From Gammaproteobacteria bacterium (GTDB taxonomy: Bacteria > Pseudomonadota > Gammaproteobacteria > Xanthomonadales > SZUA-36): a stretch of DNA of 64,000 nucleotides. The stretch spans positions 1-64,000 of the forward strand of contig JAJFLB010000031.1 of assembly GCA_021772915.1 (NCBI GenBank), read 5' to 3'. A model generated the notes under the pieces. That model was not told where the DNA came from. It saw only the letters and a program-made list of their open reading frames with translations, and searched no databases. Below, piece by piece: positions 1 to 64,000 of the stretch. Every line of letters starts with the position of its first letter. Position 1 is the stretch's first letter. Both the position numbers and the translations under genes were made by a program.

Positions 1-1
1 C

Positions 2-1219
2 CTCGTTTCAAATAGCCAGCAGCTGCTTAATTTGGCCAACGGCGTGACCAGCGTCCGTGATATGAGCGGATTCAACTGGATGCTCTCAATGCGGGCCCGG
101 ATTAACGATGGCCTGCTGCTGGGACCGACGATGTACGTCACCGGGCACATTCTAAACGCGCAACCAATGCAGTATTACGCAACGCTGGTAAGCACACCTG
201 AGGCGGCGCGAAGCGTTGTCCGCGATCAAGCCGCTTCCGGATACGACTTCATCAAGATCCATAACATCATGGAAACCGATGTATTTGTCGCCATACATGA
301 AGAGGCGATAATTCAAGGTTTGGATGTCGTCGGTCATGTGCCGCACGGGTTGACTGTCACTGAGGCTGTTGCGGCTGGCCTGAGAACTATTGAGCATTTT
401 AAGGGTTATATTCTTGACAGCTCGCTGACACTGAGTGACGAGGACTATGTTTCCGCCACGGATGGGCAGGTGATCTGGAACACGCCCACGTTTCATACCT
501 ATCGCGCCCAGTTACGTGGCGATGATGCGCGCGAGATCGTTCTGGAAAGCGATGAAATCCAATACGTTTCACCGAGTGACCGGCTTGACTGGGCAAGGCT
601 TGCCGAATTACCGTCCGACAAGCTCAACGAGCTTCGCGCAAACGTGTTCGAGCTTTCAAAAGACATCTTCGCTGACCTACAGACCGTTGATGCTCAGTTC
701 TTGGCCGGCACTGATTCGGGCGGCGGGACGCCATTTATGATTCCGGGCTTCGCCTTGCATGACGAATTGCGTGTCATGCAGGGAAACGGATTGACGCCAT
801 TCCAGACGCTGCAAACCGCGACGACCAATGCAGCTGCGGCCATGAGACGAAGTAACGAGTTCGGGACGATAGAAATTGGAAAACGAGCAGACTTGCTATT
901 GGTTTCTGCCAATCCACTCGATACTGTACGGAGCCTGAAACAGATTGATAGTGTTGCGGTGCGCGGCTTATGGCTCGACAGGTTGGCACTCGATCAGATA
1001 CTAGATGGAATTGCACGTATTTATCGGTTGGATCCAGATGTAGGCCTGGAACAATTCCCGACATTAGCAGAAATCGACGAGTTAATCGATCGAATGGTCA
1101 CCATGCGTGGCGAAGGTTTTGTATTTCGTAACTTCGATCTCGGCGAAATCTCGCGGCTGCTTCGAAAGTCTGGTCTCAACAATAGGGCCGTGATCGTACG
1201 GTCACTCAAGGCTCGTTAG
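2..1219 (+). CDS. Amidohydrolase family protein (imidazolonepropionase-like), 5' end truncated by window edge
   Basis: Frame is open to the window start; GVTSVRDM, GHVPHG, EH, AGTDSGG and IGKRADLLLV motifs typical of metal-dependent amidohydrolases. Confidence 0.8.
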   Translation, partial: LVSNSQQLLNLANGVTSVRDMSGFNWMLSMRARINDGLLLGPTMYVTGHILNAQPMQYYATLVSTPEAARSVVRDQAASGYDFIKIHNIMETDVFVAIHEEAIIQGLDVVGHVPHGLTVTEAVAAGLRTIEHFKGYILDSSLTLSDEDYVSATDGQVIWNTPTFHTYRAQLRGDDAREIVLESDEIQYVSPSDRLDWARLAELPSDKLNELRANVFELSKDIFADLQTVDAQFLAGTDSGGGTPFMIPGFALHDELRVMQGNGLTPFQTLQTATTNAAAAMRRSNEFGTIEIGKRADLLLVSANPLDTVRSLKQIDSVAVRGLWLDRLALDQILDGIARIYRLDPDVGLEQFPTLAEIDELIDRMVTMRGEGFVFRNFDLGEISRLLRKSGLNNRAVIVRSLKAR

Positions 1220-1353
1220 TTACAGGGCTTAGCTTAACAGCACATCTGTCCCAACCGGCCGTACCGACAAGCTTGTCACAGCACTGATATTGGGTGGATA
1301 AGTTTCTAAAAGAAAAATCGGGCGTCACGTAAATATAGGAAATCCAAAAATCC

Positions 1354-1459
1354 AGAGTTTAGGAAGGATAAAAGCCCTTTTCCACGAATCTGACAATTAC
1401 CTAAGCAGTTTTTACGTCAACTTTTCACATTTTCCAGTTAGATTGCCGTGAAATCTCAC
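1354..1459 (+). repeat. Copy A of a ~106 bp direct repeat (partner at 15411-15517)
   Basis: gagtttaggaaggataaaagccc...ttttcacattttccagttagattgccgtgaaatctcac aligns along its length with 15411-15517. Confidence 0.7.
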
Positions 1460-1603
1460 AAAAATGGAGTTACTGGTGCTGGATTCAAGCCCGTAGGAGA
1501 CCGAAGCACTGTTAATTTGGCCGATTACGGTTCCCGGGGCAAAAGAAGCCGTGCCGCGTCTTGTAGGGAACAGCCTGTTTAGCGAAATTTCGGTTTCACT
1601 CCA

Positions 1604-3118
1604 TCAAACGCACAACCCCGTTGCCGGCGGAGCCCTCGTCTCCGGTAACATGCCTGTTCCGGTTGGAGTCACTTTTTCATCCAGATGAGCGAGTATCTTG
1701 CGGACCACCTCCGGGTCTTCGATGCTGGCAATAATCCTGACCTCACCGCCGCATTCACTACGGGTTTCAATGTCAATATTAGACACTCGTTTTAAGCGCT
1801 TTGCCCAGGTCATTGAAGCCTGTTTCTCGGCGGGGGTTTGGTTTTGTGCTTCATCTGGGGTTTTAACCTTTTTCCCTCTGCCGCGCTTCGCAGGTGTGAC
1901 CAGTGCCCGATGCTTGCTATTCGGCGCGAAAACGCCATGAATACGGGTAAGGTTAACTACCCCAGGGTATCCTCTCGACGCGTTCCAGGGCTCACCTTGT
2001 CTCGGTTTGGGTATCAGGGAAACCAGTCTGGAAATAAAATCCAGTGGTTCGAATATCACATGGATAGCGCCGGCTAAGCAAGGGGGCGGTTTGCACAAAG
2101 TGCAAGAAGAACCCGCAGCGTGCCGATCAGCGCGTACCATTGCGCCAGGGCGTTTTCAACTCATAGCGTAGCTGTCCATTGCGCGTAAGCGACAGGCGCT
2201 TGATGGATACCGCAGGTCTTGTGAATTACCGGCACAAACGCTCCAGCTTGGCACGCTCATTGGCCTAGGTGGCAACCCCTGCATGCACAAGGTGAGCCCG
2301 TCAAACGGGCGAGAGAGCCCCCTGGGGTGATGAAAAATCAGCGGTTTCAGCCACGGGGCTTGACGACAAGCTATCTGATGCGTCAGGCAGGGTTTGCAGT
2401 GCAAACACCTTGCGGCCCTGCTGTGACCCCACGGCAATACGGTAATTAATTGAGCTTCCGAGTAATTGATTCATCGGTGATTCAGGGTCCTCATCCACAC
2501 TATCAGCTGTAAGGTAAGCGTGGCCGACTTCCCGCTCCAGGGATCTGGCAACGCGGTGGGCAATTGTGTGTGTCAGATGGATGATTTCATTACTGGTTGG
2601 CGCCTTGATCCAGCGAAACCGTTGCCGGGAGCTAGCGGTGCTATCGATGTAAACACCGTCCAGGAATAGCATACGGAAGTGGATGTTGAGATTAAGCGCT
2701 CCCCCAAAACACTGTATCATGGTGACAGCACCAGTCCGCGTGGTGGTCTTGGTGTAACCGGCCTTGCGGGTGAGATGCGTAGCAATGGCGCGGTCAACGA
2801 TACCCAGCACTTTACCCATGACAACCGGTTTGCTGGCGAATAAAAAGCGTAGCGGAAATGGTACGCTGAGTACCCATTGGCGCATGGGTTGATGTGACAA
2901 AACCGCATCTACCAGCAGGGCAGCGCTATCCGCCATGCGCCTGGCCCCACAACTGGGGCAAAAGCCGCGTCGTTTGCAACTGAATGCCACCAATTTCTCA
3001 CATGGCAAGTCTCGCACTGGACTCTCAAGAAACCATGCTCCAGTCTGCCGAATTTTAAGTACTCGCCGAATTCTTTGGTGATGTGGGCGCCGCTCCAGAA
3101 AAACCTCAGTACCCGCAC
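1604..3118 (-). pseudogene. IS91-family (Y2) transposase remnant, broken over several frames
   Basis: Minus-strand fragments: zinc-finger-like KLVAFSCKRRGFCPSCGARRM, GALNLNIHFRMLFLDGVY, HGVFAPNSKHRALVTPAKRGRGKK, ECGGEVRIIASIEDPEVVRKIL; split among ORFs 1604-2140, 2156-2437, 2301-3017, 2909-3118. Confidence 0.85.
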
Positions 3119-3292
3119 ATGACCAGGTTATTCGTACAGAGTCAGGGCTACCCTCATCAGGGTGCCAACCTCAATAAAGCTCATGTGCCAGGCGCTCCAG
3201 ATAAACTGTCATTTTGAGTGCCGTGACGGCAACAATCAGAGAGACCAGGATTTTCACCATACCCCATACTGTTGTCCGTCACGGCGCAACTT

Positions 3293-3510
3293 TTAGCTAA
3301 AAGCGCGGGTCACATCGAACTCCTCGCCACGTTTGAGCATGTGATAGCACGCCCTGGCCAGTTTGTTGGCCACCGCCTTTTTGGCCACCAGGATGTGTGC
3401 CTTGGCTTTCTTGCGTTGATAAAAACGTTTGATTCTTGGATCCCAGATCGCACCATAGTGGCCTGCCTCCATAAAAGCCCAGGTCAGGTATTTGTTGCCG
3501 TTTTTAACGT
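3293..3510 (-). pseudogene. IS110-family transposase C-terminal remnant (in frame with the ORF upstream)
   Basis: KNGNKYLTWAFMEAGHYG...KAKAHILVAKKAVANKLARACYHMLKRGEEFD resembles the Transposase_20/IS110 C-terminus. Confidence 0.75.
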
Positions 3511-4340
3511 AGTTTCCGATGACCCGTCGCAAATGTCGCTCTCCCAGAATGATCGTATGATTCAGGCACTCTCGACGAATCGATCCTATGACACGTTCAA
3601 CGTAAGGATTCTGCCAGGGCGATCGTGGCACCGTTGCGACTTCATTGAGCCCAACCGAAGCCACCTTTCGGCTAAACAGCGCACCATGGATCGCATCCCG
3701 ATCGTGCAACAAGTATTTGGGTGCATCATCCAGACCAACTGCTTCGAGAAGCTGCTGAGCTGTCCAAGCCGCAGTCGGACGCCCTGTTGCGTTGGTATGG
3801 AGTATTCTCCTTCGATCATGACTAAGAATCACCAGCACAAACAGGATACGAAAAGTTGCGGTTGGGACAGTAAGAAAATCGATTGCAACGATATCCGCCG
3901 CGTGATTCTCCAGGAGGGTGCGCCACGACTGCGACGGTGGTCGCCGGTGTCTGATCATATACTTCGATACGGTCGCTTCAGAAACAACGAGGCCGAGTTT
4001 CAGGACTTCACCGTGGATTCGCGGTGCTCCCCACAGAGGATTTGCGAGAGACATTCGCCGAATCAGCGTCCGTATTTCAATGTCGACCTGCGGCCGTCCC
4101 TTTGGTCTTGACTTGCGAGTCCAATATCGTCGGAAGCCCTTCCTATGCCAACGGATGACGGTATCGGGCTTGAGGATATGCAAAGCATCCCGCCAATTCG
4201 GCCAGAGTCTGGAGGCAAAGACCCAGAACTGGCGGTCTGCTGGAGAAACGGACGGTCGTGACCCGGTCTGTTTCATGACAGCCAACTGCTGTCGCAATAG
4301 CAGGTTTTCGAACGCTAGATCACGACGTGATCGAATCGCC
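3505..4340 (-). mobile_element. DDE (rve-type integrase core) transposase, C-terminus replaced by IS110-like sequence
   Basis: RSRRDLAFENLLLRQQLAVMKQ...PLWGAPRIHGELLKLG-like, DIVAIDFLTVPT, LLHDRDAIHG, SPWQNPYVERVIGSIRRECLNH. Confidence 0.85.
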
Positions 4341-4482
4341 GAAGCCGCAGATTGTAGGAAAAGTGATAGCTATTATGTCATTCCCCAACGCTAACTGACT
4401 TCCAATAAATAGCCAACGAAATCAATGCGGACGCATTAATGGGAGGGACAACCTCTTGTTAGGTGATGATGGATACGTTCTG

Positions 4483-4782
4483 CTACCGGCCATAGGTCGC
4501 AATTATCGTTGTATCAGTTACTGACTTCCCAAAATGCCTTTCCTTGATCTTGAGATACTCATCGTTTGAGAAAAATGACTTCATCGAGTCTTCGTTCGAA
4601 AAATAAATCGTGAACACTCGATTGATCAATGCCTCTGTCTTGGACTTGAGGACTTCAGAAATCTTGAAATCGTAGCCAAATCCACCACCATAGCTCAGGA
4701 GAATTGGAGTCATCTCGTCGCGATACAATTGATATGCTTCATCGTCTATGACATTTAGACCAACTAGCATTTCTACAGCCAC
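4483..4782 (-). CDS. DUF1330-like protein
   Basis: 99 aa ORF; MLVGLNVIDDEAYQLYRDEMTPILLSYGGGFGYDFKI pattern. Confidence 0.65.
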   Translation of the reverse strand: MAVEMLVGLNVIDDEAYQLYRDEMTPILLSYGGGFGYDFKISEVLKSKTEALINRVFTIYFSNEDSMKSFFSNDEYLKIKERHFGKSVTDTTIIATYGR

Positions 4783-4942
4783 ATCATTTCACCTTCGTTT
4801 CATTCACCCGCTGCCTAGCCAATTATTACCTTTCACTAGTGCTAATTATCATGCTGTCAAGTATACCGCCGGAAGGTCCGCTTGGGGTTGCGATCTCAAC
4901 TGATCGATGCAACATCTGTTGGTGACTATCTGGCAACTATCC

Positions 4943-5106
4943 AGGGTATTGACAAGTTAACTATTTTCGTACGAAAAAGTGGACATTTGGTGCGTTGCAC
5001 AGATCAAGAATAACTAGGGTGTGGGCGCTACGGTCGAGATGTGGGGCGGAACGAGCGGCGTTAGGTAGCGTCGGCCCACTTCCAATAGTTAACTTGTCAG
5101 TACCCT
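4943..5106. mobile_element. 164 bp element bounded by 23 bp inverted repeats (MITE-like or IS remnant)
   Basis: agggtattgacaagttaactatt (4943-4965) versus reverse complement of 5084-5106 agggtactgacaagttaactatt, one mismatch. Confidence 0.75.
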
Positions 5107-5120
5107 CAGCTGCCCTAATC

Positions 5121-5149
5121 TGCACAACAATGCACAACAATGCACAACC
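5121..5149 (+). repeat. 10-bp tandem repeat (tgcacaacaa), ~2.9 units
   Basis: tgcacaacaa tgcacaacaa tgcacaacc. Confidence 0.85.
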
Positions 5150-5240
5150 GAATCACGCAAAACTCCCGCAATCCAGTGTGAAAGATTTAGTAGTGGGGTC
5201 CACTCGCATATTGCGATTCTGAAATTCGGTCTGACCCCAA

Positions 5241-6146
5241 TTAACTTTCTCGGACCTCCTGCACTAACCAGTCACGGAAAGCCGCGATATTCGGCCTGAG
5301 CGAGTGCGCTTCCGGATAGACCAGGTAGAAGCTAGACCCAAGAGGCAGGGCAAGGTCGAACGGCTCCACAACGCGTCCGGATTCTATGTCCTTCGCTGCC
5401 AGAAAACGCCAACCCAAAACGACACCGGCGCCATCAATGCTGGCCTGCAATCCGTGGTCGGGCAGACTAAAGTGTGTGCCACGTGAAGCATCCACGCCGC
5501 TGGCACCAGCAGCTTCCAACCATGACTGCCAGGTAGGCGCATCAGGGTCATAATCCATGGAATGGTTGTGAAGTAGAACGTGTTTACCGAGATCGTCCGG
5601 CGTCATTAGCGGGTCGGCCCCCTCAAGCAAACGAGGGCTGCACATCGGTGTCACCGACTCGTCGAAAAGTTTGGTCGCTTCCAGACCAATCCACTCTCCG
5701 CTGCCAAGTCTGATCGCAGCGTCATAGTCGTCGCGCTGAAAGTCGGCCAAACCGAGGCTGGTTGATATTCGTACGTCGATGTCCGGATTTAGCGTATAGA
5801 ACTTTTGCAGACGCGGTATCAACCACATGACAGCGAAAGTGGGGGCAACACTTAAGGTGATTGTTCCACGCGAGTCGCTCTCTATCACTCGCTCCATCGC
5901 GCTGTCCAGGCGGAGAAACACGTCACTCAACTCGGACAATAACAGCTGTCCGGATTCCGTCAGCAACAAACCGCGCGGCAGGCGTCGGAAAAGAGGCTGG
6001 CCCAAGTACTCCTCCAACCGCTTTACCTGATGACTAACCGCCGCTGGTGTTACGGACAACTCTTCCGATGCCCTCACAAAGCTGAGTTGGCGCGCGGAGG
6101 CTTCGAACGCACGTAGCGCATTCAATGGGTATATTCGTCGGGGCAT
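5241..6146 (-). CDS. LysR-family transcriptional regulator (GcvA-like)
   Basis: MPRRIYPLNALRAFEASARQLSFVRASEELSVTPAAVSHQVKRLEEYLGQPLFRR N-terminal HTH. Confidence 0.92.
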   Translation of the reverse strand: MPRRIYPLNALRAFEASARQLSFVRASEELSVTPAAVSHQVKRLEEYLGQPLFRRLPRGLLLTESGQLLLSELSDVFLRLDSAMERVIESDSRGTITLSVAPTFAVMWLIPRLQKFYTLNPDIDVRISTSLGLADFQRDDYDAAIRLGSGEWIGLEATKLFDESVTPMCSPRLLEGADPLMTPDDLGKHVLLHNHSMDYDPDAPTWQSWLEAAGASGVDASRGTHFSLPDHGLQASIDGAGVVLGWRFLAAKDIESGRVVEPFDLALPLGSSFYLVYPEAHSLRPNIAAFRDWLVQEVRES

Positions 6147-6344
6147 GGATTCACCTTAGTTTTTCTAAGTCTGCGTGAGAAATCGTCGTTTGTCTAGGCA
6201 TCGAATTAGGCGTAAAAAGGCGCATGGATCTTCGCACTCTATGATTTTGGCCTAGATTTACTATCTATTCTGAGTGGAGAAACAACATGAAAAACAGCAC
6301 CATTTCGGGCACGTCCACCGACGGCAGCTATAGGACTTACTGAT

Positions 6345-6761
6345 ATGGATCGACTTCCAATTCCGCCTTTTACCCGTGAAACAGCGCAAGCAAAAGTACA
6401 AGCCGCTGAGGACACGTGGAACACGCGAGACCCAAGGGAAGTCGCGCAAGCGATCTCGCCAAATTGTGTATGGCGAAGCAGGGACGAAGTATTTCAGGGT
6501 CGAGCGGCGATCGAGTACTTCCTCAGGCGCAAATGGACGATTGAATTGCACTACCGACAGATGAAGGAGCTATGGGCCTTCACCGACAACAGAATTTCTG
6601 TGCGCTTTGAGTGCGAATGGCAACGCTGTAAGTCCGACCAATGGTATCGACGTTACGGCAATGAACACTGGGAGTTCGATGCGCACGGTTACATGACTCG
6701 GCGCGACATGAGTGCCAACGATATTTCGATATCCGCCCGCGAACGGCGAATTGGACATTGA
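6345..6761 (+). CDS. DUF1348 / NTF2-like superfamily protein
   Basis: FTRETAQAKVQAAEDTWNTRDP...YRRYGNEHWEFDAHGYMTRRDMSANDI. Confidence 0.85.
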   Translation: MDRLPIPPFTRETAQAKVQAAEDTWNTRDPREVAQAISPNCVWRSRDEVFQGRAAIEYFLRRKWTIELHYRQMKELWAFTDNRISVRFECEWQRCKSDQWYRRYGNEHWEFDAHGYMTRRDMSANDISISARERRIGH

Positions 6762-6786
6762 TTTCTACGAAGGATGGGAGAAGAAC

Positions 6787-6996
6787 ATGAAAACGCAACA
6801 GACACTGGCCACCGTCGTTCTGACTCTCGCAGGAATGACGAGCGATGCAAATGCGCAACTGCCGGACCCGAGCGTCGAGCTTGTACCAAACCGTACGGCC
6901 CTGTTGATTACCGATTCATCGCTAACACCGTGTGTACAACCGTTCAGTACGTTGAACGCACTTTTGATTGACACCACTTCGAGGAGAATGGGATGA
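6787..6996 (+). pseudogene. Probable truncated secreted isochorismatase-like (cysteine hydrolase) remnant
   Basis: Signal-peptide-like MKTQQTLATVVLTLAGMTSDANA then VELVPNRTALLITD, a typical N-terminal strand of isochorismatase-like hydrolases, then collapse of the fold. Confidence 0.45.
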
Positions 6997-7814
6997 GCAG
7001 CGAAATTACAGAACACCATACGTACATTGGCGGGCACAAGATTGCTTTTCGGGAGCAGGGCGAGGGTAGCCCGGTGATTCTAATTCACGGGATACCAACT
7101 AACAGCCTCATGTGGCGGGATATTATCCCTCAACTTGCCAAAGACAATCGTGTAATCGCTCCTGACCTGCTCAATTATGGCCAATCTGATAAGCCAGAAA
7201 GTGCCGATGTATCAATAAACGCTCAAAGCCGCATGATCGTTCAGTTGATGGACTCCCTGGGTGTGCGTAGAGCTGATGTTGTAGCACATGATATTGGAGG
7301 TGGTGTTGCACAGTTGATTGCTGTCAATTATCCGGAGAGGGTTCGGAAGCTCGTCCTTATGGATAGTGTATGTTTCGATTCGTGGCCCATTCCAGAATTT
7401 GAGCCGCTACAGCAGCCAGGTGCCGACACCGCAATGAGCCTTAGCGACTTCGTTGGCATGATGCGAGGCTTTATGCCCAACGGCGTATATAACGAAAGCG
7501 CAATGACTAATGATGTCATCGATCTCTATCTGGCACCCTGGTCAACCGAAGACGGCAAGCGGGCGTTTTTTCGTAATCTTAGGCGACTGAACAAAGAATA
7601 TACCCTGTCTATCGCCGACGAGCTTAAGCATCTTCCGCATCAAACGCTGGTGATGTGGGGCGACAAGGACCCCTTCCAAAAACCGGAATATGCTCCGAAA
7701 CTGGCGGATGCAATTCCACATGCAGAGCTAGTCTGGATTGAGGACGCTGGTCATTGGCTGATAGATGAAAAGCCGGATGAAATCGGGGATCGCATCAATC
7801 AGTTCCTGGGCTAA
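6993..7814 (+). CDS. Alpha/beta hydrolase (haloalkane dehalogenase-like fold)
   Basis: VILIHGIPTNSLMWRDIIP, VVAHDIGGGVAQ, DAGHWLIDEKPDEI. Confidence 0.88.
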   Translation: MSSEITEHHTYIGGHKIAFREQGEGSPVILIHGIPTNSLMWRDIIPQLAKDNRVIAPDLLNYGQSDKPESADVSINAQSRMIVQLMDSLGVRRADVVAHDIGGGVAQLIAVNYPERVRKLVLMDSVCFDSWPIPEFEPLQQPGADTAMSLSDFVGMMRGFMPNGVYNESAMTNDVIDLYLAPWSTEDGKRAFFRNLRRLNKEYTLSIADELKHLPHQTLVMWGDKDPFQKPEYAPKLADAIPHAELVWIEDAGHWLIDEKPDEIGDRINQFLG

Positions 7815-8004
7815 CGAATAAGTTGTTAGCGCCACTTTGTGGAGAGATAAATGCATAGTTTCGATCGGTACGATATGCGACCAATAGAATTCGTAGAACC
7901 AGCGAAATCGGAAGGTTGACAGTAACACCATTACGGCGAACTAGGAACACCTATTGTACGGCCATATTCTTACGACCGCGTCTTTTCAAGAAGAGAAAGT
8001 AATT

Positions 8005-8595
8005 ATGACTCATCGATTCGCAGACATCGCATTTACTGACAGCGTAAAGGACGCTCAGGAACGTTTTGGGTCGCGCGTGCATAACCAACGCTTGCAGGAA
8101 AACTTTGGCCCAAATGACCAACTCACTCTGAGAGAAATCGAATTCATTGCACAGCGCGACACTTTTTACCTTGCAACGGTTAGCGAGACGGACTGGCCCT
8201 ACGTGCAGCACCGCGGTGGCCCACCTGGGTTCTTGAAGGTCCTCGGGACGAATCAGCTTGCCTACGCGGACTTCCGCGGCAATACACAATTGATCAGTGT
8301 CGGAAATATTTCGAAAAACGATCGCTGCTCGTTGATCCTGATGGACTATCCCAATCGCCGTCGACTGAAAATTCTCGGCCACATGCGTATAGAAGACGGC
8401 CGCTCGGCTGAGGTCACCGACCTCTCGAACGTGGAGTTACCGAGCTACAGGGCGCAGGTAGAGCGTGTCGTATTTATTGATGTAGTTGCGTTTGACTGGA
8501 ATTGTCCTCAGCACATCACACAAAGGTATACCCAATCCGAGATTGAAGCGTGGGCCGATCGTCGCGTGGAGATTAGAAAGAGCGCCGGAAATTAG
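8005..8595 (+). CDS. Pyridoxamine 5'-phosphate oxidase-family flavin-binding protein
   Basis: FYLATVSETDWPYVQHRGGPPGFLKVLG...NTQLISVGNISKNDRCSLILMDYPNRRRLKILG. Confidence 0.85.
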   Translation: MTHRFADIAFTDSVKDAQERFGSRVHNQRLQENFGPNDQLTLREIEFIAQRDTFYLATVSETDWPYVQHRGGPPGFLKVLGTNQLAYADFRGNTQLISVGNISKNDRCSLILMDYPNRRRLKILGHMRIEDGRSAEVTDLSNVELPSYRAQVERVVFIDVVAFDWNCPQHITQRYTQSEIEAWADRRVEIRKSAGN

Positions 8596-8667
8596 ACCTG
8601 CGCTATTTCTATAACTAGTAGATCGAGTGTTAAGCAAGTTAATCAAAACTGAAACTGGAGAGTAATC

Positions 8668-9093
8668 ATGAAAATCGAACACATCATAGCCACATCGCTT
8701 TGCGTACTGTTGCCGCTCTTTGCTGGAAACGCCTTTGCAGAAGCAAAGCCGACATTGTGGGGTATCTACGGCGCACATAACAGGCACGATTGTCCTGTCA
8801 ACAATCGCGAAACTGCGAAAGAAGTCATCACCATCAGCAAAACAGATCTTGCGCCGCTGATGGGGAAGTACGGTATCACCGAAATAGTGGACATGTATCA
8901 CTCCGGACTCGAGCACACACTCGTTTGGGTTGTCGAGACAACGAGGCCGCATGACCTGGAAGAATTTACGATCGAGCTCGGTGTCGCCCGCTGGAATGAT
9001 CTGAAATTTGTTCCGGAGCGCACGTTTGCTGATGTCATTCGGGACGTTACGGCGATTCACGGCCTACAAGAGTGGGCGCCTGGCGACGAGTAA
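8668..9093 (+). CDS. Small secreted protein, DUF3303-like
   Basis: Signal peptide MKIEHIIATSLCVLLPLFAGNAFA; 141 aa. Confidence 0.55.
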   Translation: MKIEHIIATSLCVLLPLFAGNAFAEAKPTLWGIYGAHNRHDCPVNNRETAKEVITISKTDLAPLMGKYGITEIVDMYHSGLEHTLVWVVETTRPHDLEEFTIELGVARWNDLKFVPERTFADVIRDVTAIHGLQEWAPGDE

Positions 9094-9162
9094 TGACCGG
9101 GGCGGTTAATCGTCGGGTCGTCTGGCCCGACGATTAGCGCCTGGAAAATCAGGAGAAAGCAA

Positions 9163-9591
9163 ATGACGCGCATCACTGCGAATCTAACATCAGGCATGGC
9201 CGTGCAAGTATCGAATGGACGGCACAAGTGGAAGGCCGACGAGCCCGTCGACGCCGGAGGCACCGATGCCGGCCCGATTCCCTATGAGCTGCTGCTCGGG
9301 TCTCTCGCCGCATGTACCTGCGTGACAATTGCCTGGTATTGCCAGTTCAAGAAACTGCCGCTGGAGTCGGTAAGCGCTACTTACGATTTCGAACACGTTC
9401 ATGCGAACGACTGTAAGGATTGCGACGTTCCTGACAAAGGTTTCATTGAGAGAATTACAAGCAACGTTCATATCGACGGTAAATTCGATAACACACAGCG
9501 TAAGCGGCTTGCTCAGATCGCCGAGCGCTGTCCAGTTCACAAGACACTTACACACGGCGTCAGAATCGATGACGTCGTGTCATTCGGGTGA
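9163..9591 (+). CDS. OsmC family protein
   Basis: PYELLLGSLAACTCVTIAWY...RLAQIAERCPVHKTL conserved OsmC cysteines. Confidence 0.9.
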   Translation: MTRITANLTSGMAVQVSNGRHKWKADEPVDAGGTDAGPIPYELLLGSLAACTCVTIAWYCQFKKLPLESVSATYDFEHVHANDCKDCDVPDKGFIERITSNVHIDGKFDNTQRKRLAQIAERCPVHKTLTHGVRIDDVVSFG

Positions 9592-9601
9592 GGAGCAAAT
9601 A

Positions 9602-10441
9602 ATGACGACTGCCGACATTCGTCAGGATGCTGTAATGCTGAATGATGACTATCGTTACAAACGCTTCACAACCAGCCTGCTATTCCGAGATCTGCGATTT
9701 GCGAGGGACGCGGCAAAGCCTGGCGGACCCTTTCCGCAATTTAACCTGATGACCACTCGCGGTAACCGACTGTGTCGCGAATACGTTTTTGACGACAAGC
9801 CCGTTCTCTTCATTTGCGGCTCGTTGAGTTGCCCAATGACTGCAAGTGCCGCGCCAGGACTGGACGACTTATTTGACGAATTCGGCGATCAGGTGAAGTT
9901 TGTCACGCTCTATGTGCGCGAAGCCCATCCTGGCGAGTACATCAAACAGGCTGAAACTGAAGAGGAAAAGATGGATCATGCACGAGCCTTGGAGGACTTC
10001 TACTTCATACAGTGGACCGTGGCTGTCGATAATATCGATGGTGACTTACATCGTGCACTGGACCCGAAGCCCAACTCCGCGTTTTTGGTTGACAGCGATG
10101 GGACGATAATCTTTCGGTCATTGTGGGCATCTGACACCTGTACAATCCGCGGCGCTTTGGCCGCCGCCGTAGCAGGAGCGGTCGCGCCTGCGAAGCAAAG
10201 CACAGAAATGATCGGACCAGTGGTCGCTGCCATGGGATACGTCCGCGACGTGCTGGTTCGCAGTGGGCCTAGTGCCGTTCGGGAGTTGTGGCTTGCCGGC
10301 TTTCCAATGGCGTTGGCCAGCGCGTTCGCAAATCTTATTCCCTCGTCGTCGCCAGAAAGACGCGGTATCGCCGCCGTATCCATTCTCGCGTCAGCCACGG
10401 CTGCCGCGCTGACGATAATCACGTTTTGGATCTTGGACTGA
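9602..10441 (+). CDS. Deiodinase-like / thioredoxin-fold protein with C-terminal membrane segment
   Basis: PVLFICGSLSCPMT...VKFVTLYVREAHPGEYI resembles the iodothyronine deiodinase active-site and EAHP region; start ATG 9602 after aggagcaaat. Confidence 0.7.
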   Translation: MTTADIRQDAVMLNDDYRYKRFTTSLLFRDLRFARDAAKPGGPFPQFNLMTTRGNRLCREYVFDDKPVLFICGSLSCPMTASAAPGLDDLFDEFGDQVKFVTLYVREAHPGEYIKQAETEEEKMDHARALEDFYFIQWTVAVDNIDGDLHRALDPKPNSAFLVDSDGTIIFRSLWASDTCTIRGALAAAVAGAVAPAKQSTEMIGPVVAAMGYVRDVLVRSGPSAVRELWLAGFPMALASAFANLIPSSSPERRGIAAVSILASATAAALTIITFWILD

Positions 10442-10473
10442 CGATTTAGCCAAGTTATTGACAGGAGTACGAC

Positions 10474-11043
10474 ATGAAAAACTTTGACATCCATACAGTA
10501 GAAACAGCAGAAGCGTCGGCCGCCAAGATGCTCGACGATATCAATAGGGCTTACGGATTCATCCCGAATCTTTACGGTATTTTCGCCGAGTCTCCCGCTG
10601 CATTACGCGCTTACATGACCATGGGAAAAATCTTTGATGAGTCCTCGTTTTCGGCAACAGAAAGGCAATTGGTCATCCTCGCGGTCAGTCGATACAACGA
10701 GTGCGACTACTGCATGGCGGCGCATACAGTCGTGGCCGGGATGCAAAAGGTTCCCACTGACGTTATTGAGGCGATCCGAGAGGACCGCCCGATTGGCGAC
10801 GACAGACTGGAAGCACTACGGACTTTTGCTACAGCCGTTGTTCAAAGAAGAGGCTGGGTTTCGGATGACGACATTTCTGCGTTCCTCGCAGCAGGGTTCT
10901 CGCGGGCGCAGATACTTGAGGTAGTCCTGGGAGTCAGCTTTAAGACATTGAGCAACTACACAAACCACGTCGCCGATACAATTCTGGACGAAGCGTTTGA
11001 ATCTGGAGCGTGGTCACCTGTCGCCAAACGATTGGCAAGTTGA
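10474..11043 (+). CDS. Carboxymuconolactone decarboxylase family / AhpD-like peroxidase-related protein
   Basis: ERQLVILAVSRYNECDYCMAAHTVVA CxxC...H motif. Confidence 0.88.
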   Translation: MKNFDIHTVETAEASAAKMLDDINRAYGFIPNLYGIFAESPAALRAYMTMGKIFDESSFSATERQLVILAVSRYNECDYCMAAHTVVAGMQKVPTDVIEAIREDRPIGDDRLEALRTFATAVVQRRGWVSDDDISAFLAAGFSRAQILEVVLGVSFKTLSNYTNHVADTILDEAFESGAWSPVAKRLAS

Positions 11044-11141
11044 GTGTCGATGTCCAATTGGGAATCGCAGTGAAGACCGAATGAAATAGTGCACGCCCGT
11101 GGTGACGCATTCTTCAATCAGACGAAAGCTCATAGGAGACC

Positions 11142-12278
11142 ATGACAATGGCCGAAATAAACAGATCAGATGATGCGGGTCTAGCCATCTACGATGAGGC
11201 AATCAATAGAGGTGTCGCGCCATCTGCAACATTGGCCCTTGACCATGCACTTGATCACGCGAAGACGTGGCTAGACGGACTCGACCGCCGACCAGTGAGC
11301 CCAGAGATAGATCTAGCGTCGCTTCGAGATCGATTGGGAGGAGCAATGCCAGATCGAGGCATTTTGCCAGAGCGCGTCATCGACGAACTCGTCGCATTGT
11401 CTGAGAGCGGCCACATGGGTAGCGCGAGCGGACGATTCTTCGCGTGGGTTATTGGAGGTTCCCTCACTTCCGCGCTGGCCGCGGATTGGTTGGTGTCAAC
11501 ATGGGACCAGAATGCTGCCATTTACGCCTGCGGTCCCTCCGTTTCAGTGGTTGAGCAGACGGCGGGTGCGTGGATATTGGGATTACTCGACCTGCCACGT
11601 GAGGCGTCATTCGCTTTCACCACCGGTTGCCAATCCGCTCACGTGACCGGCCTGGCGGCCGCACAGCATTCACTGTTGATGCGCCAAGGTTGGAATGTGG
11701 AGGAAGAGAGTCTTTTCACCGCCCAGCGACTAACGGTCCTGACAACCGCTCAGCATCACGAATCGATTGAGCGCGCGGTTCGCTTCCTGGGTATTGGACG
11801 TAAGTCCATTGAGCTAATTCCTATGAATGAAAACGGCCAAGCTACTGCCACAGGGCTGAGCGCCGCTCTCCAAGACACTGACGGTCCCACGATTGTTGTC
11901 TTAAATGCCGCCGATCTCAATATCGGCGCATGCGACGACTTCAGTGAACTCATTCCAATCGCCCATGCCGCAAATGCATGGGTGCATATCGACGGAGCTT
12001 TCGGGCTTTTTGCCCGTGCGAGTCGGTCCAAGCGCCACTTGGTCGACGGTGTCGATCTTGCGGATAGCTGGGCGACAGAAGCGGAGAATAACGCGCGCAC
12101 GGCTGAGGTGATAGACCGCATCAATGCAACAGGCGAGGCGTTCTTTTCCGGGGTTGATTGGAAGGGAAAGCGAGCAATGCGTGTTAGCGTAATCAACTGG
12201 AGGACAACACTAGCTGACGTGGAAAGATCGATCGAGGCGGTGTCGACAGCACTGGATAACCGCCGGAACTTCAGATGA
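11142..12278 (+). pseudogene. Pyridoxal-dependent (group II) decarboxylase-like ORF lacking the catalytic-lysine segment
   Basis: WVHIDGAFGLFARAS...ADSWATEAENNARTAEVIDRI: sequence jumps from the ADSWAT motif, normally followed by D-[AG]-HKW, to the C-terminal domain. Confidence 0.7.
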
Positions 12279-12694
12279 ACCAGAATTCGATATTCCTATC
12301 TGTCCTCCTTCAGATCATGCTTGTCATTGCACTCTACATTTATCTGGCAATCGCCAAGTCCAGAGCTTCACACAGAGGAGAAGTAGACGAAGATCGGCGC
12401 GCACTTTTTGACGATGCATGGCCAGAGAGTGTCCTCAAAATCAATAACTGCATACGTAACCAATTTGAAGTACCGGTGCTGTTCTATGTATTAATAACCG
12501 TCTTGTGGAGTCTGGGCGCTGTCAATATCTTTGTCCACGTCGTTTCGTGGTTGTTCGTCGCGACACGCATCGTACACGCCTACATTCACACAGGCTCAAA
12601 CTACGTACCACTACGGCGAGGTGTGTTTAGCATTGGTATTTTGATTTTATTGGTATTGACCATTTTCGCTGTAGTTGCGTTATTTTCAGATTAA
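12275..12694 (+). CDS. MAPEG family membrane protein
   Basis: NNCIRNQFEVPVLFYVL...ATRIVHAYIHTGSNYVPLR MAPEG hallmarks. Confidence 0.85.
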   Translation: MNQNSIFLSVLLQIMLVIALYIYLAIAKSRASHRGEVDEDRRALFDDAWPESVLKINNCIRNQFEVPVLFYVLITVLWSLGAVNIFVHVVSWLFVATRIVHAYIHTGSNYVPLRRGVFSIGILILLVLTIFAVVALFSD

Positions 12695-12869
12695 CCAGTC
12701 GCAATTGCTTGGTTACTAACCGTGTAGCCTAACCAGCTTTGACGCAGCATCCGCAGATGAGTGCGTTTAACTTAATAAATTAATAAATGGGGTCACCCAT
12801 TAGCCGTCTCCGGTCAAGCGGCACAGAGCAGCCCTGATGTCAGTCACCATTTTATACTAATGGCAGTGA

Positions 12870-13220
12870 CCTGATTGCGCACATCACCACCACATTCATT
12901 GCAGGTATTAATATGCCCCAGGGCACCCTCTCTTGATGCTGCGCATCAATTCACCTTGTCGATGTTAAACACTCGTTTTAATAATTGTGCCCAGGTTATT
13001 GCCAAGGATGGCATGTATGCCGGTTTTGCAGGAGCAAAAACCGGTCATTGCCGCATGGCGCTCGGCCGGGCTTTGGTCTTGTTTATCGTTTACTGCTTTG
13101 GTCTTTTTACCCTTACCCCGTTTGGCCGGTGTCACCCTTGCCCGGTAGTGGCTATTGGGCTCGAATATCACATGGGTGGTACCGTTGGCATGCCTTGGTA
13201 CAGGCTGGTTCTACCTGTTT
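12870..13220 (-). pseudogene. Second IS91-type transposase remnant
   Basis: Minus strand MIFEPNSHYRARVTPAKRGKGKKTKAVNDKQDQSPAERHAAMT parallels VFAPNSKHRALVTPAKRGRGKKVKTPDEAQNQTPAEKQASMT of the first copy. Confidence 0.8.
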
Positions 13221-13386
13221 GTCTCAGCTAGGTGGAGTCATGGTATTCGTGGGGAAAGAAACGACTCTGCCGCTGCCTACACCCCACGAATCGTGGCGCA
13301 TTGACCTGTAACAGCATGTCTTGGTTATTGAGGTGTATGCTAGTTCCACATTCAGATACACAGTAGTAGCAAGTCGGGAGAGTACA

Positions 13387-13841
13387 ATGTTTGGGAAAAT
13401 AGTGGCAGGTATTGCTGGTGGGTTTTTGATCGCCATATTAGGCGCGGCTCTAGTTGCATTGGCTACAGTAAGCCCAGAAACAGGGGAAACTGCAGGTGCA
13501 GGAGGAGTGTTTTTTGGGTCTTGGGACTGGCATTAGCTGTCACCGCCGCCCGGCCGGCGAAAGCTTGGCGCCGTGTATTTCTAACTTCTGGAATTTTTTC
13601 TTTGGCACTTCCGCTCTCTACTATGGTGTTTGCAGGATCTGTCGCAACTGAAGCTGCCGCAGCTGCTGGTGAGCATGCGGCTGCTGCAGCTACCGGGGTA
13701 GTTATTGGCGGTGGTTTGATTACAGTTTTTGCTGGCTTTCTGGGTTTTTTCTTGGGCGCAGTGTTTTTGGTTGTCGGCTTTCTAATTGGCCGCGATAAGC
13801 AAGTAGTAGTTGTGCAAGCGCCATCAGATGGCGGTGAATAA
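13387..13841 (+). pseudogene. Small membrane protein split by a frameshift in a T-run
   Basis: ORF 13321-13536 (MFGKIVAGIAGGFL...) runs into ORF 13521-13841 in another frame at gtgttttttgggtc (~13508-13520). Confidence 0.6.
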
Positions 13842-14055
13842 ACTATTCTAGGGAATCACCGTCAATTGGCTGGCACTGACTGCTGCCCTGACTGCTGTTC
13901 TTTGCCTGTTGTCTGGCCTGGTCTATAGAAATATCTAGCAAAAATAATAGAGAAAACTCCACTTTATTAGAAGTCTGAGGAGTTCAATACCCCGTACGTT
14001 GCTGGTTTGTAAAGCAGAAACCATGGTCCAGCTGCGGTGAAGCGGTGTGTGGTCT

Positions 14056-15330
14056 TCAGTCGCCTTTCGGCTCGCGCCATTCGTCGATCGGGCCCGCGGA
14101 CTGGGACTGGGCGGAGAGCGATTCCGCACGCGGCTTGAGATCCTGCATGAGCAGTTCCTCGACCGTGTCGACGCCCGCTTCGACCAGGGCGACGCTGATC
14201 GCGTCCTCGTCGGTCAGGATCCGATGCCGACGCACGAGCTCCTTGAGAAATTCGGGCGTGTCGATGGCGTTGGTCAGGGCACTCTGGCGCAGCGTCTCCA
14301 TGGGGGCAAGAAAGATTACCGCGTCGTAGGCATCGAGCATGGTCGAATCAGGGGCGGCAGTCAGCATGTGGTTGCCCAGGTACCGATCGGCGCCGAACGG
14401 CGTGCCCTCGAACGGCACCGCCACCGGGCGATCGCCGTGGCTGGCGAAGGCGGCATCCCACAGACCCCGGGCGGGACGCACCCAGCCGATCTCGTAGTCA
14501 TTGAGGCCCTCGGCGCTGGCAGATTTTTTCGTCGGGGCAGTTTGTTTCTGTTCGATCGAAAGAAACACGTTGTGGAAGCGGATGGAGTAGGTCTTGCCCA
14601 GGTGCCATCGGGCGAAGAACGTGCCGAAGTTCCAGTGCAGCGAGCCGTCCTTTCGACGCACGCCCTTGTAGGCGTGACGGGTGTTGGTGAGAAAGATGCC
14701 CTTTCGGCCCGCCTTGAAGTACCCCAGTTCCGCCAGGGTGATCATGTACATGCTGTAGTCGAAGCTGAGCAGGGCGCGCTGGGTGAACAGTTGGTAATCG
14801 CGCGGGGTGTGAATCTCGGTCCAATACGTTGGATTGGCCACGCCGACGACGGTGATGCGCTGATCCTCGGGCTTCTCGCGGTTGGCCTCGTAGATGGCGT
14901 GCAGAAGGTCGTAATAGGTCTGATAGCGCCACCCGTATCCGCTGAAGTCATTCTGCAAGGCAGGATACAACAACGTTGGATCTTCAGGCGATGTCGAGAA
15001 GTACGCATCGAGATGCGGCTGATGCTTGATCGAGATCACCTCGATGAAGATCGTGGGGGCGAGGGCCTGAAACGCCGGTTCGAGCACCAGCTGTTGGTAG
15101 AACTCGAAGGGCTCCACCGCGTTGTGGAGCGCGTCGTCGAAGATGACCAGATCCCGCTGACCGAGCGTGTCGAGAATGAAGCGCACGGGATCCGCGCCCC
15201 GCTCTTCGAGGGCCTGTACGTAGCGCGCGAGACGATCGTCGACATCGCTTGATGCGGCGGAGTCTCCAGTGGCGGCGCATAGGATGAGCATCAGGATAGT
15301 CAGGAGGTGTCGGGTCATAGTGAGTCTCAA
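14056..15330 (-). CDS. Secreted hypothetical protein (signal peptide), 424 aa
   Basis: MTRHLLTILMLILCAATGDSAAS signal peptide on the minus strand; plus-strand 401 aa ORF lacks recognisable features. Confidence 0.65.
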   Translation of the reverse strand: MRLTMTRHLLTILMLILCAATGDSAASSDVDDRLARYVQALEERGADPVRFILDTLGQRDLVIFDDALHNAVEPFEFYQQLVLEPAFQALAPTIFIEVISIKHQPHLDAYFSTSPEDPTLLYPALQNDFSGYGWRYQTYYDLLHAIYEANREKPEDQRITVVGVANPTYWTEIHTPRDYQLFTQRALLSFDYSMYMITLAELGYFKAGRKGIFLTNTRHAYKGVRRKDGSLHWNFGTFFARWHLGKTYSIRFHNVFLSIEQKQTAPTKKSASAEGLNDYEIGWVRPARGLWDAAFASHGDRPVAVPFEGTPFGADRYLGNHMLTAAPDSTMLDAYDAVIFLAPMETLRQSALTNAIDTPEFLKELVRRHRILTDEDAISVALVEAGVDTVEELLMQDLKPRAESLSAQSQSAGPIDEWREPKGD

Positions 15331-15410
15331 TTATGATGGGGTATGGTGCGAGTATTCATCCAAACTAGTCATGCAGCCTCTCGATAGGGGCGAAGAGGCC
15401 CGCCGAGCCG

Positions 15411-15517
15411 AGAGTATAAGAGGGATAAACGCCCTTTGTCATGAAACTGACATGTATTGTCACAGCTTTTTGCATCAGCTTTTCATGTTTTTCAGTCAGG
15501 TCACCGCGAAATCTCAC
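15411..15517 (+). repeat. Copy B of the ~106 bp direct repeat (partner at 1354-1459)
   Basis: agagtataagagggataaacgccctttgtcatgaaactgac...cagcttttcatgtttttcagtcaggtcaccgcgaaatctcac. Confidence 0.7.
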
Positions 15518-16023
15518 CACCGCGGGTGATCCAGGCGACACCCCGTCCAAGTTACAACGGGCGATAAGGGAATCTGGCCTGACGCTTCAGAAAGTTCATG
15601 ATCACTTGAAATCCAACTACGGAGCGGAGCTGTTGCCAAGTTCCCTGAGCCGCTCAATCTCTCGTGGAACAATTCGGTTGCAACGTGCTTTGCAGATACT
15701 GGCGATATGTGGAGTGAGTGAGGTTGAGATCAAGGGTGTGGCAGTAGCCAGCGATTAATGCTTGTTCGGTGGTCGGGGTGTGCGAGCAATCCCATGCTGC
15801 CAACAAATGCTGGCAGTATTCGTTGTTGGTCTTGGTCGTCACAATGGCGCTTTTCTCAAAATGCTGTAAGTAAAGTGCCTTAACAATGCTCAATACCTGC
15901 GCTGTCATGGGGTTGTGGTACCGCAGGGTATTTGCACCAGGGCCCGATCGCTGACCTGAAATCCAGGCGTCCATAAACCCGGGTAACTGGCCAATACCCG
16001 AAAGTTTATGGTTTTCAGGTTTT

Positions 16024-16665
16024 CTATGGCTTGGGTCTTACTGACTTTTCTATTCTCACGCTTTGCCCAGGCATGACATGGAGGATCTGGTCTGCCAATA
16101 GCGGTGGCTCGCCGTGATGGGTGAGCAAAATGACTCTGGATTCCGCCCATTCGTGCAGCCAGTCGACAAGTTGATTGGCGCTGTGCTTATCCAGGTGAGA
16201 AAAAGTTTCATCAAGTAACAAAACACGGGGGTCTGCTGCCAGTGCGCAAACCAGCTCCGCTTTGCGTCGTTGACCGGCGCTAGCGTGCCCAAGTGGAAGC
16301 TGCAAATCCAAGTCCAGAGCCTGACAATAAATAGCGCCATCCCATGCCGGTACGCCACGCAGTGAGGCGGTGAATTGATAGGCTTCCTGTACTGTCAGAA
16401 AACCAGGTAGTTCCTGAGCCGACGGTACAAACGCCAATTGACGTCGTGCGTCTAATGAGGAATACACATCGTGTCCAGCCACCGAAACCTTACCGCTAGA
16501 GGGCTGAATTTCACCGGCAATTGCGCGCATCAGGCTGGTCTTTCCACCGCCGTTTGGACCCTTAAGGTAAATGAGCCCGGAGTTTACTGACAGGGTCATC
16601 GGACCGACCGAAAAAGACCCGCCAAAAGTTACTTTCAAATTTTTGATCTCAAGCCTGTTACCCAT
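16024..16665 (-). CDS. ABC transporter ATP-binding protein (CcmA-like)
   Basis: LKGPNGGGKTSLMRAIAG, LGHASAGQRRKAELVCALA, VLLLDETFSHLD. Confidence 0.92.
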   Translation of the reverse strand: MGNRLEIKNLKVTFGGSFSVGPMTLSVNSGLIYLKGPNGGGKTSLMRAIAGEIQPSSGKVSVAGHDVYSSLDARRQLAFVPSAQELPGFLTVQEAYQFTASLRGVPAWDGAIYCQALDLDLQLPLGHASAGQRRKAELVCALAADPRVLLLDETFSHLDKHSANQLVDWLHEWAESRVILLTHHGEPPLLADQILHVMPGQSVRIEKSVRPKP

Positions 16666-17908
16666 GTGTTCCGGTCTCTGTTTGCAGCGTAAATTTCTTC
16701 AGTCCTCGAACCATCAGTACAACGCCCGCTGGCACGACAAAACCAAGCATCGTGACATAAATCCAGGGTGGCAAAGTGGTTACCAGCAGCGTGTTGATCA
16801 GCGCTACCCACAGACCCCAACCGAGCGCAGTCCCGGTGTCCAAAAGTGTATGGCAGAATAAGCCACACAACACGACCAGCGAAGTCAAAATTTGTAATGT
16901 AAACAAGGTCAGGTATGCGGCACCCATTGCAGAACCCAATATACCAAGTAGCATAAAAACTGGAGCCGTCAGCAGAAAAACAAGACCCAAAAGCGCCAGA
17001 CCACGGTGGAGGTGACTTATTGGCCAGCGGTGCCGCATCAGCTCCGGGCCCAAATGTGTGGCCAGGCGTGAAAGTATTTCGTAGATCGGCGTGATGCCAA
17101 AAGCCAGCAGGGAACTACAAACGATAAAGGTCATCCTGCTTCCAGCTTCAGTATTTATTCTAATTGCAAGCATCATGAGTAATGTGACGACACCAAGCTG
17201 GACCAGCACAAAAAGCGTTTTCCTTTCCAGACACCACAAACATCTGAAATCGCGACGAATGACCGCCATGACCGGTGTTTTGCTTTTGAGGTTTCCCGGT
17301 TTTGCCTTTAAATGAGAAACAGTCTGTTCACGTATCGCTGAACTGCTCATGGGTAGAAAAGCGATGGTGATAATGATCGCCAACAAAGAGACCCAGCCTT
17401 GATAGGTATATGTGAACGTGAGTATAGCGAAGGAAGTGGTTCCGATAGTGAGCCATTTATATCTGCTTTTGCCGTGAAACGAAGCACCTAATATGATTGG
17501 CCAGGCAAGGCCAACAAACCCTAAATAATGGACCACCGTGTTGCCATGATTCGGGGCAAGCCACCAAATACCAATTAAGGGCAGGAATGCGATCAGAAGC
17601 GATGGTGCTAAAAAACGCACCCATCGCCATCGTGATATGGGCTGGCGCACCAGAAAAGCGATTGCTGGCTGACCCCAAACCGGTGCCAGGGCTTTTCCGG
17701 CAATGAGCCCCCAAAATAAGAAGAGGAACGTAAACAAAGCGGATAATCGTAGAGTTGGCCATATCGCGAGCTGGTTCCGCAAGGCATACCAATTCACACT
17801 CGCATCGGCGAGCACCACAACGAACAACAGGAACCCCAACGGTAACATGACCCTTCGATAGAACGGTCTGCCGATCAATTGGAAAAATAGACGATCATGG
17901 AGAGTCAA
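16658..17908 (-). CDS. ABC transporter-associated multi-pass membrane protein (permease)
   Basis: 416 aa hydrophobic protein overlapping the ATPase gene start. Confidence 0.75.
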   Translation of the reverse strand: MTLHDRLFFQLIGRPFYRRVMLPLGFLLFVVVLADASVNWYALRNQLAIWPTLRLSALFTFLFLFWGLIAGKALAPVWGQPAIAFLVRQPISRWRWVRFLAPSLLIAFLPLIGIWWLAPNHGNTVVHYLGFVGLAWPIILGASFHGKSRYKWLTIGTTSFAILTFTYTYQGWVSLLAIIITIAFLPMSSSAIREQTVSHLKAKPGNLKSKTPVMAVIRRDFRCLWCLERKTLFVLVQLGVVTLLMMLAIRINTEAGSRMTFIVCSSLLAFGITPIYEILSRLATHLGPELMRHRWPISHLHRGLALLGLVFLLTAPVFMLLGILGSAMGAAYLTLFTLQILTSLVVLCGLFCHTLLDTGTALGWGLWVALINTLLVTTLPPWIYVTMLGFVVPAGVVLMVRGLKKFTLQTETGTHG

Positions 17909-18172
17909 AGCTTCACTTCCTTGTTAATACGCGTGTTTGTGTTTTATAAATGGCCTCCAGATCAGTCCCTGACAGCAAATCTGCCCTCAGTTTGTCAATC
18001 CTCTTTATCCTTTCATGCATGCTCAGAATCACTTAATCGTTAGATGCGGGCGGTTCAATCGCTATATTGCCAGATACCACAGCGAACTGAATGGAGTATG
18101 GAGAAGGGAACACTTTTTTTTGCCACCCTTTTGAGACCATCAGAACTTTCCTTTGGTTGTAGGGGGGCGGAC

Positions 18173-20284
18173 TTACAGGTCGAGAACCAGCGGACTTTTG
18201 CGATCTTTCGCTGAGCTCAACGGGTGACTACTACAAATCAAGGCCACGCCCTCCTCCGGTTCCACCATGGGTGGTTCGCTATAAGCAACCTCACCCTCAA
18301 TCACACGGGTTGCACAGGTCTGACAAATCCCTGAACGGCAACTGTAATCGGGTTGTAATCCTTCTGACTCAGCCAGATCCAGCAGGCTGCCTTTTGCAGG
18401 GTTCCAGGTGGTTTCTATTCCGGATCGATCAAAGCGCACCGCGACCGGCGAGATTTCACCGTACTTGTCTTCTACTAACGTGCCTGGCTTTTTGGGCTGA
18501 AGGGCAGCACCAGGACCGAAAAACTCATAATGAATACGATCATCAGGCACGTTGAGCGACTTCAGACTCTCGAACAAGCCCGTCATGAAGGCCGCGGGGC
18601 CACACAGATAAAATTCATAATCATCAAACGGCAATAGTTGCTTTAACAATCCGATATCTACCCGCCCGGTAGAGTGATAATTCGTATCTTGCACATCCTC
18701 AGCAGCAGGTTTGCTGTAAGCAATGTGGGTCCTAAGAAAAGACATATTCTGTGCGTGGCCATTCACGTTTTGGGCAAATGCGTGCTCTGAACTGCTTCGC
18801 GCGCCATGAATAAACCACACGGGCCGCTTGTTACGACAACTGGAGGTTTCAACACCCAGGTGTTCCAGGATGCTGATCATGGGTGTGATACCCACGCCGG
18901 CGCTGAGCAAAACGATCGGTCGGTTGCTGCTCTCATCAAGCGTAAAACCACCACGGGGTGACAGCGCCCGGATCGTGGCGCCCACCTTCACCTGATCGTG
19001 AAAATAGTTGGATGACAGACCCGGTGGCAAATCCGGTCCTGGTGCGGTCTCCCGTTTGATCGACAATCGATAATACCTACCGTTGGGTGCATTGGATATG
19101 GTGTAAGTGCGCTGGATACTTTCTTTGCCGGATTCCGGTGAAATTTGAATCGGCAGGAACTGTCCAGGCACGTGGCAAGGAATCCGATCACCACCTTTGG
19201 GTTCCAGGTAAAAAGAGGTGATGTTGCTGCTTTCCGGCTCTACGCGGGTCACCTTGTACTCTCGGTAAACATTTCCCTGTGCCCGAGCTGCGATCTTTTC
19301 CGCAACCTGCTGCCAGGATCCCGTTTCAGTCAATACCGGTGACTGATTGCCATAGGTCCACTTGATCGGCACGGCTTTTTCTACGATGAGCCCCTCATCA
19401 AGCACCAGACGAACGAGACTCTCCGCGCCGGTAAAGGCTTGGCGCTCTTCCGAGTCCCAGATTATTTCCGCGCTACAGGTGAGATACAACAAGTCACCCT
19501 TTTCAAAGTCGATGAACAATAAGCCGGCCCGTGGGTTGATGGAAATATTTCCAAGGGTGTTGTAATGCAGGTTGCCATTAAAGTCGGGAAAAGTCAGGGT
19601 CCGCTCATCGTCGATACGAACGAAACCCGGTTTGCCACCACGGTGTGATACATCCGCACCCTGGGCAATGTTACTGCCGTCATCCGAAAAATGGGAGGCA
19701 ATATAGAAATGATCAGCTTTATTGATGATCTCCTTTGCCCGCTCATCCAGGGTGGTGAGTTTATGAACTGACTTATTTTCTCCCAGGGTTTCAATACCCG
19801 GCAGAAGTTCATGTTCACGAACCTGAATATATCGGGGACAATTGCCGAAAGCCTGATCGACCTTCAATACGATACCGCCTTCACCAAACTCTGCTACTTT
19901 TGTGGCCATCCGGTTTCTGCGGCGGCTCTGGTATTCAATACCCAGCACACCAACAGGCAATCCAGTGGTGAGGTTTTCGTTCAGCGGGTCTCCAAAAACT
20001 GGACGTGTCGCCAAATTCAGAGTGCGTGAATCCGGCGCGTTGGCAAAACCCGGACGACCGAATACTATCGATGCCCAGGGCCGCCCGTCTTTATCCACCG
20101 TCCCGAGCAGCATAAACGGCAGTTTGTTGTAAAAATCCTGGTGCTGCTCAGGCATGAAATCACGGATAAAGCGCCTACCCTGGGCTTCCATTTTCTCACG
20201 AACACCAAAACGACTCTGGATTTCCTGTTCACCCTGGTGAAACGGGGACTCGCTCCCGGAATTCGTCATGTTGATTTTAGCCAT
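18173..20284 (-). CDS. Fusion: pyridoxamine 5'-phosphate oxidase-like + FAD/NAD(P) ferredoxin reductase + [2Fe-2S] ferredoxin
   Basis: PNPOx-like N-terminus; RTYTISNAPNGRYYRLSIKRE FAD site; VLLSAGVGITPMISILEHL; C-terminal CRSGICQTCATRVIEG...ICSSHP. Confidence 0.9.
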   Translation of the reverse strand: MAKINMTNSGSESPFHQGEQEIQSRFGVREKMEAQGRRFIRDFMPEQHQDFYNKLPFMLLGTVDKDGRPWASIVFGRPGFANAPDSRTLNLATRPVFGDPLNENLTTGLPVGVLGIEYQSRRRNRMATKVAEFGEGGIVLKVDQAFGNCPRYIQVREHELLPGIETLGENKSVHKLTTLDERAKEIINKADHFYIASHFSDDGSNIAQGADVSHRGGKPGFVRIDDERTLTFPDFNGNLHYNTLGNISINPRAGLLFIDFEKGDLLYLTCSAEIIWDSEERQAFTGAESLVRLVLDEGLIVEKAVPIKWTYGNQSPVLTETGSWQQVAEKIAARAQGNVYREYKVTRVEPESSNITSFYLEPKGGDRIPCHVPGQFLPIQISPESGKESIQRTYTISNAPNGRYYRLSIKRETAPGPDLPPGLSSNYFHDQVKVGATIRALSPRGGFTLDESSNRPIVLLSAGVGITPMISILEHLGVETSSCRNKRPVWFIHGARSSSEHAFAQNVNGHAQNMSFLRTHIAYSKPAAEDVQDTNYHSTGRVDIGLLKQLLPFDDYEFYLCGPAAFMTGLFESLKSLNVPDDRIHYEFFGPGAALQPKKPGTLVEDKYGEISPVAVRFDRSGIETTWNPAKGSLLDLAESEGLQPDYSCRSGICQTCATRVIEGEVAYSEPPMVEPEEGVALICSSHPLSSAKDRKSPLVLDL

Positions 20285-20317
20285 GCAGAATCATCCTGAT
20301 GGTTTTGGGTTCGTCAA

Positions 20318-20740
20318 TTATTCAGATGGGGAAATAAATTCTACCCGGATACCGCCCGGAATATTGGTCATCATGTGGCGTACCTGTCCGGTGCCCAGCG
20401 GTTCAGGGGCAAATTCGATGACTACATCATCGGCGTCCTGCAGGTCCTGACACAAACCATCCAGCGCTGCATGATTTTCCACACCCAAGGCAAAATGATG
20501 CAGACCAATGACGTTCTTGCGATCAAAATCAACAGCAGTATCCGGGTTTGCCGCCTGCCACAAGGTAATCATGGTCACCCCATCAGTTAAGAACACTGCC
20601 GGGTAATCGGGTACTTCACCAAGCTGCTCGTAGCCAAGCGTGTTTTTGAAGAAGCTGTTGGTGGCTTCAAGATCAGGGACCGTCAGACCGATATGATGTG
20701 CCCCGCGTGTGATTGGTGTGGTGCGTTGTTGTGCAGACAT
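20318..20740 (-). CDS. VOC / glyoxalase-family protein
   Basis: GAHHIGLTVPDLEATNSFFKNTLGYEQLGE. Confidence 0.88.
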   Translation of the reverse strand: MSAQQRTTPITRGAHHIGLTVPDLEATNSFFKNTLGYEQLGEVPDYPAVFLTDGVTMITLWQAANPDTAVDFDRKNVIGLHHFALGVENHAALDGLCQDLQDADDVVIEFAPEPLGTGQVRHMMTNIPGGIRVEFISPSE

Positions 20741-20839
20741 GTTGCTTTCTCCTTGGTTGCTTGAAAAATGAACTGTTTAATCTGGTGGTCACTTTAATTT
20801 ATTTAAAAAATATAATAAATACGGAATATATAATTTGAC

Positions 20840-20858
20840 TACTCCATTTTATGGAGTA
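20840..20858. promoter_or_regulatory. Palindrome upstream of lysR (candidate operator)
   Basis: tactccat-ttt-atggagta, 8-bp arms, 10 bp before the LysR start. Confidence 0.5.
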
Positions 20859-20868
20859 ATATAAAAAA

Positions 20869-21792
20869 ATGAACAAAGTCCAGGCAATGACTACTTTTGT
20901 CACCATTGTCAACGAGGGCAGCCTGACCGCTGCCGCAGAGGTGCTGAACAAATCCTTACCCACGGTGGTGCGTTCACTCGCCACACTGGAAAACTTTCTC
21001 GGTGTGCGACTGTTAAACCGGACCACGCGGCGTATGGCTTTGACCGAGGAGGGTCGGCATTATTTGAACCGCTGTCAGAAAATACTGGCCGATATCAACG
21101 AGGCCGAAATTGAACTCAGCGCTGAGCATGCCGAACCAAGCGGCAGCTTGAAAGTAACCGCTTCACAGTTGTTTGGACACATGCATGTTGCCCCAATCGT
21201 TACCGGTTTTCTCGAACGGTACCACGATATGCGGGTCAGTCTATTGCTTTTGGATCGGGTCGTGAATCTGGTTGAGGAAGGACTGGATGTGGGTGTGCGT
21301 ATCGGCAAATTGGCAGATTCTTCCATGATTGCCATACCGGTAGGCGAAACCCGACGCGTCGTTTGTGCCAGCCCGAGGTTTCTCGAAGCCTCTGGCCAGC
21401 CTGGTATTCCTGAAGACTTGTTTGATCAGGCATGTGTTAAATTTTCAGGTATAACTGTAGGCAACAACTGGCAGTTCAAAGAAGGCGGGAAGACCAGAAA
21501 TATTCAGATCAAGCCGGTGTTTACCTGCAACCAGGCTGCAGCCTCCATTGAAGCCTGTGAGGCGGGTCTTGGTTACGGTGTGTTTTTGTCATACATGGTG
21601 GCGCCGCAATTAAAAGCAGGTACGCTCAGGTTGGTTTTAGATGAGTTTGAGACATCACCCTTGCCCGTGCACGTGGTTTACCAGCATGCAAAATATATAT
21701 CCACCAGAACCCGGGTTTTTGTAGACTGGATGACCCGGGAGCTGCGTCAGCAGTTAGGCTACCAGTGGGCAGCACATTTTCCTTCCAGTTGA
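20869..21792 (+). CDS. LysR-family transcriptional regulator
   Basis: MNKVQAMTTFVTIVNEGSLTAAAEVLNKSLPTVVRSLATLENFLGVRLLNRTTRRMALTEEG. Confidence 0.93.
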   Translation: MNKVQAMTTFVTIVNEGSLTAAAEVLNKSLPTVVRSLATLENFLGVRLLNRTTRRMALTEEGRHYLNRCQKILADINEAEIELSAEHAEPSGSLKVTASQLFGHMHVAPIVTGFLERYHDMRVSLLLLDRVVNLVEEGLDVGVRIGKLADSSMIAIPVGETRRVVCASPRFLEASGQPGIPEDLFDQACVKFSGITVGNNWQFKEGGKTRNIQIKPVFTCNQAAASIEACEAGLGYGVFLSYMVAPQLKAGTLRLVLDEFETSPLPVHVVYQHAKYISTRTRVFVDWMTRELRQQLGYQWAAHFPSS

Positions 21793-21961
21793 GCTGGCTG
21801 GCAGTATGTCAGGTATCCATTCTCAGTCATGCTGTGTTTTAGCCTTGACTACACTACGGTAAGTGGCTTGATTTATCTGTACTACAGCAGGTTCAGTGTT
21901 CTGCCGGCACATGTTTGCCGCCTTTAACTGCAAGATTGGACAGGCCCCGCCGACAAGCTGA

Positions 21962-22810
21962 TTATCGCTTTCGATAGCGGGTGGGTGTAGTTCCGGTGTG
22001 CTTCTTGAATGTTTTAGCGAAGGCCAGGTCCGACTCGTATCCAACCCGATTAGCAACTTCGTAGAGGGGTAGATTTGTTGTCTGCAGAAACTCCTTGGCA
22101 CGCTGCACACGCAACAAGGTCAGATACTCAAACATGGGTTGGCCTACCAGTTCTTTAAATCGCTTTGCGAAGGCTGCCCGGGACATTCCAATCTCCCCCC
22201 CCAGCTTTTCGAGCGTCCAGGCCATGTGGGGCGTGTTGTGAAGATGCTGCAAAGCCTTTGCAATACGCTTGTCGGACAAGGCCTTTATGAACGGGCTTTG
22301 CTCCCCGCGGCCAAAGTTGATTCTAATCAACTCGACCAGGACGACTTCGGTGAGTTTGTTCACGACTAACTCCGCCCCGGGTTGCTGGGACAGATATTCA
22401 GCGCTTAGTTGGTCCAGGGTACTTTTAAGCCAGGGATGTTTGAACAACTCCTCTTCCCTGACGATGGTCAGGGTCGGCAAAACATCCAACAGCGGCGTGC
22501 CGGTTTCCTGTTCAAACTCACAATAGCCACAAAGCAATAATGTACCAGCCTTGCCCGACGGTGGTGTTTGGCCCGTCGGGTGACTGGCCAATACGTGATC
22601 CCGACCAGGCTCGATAAATACCAGATCCCCTGGACCCAGGCACACCCTGCGGTCCGCAGACATCAGCCAGCATTCACCTCGGCGCACCAGATGAAAACTG
22701 GCCGACTTGGTGTCTTTGAATTCCATGCTCCAGGGTGCCTGCAGCTTATCGCAAAAATACACACTCCCACGCACCCGCATGGATCTCAAAATGTCGCTCA
22801 ATGCCTCCAT
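21962..22810 (-). CDS. AraC-family transcriptional regulator with cupin N-domain
   Basis: MAWTLEKLGGEIGMSRAAFAKRFKELVGQPMFEYLTLLRVQRAKEFLQ...VGYESDLAFAKTFKKHTGTTPTRYRK. Confidence 0.92.
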   Translation of the reverse strand: MEALSDILRSMRVRGSVYFCDKLQAPWSMEFKDTKSASFHLVRRGECWLMSADRRVCLGPGDLVFIEPGRDHVLASHPTGQTPPSGKAGTLLLCGYCEFEQETGTPLLDVLPTLTIVREEELFKHPWLKSTLDQLSAEYLSQQPGAELVVNKLTEVVLVELIRINFGRGEQSPFIKALSDKRIAKALQHLHNTPHMAWTLEKLGGEIGMSRAAFAKRFKELVGQPMFEYLTLLRVQRAKEFLQTTNLPLYEVANRVGYESDLAFAKTFKKHTGTTPTRYRKR

Positions 22811-22936
22811 AGACTATCTTCCTTAAATAATACAAAATAGACGATTGGTAATAAAAATACATACATTCTGTTATAGAAAGAGCTGATGACTAACCATATT
22901 ATATGTATCAAGAATTTGCAAGAAAGGCTCAATACG

Positions 22937-23212
22937 ATGACAAGAGTAGAAATATATACCAAGAACTGGTGTCCCTATTGCGCCCGCGCCAAACAACACC
23001 TTGATAGCAAGGGCGTAAGTTACGAGGAGATTGATGTCACCAACGATTCTGTAAGAGAGCTGGAAATGATCAATCGTTCTGAAAAACATACGGTGCCGCA
23101 GATATTTATTGGCGGGCAGCACCTGGGTGGCAGCGATGAGCTGTTTGTAGCGGAAAATAATGGGAGTCTAGACTGGCTGTTGTCGGAGAATACTAAAGGA
23201 AAAGCTGCATGA
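22937..23212 (+). CDS. grxC: Glutaredoxin 3 type
   Basis: VEIYTKNWCPYCARAKQHLDSKGV...TVPQIFIGGQHLGGSDEL. Confidence 0.9.
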   Translation: MTRVEIYTKNWCPYCARAKQHLDSKGVSYEEIDVTNDSVRELEMINRSEKHTVPQIFIGGQHLGGSDELFVAENNGSLDWLLSENTKGKAA

Positions 23213-23320
23213 GACCGCTGGTGGTTAATGTTGTACAAAACAGGGTGCAGCGACTACCGGTATAAGCGACCTTCAAGCTGTGCTTACCACAGGTAACGCT
23301 TAACCAAACGGAGAAATATC

Positions 23321-24577
23321 ATGAGCAGTAAGGCACTAAACAGAGTTGCTGTAGTCGGTGGTGCACGTACGCCCTTTGCAAAAGCGGGGACCGCGCTGAA
23401 GGACTATTCCGCCCTGGAGTTGGCTGTTCATTCCGTAAATGGCGCGCTGGAGAAGCTGGACCTGGATCCTGGCACTGTTGACCAATTAGTTTATGGCACG
23501 GTGATTGTCAATCCAGCGGTCCCTCATCTTGCTCGTGAGGTCAATTTTAAAAGCGAACTGCCGGCAAAAGTACGTGCGCTAACGGTGACGGACAATTGCA
23601 TCAGCGGAACCTCTGCCATTGAATCTGTCCACGACAGCATCGCAATGGGCAGGGCGAAGACCGGGATTGCAGGTGGCGTGGAGTCCATGTCTAACCCACC
23701 GGTGATGTTCACCAAACAGGCAAGTCGCATATTCCTGGATGTCGCAAATGCAAAAACACTGGGTGACCGAATCAAGCTAATGGCCAGGTTACGGCCGCGG
23801 GACTTCAAACCTTGGTCATACGGCATTGCGGAGCCCTCCACCGGTCTGACCATGGGTGAACATACCGAAATCACAGTAAAACAATGGCAGATCTCCAGGA
23901 AAGAGCAGGATGCAATTGCGTTTCGTAGCCATATGAACGCGTACCAAGCCACTGCAAACGGCCGACTACAGGCGGAGATTTATCCTCTCATGGGTATTGA
24001 TCGTGATTTGTTGATTCGGTCAGACACGAATATGGACGCGCTGGCGAAATTAAAACCGGTATTTGATCGAAGCGATTCGGGAACAATTACCGCCGGCAAC
24101 TCAAGTGCGCTGACGGACGGTGCGGCTGCCGTAGTACTGATGTCAGAAGACCACGCACATCAATCAGGTTATGAACCTCTTGCTTACGTCAAAGATTTTA
24201 TCAGCGTTGGAATCGACCCAAGGGATGGGTTACTGATGGGTCCCGGTATCGCAGTGCCCAGACTGCTCAAACAAAACGGGTTGGCGCTTGATGATATCGA
24301 CATCATTGAAATGCACGAGGCATTTGGTGGTCAGGTAGTTTCAAACCTAAAGGCCTGGGAACAGGGTTGGAAGGAGCCGGCCATCGGCCGCGTTGATCGC
24401 GACATCCTAAACCCTTTGGGCAGCTCAATCGCTGTCGGTCATCCATTCGCTGCAACCGGCGCGCGTATTGTTACCACGCTTGCAAATGAATTGAAACGAC
24501 GCGATGCGCGCTATGGTCTGGTCAGCATTTGTGGTGCGGGAGCAACCGCTGTTGCCCTGTTATTAGAGCGGACCTAG
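23321..24577 (+). CDS. Acetyl-CoA C-acyltransferase (thiolase)
   Basis: NCISGTSAIESVHDSIAMGRAKTGIAGGVESMSNPP; GHPFAATGARIV; CGAGATAVA. Confidence 0.9.
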   Translation: MSSKALNRVAVVGGARTPFAKAGTALKDYSALELAVHSVNGALEKLDLDPGTVDQLVYGTVIVNPAVPHLAREVNFKSELPAKVRALTVTDNCISGTSAIESVHDSIAMGRAKTGIAGGVESMSNPPVMFTKQASRIFLDVANAKTLGDRIKLMARLRPRDFKPWSYGIAEPSTGLTMGEHTEITVKQWQISRKEQDAIAFRSHMNAYQATANGRLQAEIYPLMGIDRDLLIRSDTNMDALAKLKPVFDRSDSGTITAGNSSALTDGAAAVVLMSEDHAHQSGYEPLAYVKDFISVGIDPRDGLLMGPGIAVPRLLKQNGLALDDIDIIEMHEAFGGQVVSNLKAWEQGWKEPAIGRVDRDILNPLGSSIAVGHPFAATGARIVTTLANELKRRDARYGLVSICGAGATAVALLLERT

Positions 24578-24617
24578 ACTGGTCTTCAACAACGGGTGCC
24601 TATATTTGTTCTATTGA

Positions 24618-25550
24618 CTAGGCTCTAATCAAAAGCACGGCTCTGACCGGTGCGGGGTGTCCTTCAACGGTTAAGGTCTGGTTTTTGTTATCCAAACCCT
24701 CGCGCAGTGATTCAAAGATCATCCACTCGGTGCAGCGTTGCTCACGGGTCGTGGTCTTGCTTATGTCAAGCACCTTGCCGGCCGACAAACCGGCTTGTTT
24801 TAACCAGTGTTGCAATTTGATGAGCGTGGGAATGGCGTGCACATTACGCATGCGGGCATAGCGGCCGGCTGGCTGCAGTGTCTGCTCGCTTTCTTCCTCA
24901 AGGACCAGTGTTTCCAACACAATCTGCCCGCCGGTTCGGGTCAGTGTTTTGAGCTGTTCCAAGTGTTGGACCGGGTTCTGTCGATGATACAAAACCCCCA
25001 TTGAAAACACACAGTCAAACGCGCACGTGGATGTGGGCAGGTCTTCGATACCCAACGGCAAGACGAAGTTATTCAGTCCGGGACAGATTTTTTGCATCGC
25101 CAGCCATTGCATGACAAACACCAGCGTTGGATCAATACCAACTACCACAGCCGCACCGGCGCCCAACATTCGTAGCCCGAAGTAGCCATTGCCACAGCCG
25201 ATGTCCAGTATCCGCAGCCCTGCAAGCTCAAGGTGCGGCGCAATGCGGTTCCATTTCCAGTCAGACCGCCATTCGGTGTCTATTTCGACTCCACCCAATG
25301 CCACTGGTCCTTTTCGCCAGGGGTGGAGCTTCATTAACATTTTTGCCAGCTGTTGAGGGTCATCAACGGCGCGGCCCAGCACCGGCGTTTCCCGGTTAAG
25401 TTCGAACCAGGGATCACCTGCGGGCAGGCCATCGATCACTTCCTGCCAACGGGGCCAGTCACCGTGCGGGTTGCTTTGCAGTTTTTGCCAGCCCAGTTCC
25501 GCCAGTTCCGCCCAACTGGTCGCTGTTAGTCTTTGGTAGGGATTTCTCAC
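24618..25550 (-). CDS. cmoB: tRNA U34 carboxymethyltransferase CmoB
   Basis: GPVALGGVEIDTEWRSDWKWNRIAPHL, LDIGCGNGYFGLRMLGAGA; adjacent to cmoA. Confidence 0.93.
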   Translation of the reverse strand: MRNPYQRLTATSWAELAELGWQKLQSNPHGDWPRWQEVIDGLPAGDPWFELNRETPVLGRAVDDPQQLAKMLMKLHPWRKGPVALGGVEIDTEWRSDWKWNRIAPHLELAGLRILDIGCGNGYFGLRMLGAGAAVVVGIDPTLVFVMQWLAMQKICPGLNNFVLPLGIEDLPTSTCAFDCVFSMGVLYHRQNPVQHLEQLKTLTRTGGQIVLETLVLEEESEQTLQPAGRYARMRNVHAIPTLIKLQHWLKQAGLSAGKVLDISKTTTREQRCTEWMIFESLREGLDNKNQTLTVEGHPAPVRAVLLIRA

Positions 25551-26284
25551 CGAAAGGAAATATAGCTGACAAAATTAAAACACTGAAACCAGCGTCTTGA
25601 GCGGGTCAGTCCGGCCCGGGAAAAGCGCTCCAAATGTTGTTGTTCCGTATCGGGAATCAACACCGCTTCCAGTGCGTTGCGCTTTTGTGCGATCTCCAGA
25701 TCGGAATATCCCTGGGTGCGTTTAAAGTCATGATGCCACATGACCTGGTCTTCTTGTTCCCGGGGAGTCGTGAAGCAGATTTTTTCTGAAAGAATCAACG
25801 CTCCTCCGGTGCGCATACCTGTCGATATTCTATTGACCAGTTCTTGCCTTTGTCCCGGGTCAAGGAACTGCAATGTGAAATTCAGCACCACGACCGAGGC
25901 GTTTTCAACAGACGTATCCAGCAAGTTTTCTAACCGCACTTTGACCCCGGTTGGCCCACAATTGTCTTCCAGGCCTTGCCGGCAGCGCTTTACCATGGCT
26001 TCAGAATTATCCACGGCAATAACTTCAGCGCCTTGCGCCTTAACCGAGTGGCTCATGGCCAGGCTGGCGGCACCCAATGAACAGCCAAGGTCATAGATGT
26101 TTGAGTCATCCTGAGCATAACGTCGTGCCAACATGGCTATCATTGGAATCACCAATTCATAGCCCGGCACAGAGCGGGAAATCATGTCTGGAAAGACCTT
26201 TACCACCTGTTCGTCAAAGCGAAATTCTGTGGTGATTATGCGGCTTTTCGCAAACAAGTGGTCACGTTTGTCTCTCATACCCAA
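25547..26284 (-). CDS. cmoA: Carboxy-SAM synthase CmoA
   Basis: FDEQVVKVFPDMISRSVPGYELVIPMIAMLARRYAQDDSNIYDLGCSLGAASLAM. Confidence 0.93.
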   Translation of the reverse strand: MGMRDKRDHLFAKSRIITTEFRFDEQVVKVFPDMISRSVPGYELVIPMIAMLARRYAQDDSNIYDLGCSLGAASLAMSHSVKAQGAEVIAVDNSEAMVKRCRQGLEDNCGPTGVKVRLENLLDTSVENASVVVLNFTLQFLDPGQRQELVNRISTGMRTGGALILSEKICFTTPREQEDQVMWHHDFKRTQGYSDLEIAQKRNALEAVLIPDTEQQHLERFSRAGLTRSRRWFQCFNFVSYISFR

Positions 26285-26443
26285 CCTGCCTTGCGCCCCT
26301 TGTTTGCCGGGATCGGCAGTGACTTTTGGCGCATCCGATTAACCATCGCTTCTGTTACCCTTTCAATTGGAGAAAATGCTTATAGATTGGTATAACGTAT
26401 CGTACAGGAATCGTTGGTTCATGCGATAAAGAGAGGGTGTGAA

Positions 26444-27376
26444 ATGTTTGATAATCCTTTGATCTGGTCGTTTGTCGCTGCTGTTCTGGCCGTAATCGTC
26501 GTTCGCAAAGCGGTCATCATTGTGAAACAGGGTTACGAGTACACCATTGAGCGGTTTGGCCGTTACTACATTACGTTCAGTCCTGGTTTTCACTTTATGA
26601 TCCCGTTTGTTAACCGGGTCGGACAACGCGTTAACATGATGGAGCGGGTTCTGGATGTGCCATCACAGGAGGTCATCTCAAAAGATAACGCGGTTCTAAC
26701 CGTGGATGGTGTGGTGTTTTTCCAGGTGCTGGATGCCGCCAAAGCGGCCTATGAGGTCTTTCGTCTGGAACACGCTGTCCTGAACCTTACGGTAACCAAT
26801 ATCAGAACCGTTCTGGGTTCAATGGATCTTGACGATGCCCTGTCCAAACGCGACACCATCAATGCACAATTGCTGTCGGTGGTGGATGAAGCCACCACGC
26901 CGTGGGGTCTCAAGGTAACGCGTATTGAGATCAAGGACATTACGCCACCGATGGACCTGGTTAATGCCATGGCCCGGCAAATGAAAGCCGAACGTGAAAA
27001 ACGCGCCAATATTCTCGAAGCCGAAGGCCACCGCCAGTCAGAGATTCTACGTGCCGAAGGTGAAAAGCAAGCCGTTGTACTTGATGCAGAAGGCCGCAAG
27101 GAAGCGGCTTTCAGGGATGCCGAGGCACGTGAACGACTGGCGGAGGCCGAGGCCAATGCCACCACCGCCGTTTCAGACGCAATCGCAGCGGGTGATATGC
27201 AGGCAATCAACTATTTTGTGGCGCAGAAATACGTCGAAGCGCTCAAGGAATTTGCCAGCAGCCCTAACCAGAAAACGCTGCTGCTGCCAATGGAAACCAC
27301 CGGTATTCTGGGCAGTCTTGCGGGTATTACCGAACTGGCTAAAGCTGCATTAACTGACCAAAAACAGGGGGTTTAG
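26444..27376 (+). CDS. SPFH/stomatin-family protein (QmcA-like)
   Basis: [55 protein letters not shown]. Confidence 0.92.
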
Positions 27377-27831
27377 TGGCCATGATGGAGTGGCTTGAAC
27401 ATATTGTATTTTGGCACTGGTGGATTCTCGCCGGGTTATTGCTGATCCTTGAGTTGACTGCACCCGCTTTCTTCTTCCTATGGCTGGGTATTGCTGCTGC
27501 TGCGGTCGGTATGATCCTGTTGGTGTTTCCATCCATCCCCATTGAAACCCAGTTGGTACTGTTTGGTATCGCCTCCATTGTTGCTGTTCTCGCCTGGCGC
27601 AAATACCGGGAGTCCCGGCCACTTGCAACGGACCAGCCACACCTGAACCGGCGTGGACACCAGTACATCGGTCGTGTGTTTACACTTGATAACCCCATCA
27701 CCAATGGGGTCGGAAAAGTTACCGTTGATGACTCCACCTGGCGGGTCAAGGGCCCTGATCTGCCTGCCGGCACGGCCATAAAAGTTACCGGTATTGACGG
27801 CGTGATATTCAGAGTGGATGCTGCTGATTAG
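27376..27831 (+). CDS. NfeD-family membrane protein
   Basis: Small TM protein with C-terminal OB-like domain, adjacent to the SPFH gene. Confidence 0.85.
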   Translation: MAMMEWLEHIVFWHWWILAGLLLILELTAPAFFFLWLGIAAAAVGMILLVFPSIPIETQLVLFGIASIVAVLAWRKYRESRPLATDQPHLNRRGHQYIGRVFTLDNPITNGVGKVTVDDSTWRVKGPDLPAGTAIKVTGIDGVIFRVDAAD

Positions 27832-27951
27832 CAAAGCTGAATGTTCTGCATTGCAGGAGCATTATTTTCTCCGGCACACTATCCCGGCCTGAAATAGTAT
27901 TTGTGTGAAACTGGCAGGCTAACGTGCCGTACGGGTCTTCATGTTCCAGGC

Positions 27952-28710
27952 TTAGCTCTGAATCCGGTCCGCGCTGTCATGTGAGAGGACTATTTCAGCA
28001 AACCTTTGCAATACCGTCGTCGCTTTTTCTGTAGCCTTCACACGTGCAACAAGTTGCTCTGGTTTTAGCCCTTCCTCGCGCAAAGCAACGGCCCTGAGTT
28101 TCACGTATTGCGTCATGACGGCCGCAGAGAACTCTGGATGAAACTGTACACCCCAGACATTCCTGGCAAACCGCATTGCAAAGTTGTCGTCCAAAGGACT
28201 GCTGGCAAGCCGCTCCGCGTCTGCGGGTAATTCAAGAACACTCTCAGAGTGAGAAGTCTGCACCTCTAACTTCTGCGGCAAATGCCCCAACAAAGGATCA
28301 TTTGCTGCTGTTTTCAGTAACTGTGCGGTAGTGGTTCCAATCTGCCGGCCATTTGGATTGGGTCCCACCCGGCCACCCAGGGCGTGTGCGAGCAACTGGT
28401 GTCCGTAGCAAACCCCAAGTATTGGAATATGAGCCTCTACGGCAACCGTCAGCCATCTTGCGCATCGCTCACTCCAGTCTTCCCGCGCCGAAACCATGGC
28501 CGCAGAACCTGTAATTAAAACACCCGATAGTTGTGAGGGCTCCGGCAGTGGTTGCTGTTTGTAAACATCTACCTGCAACAGGTCTTCCACACCCGTTCCA
28601 GCCGCAAACCAGTCCTCAAAGTCCCCGTGCTCTGACTTTATTGGCCCAATCGTGCTGCCGGTTTTTATCAATGCAATCGGCTTCATCTCGCTCCCCGTGG
28701 GTACTGCCAT
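27952..28710 (-). CDS. Class I glutamine amidotransferase-like protein
   Basis: PILGVCYGHQLLAHALGGRVGPNPNGRQIGT; VQFHPEFS. Confidence 0.9.
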   Translation of the reverse strand: MAVPTGSEMKPIALIKTGSTIGPIKSEHGDFEDWFAAGTGVEDLLQVDVYKQQPLPEPSQLSGVLITGSAAMVSAREDWSERCARWLTVAVEAHIPILGVCYGHQLLAHALGGRVGPNPNGRQIGTTTAQLLKTAANDPLLGHLPQKLEVQTSHSESVLELPADAERLASSPLDDNFAMRFARNVWGVQFHPEFSAAVMTQYVKLRAVALREEGLKPEQLVARVKATEKATTVLQRFAEIVLSHDSADRIQS

Positions 28711-28723
28711 GAGGTTTTTCCCC

Positions 28724-29026
28724 TAGCCCGCATATCTCACCAGTATTCTGGAGAAGGTGAGACCGGGAACCAGATGAGAGGCTGGCCTGGGCCATGATGG
28801 CGCCGGCCACGTGCGGCTGGACGCAGGGTTGGACTGAGACCAATAGCCGTAGCTATTGGTCGAGGGAAACTCAAGTTCAGGCGGGCGTGGACAAGCCAGG
28901 GCCGGGATAGGTCCTGGGCCGGATACAAAATGTTCCACGGAGTTTAATAGTGAAAACATCATTTAATTCAACTGATTCATTGACATGTGGCGAGGCCCTG
29001 TACCGACTGGTGAAATATGCGGGCTA
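28724..29026. mobile_element. MITE-like element copy 1 (303 bp)
   Basis: Terminal inverted repeats tagcccgcatatctcaccag / ctggtgaaatatgcgggcta (one mismatch); internal homology to 42760-43020. Confidence 0.85.
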
Positions 29027-29093
29027 GCACCTTCTGTCTTTTGTCCCCCTTGGCTATACTACAGGGTATCGTCCCTGGTACCACAGGATTTTC

Positions 29094-29978
29094 ATGACCT
29101 TTCAGGATTTTATCAATTGCCTGCAGACCTATTGGGCAAATCAGGGTTGTGTGCTTGTTCAGCCGCTGGATATGGAGGTGGGGGCGGGCACCTTTCACCC
29201 CGCTACCTTTCTTCGCGCAATAGGGCCGGAGCCATGGAATGCGGCGTATGTGCAACCCAGCCGACGTCCCGCCGATGGCCGTTATGGTGAAAACCCGAAT
29301 CGTCTCCAGCACTACTACCAGTACCAGGTGGTCATGAAGCCTTCTCCGGATGACATCCAGGAGCTATACCTGGGTTCACTCAAGGCCATCGGTATTGATC
29401 CTGAAATTCATGATATCCGTTTTGTGGAGGACAACTGGGAGTCCCCGACACTGGGTGCATGGGGTCTGGGCTGGGAGGTTTGGCTCAACGGTATGGAAAT
29501 CACCCAATTCACCTATTTTCAACAAGCAGGCGGCCTGGAATGTCGGCCCGTACTGGGTGAGATTACCTACGGTCTGGAGCGACTGGCCATGTACCTGCAA
29601 AACGTAGACAGTGTTTTTGATATTGTCTGGACCGATTTTGGTGGTAAGAAAGTGACCTATGGCGAAGTTTTTCACCAAAACGAAGTGGAGCAATCCACCT
29701 ACAACTTTGAACACGCCGATACCACCTCACTTTTTGCCTGGTTTGACACCTGTGAATCACAAGCCCAGAACTTGGTGGCGGTGAATTTACCGCTACCGGC
29801 CTACGAGCAGGTCCTGAAAGCTTCCCACACCTTCAACTTGCTGGAGGCCCGCAGAGCGATTTCGGTTACCGAGCGCCAACGGTTTATCCTGCGGGTAAGA
29901 GATTTGGCCCGCCTGGTCGCCGAGAGTTACTATGCCAAACGTGAAGCGCTGGGTTTTCCGGGATTAAGCAGTGTCTAG
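29094..29978 (+). CDS. glyQ: Glycyl-tRNA synthetase alpha subunit
   Basis: [76 protein letters not shown]. Confidence 0.97.
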
Positions 29979-32049
29979 CCCACATCTGTTGATAGAGGTG
30001 GGTTGTGAGGAATTACCGCCCAAATCCCTGGCCGGCCTGGCTCAATCTTTATTGGCCGGCCTATCTGGTCAGCTTGATAAAGCACGGCTGTCATTTGATG
30101 TTGCTGCGAGCCGGGCCTACTACACACCCCGGCGTCTGGGTTTGCTTATGGCTGAGGTCGCGACACAACAACCTGATCAGTCAATGGAGCGTAAGGGCCC
30201 CGCAGTCAGCGCCGCTTTTGATAATGACGGACAACCCACCCCGGCAGCCATGGGGTTTGCAAAGTCCGTGGCCAAGAATGTTGCTGACCTTGACACCCTC
30301 AAGACTGATGGCGGCGAATGGCTATATTGTCGTGTTGAAAAAAGGGGGAAACCGCTCGGGGAACTTCTCTATCCCATGCTGGAGGCGGTGTTTGCTTCAT
30401 TGCCAATAGCCAAGCCCATGCGCTGGGGGGCAAATGACTTCAGTTTCATCCGGCCGGTGCACTGGCTGGTGATTATGCACGGTGCTGACATTATTGAAGG
30501 CCGTCTGTTTGGTCTGCAAGCCGGCAACCTGACCCAGGGACACAGAGTTCACAGCCGGGGTCCACATAAAATCGATTCGGCAAGTGACTACGAAAAAGTT
30601 CTCAACGCAGCTTTTGTTGAGGCTGATCAGGAAAACCGTAAATCACTGATCAAGCAGCAGGTCATTAAGCTGGGTAAAGACGCCGGTGGCGTGGCCGTGA
30701 TAGACGATGACCTGCTGGAAGAAGTCACCAACCTGGTCGAGTGGCCCCGAGCCATCTGTGGCAGTTTCGACGCTGAATTCCTGACCGTACCTGCTGAAGC
30801 ATTGATCGCAAGCATGCAGGCACATCAAAAGTTTTTTCCCGTGGTCGACACCGGTGACGGGCAGCTACTGGCCAGTTTCATCGCGGTAGCAAATCTTGAG
30901 AGTACGTCTTTTGCCGATGTTCAAAAGGGATTTGAGCGCGTAATTCGACCACGTCTTGCTGATGCGCGTTTTTTCTGGGACCAGGATAACAAAACCAGCT
31001 TTGAGACTTGGCTACCACAGCTTGACACGGTTGTTTTTCAAAACAAACTAGGATCAGTTGGCGACAAATCAAAGCGTTTAGCGTATGTTTCGAAGAAAAT
31101 AGCAGAAGAAACTGGTGTAGATGAAAACGCGGCCGAGGAGGCTGCCAGGCTGTGCAAGTGCGATCTGGTCAGTCAAATGGTCGCTGAATTTCCGGGTTTG
31201 CAAGGCGTTATGGGAGAGTATTACGCCCGCCGTGGTGGTGCGAGTGAATTGGTATCTCAGGCCATTGGCGACCACTATCTCCCCGCTTTTTCGGGCGACC
31301 GTCTACCCCGCAGCGCCGTGGGCAAGATTGTCGCCCTCGCGGACCGCCTGGACAGCTTAACCGGAATATTCGCAACCGGTGTAAGACCATCCGGTAATAA
31401 GGATCCCTTTGCCTTGCGACGCGCCGCACTTGGTCTGATTCGCATACTGCTTGCGAGTGAGCTTGATATCGGGTTGAACCGTTTACTTGCAATTTCTACA
31501 ACGAGTTTGCACAAACAGCTTCCTGTTGAGCCCCCGGTTCGCACGGAACTGCATCAGTTTATTGTTGAAAGACTTAAGCATTATTTACGTGACCAGGGTT
31601 ATTCGGCCAGCCTCGTCGATGCAGCCCTGGATGCCCCGTTAAACACCCTGCCAGACCTTTCTGCCCGACTGGCCGCGTTGGATACATTCATGAATCATGA
31701 TGATTCTGCCAAATTGGCGGCGGCCAACAAGCGAATTGGTAATATTCTGCGCAAGTCCAAGATTAAGTATGATGGGGATATTGACGAGGATAGGTTGGTT
31801 ATCGACGAAGAAAAGAACCTTTTCAATGAAATTAGCGGTTTGTACACGGAACTGAACGAGTTTTTTGAACAGGCTGACTACACCGCGGCCCTGACCCTGC
31901 TTGCTGGTCTGTCAGCCAGCATTGAGGCTTTTTTTGATAAGGTTCTCGTCATGGATGACGATGCGAAAATCCGTCTTAACCGCTTAAACCTGCTAGCAAG
32001 ACTCAAAGGTCTGTTTGACCGCATAGCGAATTTTGCCCTGATTGGTTAA
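29971..32049 (+). CDS. glyS: Glycyl-tRNA synthetase beta subunit
   Basis: [15 protein letters not shown]...overlaps glyQ. Confidence 0.97.
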
Positions 32050-32125
32050 CACCTGATACGGCGCAGAATCAGTAGTCCCCAGTTAACCACCGAGCATGTG
32101 ACCGTGTGGAAGATGCTGAAACTGT

Positions 32126-34585
<2,460 letters not shown>

Positions 34586-34695
34586 CTATTTGCAGTTTTG
34601 GTACGGAAAAAAACATCCTGAAGCAGGCATGATTGTACCATTTTTTAGCAATAAATGCCTGTTTTAACGGCTTTTTTAAGCGCTTTGGCAGATTT

Positions 34696-35760
34696 TCAGG
34701 ACACCTTGCCATGTTTCACGTGAAACAGCTTGAAATCCGCCCCACAAAGCTCGACCGCCTGTGGCAAAACTGTTCCTGTCAGCCAGATCTGTACTCCCAA
34801 ATCCAGGCCTGCACCGAGGACCTTTTCAAGATGTTTCCGGTCGAGTTCTGAAGCCAGGTCATCCAGCAACAAAACAGGTTTTTCACCGGATTCACAGATC
34901 AACTGAGCCTGGGCCATAAGCAGTGCAGCAGTCAGGACTTTTTGTTCCCCGCGTGACAGTTTTTCTTTTGCAGCGGTGCCGTCCAGACTAAAATATAATT
35001 CTGCCTTGTGTGGGCCCGAACCAGTGGTACCACGCTCTGTGTCGCGCTTTACGGACTGCTGTACCGCTTCCAAAAGGCTCTCCCCGGACCAACCTTTTCG
35101 ATACCGCATTCCGATTCCACCCAGATTTTTGTCCAGTTGTTCCAGCCGGCCTTGCAGCTTCCCGGTAAGACAGGCGGCATACTGCTCGCGAGCCCCATGT
35201 AATTCCTCTCCCAGACTGGCAAGTGGCAGGTCCAGGCTCTCAACGACATCCGCTGCGGATTGCCGCAAGGCAGCATTGCGTTGTTTCAGGGTGCGATTGT
35301 AACGTCGCCACAAAGTGAGAAAACCCTGTTTCACGTGAAACACACCCCAATCAAGATACTTTCGACGGCCCTCCGGAGGGCCGCTGACCAACCTATGGCT
35401 GCTGGGTTCTAGCAAGACATAAGGCAGCAATTGTGTTAACTCACTTAACTGGGTCACAGCCTCACCGTTGTGTCTGGCATTCCAATGCTCAACACCTCGC
35501 TCCATACCCAGTTGGTGTGAATCTTTTGAGTCGCTTTTTATGGTAGCTATAATTTGTAACTTATTGTTTTTATTACCAATTATAGAGGATATTTGTCCAG
35601 ATCGAAAGGATCTGCCCTTTGACAGCAATACCAGGGCCTCAAGCAGGCTGGTCTTACCCGAACCATTTGGACCAACGAAGCAGTTCAGACCAGGAATAGG
35701 GTTGAATTGTGCGATCTTTACATTTCTTAGATTATTGATACTAAAGGATTTTACAAGCAT
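34696..35760 (-). CDS. recF: DNA replication/repair protein RecF
   Basis: SINNLRNVKIAQFNPIPGLNCFVGPNGSGKTSLLEALVLLSKGRSFR; DDLASELD. Confidence 0.96.
   Translation of the reverse strand: MLVKSFSINNLRNVKIAQFNPIPGLNCFVGPNGSGKTSLLEALVLLSKGRSFRSGQISSIIGNKNNKLQIIATIKSDSKDSHQLGMERGVEHWNARHNGEAVTQLSELTQLLPYVLLEPSSHRLVSGPPEGRRKYLDWGVFHVKQGFLTLWRRYNRTLKQRNAALRQSAADVVESLDLPLASLGEELHGAREQYAACLTGKLQGRLEQLDKNLGGIGMRYRKGWSGESLLEAVQQSVKRDTERGTTGSGPHKAELYFSLDGTAAKEKLSRGEQKVLTAALLMAQAQLICESGEKPVLLLDDLASELDRKHLEKVLGAGLDLGVQIWLTGTVLPQAVELCGADFKLFHVKHGKVS
34712..34727. promoter_or_regulatory. parS-like ParB-binding site 1
   Basis: TGTTTCACGTGAAACA, perfect 16 bp palindrome identical to the canonical chromosomal parS. 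Confidence 0.9.
35327..35342. promoter_or_regulatory. parS-like ParB-binding site 2
   Basis: TGTTTCACGTGAAACA, second perfect copy. Confidence 0.9.
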
Positions 35761-35837
35761 TTTTTAATGCATTTCAGTTTGGAGGACCAATGAGCGTGTC
35801 CACCAGGAAACTTATCTGACCAACAAACCGGTCAGCC

Positions 35838-36938
35838 CTACAGCTTGAGGGGCATTACCACGTGTCGGTTGATATTAGAATCGGGGGCTGAAACCAGGCA
35901 GCTGCTATTGGCGTCCTTCAACTCCAATGAGACCTGCTCCGTTTCAATCGCCATGAGTGCATCCAGCAAATAAGTGACATTGAACCCTACCGCCAGGCGC
36001 TCAAAATTAAGCTCGGCTTCGATTTCTTCCAACGCCTCTTCATGTTGCGGGTTGTGAGCCACAATTTTTATCATGGACTCGGCTGCCTCCAGTCTGACGC
36101 CCTTGTATTTTTCGTTCGACAAAATAGCTGCTCGCTGCAACGCCTGTGTAAACGCCAGGCGATCAACCAGTATCTGATTGTCCGCACCGACCGGAACCAC
36201 CGCCCTGTAATCGGGAAACCGGCCATCAATCAATTTTGAAGTGAAGGTCGTTTCCCCTTTGACCAGACGCACATGGTTTCGACCGATGGCCAGTGTAACC
36301 TCATCTTCGTCACCGGAAAGCATTCGTGTTAACTCCATGACACCTTTGCGGGGCACGATTAGTTGCCGGTCACCGGAAATCTCTATGGGTTCCTCAAGAT
36401 CGCAGATCGCCAATCTGTGGCCGTCCGTCGCGATGGCTCGTAGAAGTTTGTCACTCAAATCAAACAGCAAACCATTAAGGTAGTAACGCACATCCTGATT
36501 TGCCATCGCAAACGAGGTCTTGTCCATCATCTTTTTCAAGGCTGCTTCACTGACAACTACGTTTTCCAGTGTTTCTACCTGATCGGTTGCGGGGAACTCT
36601 GACGCTGGCAGCGTTGAAAGTGTAAAGCGGCTTCGACCTGCGGAGATAGTGGCCTTGTCATCACTACTGGAGAAGGTAATTTTGACTCCATCAGGAAGCG
36701 CCCTGATGATATCTATCATTTTACGGGCCGGTACCGTAATTTCACCGTCAGCTGAAATATCAGCAGACACTTTGGAGACCAATTCAACCTCCATGTCTGT
36801 ACCGGTCACAGTCAAGCTCTGGTCACGTCCAACAAGTAAAAAATTCGCCAGGACGGGTAAAGTTTGGCGACGTTCAACAACTCCGATGACCTGGCTGAGT
36901 GGCTGCAGTAAGACTTCCCTGGATATCGTGAGTTTCAT
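35838..36938 (-). CDS. dnaN: DNA polymerase III beta sliding clamp
   Basis: MKLTISREVLLQPLSQVIGVVERRQTLPVLANFLL...NRHVVMPLKL. Confidence 0.97.
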   Translation of the reverse strand: MKLTISREVLLQPLSQVIGVVERRQTLPVLANFLLVGRDQSLTVTGTDMEVELVSKVSADISADGEITVPARKMIDIIRALPDGVKITFSSSDDKATISAGRSRFTLSTLPASEFPATDQVETLENVVVSEAALKKMMDKTSFAMANQDVRYYLNGLLFDLSDKLLRAIATDGHRLAICDLEEPIEISGDRQLIVPRKGVMELTRMLSGDEDEVTLAIGRNHVRLVKGETTFTSKLIDGRFPDYRAVVPVGADNQILVDRLAFTQALQRAAILSNEKYKGVRLEAAESMIKIVAHNPQHEEALEEIEAELNFERLAVGFNVTYLLDALMAIETEQVSLELKDANSSCLVSAPDSNINRHVVMPLKL

Positions 36939-37134
36939 GATCCGTTCCTTTTATTACTGTTCTTATAAATAAGATATATATTAAACAGTAGTAGTAGTAA
37001 GCCCTGTTAGTAAGTTTAAAACGCGATAAACCTTTTATATTTTAACCAGTTAAAAACGACTTGCCTGTGTAAATATGGTCCTGTAATTTGTGCACAAGCT
37101 GTGGACTGAAAACCGCAAATTTTTTAAGTCGATC

Positions 37135-37143
37135 TTATACACA
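37135..37143 (+). promoter_or_regulatory. DnaA box-like site (TTATACACA)
   Basis: ttatacaca in the dnaA-dnaN intergenic region. Confidence 0.6.
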
Positions 37144-37181
37144 GGTTGTACAGTGTCTATACTACTATTGTTCCACATGTA

Positions 37182-38498
37182 TCAGGTGGTCAACAAACGC
37201 AGTAATTTGGCTTTGTCTTCCCGCAAACGACCATCCGTTTCGCACAACTCCTCAATTTTCCGACAAGCATGCAAAACAGTGGTATGGTCACGCCCACCGC
37301 AAGCGTCACCAATTTCCGGCAGGCTGTGCTGGGTCAACTCCTTAGCCAACGCCATTGCCATTTGCCTGGGACGGGCTATGCTGCGGGTTCTACGCCGGGA
37401 TAGTAACTCTGAAAGCCGCATCTTGTAATATTCACAAACGGTTTTTTGGATGTTCTCAATCGTAATCAAACGATCGTGAACCGTCAGCAAATCACGCAAA
37501 ACTTCCCGGGTAAAACTCTCGGTTATTGCCTTACCGGTAAACCCTGCGTTTGCAATTAAAGTATTCAGTGCGCCCTCGAGATCACGTACGTGGGAACGCA
37601 AACGCTCGGCAATCAGGAATGCCACGGACTCTTCCAGTTGAACACCCCGCTCCTGGGCCTTATTCAAAAGGATGGCAACACGGGTTTCAAAATCTGGTGG
37701 CTCGATGACGATAGTCAATCCCCAGCTAAAACGTGAGCGCAAGCGTGCTTCCAGTCCTTCAACCTCTTTTGGATAGCGATCACAAGTCAATACAATCTGT
37801 TGTTTGCTATCTAACAATGCATTGAAAGTATGAAAAAATTCTTCCTGGGTTCTTTCCTTTCCTGCAAAAAACTGGACATCGTCAATCAGCAGTGCCCCCG
37901 CTGAACGGTAATGAGATTTGAATTCACCAATAACACCTTGACGCAAGGCCTGGATCATCTCACTGACAAAACGCTCAGAGTCCAGGTACAAAACCTTGAT
38001 GGACGGATTCTGTTGACGGATATGATTCCCAATAGCGTGCAGGAGGTGGGTCTTACCCAATCCGGTGCTGCCATACAGCAGTAAGGGGTTGTACGCACCG
38101 CCGGGCTTTTTTGAAATTTGCAACGCCGCCTCGTAACCCAGTTCATTGGACTTACCACGTACAAAATTATCAAATTGGTATCGACTGTCCAGGCCATTTT
38201 TTGGTCTGTTTCCGAGTGACATGGACGGTGTTCTATTCTTCTTAGTTTCGGGCTCAGATAGCTGACTGTCCTCAATACTCACCGTATCTCTGGAGTCACC
38301 GAGATGCTCAAAAATATCACGTACCCGCTCCAGGTAATGGGTGGTGATGTGGTCTCTGACATAAGAATTCGGTGCCACCAGGCGGGTCCGGGTTTTGCTG
38401 GTTACAACCTCAAGTGGACGAATAAAAGTATTGAAATCCTCGGGGGGTATCTCCCGCTCAAGATGCTGAAGGCAGCGAAGCCAGGTGTTTTGCGTCAT
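37182..38498 (-). CDS. dnaA: Chromosomal replication initiator DnaA
   Basis: YNPLLLYGSTGLGKTHLLHAIGNHI; ALLIDDVQFFAGKERTQEEFFHTFNALL; GGRDHTTVLHACRKIE. Confidence 0.98.
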   Translation of the reverse strand: MTQNTWLRCLQHLEREIPPEDFNTFIRPLEVVTSKTRTRLVAPNSYVRDHITTHYLERVRDIFEHLGDSRDTVSIEDSQLSEPETKKNRTPSMSLGNRPKNGLDSRYQFDNFVRGKSNELGYEAALQISKKPGGAYNPLLLYGSTGLGKTHLLHAIGNHIRQQNPSIKVLYLDSERFVSEMIQALRQGVIGEFKSHYRSAGALLIDDVQFFAGKERTQEEFFHTFNALLDSKQQIVLTCDRYPKEVEGLEARLRSRFSWGLTIVIEPPDFETRVAILLNKAQERGVQLEESVAFLIAERLRSHVRDLEGALNTLIANAGFTGKAITESFTREVLRDLLTVHDRLITIENIQKTVCEYYKMRLSELLSRRRTRSIARPRQMAMALAKELTQHSLPEIGDACGGRDHTTVLHACRKIEELCETDGRLREDKAKLLRLLTT

Positions 38499-38669
38499 GC
38501 CGAGTTCAAACCTATGGGCTTTGTCATATCCGGCACAAAGACTGGTCGGCGTTAATGTGCCAGGTTCTTATTTGGTTTACCGGAATTTACGAAGGATCGC
38601 ATGATACACCGCCAGGTTCTCCCAGGATGATGTAATCACCCCACCCGGTAAAGGCCTAGTCTAACGTGC

Positions 38670-38678
38670 TGTGGATAA
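38670..38678 (-). promoter_or_regulatory. Consensus DnaA box (TTATCCACA on the minus strand), candidate oriC region with 38500-38830
   Basis: tgtggataa between dnaA and rpmH, next to A/T-rich stretch ttggctataaaaaaacatctatta. Confidence 0.6.
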
Positions 38679-38830
38679 CTTGGCTATAAAAAAACATCTA
38701 TTAGGAGGGAAACAAAAATACGTGGCTAATTGCTTGAATGATCAGCCTATACGGGATACCATTCGCCTCTTGTGTTGACTGCTTTCAGTAATGAAAAGGC
38801 AGTCCTGAGAGAATTTAAAGAGGCTCGCTA

Positions 38831-38965
38831 ATGAAACGTACTTTTCAACCCAGCCGGTTAAAACGTGCTCGTAGACACGGCTTTCGTGCTCGTATGGCAA
38901 CCCGTGGTGGCCGCGCAGTCATCAATGCGCGCCGAGCCAAGGGTCGCAAGCGCCTGAGCGCCTGA
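38831..38965 (+). CDS. rpmH: 50S ribosomal protein L34 (absent from the supplied ORF track because of its length)
   Basis: [44 protein letters not shown]. Confidence 0.98.
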
Positions 38966-39045
38966 TCAGTATAGTCCGGAGCCACCACCATCACTGGGTA
39001 AACAGGCTCACCTAGCACACAAAAGGGAAAGGCAGGCCAGGAGAG

Positions 39046-39435
39046 ATGAAATTTTCCAGGCAACTCAGAATGCTCCACCCAAGGGAATTCAAGCAAGTAT
39101 TCAATCAACCTATCCGATCAAGTGACCCATGTTTTCGGGTATTGGCGCGGGTGAACGGGAAGCAGCACCATCGTCTTGGTATGGCCGTATCCAAGAAGGC
39201 CTGTTCCAAAGCCGTTGGACGTAATCGGATCAAACGACTGGTGCGGGAGAGTTTTCGTACCCAACAGGCTGGGCAGGTTTCGGCGGGCAATCTGGATTTT
39301 GTTGTTTTGCCGACTGCATGGGCCACAAACCAAAGTAATGAAACATTGGTGAAATCGCTTTCGGTGCATTGGCAAAAAGTGTGCAGAAAAGCCGAAGACT
39401 CCAATGACAACAGTCCAAAACCCAATGATGGTTAG
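39046..39435 (+). CDS. rnpA: Ribonuclease P protein component
   Basis: LGMAVSKKACSKAVGRNRIKRLVRESFR. Confidence 0.95.
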   Translation: MKFSRQLRMLHPREFKQVFNQPIRSSDPCFRVLARVNGKQHHRLGMAVSKKACSKAVGRNRIKRLVRESFRTQQAGQVSAGNLDFVVLPTAWATNQSNETLVKSLSVHWQKVCRKAEDSNDNSPKPNDG

Positions 39436-39473
39436 CTGGCAATCCGACCTGAAGAACTAAGGATATTTAGATA

Positions 39474-41192
39474 ATGGCAAACCTTCGCCCCGTCCTATTT
39501 ATGTCATTGTTCGTTTTAGCCTATTTGATGTGGGTGGAGTGGCAAAAAGACTATGCCCCACAACCACAAACAACTGTGGTCAGTACGCCGGCCGAAGAGT
39601 TCTCTGTGCCCGGTTTGGGAGCGAGTCAAGGCCCTGTAAGCGGCGACTTGCCGGGTGATCTGCCCGAACCGGATGCCGGGCTCGTGGAAACCGAAAACAG
39701 CAAACCTGACTGGGAAGCCGGACAGGCTGTATTCGCATCTGGGAACAGTGGACTGCTAACAGTTGTAACAGATGTGCTTGAAGTGGGCATTGATCTTACG
39801 GGTGGAACGGTGGTTACGGCAAAGTTGCTGGATTATCTTGTTGACCTGGACAACCCGGGAATCAATGTTGATCTGCTCCTCCGCGATGGCCCTGAAATGT
39901 TTGTCGCACAGTCGGGGCTGTTGAGTCGAGAGGTCGCTCCAAACCACACCAGCAGCTATCGCGCTCAGCGTATGCAATATGAACTGGGACCGGGCTCAGA
40001 TGAAATTCGTGTACCACTGAGCTGGGATGATGAAAGTGGTATCCACGTGACCAAAACCTTTATTTTCAAACGTGGCAAGTATGACATTACTGTACAACAC
40101 ACCCTGACCAACGACAGTGGACAGGCCTGGACCGGAAGTCGTTATGACCAGTTGCAACGTGCCGTGTTGACAGATAAAGATGATGGTGGTTTTACTAACC
40201 CCGGCAGATACAGTTTCTTTGGTGTGGGCTTTTATAGTCCGGCTGAGAAGTTTGAGAAGGTGGATTTCGAGGATATTGCCGAAGAGCCTTTTAAACGTCA
40301 ATACAGTGGCGGCTGGGTATCCATGGTGCAGCATTATTTCTTTGCGGCGTGGATCCCCCCAAGCGAAGAAATGGACAGCTATTCCACCCAGGTCTATTCC
40401 CCGGCCGGGTATCCCCGCTATATAGCCAGAGCCGTGTCACCACAGGTTGTTGTGAGCAGCGGTGACCGCAAGGTGTTTGAAAGCAGGTTATATGTTGGAC
40501 CCAAATTGCAAGACGAGCTGGATGCGGTTGCAACCGGACTTCCTCATACTGTCAATTACGGTATTTTCACCGTGTTTTCGAAACCATTATTTTGGCTGCT
40601 TTCAAATATTCACAAGGTGGTGGGTAATTGGGGTTGGGCAATACTGTTGTTAACTGTGCTGATCAAACTGGCGTTTTTCAAACTGACCGAGGCCCAGTAC
40701 CGGTCCATGGCGCGAATGCGAAAACTGCAACCGCGTATAGAGCAACTCAAAGAGCGATACGGTGACGACCGCCAGCGTATGAGCCAGGCCATGATGGAGA
40801 TGTACAAAACCGAAAAGGTAAATCCATTGGGCGGTTGCCTGCCCATATTGGTGCAGATACCCATTTTCATTGCGCTTTACTGGGTGTTACTCGAATCGGT
40901 TGAACTGCGTCAGGCGCCATTTATTCTCTGGATTGATAACCTGACCGCAAAAGACCCGTACTTTATCCTCCCGGTGCTCAACGCAGCCTTCATGATCCTG
41001 TCCCAACGCCTGACACCAACGGCAGGTATGGATCCGATGCAACGCAAACTCATGCAATTCATGCCGATCGGCTTTTCCATCATGTTTGCATTTTTCCCGG
41101 CAGGTCTGGTGCTCTACTGGGCCACTAACGCCGGTTTGTCCCTGGCGCAACAGTGGTACATCACGCGAAAAATAGAAGCAGACAGTAAGTAA
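39474..41192 (+). CDS. yidC: Membrane protein insertase YidC
   Basis: Periplasmic domain plus WAILLLTVLIKLAFFKLTEAQYRSMARMRKLQPRIEQLKERYGDDRQRMSQAMMEMYKTEKVNPLGGCLPILVQIPIFIALYWVLLES. Confidence 0.97.
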   Translation: MANLRPVLFMSLFVLAYLMWVEWQKDYAPQPQTTVVSTPAEEFSVPGLGASQGPVSGDLPGDLPEPDAGLVETENSKPDWEAGQAVFASGNSGLLTVVTDVLEVGIDLTGGTVVTAKLLDYLVDLDNPGINVDLLLRDGPEMFVAQSGLLSREVAPNHTSSYRAQRMQYELGPGSDEIRVPLSWDDESGIHVTKTFIFKRGKYDITVQHTLTNDSGQAWTGSRYDQLQRAVLTDKDDGGFTNPGRYSFFGVGFYSPAEKFEKVDFEDIAEEPFKRQYSGGWVSMVQHYFFAAWIPPSEEMDSYSTQVYSPAGYPRYIARAVSPQVVVSSGDRKVFESRLYVGPKLQDELDAVATGLPHTVNYGIFTVFSKPLFWLLSNIHKVVGNWGWAILLLTVLIKLAFFKLTEAQYRSMARMRKLQPRIEQLKERYGDDRQRMSQAMMEMYKTEKVNPLGGCLPILVQIPIFIALYWVLLESVELRQAPFILWIDNLTAKDPYFILPVLNAAFMILSQRLTPTAGMDPMQRKLMQFMPIGFSIMFAFFPAGLVLYWATNAGLSLAQQWYITRKIEADSK

Positions 41193-41218
41193 GTTCCGTT
41201 TCTCGAGTGGCTCTGGAC

Positions 41219-41330
41219 GGCCCAGGCCAGTTTCTCAACCGGTTCCCGGTGGCCCAGGCCAGTTTCTCAACCGGTTCCCGGTCTCACCTTCTCTCACCTT
41301 CTCCAGAGTGCTGGTGCAATTTACGGGTTG
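41219..41330 (-). repeat. Partial, internally duplicated copy of the MITE-like family
   Basis: Exact 32 bp tandem duplication (41219-41250, 41251-41282) and 10 bp duplication (41283-41302); matches reverse complement of 28724-~28795; degenerate terminal repeat ctggtgcaatttacgggttgg at 41311. Confidence 0.75.
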
Positions 41331-41346
41331 GCCATAAACTTCGGGT

Positions 41347-42702
41347 ATGGGAACCAAGAAACCACCAACACCTGACACGGACACCATCTGTGCCATAGCG
41401 ACCCCTCTCGGTGTAGGCGGGATTGGAATCATCCGTGTTTCCGGCCCACTTTGCACAACCATTGCAGAGCAGTTACTGGACGTTACGCTGACTCCCCGAC
41501 GCGTGTTTTTCGCGCGATTTCTGGATGATCATGGTTCGACTATTGACTCGGGCGTTGCTTTGTTGTTCGCGGCACCGGCCTCTTTTACCGGCGAAGACGT
41601 ATTGGAATTGCAGGCTCATGGGGGACCGCTGATCCTACAACTACTGATGACACGTGTGCTTGAATTGGGTGCGCGTCCGGCACGTCCCGGGGAGTTTTCG
41701 GAACGGGCATTTCTGAATAACAAACTCGATCTTGCTCAGGCGGAGGCTATCGCTGACTTAATTGAATCAGGTACAGAGGCCGCTGCGCGCGCGGCACAAC
41801 GGTCACTGGAAGGTGTTTTCTCCAACCGGGTCAACCTGCTGCTGGCAGAATTAACGTCCCTGCGGGTATTTATTGAGGCATCACTGGACTTTGCAGAGGA
41901 AGAAATCGACTTCCTGGCTGACAGCGATACACACCAGCGCCTGGAACAGACAATCCAAACCACCCGTCTGTTGCTGGACGAAGCCCGGCAAGGACGCTTA
42001 TTGCGCGACGGTATCACCATTGCCATTGTCGGACCGCCTAACGTGGGCAAGTCAAGCCTGCTCAATATACTGGCTGGGACGGATACCGCCATTGTGACAG
42101 ACATACCGGGCACTACCCGGGACGTGCTGCGCGAATCCATTTCAATAGAGGGCATACCGGTTCACTTTGCCGATACCGCAGGGTTACGGGACGCGACGGA
42201 CGTGATTGAAGCAGAAGGCGTCAAGCGGGCGAGGGCAGCCGTAGAGGGGTCAGACCTGGTGTTGCTGGTACTCGACTTGAGTGATCCAGGAGATTCAGCG
42301 CAACGACGGGCCCTGGAGCTGCCACCCGGCATTCGTTGTATCCAGGTATGGAACAAAATGGATATCGCAGCAGGTCATAATACAGACCAGGTAAACCAAG
42401 TAAACATATCGGCTAAAACCGGCGAGGGCATTGAAACACTGAAAACCATGATTCGTGACGCCGCCGGCCTCAGTGCGAGTCACGAAGGTGTTTTTTCAGC
42501 CAGGAAAAGACACCTGGACGCACTGCGCCGCACACAGCAGCACCTGCAGACAGGGAAAACCCAACTCGGTGAGCACGCGGCACCGGAGTTGCTGGCAGAA
42601 GAACTGCGGTTTGCCCATAAGGCCCTTGGGGAGATTACCGGCGCATTTTTGCCAGACGAGCTGCTTGGGGCTATTTTTGCCAGCTTTTGTATTGGGAAAT
42701 AG
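41347..42702 (+). CDS. mnmE: tRNA modification GTPase MnmE/TrmE
   Basis: DTICAIATPLGVGGIGIIRVSGP; VGPPNVGKSSLLNILAG; C-terminal FCIGK. Confidence 0.97.
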   Translation: MGTKKPPTPDTDTICAIATPLGVGGIGIIRVSGPLCTTIAEQLLDVTLTPRRVFFARFLDDHGSTIDSGVALLFAAPASFTGEDVLELQAHGGPLILQLLMTRVLELGARPARPGEFSERAFLNNKLDLAQAEAIADLIESGTEAAARAAQRSLEGVFSNRVNLLLAELTSLRVFIEASLDFAEEEIDFLADSDTHQRLEQTIQTTRLLLDEARQGRLLRDGITIAIVGPPNVGKSSLLNILAGTDTAIVTDIPGTTRDVLRESISIEGIPVHFADTAGLRDATDVIEAEGVKRARAAVEGSDLVLLVLDLSDPGDSAQRRALELPPGIRCIQVWNKMDIAAGHNTDQVNQVNISAKTGEGIETLKTMIRDAAGLSASHEGVFSARKRHLDALRRTQQHLQTGKTQLGEHAAPELLAEELRFAHKALGEITGAFLPDELLGAIFASFCIGK

Positions 42703-42759
42703 GATTAAGGTCAGTATGACCTCGTCGGATCACCAGCCCGCGTAATGCAAGAGGTGGGC

Positions 42760-43020
42760 CAGCCCGCATATTTCACCAGTATCCTGGATGATGGCGCCGG
42801 CCAGATGCGACTGGATGCCGAGCTGGACTGAAGGCCATAGCCGTAGCTATGGTCTGATGGAAGCTCAAGTTCAGGCGTATATGGACAAGCCAGGGGCGGG
42901 ATAGGTATTGGGCCGGGTACAAAGTGTACCTTGGGGTTTGTTTGCAAATATGTCATTTAAGTCAACTGATTCATTTGCTTGCGGTGAGGCCCATTACCGG
43001 CTGGTGAAATATGCGGGCTA
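42760..43020. mobile_element. MITE-like element copy 2 (~261 bp)
   Basis: agcccgcatatttcaccag (42761) / ctggtgaaatatgcgggct (to 43019), perfect 19 bp inverted repeat; internal homology to 28724-29026. Confidence 0.85.
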
Positions 43021-43245
43021 GGCAGGTTTGCGTAATACAAACCGGTAAACGCCGGCCTCTTCACCCTGCTCTAACAGTTCATTGCCGGTGGTTCGGCAAA
43101 ATGCCGCGAAATCGGCCACCGAACCGGCGTCAGTTGCAAGTATTTCCAGCGTGCCGCCTTCGGGTACGGTCTTGAGGGCTTTTTTTGCTTTCAAAATGGG
43201 CAATGGGCAGTTGAGGCCCTTTGCGTCGAGTAATTGGTCGGCCAT
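43018..43245 (-). CDS. tusA: TusA-family sulfur carrier protein
   Basis: LLDAKGLNCPLPILKAKKALKTVPEGGTLEILATD, CPxP motif. Confidence 0.93.
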   Translation of the reverse strand: MADQLLDAKGLNCPLPILKAKKALKTVPEGGTLEILATDAGSVADFAAFCRTTGNELLEQGEEAGVYRFVLRKPA

Positions 43246-43282
43246 GATAGTTTCCTTTTGGCAGCTTTATAAAACGAAGCGA

Positions 43283-43777
43283 TCAGATGAACAGATTGAT
43301 ATGGCTTTGGGTCGCAACCTCGACATAAGTTGCCGCACCACCCAACTCAGGGCCGTCAATCATTTCATCAAATGAATATTCGAACAGATCCATGGTCATC
43401 TGGCATGCGATCATACGAACCTCGGCCTCAAGGGCAAATTCACGCAACTCTTCAATGGTCGCGACACCCTTCTTGGACATGAGGTTTTTCATCATTTTTG
43501 AGGCTGCGGCGTCAATACCTGGAATGGCAGATACGATATTCGGCATTCCCATGTGCATACCCATCATCGGCATTTTCATGGCCGGATTACCTAACGAGGA
43601 AATTTGCAAATTCAGATCCTTCAAGAGCAATGGCAAGCCGTAAAAGGTAAAAAACATGGTGACATCCAAACCCATGGCTGCCGCGGTGGTGCCGACAATA
43701 AAGGGTGGGTAGGCCCAGTCAAGCGTGCCTTTCGTGACGATAATAGACATGGTATTGGGGTCAATATTGTTGCTCAT
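43283..43777 (-). CDS. DsrE2-like sulfur-trafficking protein (DsrE/DsrF/DrsH-like)
   Basis: IIVTKGTLDWAYPPFIVGTTAAAMGLDVTMFFTFYGL...MIACQMTMDLF...IDGPELGGAATYVE. Confidence 0.88.
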   Translation of the reverse strand: MSNNIDPNTMSIIVTKGTLDWAYPPFIVGTTAAAMGLDVTMFFTFYGLPLLLKDLNLQISSLGNPAMKMPMMGMHMGMPNIVSAIPGIDAAASKMMKNLMSKKGVATIEELREFALEAEVRMIACQMTMDLFEYSFDEMIDGPELGGAATYVEVATQSHINLFI

Positions 43778-44047
43778 GAGTGGTCCATTTAATAAGGTAA
43801 AACCTTCTTTTGTTAGTAGCTTAGGAGTTTCGAGTATATATTAAACTTCGTTTATTAGGGAAATCGAATATTCAATGCAACAGGCAAAAATACTGGTCGG
43901 AATTTTGTGCCAACACGACGTATGAGACCCGGTAAGTTGCAATCTGCCTTCACAAGGCCACTGAGAATAGATCGTAGGTTAGTTGGATTAACCCAACTAT
44001 CCGCCCGGCAGTCTGGAATCCATTTTTGTGGCGGCAATGTGTGGGTG

Positions 44048-44968
44048 CTAGGCGTTTTGTACCAGGATGTCCAACTTTTCAGAACGGACCGTGTTGCGGT
44101 GCAGACCGGCATCTTTCCTCCCATCCAAACCGAAGGCTTTGGCCATCAGCTGGCTGTAGAAGACCACCGGAAGATTGAAGTCAGTACCGAATTTTTTGTT
44201 GATTTCCGCCTGATACATTTCCACGTTGGTTTGGCACAAAGGGCAGGGTGTTGAGATGACGTCAGCCCCGGCATCCTCGGCGGCTTGCAGGATTTCCTTG
44301 ATCAGGTGAAGGGTTTTCTCCGGGGAAATAACCGAGATCGAACCACCACAGCAACTGGTCTTGACATTGAAGTCCACCGCTTCGGCCCCACAGGCCTCGG
44401 CAAATTGATCGAGAAACTCAGGGTCATCAAAGGTATCGTAATTGCCGCCTGATTCCGTGTTGGCAAAGGGCCGAACAGTCTGGCAGCCAACGTAGCCCGC
44501 CACTTTAAGCCCATCCAGAGGCTGGGTCACTCGCTCCTTGATTTTGTCGATACCAACCTCGTTGACGATAACTTCGCAGGCATGGCGGACCTGCAAACTG
44601 GCCTCGTAGGACAAATCGGCAACCGCCAAAGACTCATTTACTTTGTTTTGCAGGGCGACGTCGGCCTTGATTCTCTCATTTGCCCCGTGGGTGTTCAGAT
44701 AACAAGCAGCGCAACCCGTAATCACATCGGTTGCATGCTGGGTCTCCGCCTTCGCCAGGTTGCGTCCGGTCAGTGCTGTTGTTGGCAATGGCCCCCCGCC
44801 GATATTGCCAACTGAGGCCCCGCAACAATTCCAGTCGTCCAGTTCCTCCATTTCAAGCCCGAGCTCCGGGATGATTGCACGCAGGGACTCATCGAGGTGT
44901 TTGGAGCTGCCCTGGGAGCTACACCCGGGGTAATAAACGTATTTTTTCCTGGCGTCTTTGCTGTTCAT
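44048..44968 (-). CDS. hdrB: Heterodisulfide reductase subunit B-like (two CCG domains)
   Basis: YYPGCSSQG...WNCCGAS...GCAACY and VGCQTVRP...SCCGGS...CPLCQTN. Confidence 0.93.
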   Translation of the reverse strand: MNSKDARKKYVYYPGCSSQGSSKHLDESLRAIIPELGLEMEELDDWNCCGASVGNIGGGPLPTTALTGRNLAKAETQHATDVITGCAACYLNTHGANERIKADVALQNKVNESLAVADLSYEASLQVRHACEVIVNEVGIDKIKERVTQPLDGLKVAGYVGCQTVRPFANTESGGNYDTFDDPEFLDQFAEACGAEAVDFNVKTSCCGGSISVISPEKTLHLIKEILQAAEDAGADVISTPCPLCQTNVEMYQAEINKKFGTDFNLPVVFYSQLMAKAFGLDGRKDAGLHRNTVRSEKLDILVQNA

Positions 44969-45582
44969 GATTTGTCTTCACCCAATTGATCACGGGCTTC
45001 TATTTCAGCGGCCTTTTCCAGTATTGCCTGCAGACCACCGGTGTCTGAAACTTTGTGCGGAAGACCCAGGTGCATACGCCCTTTCAGAATCAGATCCAGG
45101 GCAATCTTCAGATTTCCCAGGCCCCTTTTAATGCCTTCGGCCAAACCAAAGGAAAAATAGAACTTTGCGGTCACCAGTCTTTCGTCTGTTCTGCCGAAAT
45201 GCGTAACGCTCCACCAGAAAGAACGCGCAAAGCGACTGGTTACCACCTCATCGGCATAACCTAGGGAAACGGCCTTGGCTGCCAGACCCTGTACGATGGA
45301 GGTGACCGGAATACCACGGGGGCAGCGGACGGTACAACGGTAACAGGAGGTACAGTTCCACAGGGTATTGGAACGCAATACGGTATCCTTCATGCCCGCC
45401 CTGATCATCATGATGAGCTTGCGTGGACCGTGGTCCATGTCAGTACCAATCGGGCAAGATCCCGAGCAAGCCCCGCATTGCATACACATCGACAACTGGT
45501 CACCGCCCTTGACGTTTTCATAGACCCACCTGGCAAAACCAAGGTCGTATTTCTGGCTGCTGTCGGGTAACGGTGTTGCCAC
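44965..45582 (-). CDS. hdrC: Heterodisulfide reductase subunit C-like ferredoxin
   Basis: CMQCGACSGSCPIG and CTSCYRCTVRCPRG. Confidence 0.92.
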   Translation of the reverse strand: MATPLPDSSQKYDLGFARWVYENVKGGDQLSMCMQCGACSGSCPIGTDMDHGPRKLIMMIRAGMKDTVLRSNTLWNCTSCYRCTVRCPRGIPVTSIVQGLAAKAVSLGYADEVVTSRFARSFWWSVTHFGRTDERLVTAKFYFSFGLAEGIKRGLGNLKIALDLILKGRMHLGLPHKVSDTGGLQAILEKAAEIEARDQLGEDKS

Positions 45583-45584
45583 GT

Positions 45585-47903
45585 CTAAAACCCCTTGAAT
45601 GGGTTAAACCCGATTGCTTCGATCGTTTCAACAAAGCCGTTAATAACCTCGGGAATGCGACCCGAGTCAGCGATTGAAACCTCTTCCAGGGTCACTCGTT
45701 CCTCTTCCAGCATCAGGCTCTTCAGGGTTTCGCCGACTTTGGACAAACGCTCCTTGGCTAGACCACTGCCTTTGATGTAATGGCACTGGTAGTCGTCACC
45801 AGACTTGCAGCCCATCAGCATGATGCCGTCAAAGCCCTTTTCAAGCGCGGTCGAAATCCACAACAAATTAATCGATCCCAGGCAGCGGACAGGAATAATA
45901 CGAACAAAGGCGCTGTATTGATAACGATTTAAGCCGGCCATATCCAACGCTGGATAAGCATCATTCTCGCAGGCGAAGATCAGAATTCGGGGCTTTTCCG
46001 AAAACTCGTCCGGTACCTCAATGGCGGCAATCATCTCGCTGACCATATGTGGGCTGTAGTTGTCGAAACTGATAGTGCGCACGGGGCAGGCGCCCATACA
46101 GGTACCACAGCGACGGCAACGCGACTCAATCAATATGGGGAATTGCCTTTCATCCTCTTCGATCGCTCCAAATGGACATTCAATCGTGCAACGGCGGCAC
46201 TTGGTGCAGATATCCAGGCCAAATTTAGGGAAAGACAGGTCTCCCACACGCGGGTGCATGGCCGCCCCTCGAGCCGCTCCCTCGATCGCCTGAATGGCTT
46301 TAAGTGCCGCACCCGCCGCATCCTCTGCTGCTTCCGCCATATTCATCGGTCGACGTACCGGTCCACAGGTATAAATGCCGGTTCTGCGGGTTTCATAAGG
46401 GAAGCAAAGATAGTGCGAGTCGGAAAACCCGTCGGTCAGAATCGGGATATGAGGTCCCTGCACGTATTGTAAATTGAGTAAGGCCCCTCCCGGCAAGACC
46501 GGCTCTGCTGCGGCCCCTCCATTGACAGCTTCCGTATTCTCACCGGGTTCAGATTTGGATTTATCGTCATTATTGTCAATAACCCGAATGGCCAGCGGCA
46601 GAGGTGCATTCGGGTTGACATCGCTGACCAGTTGATCGGCCCCGGTTTCGGCCGGATCAATATGAGGGTTGGTTGAATTGGGCACCATCCCCGTGGCCAG
46701 AACGACCAGGTCGGGGTTCTGCAGGCTTACCTCTTCACCCAGAAGCATATCGTCATACACCAACCCGAGATCCGCAGACACGCTACGCACCTTGCCCTTG
46801 ATAAATACAATGCCGGCTTCCTGGGCCTGCCGATAAAACTCTTCCGCCGTACCGGGAGTACGCAGCTCCTGGAAGAGGATATAGACATTGGCACCGGGGT
46901 CAGCCCGGATTATCTGGAGCGCCTGTTTAATCGAAACCCCGCAGCAAACTGATGAACAGTAAGGCAGGTGATCGGGATCAAGCGAGCCAGCGCATTGTAC
47001 AAATACGACAGTCTTGGCTGGTTTGTCATCTGACTTGCGTTGCAATGGTCCCTCACCCAGCATCTCCTCAAGCTCAACCCCGGTGACAACGTCAGTGCTC
47101 TGACCGTAGCCCAGATGACTGAGTTTGCCGGCGTCATAGGGACGCCAGCCAGTGGCGACTACGATGGCGCCGACATGCTCCGTTCGTGATTCATCACCCA
47201 GCTCAATGGTTACGGTGAATTTTCCGGGGCCACCCTCGGTTTTTGTCACGAGGGCACCGGTAAGGATCGTAATAGCGGGTTCCGCCTCGGTTGCCGCAAT
47301 CAGTTCGTCAGTGCTGTTAGCCTGGGGGTCGCGATACGGTGGCAGGTGGGGCATGGTTTTTGACCATTTGTTGGCCCAACCACCCACATGATCTTGCTGC
47401 TCGACCAGTAAAACCTCATATCCGGTCCTGGCGGCCTCTAGCGCAGCCGTCAATCCAGTTGTGCCAGCACCTAAAACCAGCAGGGTCCGGCTGTATTCAC
47501 CTTCCGGTTCAGCGCTTGCAGGTAAAGTCTCAGTCGCCTGTGCGATGGCCATGCGCAAGTTGTCGTCGGCCAGCATCTGCGTGTCTTCTTCGCCCGCAGG
47601 TTGTGACCACGCGACCTGCTCTCGCAGGTTAGCGCGCACTGCCGTGGCGCCATCGAAGGTAAACCGATCTGTCATCGCTCGGGGGGAACAGGCGGCAACA
47701 ATCGGCTGATTTACATCACCTCCGACAAGGTCGGCATCGATGAGTGCGCGTCCTTCATTACTACACAGGAAATCATGCCGGCGGCATATCGGTACTTTAA
47801 GTTCGGTACTGGCTATCTGCTCAAGCGCGTCGACAGAAACTGCGTCACCGATACCACAACCCTGACACAGGTATACACCGGTTCTTGTGATGTAGTCGCT
47901 CAT
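45585..47903 (-). CDS. qmoB: QmoB-like: HdrA-type flavoprotein with ferredoxin and C-terminal MvhD domain
   Basis: FAD motif LVLGAGTTGLTAALEAARTGYEVLLVE; CTKCRRCTIECPFG...CRRCGTCMGACPV; MvhD-like RIIPVRCLGSINLLWISTALEKGFDGIMLMGCKSGDDYQCHYIKGS. Confidence 0.88.
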   Translation of the reverse strand: MSDYITRTGVYLCQGCGIGDAVSVDALEQIASTELKVPICRRHDFLCSNEGRALIDADLVGGDVNQPIVAACSPRAMTDRFTFDGATAVRANLREQVAWSQPAGEEDTQMLADDNLRMAIAQATETLPASAEPEGEYSRTLLVLGAGTTGLTAALEAARTGYEVLLVEQQDHVGGWANKWSKTMPHLPPYRDPQANSTDELIAATEAEPAITILTGALVTKTEGGPGKFTVTIELGDESRTEHVGAIVVATGWRPYDAGKLSHLGYGQSTDVVTGVELEEMLGEGPLQRKSDDKPAKTVVFVQCAGSLDPDHLPYCSSVCCGVSIKQALQIIRADPGANVYILFQELRTPGTAEEFYRQAQEAGIVFIKGKVRSVSADLGLVYDDMLLGEEVSLQNPDLVVLATGMVPNSTNPHIDPAETGADQLVSDVNPNAPLPLAIRVIDNNDDKSKSEPGENTEAVNGGAAAEPVLPGGALLNLQYVQGPHIPILTDGFSDSHYLCFPYETRRTGIYTCGPVRRPMNMAEAAEDAAGAALKAIQAIEGAARGAAMHPRVGDLSFPKFGLDICTKCRRCTIECPFGAIEEDERQFPILIESRCRRCGTCMGACPVRTISFDNYSPHMVSEMIAAIEVPDEFSEKPRILIFACENDAYPALDMAGLNRYQYSAFVRIIPVRCLGSINLLWISTALEKGFDGIMLMGCKSGDDYQCHYIKGSGLAKERLSKVGETLKSLMLEEERVTLEEVSIADSGRIPEVINGFVETIEAIGFNPFKGF

Positions 47904-49216
47904 CCCGTACTTGCCCCGGGGCTAACGGTACGGATCGCCTGGATCGCCCTTAATGCTGCCGCGGTGGCTGATTGAACTGACATGGAAACATCCAGAGGCC
48001 CGCCACTCACACCCGCTGCGGACATACCGGGTTCATCACCGGGCAGCGGTACGATAAAACCATAATCATCCCGGTTTCCCATCTGCACGGAGGTGGTATC
48101 TGACAACGCGGTGGGCTCCATACCGAGCGCCAGCACCACCAGGTCATAGGGCCTGGCGTAGATTTCCCGACTCAATGTATCCTCGCCACATATAACCGGT
48201 GTGCCATCGTCCTCAAGCTCGATATGTCCCGGCTTGGACTTGACGAAATTGATCTGCGGGTCAGCACTTACACGCTGGTAAAAAGCTTCCAGTTTGTCGT
48301 GTGCGCGAATGTCGATATAGTAAATATCGATAGCCGCATCTGGATACTGTTCGCGTACATAAACGGCATGCTTCATTGAAGCAAGACAGCAAATCCGTGA
48401 GCAGTAGGGCAGGTGATTGGTGTCGCGGGAACCGGCGCACTGGATCAACGCAACACGTTTCGCCGGTTTCCCATTTGAGGGGCGCAGGATTTTACCGCCG
48501 GTAGGTCCATCGTGAGCTGCAAGACGCTCCATTTCCAGGTTGTTGATAATATCCGGGCTGGCGTCGTATGAATAAGGTGTGATCCTGGTCGCGTCATAAG
48601 GTTTCCATCCGGTTGCCCAGATCACAGCTCCAACCTTGAGGTCAAATACCGTTTCGGTTTCCTCCAGGTCAACTGCACCATATCCACAGGCGTCCCTGAT
48701 TTTTTCTGCATCTGGTGAGCCGATCACTTCTGGAGCGATTACATAGCGTTGCGGATAAGCGTGTTCATGTGGCAAATACGCGGCACTCACCGAGTCCATG
48801 CCATGGTTAAACGGATTTGAAACTTTCACCTTGCTGGCCTTGGCACAGTCGCCGCAAGCGGTACATTTTTCATTGACGAAACGCGGCCGGGTTTTGACCG
48901 AGACCTGATAGTCGCCTACCTGCCCGTTCAAGGACTCAACCCTGGCCATTGTAATGACCTTGATACTTGGGTTGTTCCGGATTCTTTGGTAGTTGATTTC
49001 CAACCCACAGGAGGGATGACAAAGTTTGGGGAAATAGCGATTGAGACTTGCCACCCGTCCTCCCAGGGCCGGGCTTTTTTCCAGCAGGATCACGGCATAG
49101 CCGGTTTCTGCCGCTTCTACTGCGGCCGTGATTCCGGCGATGCCACCGCCTACGACCAGGATGGTTTGACTTGCTGGTCCTTGGTTCAACCTGCCTCTCC
49201 GCTTGCTCAAACTCAC
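47900..49216 (-). CDS. qmoA: QmoA-like HdrA-type flavoprotein
   Basis: ILVVGGGIAGITAAVEAAETGYAVILLEKSPALGGRVASLNRYFPKLCHPSCGLEINYQRIRNN. Confidence 0.9.
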   Translation of the reverse strand: MSLSKRRGRLNQGPASQTILVVGGGIAGITAAVEAAETGYAVILLEKSPALGGRVASLNRYFPKLCHPSCGLEINYQRIRNNPSIKVITMARVESLNGQVGDYQVSVKTRPRFVNEKCTACGDCAKASKVKVSNPFNHGMDSVSAAYLPHEHAYPQRYVIAPEVIGSPDAEKIRDACGYGAVDLEETETVFDLKVGAVIWATGWKPYDATRITPYSYDASPDIINNLEMERLAAHDGPTGGKILRPSNGKPAKRVALIQCAGSRDTNHLPYCSRICCLASMKHAVYVREQYPDAAIDIYYIDIRAHDKLEAFYQRVSADPQINFVKSKPGHIELEDDGTPVICGEDTLSREIYARPYDLVVLALGMEPTALSDTTSVQMGNRDDYGFIVPLPGDEPGMSAAGVSGGPLDVSMSVQSATAAALRAIQAIRTVSPGASTG

Positions 49217-49375
49217 TTTTTCGACGATCCTTGTTAACTTTAGAATCTTACCTGAACACTAATATATTCGATTTTCGTCATATAATCGATGTGGATGAAC
49301 TGAAGTGGCCAGTTACGCGTGATTTTCTAGGCTTTGTGAGCTGTAGCAAAACAACATTGTGAGGAGCAGATAATC

Positions 49376-50554
49376 GTGTCAAAGTTAGTGGAACCACATG
49401 GTGGTGAGGGACTCAAGGCGCTGTTAGAGCCACCGGTAGAGCGGGCAAGGGAACTCAGTCGTGCCGAAGGATTAAAGAAGGTCCCCATGACGAGCCGGGA
49501 AACCTCGGATTTGCTGATGATGGCCATGGGCGCCTACACACCGCTGCAAGGCTTCATGGGGGAGGCAGACTGGCGTGGTGCAAGTGTTGATATGAAACTG
49601 GAAAACGGGGTGTTCTGGCCAATTCCAATTACGCTCTCGTGCAATCAGGATCTCGCAGACCAAATTCACATTGAAGAAGAGGTTGCGCTGGTTGGTGTTG
49701 AAGATGGGGCGGTCATGGCGATCATGCAGGTGACGGAAAAGTACACACCTGACAGAAACCTGGAATGCGAGCATGTTTACCGCACCAGGGACACCGCCCA
49801 TCCGGGGGTGCAAAAGGTTCTGCAGCAAGGTGAGACCAATCTGGCCGGGCCTGTGACCTGTCTGTCCGAAGGCGACTACCCGGAAAAATACCCGGAGCTG
49901 TATATCCGGCCGGCCCAGGCGCGGGCGATGTTCCAGGATAACGGATGGTCACAGGTGGCTGCGTTTCAGACCCGCAATCCGATGCAGCGGGCTCACGAAC
50001 ACCTCGTGAAGATTGCCATAGAGGTCACCGACGGAGTCTTTATACACCAGGTCCTCGGCAAGCTGAAACCCGGGGACATACCGGCTGACGTGCGCACTCA
50101 GGCCATCCAGGCGATGATCGACAATTACTTTGTGCCGGGCACGGTGATCCAGGCGGGTTACCCGATTGAAATGCGTTACGCGGGCCCGCGTGAAGCCTTG
50201 TTGCATGCATTGATTCGTCAGAATTTCGGTTGTTCCCACCTGATTGTAGGGCGTGACCACGCCGGAGTCGGTGATTACTATGGGCCCTTTGATGCCCACC
50301 ATATCTTTGACAGTCTGTGGGTTGGGGCCCTGGAAACGCAAGCCTTGAAAATCGATATTACATTCTTTTGCAACAAGTGCTATGGCATGGCCACCGGCAA
50401 AACCTGCCCCCACGGTGATGAGGATCGGATCCACATTTCAGGCACCGAACAACGGGCCATGCTTTCCCGGCAAACGGACGTACCACTGGAGTTCAGTCGT
50501 CCGGAGGTCATTGAGATTTTGAGAAATTACTATCGCGGACTGGAGGATTGTTGA
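49376..50554 (+). CDS. sat: Sulfate adenylyltransferase (ATP sulfurylase)
   Basis: [55 protein letters not shown]. Confidence 0.96.
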
Positions 50555-51045
50555 AGGGGAATGCCCGCTACTTTGTTCGCTCACCCGATGGCCAAGTGAT
50601 CGCGGACTACGACACAGCAGAAGTGGCAGAGCGGGCTGCAATTAAGCTGGGTGAAGATGCACACCTTGTCGATACCCTGGCCCCGGTGTACGTACCAATG
50701 ATCCAACGGGTGGTCGACGGTCAACTGCAAATACTCGGCGTGGGTGGTTGGGGTGCAGATCGACTAAGCCTGGCACAGAACCTGCTGCATGCAATCAAGC
50801 GAAAACAAATCGCGATCGTGCACGCATACTGTGCCAAGGGCGCTGATCCTGATGCATGTGATGAGACGGGTAAACCCGCAATTATCTGGGCAGTGGCGTC
50901 GGGCTGCTCCGAAATCGTCCAGTTTCTGCTTGAGCGCGGTGCCAATCCCGCGGCGACCGACCCCGAAGGGGTAGCCGCGCTTGGCTTGGCCACCGCACGT
51001 GGGGAAACAGAGATTATCGACGTCCTGCTCAATACACTACCTTAA
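50548..51045 (+). CDS. Ankyrin-repeat protein with uncharacterised N-terminal domain
   Basis: 165 aa; C-terminal ankyrin units [55 protein letters not shown]; translationally overlaps sat. Confidence 0.8.
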
Positions 51046-51161
51046 CCCCCGTATGGCTGTATGCGCCGGGCAAAAGTGTATTTTACAAAAATTGCATATA
51101 TGCTATTCTCACTGACCCGGAGCGGACGCAAAAACCGCACTGTTGTCAGGGAGCACGCGTA

Positions 51162-51590
51162 ATGCCAACATTCGTTCACACTGAAAAATGCGACGGTTGC
51201 AAAGGTGGTGAAGTCACAGCCTGTGCGTATATCTGTCCGCACGATCTAATGAAACTCGACACCGGGCGCATGAAAGCCTTTAATCAGGAACCAGAGCAAT
51301 GCTGGGAGTGCCAGTGCTGCGTCAAGGCCTGTCCACAACAGGCGATCGAAGTCAGATCTTTTCAGGATTGGGTGCCCATGGGGGGCGCAGCGATCCCGAT
51401 GCGCACGGATTCAGCCATCATGTGGACCATCAAATTCCGGGATGGTGAATTGAAACGATTCAAGTTTCCAATCAGGACAACGCCGGTGGGAACCATTGAC
51501 CCTTACAGCGGCAAACCCGAAGCCGGTGACATCAACAGCCAGTTGTTGTTTACAGAAGCAGGTCGGGAACTTCCCGTAATCGCAAGCTGA
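51162..51590 (+). CDS. aprB: Adenylylsulfate reductase beta subunit
   Basis: MPTFVHTEKCDGCKGGEVTACAYICPHDLMKLD...QCWECQCCVKACPQQAIEVR. Confidence 0.97.
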   Translation: MPTFVHTEKCDGCKGGEVTACAYICPHDLMKLDTGRMKAFNQEPEQCWECQCCVKACPQQAIEVRSFQDWVPMGGAAIPMRTDSAIMWTIKFRDGELKRFKFPIRTTPVGTIDPYSGKPEAGDINSQLLFTEAGRELPVIAS

Positions 51591-51654
51591 GGAAAACCAG
51601 AGATTTGTGAGCGGACGGTGGTCCGATGACACTGTCCGGCAGAAGGAGCAACTA

Positions 51655-53562
51655 ATGAGTGAAGGTACATTCGGCAACCCGGAGATCGTAACTGTTGAAA
51701 CAGATGTGCTCATCGTGGGCGGCGGCATGGCTGCCTGTGGTGCCGCCTATGAGGCGGTGCGCTGGGCAGGTGATGACGTACGTATCACCATGGTAGACAA
51801 GGCTGCGCTGGATCGCTCAGGCGCGGTCGCCCAGGGGCTCTCAGCGATCAATACCTATCTTGGCGATAATTCACCTGAAGATTATTGCCGGATGGTGTCG
51901 GCGGACTTGATGGGCATTACCCGGGATGACCTGGTTTTTGACGTTGGTCGTCACGTAGATGATTCGGTCGAACTGTTCGAGGAGTGGGGTCTGCCCATCT
52001 GGAAGGACAAAAGCACCGAAGGTGTGGCTCTCAAGGATGGTGGTAAGCCAGTGCGCTCCGGCAAGTGGCAAATCATGATCAACGGTGAAAGTTACAAACC
52101 CATCGTTGCAGAGGCCGCCAAGAAAGCCCTGGGTATTGAAAACATTTATGAACGTGTGTTTATTGTCAAGTTGCTGCTTGATGCCAATAACGAAAACCAG
52201 ATTGCCGGTGCGGTCGGCTTCTCAGTGCGCGAACACAAACTTTATATTTTCCGTTGCAAGACCTGTCTGCTTGTGGCCGGCGGGGCTGTCAACGTGTTTC
52301 GGCCGCGATCCACTGGCGAAGGAATGGGGCGCACCTGGTATCCGGTCTGGAATGCCGGCTCCACCTATGCCATGGCGGCAGAGGTCGGTGCCGAAATGAC
52401 GATGATGGAAAACCGCTTCGTGCCCTGTCGTTTCAAGGATGGATATGGTCCGGTGGGTGCCTGGTTCCTGTTGTTCAAGTCGCAGGCGGTCAATGGCTTC
52501 GGCGAAAACTACATGGTCAAGAACGCCGACATGCTGAAAGATTTCGCACCCTACGACACCGCTGCGGTGATTCCGACCTGCTTGCGTAACCACGCCATGC
52601 TGAAGGAAATGAAGGATGGCCGAGGCCCTATCATGATGGATACGCCAACAGCCATGGCCAAACTGACCGAGAGCATGAGTCCAAAGGAGGTCAAGCACCT
52701 TGAATCCGAGGCCTGGGAGGATTTCCTGGATATGTGTATCGGCCAGGCGGGTGTGTGGGCTGGTTTGAACATAAGACCTGAAGAGACAGCTTCGGAACTG
52801 ATGCCGACCGAACCGTACTTGCTGGGTTCCCATTCAGGCTGTTGCGGTATTTGGGTCTCCGGCCCGGAGGACATTGCACCCGAAGAGTGGCAATGGGGAT
52901 ACAACCGCATGACAACAGTCAATGGTTTATTCACCGCGGGTGATGGCGTTGGAGCATCGGGTCACAAGTTCTCGTCCGGGTCACACGCTGAAGGTCGTAT
53001 TGCGGCTAAGAACATGGTTCGTTATGTGCGTGAGCACGCGGACCTTAGTCCAAAGATCAAAGGGGATATTGAGCAGATAACCGAAGAAATCTATCGACCC
53101 GTACGTACCTACCTGGAACACAAGGACAAGACGACGGCCGAAGACATTAATCCCAACTATATTATCCCCCAGCAGTACCAGATGCGGCTGCAAAAAATAA
53201 TGGATGAGTATGTCGCAGGTGTTTCCACTTACTACAATACCAACGGCAAGTTGCTGGATATGGGTTTGAACTACCTGGAGATGCTGAAAGAGGACAGTAA
53301 GCACTTACGTGCAAAGGATTTGCATGAATTGTTACGTGCCTGGGAAAACTATCACCGAACACGTACGGCTGAAACACATTTGCGGCACATCATGTTTCGT
53401 AAGGAAACACGTTATCCGGGCTTTTTCTATCGGGTCGACTATCCCGAACTGGACGATGCCAACTGGAAGGTGTTCGTCAACTCGAGAATGGATCCGGAAA
53501 CCGGTGACTGGGAACTCAAGAAGGTTCCGCACATAGACCTGGTCGAGAAACACTACGGGTAA
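51655..53562 (+). CDS. aprA: Adenylylsulfate reductase alpha subunit
   Basis: ETDVLIVGGGMAACGAAYEAVRWAG; RSGAVAQGLSAINTYLG; SGPEDIAPEEWQWGYNRMTTVNGLFTAGDGVGASGHKFSSGSHAEGRI. Confidence 0.97.
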   Translation: MSEGTFGNPEIVTVETDVLIVGGGMAACGAAYEAVRWAGDDVRITMVDKAALDRSGAVAQGLSAINTYLGDNSPEDYCRMVSADLMGITRDDLVFDVGRHVDDSVELFEEWGLPIWKDKSTEGVALKDGGKPVRSGKWQIMINGESYKPIVAEAAKKALGIENIYERVFIVKLLLDANNENQIAGAVGFSVREHKLYIFRCKTCLLVAGGAVNVFRPRSTGEGMGRTWYPVWNAGSTYAMAAEVGAEMTMMENRFVPCRFKDGYGPVGAWFLLFKSQAVNGFGENYMVKNADMLKDFAPYDTAAVIPTCLRNHAMLKEMKDGRGPIMMDTPTAMAKLTESMSPKEVKHLESEAWEDFLDMCIGQAGVWAGLNIRPEETASELMPTEPYLLGSHSGCCGIWVSGPEDIAPEEWQWGYNRMTTVNGLFTAGDGVGASGHKFSSGSHAEGRIAAKNMVRYVREHADLSPKIKGDIEQITEEIYRPVRTYLEHKDKTTAEDINPNYIIPQQYQMRLQKIMDEYVAGVSTYYNTNGKLLDMGLNYLEMLKEDSKHLRAKDLHELLRAWENYHRTRTAETHLRHIMFRKETRYPGFFYRVDYPELDDANWKVFVNSRMDPETGDWELKKVPHIDLVEKHYG

Positions 53563-53569
53563 GTCTGCA

Positions 53570-54475
53570 ATGCCGCAAACGGGGTTCCGGTCTTCCGGTC
53601 CTGAGCAGGAGGTTGAGCTGGATATTTTCGACGGTGTTCGCCAGTCCGATGGCAACCCGGTTGAGCCCGTCCGTCTACAAAGTACGGATAGCTTTTGTTT
53701 TTCCTGTCACCCCACGGTTACCTGCTGGAATCGCTGCTGCCACAACGCCGATGTCACACTGACCCCGGCTGATATCCTGATGCTGACCAGAAAGCTGGCG
53801 ATCGAACCGGCTGAATTCCTTGCTCAATACACCGTCCCGGATAACTGGGAAAAATCTGATCTGCCAGTTGCCAAGTTACGCACGGACGGGCAGGCAGCTG
53901 AGGGTGCTTGTGTGTTTCTTGCCGGTGATGAGGGCTGTGGTGTATATGACGCCCGACCTGCGACCTGTCGTTATTACCCTCTGGGGCTGGCGTCGATAAA
54001 AATGATGGGTGCGCAGAAAAAGGAAGATTTTTATTTCCTGGTCAGGGAATCCCATTGCCGGGGTCATAAGGAAGACAGGCAGCAAACGGTGGCAGAATTT
54101 CGCACCGAGCAGGACCTCGAAACCCTTGATGAGATTAATCGTGCCTGGATCGACATCATGATGAAAATGACATCCTGGAGGTCTGTCGGTGGTCCAAATG
54201 CCAAAAAAGTAAGCAAGCAAACAAAACAAATGTTTTTCATGGTCTCAACGGATGTCACGACATTTCGCCGGTTTGTATTTGAATCCAGGTTCCTCGAAAC
54301 CTATGCGATTGATGAAGAAACCATTGAGGATCTGCGGACCGACGACATTTCATTGTTGCAACTGGGTTTTGACTGGCTCAAAAACGTTCTTTTCAACGAG
54401 CAGACCATCAATATGAAAGAAGACGTCCTCAAGGCAGCAATTGCCAGGGGTCGGTCAGATATGGGTGCAACCTGA
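53570..54475 (+). CDS. YkgJ-like cysteine-cluster (Zn/Fe-chelating) protein
   Basis: CFSCHPTVTCWNRCCHNADVTLTPADILMLTRKL...GCGVYDARPATCRYYPLG. Confidence 0.85.
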   Translation: MPQTGFRSSGPEQEVELDIFDGVRQSDGNPVEPVRLQSTDSFCFSCHPTVTCWNRCCHNADVTLTPADILMLTRKLAIEPAEFLAQYTVPDNWEKSDLPVAKLRTDGQAAEGACVFLAGDEGCGVYDARPATCRYYPLGLASIKMMGAQKKEDFYFLVRESHCRGHKEDRQQTVAEFRTEQDLETLDEINRAWIDIMMKMTSWRSVGGPNAKKVSKQTKQMFFMVSTDVTTFRRFVFESRFLETYAIDEETIEDLRTDDISLLQLGFDWLKNVLFNEQTINMKEDVLKAAIARGRSDMGAT

Positions 54476-54551
54476 CCCTGCGGTATTGACATTCTCGTCA
54501 AGACCTTGGAATGTGTGCCCCATCGAAACATTGCATACGGAAAGCAGGAAA

Positions 54552-56036
54552 ATGCCGAATCAAACAAGCAACCCACTAAATTTAGAAAACCCTAATTTGT
54601 TCAGGACACAGGCATATATCGACGGTGCCTGGGCAGATGCTGATGACGGCTCCTCTTTTGAAGTCAATAATCCGGCGGACGGGGAGGTTTTGACCACCGT
54701 TCCCGACCAGGGTGTGGCGGAGACGCGCCGTGCCATCCAGGCAGCCAATGTCGCCTGGCCTGCCTGGCGTGACAAAACCGCCAAGGAACGGGCAGTGATC
54801 TTGCGACGTTGGTTCACGCTGATGATCGATAACAAGGACGATCTGGCAAAGCTGATGACAGCCGAGCAGGGAAAACCGTTGGCAGAGGCTACCGGCGAGG
54901 TTATTTATGGTGCCTCGTTTGTCGAGTGGTTTGCCGAGGAGGGCAAACGGGTCTATGGCGATGTGATCCCCACGCACATGAGTGACCGGCGACTCATTGT
55001 TATCAAGCAATCGGTTGGTGTCGTTGCGTGTATCACGCCGTGGAACTTCCCAAATGCCATGATAACCCGTAAGGCTGCACCGGCGCTGGCGGCGGGTTGT
55101 TCAATCGTCATTAAGCCAGCCAGGGAAACACCCCTGTCTGCATTGGCGATGGCCGAACTTGCAGAGCAGGCCGGCATCCCCGCGGGCGTGTTTAACATTG
55201 TCACCACGACCCACTCAAGAGATGTTGGGGTAGAGTTGACCGAAAGCCCGTTGGTACGCAAGTTCTCTTTTACCGGCTCCACCGGCGTGGGCAAACTGTT
55301 GATAAGACAATGCGCTTCCACAGTGAAACAAGTTTCCATGGAGTTGGGTGGCAATGCACCGTTTATCGTATTTGATGATGCGGATATTGACTCGGCGGTC
55401 AAAGGGGCGATCACATCCAAGTACCGCAACGCCGGCCAGACCTGTGTATGTGCCAACCGGTTTTATGTGCAAGATGCGATTTATGACGAATTTGTTGAAA
55501 AATTCACTGCAGCGGTACAAGAACTCAAGGTAGGCCGCGGTGAGGCCGCCGGGGTGAACATTGGGCCGTTGATTTCTGAAGACGCAGTTGAAAAAGTGGA
55601 AGAGTTGCTCGCAGATTCAACGGCAAAGGGGGCTAAAGTGGTTGAAGGAGGCCAACGCCATGCAATGGGTGGTCAGTTTTACCAGCCAACGGTGGTTGTA
55701 GACGTTACGGCCGATATGGAGTTTGCGCGAGAGGAAATATTTGGTCCGGTGGCGCCTGTATTTCGTTTCGAGAGCGAGCAGGAAGTGATTGAGCTGGCCA
55801 ATGCCACCGAGTTTGGACTGGCCGCATACTTCTACGCCCGTGACCTGGGGCGTGTATGGCGAGTGGCTGAAGGGCTGGAATACGGCATGGTTTGCATCAA
55901 TGACGGCATCCTGTCCAATGAGATATCTCCCTTTGGCGGGGTAAAAGAATCCGGCAGTGGCCGAGAGGGGTCCAAGTACGGCATCGATGAGTTCATAGAG
56001 ATAAAGACCATTACCATGGCTGGACTGAATTCCTAA
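54552..56036 (+). CDS. NAD(P)-dependent succinate-semialdehyde dehydrogenase-like aldehyde dehydrogenase
   Basis: GVVACITPWNFPNAMITRKAAPALAAGCSIVIKPA; FTGSTGVGK; ELGGNAPFIVFDDAD; NAGQTCVCANRFYVQ. Confidence 0.92.
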   Translation: MPNQTSNPLNLENPNLFRTQAYIDGAWADADDGSSFEVNNPADGEVLTTVPDQGVAETRRAIQAANVAWPAWRDKTAKERAVILRRWFTLMIDNKDDLAKLMTAEQGKPLAEATGEVIYGASFVEWFAEEGKRVYGDVIPTHMSDRRLIVIKQSVGVVACITPWNFPNAMITRKAAPALAAGCSIVIKPARETPLSALAMAELAEQAGIPAGVFNIVTTTHSRDVGVELTESPLVRKFSFTGSTGVGKLLIRQCASTVKQVSMELGGNAPFIVFDDADIDSAVKGAITSKYRNAGQTCVCANRFYVQDAIYDEFVEKFTAAVQELKVGRGEAAGVNIGPLISEDAVEKVEELLADSTAKGAKVVEGGQRHAMGGQFYQPTVVVDVTADMEFAREEIFGPVAPVFRFESEQEVIELANATEFGLAAYFYARDLGRVWRVAEGLEYGMVCINDGILSNEISPFGGVKESGSGREGSKYGIDEFIEIKTITMAGLNS

Positions 56037-56053
56037 TTAAGTAGTTCGAGAAA

Positions 56054-57286
56054 ATGAACAAGCTGGATATAGAATTTGTTCGCAGCCAGTTCCCCGCGTT
56101 TGCCGAGAACTCGTTGCAGGGTTTTGTGCATTTCGAGAACGCCGGGGGCTCCTATGCCTGTGGACAGGTTGTTGATCTATTGCATAGCTATTACCGGGAA
56201 ACCAAGGTGCAACCCTACTATGGGTTTGAGCCCTCTCGCAGAGCCGGTGAGCAAATGGACCAATCCCGGACCAGGCTGGCGCGCTGGCTAAATGTAGAAA
56301 CGGACGAGGTGCACTTTGGCGCCTCGACCTCGCAAAACACATATGTCGTTGCCCAGGCACTACGCCAACATCTCAAGGTGGGTGACGAAATCATTGTCAC
56401 CAACCAGGATCACGAGGCAAACATTGGCGCGTGGCGCAGATTGGAGGCCGATGGCATTGTTATACGTGAGTGGCAGGTTGACCCGCTTAGCGGGGCGTTG
56501 GATAGCGCCGACCTCGAGAAATTGTTGAGCGAGCGTACCCGCATGGTGGCGTTTACCCACTGCTCAAACATTGTTGGCAGCATGCACCCGGTGCGTGAGT
56601 GGACCGACCAAATTCACGCGGCAGGCGCCATTGCCATTGTTGACGGGGTTTCTTACGCTGGCCACGGTCTGCCGGATGTTGCTGCGTTGGGTGCTGACAT
56701 CTATTTGTTTTCGCTTTACAAGGTTTACGGGCCACACCTGGGTGTCATGGTGATGCGCAAGGCCCTGAATGAGCGACTGCCCAACCAGGGGCATTTCTTT
56801 AACGAGAATCACAGCACTGACCGGTTTACTCCAGCTGGACCGGATCACGCCCAGATAGCAGCAGTTAACGGGGTTGTTGATTACCTGGAAGCTATTTACA
56901 CCCATCATTTTGACGAACCGAAAATGACAGCGGCCCGCAAAGCAACGGCGGTCCGAGAATTATTTCAGCAGGCGGAGCGCAAAAACTTGCAAGCTCTGCT
57001 GGGGTTTCTTGCCGGCCATCCGAAAACTCGATTGCTGGGGAGCGACAGCACCGAGAATCGTGCACCAACCGTGTCAATTTCCATTGTCGATCAAACACCA
57101 GATGAGCTGGCAAAAAAGCTGGCGGAAGATAAGCTTGGTTTAGGTGTGGGGCATTTCTATGCCTACCGCTTGATCGAGGCATTGGGTATCAATACCGATG
57201 AGGGCGTGCTGCGTGCTTCGTTTGTGCACTACACGACCGAAGAAGAGGTTAATCGGTTGATTGAAGCACTTGATCAACACCTTTAA
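56054..57286 (+). CDS. Aminotransferase class V-fold protein, cysteine desulfurase-like but apparently without the catalytic Cys
   Basis: VDGVSYAGHGLPDVAALGADIYLFSLYKVYGPHLGVM (PLP Lys retained); GVGHFYAYRL where class II desulfurases have a Cys. Confidence 0.85.
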   Translation: MNKLDIEFVRSQFPAFAENSLQGFVHFENAGGSYACGQVVDLLHSYYRETKVQPYYGFEPSRRAGEQMDQSRTRLARWLNVETDEVHFGASTSQNTYVVAQALRQHLKVGDEIIVTNQDHEANIGAWRRLEADGIVIREWQVDPLSGALDSADLEKLLSERTRMVAFTHCSNIVGSMHPVREWTDQIHAAGAIAIVDGVSYAGHGLPDVAALGADIYLFSLYKVYGPHLGVMVMRKALNERLPNQGHFFNENHSTDRFTPAGPDHAQIAAVNGVVDYLEAIYTHHFDEPKMTAARKATAVRELFQQAERKNLQALLGFLAGHPKTRLLGSDSTENRAPTVSISIVDQTPDELAKKLAEDKLGLGVGHFYAYRLIEALGINTDEGVLRASFVHYTTEEEVNRLIEALDQHL

Positions 57287-57432
57287 ACCGAACCCGCCTG
57301 TCCCCCAAAAGAGCGACAAGCATTCTTTGGTGATTTGCCTCGGTAAAACGGTTATCCTTGCGTTTGTTACTCCTTGAAAGAACACTGGCCCAGCCGAGGC
57401 AACGGGGACACGGAGACTAATTGGCATCAGCA

Positions 57433-59217
57433 ATGAAGCCCACCAACACAAATAACCCGAACCACTTTCACAAGGTGGTGGATTGCCAGTGGGCGTGTCC
57501 GGCACACACAGATGTGCCCGAGTACATTCGTAAGATCGCCCAGGGCGACTTCACCCAGGCGTATATGCTCAACCGGGAAAGCAATATTTTCCCAGGCATC
57601 CTCGGGCGTGTTTGCGACCGTCCCTGTGAACCTGCCTGCCGGCGTGGACGCACTAACCAAAAACCTGTGGCCATCTGCCGCTTAAAGCGTGTTGCTGCAG
57701 ATCACCGCGGTGACATCAGTGCGCACATGCCGATTATTCCCAAGAACAAAAATGGCAAGAGGGTTGCCCTCATCGGGGCCGGGTGTGCGTCACTGGCGGT
57801 CGCCAACGACCTGATGCCGATTGGTTATGAATGCACCATTTTTGAGGCTTTGAAAGAACCCGGTGGGTTGATGCGATCAAACATTCCTTCTTTCCGCCTG
57901 CCTGCGAACGTGCTCAATGAAGAAATAAACGCCATCGTCGACATGGGTGCAGACCTGCGCTTGAATCACCCCATTGAGAGCATGAAAAGCCTGCTGGCCG
58001 AAGGATATGATGCGGTTTTTGTTGGCACCGGGGCACCCAAAGGCAAGGAGCTGAAGCTTCCCGGAAGAGAGGAAGCAACGGCCAATATCCACATCGGCAT
58101 CACCTGGCTGGAGTCCGTTGCTTTTGGGCACCTTGACGCGATCGGTAAACGCGTACTAATCATTGGTGTCGGCAACACGGCGATGGACTGTTGCAGAACC
58201 TCTCTGCGACTGGGTGCCAAAGACGTCAAGGTCATGGCACGAAAACCAAGAGATTTTTTTAAAGCCTCGGACTGGGAACTGGAAGACGCCGAAGAAGAAA
58301 ATGTTGAAATCATAGTTAACCATTCGCCCAAGGAATTTGTACTTGAAGATGGGCGTTTGGTGGGTATGAAGTTTGAACAGGTGGAATACGACATTGAATA
58401 CGGCCGGATCGTAAACCAGTGGACCACTGGCGAAATAGTGGTTCCCTGCGATGACGTAATTCTGGCCATCGGTCAGGAAAATGCATTCCCGTGGATTGAA
58501 CGAGACCTGGGGATGGAGTTTGACCAATGGGAAGTGCCGGTGGTGGATGAAACGACTTTTGAATCAACTCTGCCAGGCGTATTTTTTGGTGGTGATTCGG
58601 CCTTCGGGCCAAAGAACATCATTTGGGCCGTTGAACACGGACACCAGGCCGCGATTTCCATCCACCGACACTGTCAGGGTAAAGCCCTGACAGAGCGATT
58701 GCCGGTGTTGATGAATCTGGGCAGTCGCAAGATGGGGATGCACGAGTGGAGTTTCTCCAATGATTTTGACCCGGCTGCGCGGCGCAAGATGGAACATGTT
58801 GAACTTGACCAAAGGTTCAAGGACCTGACCACGGAAGTAGAGCTGGGTTTTACCGCCGAGCAGGCACAGCAAGAGGTTGAGCGCTGTTTGAACTGTGATA
58901 TACAAACGGTGTTTTTTGATTCCCTGTGTATCGAATGTGATGCCTGCCTGGATATCTGTCCGACCCAATGCCTGACCATCACGACCAACGCTGACAAGGG
59001 TGACTTGTTCGGACAATTGAGAGCACCGCGCCGGGAGCCGGAGCAGCCGCTGTACGTTTCTGAGCCACTGAAACAGACCACCCGGGTCATGGTCAAGGAT
59101 GAGAACCTGTGCTTACATTGCAGTCTGTGTGCCGAGCGCTGCCCCACGGCAGCCTGGGATATGCAAAAGTCCGGGTTTGAATTTCCGCGCGCCATTGACC
59201 ACAACGGAACAAGCTAA
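57433..59217 (+). CDS. GltD-like FAD/NAD(P) oxidoreductase with C-terminal ferredoxin domains
   Basis: CDRPCEPACRRGRTNQKPVAICRLKR; RVALIGAGCASLAVANDL; CIECDACLDICPTQCL and CLHCSLCAERCPTAAW. Confidence 0.92.
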   Translation: MKPTNTNNPNHFHKVVDCQWACPAHTDVPEYIRKIAQGDFTQAYMLNRESNIFPGILGRVCDRPCEPACRRGRTNQKPVAICRLKRVAADHRGDISAHMPIIPKNKNGKRVALIGAGCASLAVANDLMPIGYECTIFEALKEPGGLMRSNIPSFRLPANVLNEEINAIVDMGADLRLNHPIESMKSLLAEGYDAVFVGTGAPKGKELKLPGREEATANIHIGITWLESVAFGHLDAIGKRVLIIGVGNTAMDCCRTSLRLGAKDVKVMARKPRDFFKASDWELEDAEEENVEIIVNHSPKEFVLEDGRLVGMKFEQVEYDIEYGRIVNQWTTGEIVVPCDDVILAIGQENAFPWIERDLGMEFDQWEVPVVDETTFESTLPGVFFGGDSAFGPKNIIWAVEHGHQAAISIHRHCQGKALTERLPVLMNLGSRKMGMHEWSFSNDFDPAARRKMEHVELDQRFKDLTTEVELGFTAEQAQQEVERCLNCDIQTVFFDSLCIECDACLDICPTQCLTITTNADKGDLFGQLRAPRREPEQPLYVSEPLKQTTRVMVKDENLCLHCSLCAERCPTAAWDMQKSGFEFPRAIDHNGTS

Positions 59218-61025
59218 TGCCAGAAAGCCGGGTAAACGATTTCGTTTTAAAGATCGCCACGGTAAATGGTACCGGCTCCGCCAGTGCCAACAGCCTGCTG
59301 ATGAAGGCCCTGTTTCGCATGGGATTGCCGATAACGGGTAAAAACCTGTTCCCATCGAATATCCAGGGGCTACCGACCTGGTATGAAATACGCGCCAATC
59401 ATCGCGGTTATATGTCCCGATCCGGGCGGGTGGACGTCATGGTGGCCATGAATGCCCAGACCTATCAGCGTGACCTGGCAGAAGTCAGCCCCGGTGGTTT
59501 CCTGATATATGACTCCACCTGGCCGCGTGAGCGCGAACTGACCCGCGATGACATCACCGTACTCGGGGTGCCGTTGGCCAAGCTTTGCAACAAGCATTTC
59601 AGGAAGGCCAGGGTGCGTATCCTGATGAAAAATGTAGCCTACGTGGGTGTCTTATCTGCTTTGCTGGGTATAGACACGCGTATTTTACGAGCCTTGCTGG
59701 AAGAGACCTTTGCCAGCAAAACCGAGTTGGTGGAGAGTAATCTGCAAGCCATCAATCTCGGTTACAAGTACGCCACTGACAACTTCACCTGTCCGCTTCC
59801 CGTGCGTGCTGAAGCAATGGGTGATAACAAGGACTATGTCCTGATGGATGGTAATGCTGCTGCTGGCCTGGGTTGTGTGTATGCCGGAGCCACCGTGGGT
59901 GCGTGGTATCCGATCACTCCATCAACCTCGTTAATGGACAGTTTTAATTTCTATTGCAATATGTTTCGCACAGACAAGAGTAGTGGTGACAAGAACTATT
60001 GCATCGTGCAAGCCGAGGATGAACTGGCGGCGGCGGGTATTGTTTTGGGTGCCAACTGGGTCGGTGCACGGGCGTTTACCCCGACCTCTGGTCCCGGCAT
60101 TTCGCTGATGAGTGAGTTTATCGGTTTCGCTTACTATGCTGAGATACCATCGGTATTTTTTGATGTGCAGCGGGTCGGGCCATCCACCGGCATGCCCACG
60201 CGGACACAGCAATGCGACATTATGTTGTGTGCCTTTGCTTCACATGGTGACACGATGCACCCGTTACTGTTGCCGGCAAATCCGGGCGAGTGTTTTGAAA
60301 TGGCAGTCGCGGCCTTTGATCTTGCGGAACACCTGCAAACCCCGGTTTTTGTTCTTTCCGATCTTGATATTGGTATGAATGACTGGATGATTCCGGAACT
60401 GAAGTGGGATGACGGCTACCGACCGGACCGAGGCAAGGTGTTACAAGCAGAAGATGTTGAGAAGCTCGAGAAATTCTATCGTTATCTTGATACCGACGGT
60501 GACGGTATCGCAGCGCGCACCCTCCCTGGAGACCATCCCAAGGGTGCTTATTTCACGCGTGGGTCAGGACATAACAGACTGGGTGCCTACACTGAGAACG
60601 AGGACGAATACAAAGAAATTATTGATCGTCTTATGGTTAAGTGGGAAACCGCCAAGAAGCTGATACCTGAACCCAGATTGAAGCCGGCAAAAAAGAAGAC
60701 AAGCATTGGTATTATTGCTTATGGAAGTTCCGACGGCGCAGTTTTGGAAGCACTGGACCACTTGCGCACGGAGGACATCCACGCAGATTACCTACGTGTT
60801 TTGGGTTTTCCGTTCAATGGTAAAGTCAGTGAGTTCGTGGAGGACCATGAAACCGTGTTTGTGGTTGAGCAGAATCGTGATGGGCAATTGCGGACACTGC
60901 TTATCCTGGAAACGAACACGGATGCTGCAAAACTGATTCCGGTCTTGCACTACAACGGCATGCCCATTCCGAGCCAGTGTGTCATAGAAGGCGTGAGCAA
61001 GCACTTGGATACGGAGGCCGCATGA
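59217..61025 (+). CDS. korA: 2-oxoacid:ferredoxin oxidoreductase gamma-alpha fusion subunit
   Basis: N-terminal gamma-like domain then GATVGAWYPITPSTSLMDSFNFY...VQAEDELAAAGIVLGANWVGARAFTPTSGPGISLMSEFIGFAYYAEIP. Confidence 0.9.
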   Translation: MPESRVNDFVLKIATVNGTGSASANSLLMKALFRMGLPITGKNLFPSNIQGLPTWYEIRANHRGYMSRSGRVDVMVAMNAQTYQRDLAEVSPGGFLIYDSTWPRERELTRDDITVLGVPLAKLCNKHFRKARVRILMKNVAYVGVLSALLGIDTRILRALLEETFASKTELVESNLQAINLGYKYATDNFTCPLPVRAEAMGDNKDYVLMDGNAAAGLGCVYAGATVGAWYPITPSTSLMDSFNFYCNMFRTDKSSGDKNYCIVQAEDELAAAGIVLGANWVGARAFTPTSGPGISLMSEFIGFAYYAEIPSVFFDVQRVGPSTGMPTRTQQCDIMLCAFASHGDTMHPLLLPANPGECFEMAVAAFDLAEHLQTPVFVLSDLDIGMNDWMIPELKWDDGYRPDRGKVLQAEDVEKLEKFYRYLDTDGDGIAARTLPGDHPKGAYFTRGSGHNRLGAYTENEDEYKEIIDRLMVKWETAKKLIPEPRLKPAKKKTSIGIIAYGSSDGAVLEALDHLRTEDIHADYLRVLGFPFNGKVSEFVEDHETVFVVEQNRDGQLRTLLILETNTDAAKLIPVLHYNGMPIPSQCVIEGVSKHLDTEAA

Positions 61026-62077
61026 CCTATATCACTAAACCACGAATTGACCTGCCAGGTCAGTCAACCAACAAAATAGGTTTGCTCAGGCGGGATTATG
61101 AGGGCGTACTTTCCACACTGTGTGCCGGTTGTGGGCATGACTCCATTACCGCGGCGATCGTACAGGCATTCTGGGAGTTATCCATACCGCCAGAGAAGGT
61201 GGTCAAGCTTTCAGGTATCGGTTGTTCATCAAAGACACCTGCCTATTTCATTTCGGGGGCCCACGGATTTAATTCGGTACATGGTCGCATGCCTTCGGTT
61301 GCCACTGGTGCGCTGGCTGGAAATCGTGACCTTGTTTGTATCGGGGTCTCGGGTGATGGCGACTCCCTGTCTATTGGTTTCGGACAGTTTGGCCATGCGG
61401 TCCGGCGCAACATTAACATGTTGTATATTATTGAGAATAACGGTGTTTACGGTTTGACCAAAGGGCAGTTTTCAGCTTCTGCCGACAAGGGTAGCAAGGC
61501 TAAACGGGGTGAAATCAACCAGTGGAAAAATATAGATTCTGTTTCCACCGCCATTTCCATGGGTGGCAGTTTTGCGGCACGCAGTTTTTCGGGTGATCGG
61601 GAGCAATTGGTCACGTTGATCAAAGCCGGTGTCATGCACCCGGGTTGTGCTATTTTGGATGTTGTTTCCCCATGTGTGACTTTCAACGATCATCTGGGTT
61701 CAACCAAGAGCTATCTTTATACGCGGGATCATTATCATCCGGCCCTGGAAACGGATTTTGTCGCGCCGGCTAATGAAATCACCACCAGCTATGCCGAGGG
61801 CGAAAGCACCGTGGTGGAACTACACGACGGTTCCAAGCTGCTACTCAAAAAAGCCGACAGCGGTTATGACGCAACCAACCGCAGCAAGGTTTTACGCTAT
61901 CTGGAACAGCAGCGAGCCAGGGGTGAGGTCGTCACAGGTCTGTTGTTCATCAATGCGGAGCTGCCTGAAATGCATCTTATCTACGGCACCTCAAAAACAG
62001 CAATGAAGGACCTCCGCTTTGACAAGCTCAACCCGGGCAGCTTAGCCCTGGCGGAGCTTCAAAGCCGTATGCGCTGA
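61022..62077 (+). CDS. korB: 2-oxoacid:ferredoxin oxidoreductase beta (TPP) subunit
   Basis: CAGCGHDSI...SGIGCSSKTPAYFISGAHGFNSVHGRMPSVATGA; GDGDSLSIGFGQFGHAVRRNINMLYIIENNGVYGLTKGQ; ATGA overlap with korA. Confidence 0.93.
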   Translation: MTYITKPRIDLPGQSTNKIGLLRRDYEGVLSTLCAGCGHDSITAAIVQAFWELSIPPEKVVKLSGIGCSSKTPAYFISGAHGFNSVHGRMPSVATGALAGNRDLVCIGVSGDGDSLSIGFGQFGHAVRRNINMLYIIENNGVYGLTKGQFSASADKGSKAKRGEINQWKNIDSVSTAISMGGSFAARSFSGDREQLVTLIKAGVMHPGCAILDVVSPCVTFNDHLGSTKSYLYTRDHYHPALETDFVAPANEITTSYAEGESTVVELHDGSKLLLKKADSGYDATNRSKVLRYLEQQRARGEVVTGLLFINAELPEMHLIYGTSKTAMKDLRFDKLNPGSLALAELQSRMR

Positions 62078-62150
62078 TCGCGCCCACAGAATCCATCACG
62101 ACAGAGCTGTGTTTAACTCCAACCGAGCAACAGGAGCGTTTATGAAAACC

Positions 62151-62891
62151 CTATTAAGTTTCCTACTGATCATGTCGGTCAATTTAGGTATTGCTGATGA
62201 GTTTGACGCCGTTGAGGCCAAACTTGAAATGGCTCTGGAAGCAGACATCAGGACGGATGCGGAGAAAGAACGCGACCGCAACCGCCGACCGACTGACACA
62301 CTCAAATTTTTCGGCTTGCGTGATGACATGAAAATAGTGGAGCTACTGCCCGGCGGGGGTTGGTACACCAAGTTGCTGGTTCCCGTTGTCAGGGAAAAGG
62401 GGGAGTATTACGCTGCATTTGGAACCATGAGAATTTCTGAATCACTGCTTGAGGAGCCCGGTTTCGAAGCCGCACAAATCATTGCCGCAGATTCAAAAAC
62501 CTACCGTGAAAAAGGCGCACGTACCTATACACTGGAAACCAAAGGGCTGGGGATAACCGGTGTGGACATGGTGCTGACCTTCCGCAATTACCACAATTTT
62601 TCCAGCGAGGGGCGGGCAACCATGAACAAAGTCGCGTTTGCCGCCCTTAAAAGTGGCGGTGTGTATGCTGTGGTTGATCACACCCGGCGTCACATGGAAG
62701 CCGACAACATGGAAAATCGTCGACGTATTGATCCCGTATTGGCCATCCATGAAATTCAGGCTGCCGGGTTCCAGCTGGTGGATTACAGCGACCGCCATTT
62801 CCGACCCGATGATGAATTGCGTTACGAGGTGGGTCGTAAGACCGTTACCGGCAATACGGATCGGTGGACCCTCAAGTTTGTCAAACCCTGA
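62151..62891 (+). CDS. Class I SAM-dependent methyltransferase-like protein with N-terminal signal sequence
   Basis: MKTLLSFLLIMSVNLGIADEF; MKIVELLPGGGWYTKLLVPVV. Confidence 0.8.
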   Translation, partial: LLSFLLIMSVNLGIADEFDAVEAKLEMALEADIRTDAEKERDRNRRPTDTLKFFGLRDDMKIVELLPGGGWYTKLLVPVVREKGEYYAAFGTMRISESLLEEPGFEAAQIIAADSKTYREKGARTYTLETKGLGITGVDMVLTFRNYHNFSSEGRATMNKVAFAALKSGGVYAVVDHTRRHMEADNMENRRRIDPVLAIHEIQAAGFQLVDYSDRHFRPDDELRYEVGRKTVTGNTDRWTLKFVKP

Positions 62892-63121
62892 TACGCCTTG
62901 TAATGTCGCAATCGCAGGTACCCGCCCAGGCTCTTAAGGGCGGTTAGCCCCAACGGACCCGCTTGTCGGGTCCCGTGCTGGTGCTTGTGTGAGCCCGATA
63001 CACGACGGGCGAGTGAGCTGGTCAATTGTGCTAGTTCAATAACGTTTCACATCGCATTGAACTGCTATAATCTTGTCGAGGTCCTAATGAATACGCTTGG
63101 CAATCACGGCGGCAATCGAAA

Positions 63122-63910
63122 ATGAAAAAGACGATCCCGATACTCCTGCTGGTTATTCTTTTCGGGGGTGCCGGCTGGTATTTTTTCACCGAAAAGCCGG
63201 AACCAGTTCACGAGTTACCTCTGCCCCAACCACTGCCGGTTAAACCCGAGCCGGCGCCACAGCCGGAACCAGAGCCCGAAACCATCATTGCCGAGCTTGA
63301 GCCTGAACCCGAGATTATTCCGGAACCATTACCGGAATTGAATGAAAGCGACCCACAGTTTACCCGTGCCCTTGCGGAAATATTGGGCGGAGAGTCATTT
63401 ACACAGTACCTGGTAAAAAGTGACGTCATCAGCCGATTTGTGACCGTGATTGATGGCCTCACCAGCCGACAGGTCTCACCACAGGTCAATCCAGTTCGAC
63501 CCGTTGCCGGCAGCTTCAAAGTTCTGGGCGAAGGCGACAGCGTGGTTTTGAGCTCAGAGAACTTTGCCCGTTACGATGCTTATGTATCCCTACTGGCTAA
63601 TATGAACACCGACGCGATACTGGCCCTGTATCAACGTTATGACTCATTGTTTCAACAAGCCTGGGAGGACAACGGTCGTGAGGGGTTTTTCGACCAAAGG
63701 TTGGAAGAGGTGATTGATGACTTGCTGGCAACGCCGGAAGCACAAGCCCCAATTTACCTGACCAAACCCGAGGCCGTTTACCTGTATCGGCAACCGGAAC
63801 TGGAGCTCATGACGGCGGGCCAGAAGATACTGGTACGCATGGGCAATGCCAACGCTGCGGTCGTGAAAGAAAAACTGGCCGAGATCAAATCAGGTATCAA
63901 CAGCGGCTAG
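63122..63910 (+). CDS. DUF3014-like membrane-anchored protein with Pro/Glu-rich linker
   Basis: N-terminal TM; PEPVHELPLPQPLPVKPEPAPQPEPEPET...; C-terminal DAYVSLLANMNTDAILALYQRYDSLFQQAW. Confidence 0.8.
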   Translation: MKKTIPILLLVILFGGAGWYFFTEKPEPVHELPLPQPLPVKPEPAPQPEPEPETIIAELEPEPEIIPEPLPELNESDPQFTRALAEILGGESFTQYLVKSDVISRFVTVIDGLTSRQVSPQVNPVRPVAGSFKVLGEGDSVVLSSENFARYDAYVSLLANMNTDAILALYQRYDSLFQQAWEDNGREGFFDQRLEEVIDDLLATPEAQAPIYLTKPEAVYLYRQPELELMTAGQKILVRMGNANAAVVKEKLAEIKSGINSG

Positions 63911-64000
63911 CTTGAACGTCACGCAAACCGATCTGCTGTCCAGTGAACTACCTGCGGTTGTCTTCCACACGCCCAGCGCGTGACATTGATTGAAACAACC

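Follow-up and report, generated by a model that had tools for sequence, protein, structure and literature searches.

Two perfect copies of the parS palindrome lie inside the coding sequence of recF in a draft gammaproteobacterial genome, where the same bases would act both as a chromosome-segregation site and as codons of an unrelated protein. This raises the question of whether selection maintains the DNA or the RecF peptide, and whether such a pair could be the centromere of the chromosome. The stretch of DNA analysed, referred to here as the window, is 64 kb long, and the assembly to which it belongs comprises 4,679,591 bp in 71 contigs and is 98% complete.

Two palindromes within recF

The palindrome TGTTTCACGTGAAACA occurs without mismatch just twice in the window, with a spacing of 615 bp (Table 1), and both copies conform to the 16-bp palindrome TGTTNCACGTGAAACA by which parS is recognised. 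When up to three mismatches were allowed the window gave four matches, the two perfect ones included, against a mean of 0.40 in shuffled windows, which never gave four. Both copies are read in frame by recF, an open reading frame that matches the TIGR00611 recf profile with 321 bits (cut-off 172). Site 1 lies in the middle of the gene and encodes residues 141-144 (V-FHVK-QG), and site 2 lies at its 3' end, encoding residues 346-349 near the C-terminus (L-FHVK-HG). A preliminary description of this DNA had reported two perfect parS palindromes in recF, 615 bp apart and encoding FHVK, which was reproduced exactly. It had also put them within about 4 kb of dnaA, in agreement with the 3.2-3.8 kb that separate the sites from the dnaA start codon.

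Table 1. Features of the recF region, in window positions.
Feature	Position	Strand	Basis
parS palindrome TGTTTCACGTGAAACA, site 2	34712..34727	.	perfect match; kept in congeners; class-wide codon conservation
parS palindrome TGTTTCACGTGAAACA, site 1	35327..35342	.	perfect match; kept in congeners; class-wide codon conservation
recF (354 aa), carrying both parS sites	34696..35760	-	ORF; TIGR00611 profile match
gyrB, downstream neighbour in dnaA-dnaN-recF-gyrB cluster	32126..34570	-	ORF; named by sequence and gene order
dnaN (sliding clamp)	35838..36938	-	ORF; named by sequence and gene order
dnaA, origin-region marker	37182..38498	-	ORF; named by sequence and gene order
probable oriC region, between dnaA and rnpA	38499..39045	.	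DnaA box and GC skew; oriC assignment inferred

The GC skew changes sign, from negative to positive, near 38 kb of the window, whose only perfect DnaA box is found at 38670-38678 on the minus strand, so that the replication origin is probably directly beside dnaA. The distance to dnaA, the skew turn and the DnaA box together place the pair in the origin domain, the location expected of a chromosomal parS centromere. Further along the window, positions 43283-54475 hold a cluster resembling sulfur-oxidation genes, with DsrE-like and heterodisulfide reductase/Qmo-like proteins, an ATP sulfurylase (49376-50554) and an adenylylsulfate reductase-like subunit (51607-53562), all named by eye.

parS count and partner proteins in the genome

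The genome-wide count of parS that the preliminary description had called for gave two sites, both in recF: at zero or one mismatch the pair is the only parS-like sequence in the whole genome. One further site with two mismatches (C16:92227) has the CACGTG core altered to GACGTC, and additional parS could conceivably lie in sequence missing from the 71-contig draft. The same description had placed the parAB genes outside the window and had named their absence from the genome as evidence against ParB loading. They do lie outside the window, but they are not absent. A parA-parB pair is found on contig C16 (151378-153166; L106:5376-7158), adjoining rsmG and a few kb away from an atpB-like gene. 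It lies at least ~118 kb from both ends of this 271-kb contig and therefore is not beside the origin and the dnaA-recF region here.

The parA gene, immediately upstream of parB and adjoining rsmG, encodes a 259-aa ParA-type ATPase; its matches to ParA/MinD-type models fall below their cut-offs, and its name rests on sequence and gene order. The ParB protein matches the ParB/Spo0J domain model TIGR00180 with 192.7 bits (cut-off 58.45) and carries the GERR motif. In an alignment with the Caulobacter ParB structure 6t1f, its residues opposite R173 and G201 are likewise Arg and Gly, which are specificity residues of the parS type and not of the Noc type (PMC7383237). The domain and the specificity residues are thus both those of a cognate ParB. 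Elsewhere in the genome, the GC-rich contig C67 encodes ParB-domain proteins (24000-37000; L107), one of them fused to a DNA methyltransferase-like part; this looks like a prophage and is possibly of foreign origin.

DNA or protein as the target of selection

Within the genus, the recF sites are present in 9/9 other genomes. In eight of these both sites occur 615 bp apart, and the ninth is cut off by a contig end at the place expected for the second site; the form of the sites alternates between TTTC and TTCC and between GAAA and GGAA. Conservation extends to the class. In 149 gammaproteobacterial genomes, evenly drawn and nearly one per genus, GTTYCACGTGRAAC occurs exactly twice in 93, once in 16, three or more times in 21 and not at all in 19, and a reversed control pattern is nearly absent. 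Where a genome has exactly two parS and a readable recF (n=85), both copies lie in recF in 71 cases. Among 121 recF genes (that of the window plus 120 others), canonical parS codons are found at site 1 in 98, at site 2 in 94 and at both in 84. A stricter count demanding the flanking G and C leaves 84 entries and, with the window (which had a second entry as L108) counted once, 83 distinct genomes in which both 14-mers are complete. Many loci from Halomonas, Billgrantia and Chromohalobacter (L037-L099) carry, besides the recF pair, extra parS about 2.5-4 kb downstream of recF, as in L045 (parS at 9564, 10278 and 10325), and L026 has a third perfect parS (7222-7237) about 190 bp past the second recF site.

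Such a pattern could also arise if RecF required FHV[E/K] twice and the palindrome were a by-product of its codons. At both site 1 and site 2 FHV[E/K] is found in over 80% of the class sample, a frequency taken from the evenly drawn set only, since a separate set of 80 loci had been selected by peptide patterns including FHVK. The codons, however, are far more uniform than such a requirement would make them. Genes encoding FHV[E/K] use the parS codons in 98/101 cases at site 1 and 94/98 at site 2, against 10.9 and 11.0 (sd 3.1) expected from the codon usage of each recF. An internal control was provided by 76 recF alignment columns with at least 70% of one amino acid, ranked by conservation of the third base. 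Ranks 1-5 are all parS columns (V143, E144, H142, H347 and V348, with 95-97% one third base); the next-ranked column reaches 73% and the median of the 76 is 50%. Synonymous sites elsewhere in recF are nearly free at this depth, so that conservation of the parS columns reflects selection on the DNA. The comparison of codon-level with amino-acid conservation, suggested as a check in the preliminary description, very strongly favours DNA-level selection. Every check that was run thus backs the interpretation given there, with recF codons doubling as a segregation signal. A different null, a count of 12-mers able to encode FHV[E/K] within the 80 loci, was discarded because palindromes entered it on both strands and the loci are parS-enriched.

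The peptide also disappears with the site. Where a gene has neither parS nor a one-step variant of it, FHV[E/K] is encoded in 0/16 cases at site 1 and 0/17 at site 2. Codon bias far beyond usage, combined with loss of the peptide where parS is lost, strongly supports the view that the DNA is what selection holds and that the RecF protein accommodates it.

Outside the class, the residues at site 1 are unrelated (FSRR or LALD, for example) and FHV[E/K] is absent there. Site 2 retains a looser F-x-V outside the class, and FHVE occurs there twice without parS (L271 and L275). This observation suits a requirement of the protein; it implies that part of the site 2 peptide is older than parS, and the second parS site probably arose on a pre-existing F-x-V motif. 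Genomes of the class that lack ParB carry other residues at the two positions, as do E. coli and the non-gammaproteobacterial Pseudomonadota, and no RecF with FHV[E/K] and free synonymous codons was seen in ParB-less lineages. In two genomes with no ParB match (G166 and G256) site 1 reads FHHH and site 2 FEVN or FQVD, and G189, whose sole ParB is a distant one, has FHNE at site 1 and FRVE at site 2. Two others (G069 and G141) have parS elsewhere in the genome and decayed recF motifs. E. coli belongs to the Enterobacteriaceae, which like the Pasteurellaceae are without chromosomal par genes (PMC3909081), and its RecF has FHNE and FTVE. In the K-12 gene (L229) the two positions are occupied by TTTCACAACGAAC and TTTACCGTGGAA, possible remnants of parS left when the par genes were lost.

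Altered pairs, known systems and the proposed role

Five genomes from different families have no canonical parS and carry an altered parS-like sequence at both recF positions. G031 (L129) has CCACATGG at both sites (peptide FHME), G093 (L194) has TCATATGA at both (FHMK) and G157 (L206) has CCACGTAG at both, and the pairs are TCACATGA with TCATGTGA in G012 (L217) and CTACGTAG with CCACGTAG in G038 (L227). Variant genomes have V replaced by M at one or both sites, yet the parS-like DNA is retained, which again speaks against a demand of the protein. Beyond the recF pair, four of the five have no match to the degenerate pattern, and G093 has two more that are dissimilar. Both sites are canonical in 84 cases, both altered in five and mixed in two (Fisher p = 8e-7 in a test that ignores phylogeny). 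The joint alteration suggests a change of ParB specificity that both recF sites then followed, despite the Val to Met change in RecF. Another genome without canonical parS, G014 (L221), has one altered site in recF and one 3.5 kb off, and all six genomes are candidates for altered ParB specificity. The shift in G157 looks recent, because G023 of the same genus is canonical. A comparison of the recognition helices of seven variant ParBs with those of canonical ParBs showed no residue that separates the two groups cleanly (one control, L296, did not align), and the K in the GHAK of variant ParBs occurs also in canonical ones, so that co-evolution of ParB itself is unproven. With the codon usage, the ParB-less lineages and the altered pairs taken together, a requirement of RecF for its own peptide is a very improbable explanation of the sites.

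The arrangement itself has been described in P. aeruginosa, where parS1 and parS2, the parS closest to oriC, lie inside recF (PMC3909081, PMC5521831). Segregation in that species needs only one of parS1-4, whichever that is (PMC4368675), and ParB was found bound at the parS1-4 cluster by ChIP-seq (PMC5098823). Synonymous mutations were made in parS1 and parS2 at positions 2, 5, 8, 11 and 14 (PMC4368675 Table 1), which implies the frame nTG-TTC-CAC-GTG-GAA-C and hence FHVE. The two systems share two parS in recF (about 4 kb from oriC in P. aeruginosa) and the FHV[E/K] frame, the pair here occupying alignment positions 141 and 346, with the P. aeruginosa frame taken from the mutation table. They differ in that P. 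aeruginosa has TGTTCCACGTGGAACM where the form here is TTTC...GAAA (FHVK), in that it has ten parS in all, with parS3/4 intergenic, whereas only the recF pair is found here, and in that its parAB lies about 7 kb from oriC (PMC4368675), unlike the distant parAB of this genome. The sites described here are a fresh instance of this arrangement, and among the literature searched only the P. aeruginosa work places parS in recF.

We consider both palindromes to be the chromosome's only two parS centromeres, with the recF codons fixed by ParB recognition, at a probability of about 0.93. By analogy with characterised ParABS systems, we infer for this organism that its own ParB, encoded on contig C16, would load at each site in a CTP-dependent manner, then slide and spread across the dnaN-recF-gyrB region, and that ParA would separate the replicated origins. 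The recF gene would thereby serve two functions: ParB recognition would hold codons 141-144 and 346-349 to TTY-CAC-GTG-RAA, and the F-H-V-[E/K] at these places would be demanded by the centromere and not by any need of RecF.

ParB bound at these sites might instead chiefly regulate the dnaA-dnaN-recF-gyrB operon. In P. aeruginosa an excess of ParB does reduce expression near parS1-4, but at its native level ParB affects only genes at the intergenic parS3/4 and has no such effect at the intragenic parS1/2 (PMC5521831). The present genome, moreover, has no other parS that could act as centromere, and a mainly regulatory role is accordingly given very little weight. That the palindromes are functionless products of chance or relics is hardly credible at all, given two perfect 16-mers beyond chance expectation and their conservation in genus and class.

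Beyond this genome, the centromere reading likely extends to the class: the recF pair would be an inherited and often sole chromosomal centromere across Gammaproteobacteria that has dictated two RecF tetrapeptides class-wide, and when ParB specificity drifts both sites would be rewritten together, changing RecF residues. The parS specificity of an uncultured lineage could then be told from its recF sequence alone. The part of this pattern by which the centromere, and not RecF function, fixes both peptides is strongly supported by the sequence comparisons. Its novelty is provisional, as neither the pattern nor its effect on RecF was found described in the open literature searched, a scope that leaves aside the main 2007 parS survey. 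It is a clear example in which a site for chromosome segregation constrains the amino acids of an unrelated conserved protein throughout a class. It also makes testable why the centromere remains in recF though parAB has moved away, and the genomes with both recF sites altered do the same for a joint change in ParB and parS specificity.

Among related elements, the Noc-binding site (NBS) is a similar palindrome with a related binding protein, and has a CCCGGG core instead of CACGTG. An identity as NBS was rejected, since the core here is CACGTG and the ParB scores 224 bits against the Noc model, under its cut-off of 315. The parS of B. subtilis Spo0J represents the general bacterial parS consensus and is the same type of 16-bp palindrome near the origin as that found here; B. 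subtilis is not known to have a recF pair. Its ten parS are spread around the origin (PMC7022226), compared with two here. In Caulobacter, which belongs to another class, recF-gyrB was a hot spot in a screen with transposon-borne parS (PMC5815017), perhaps by coincidence.
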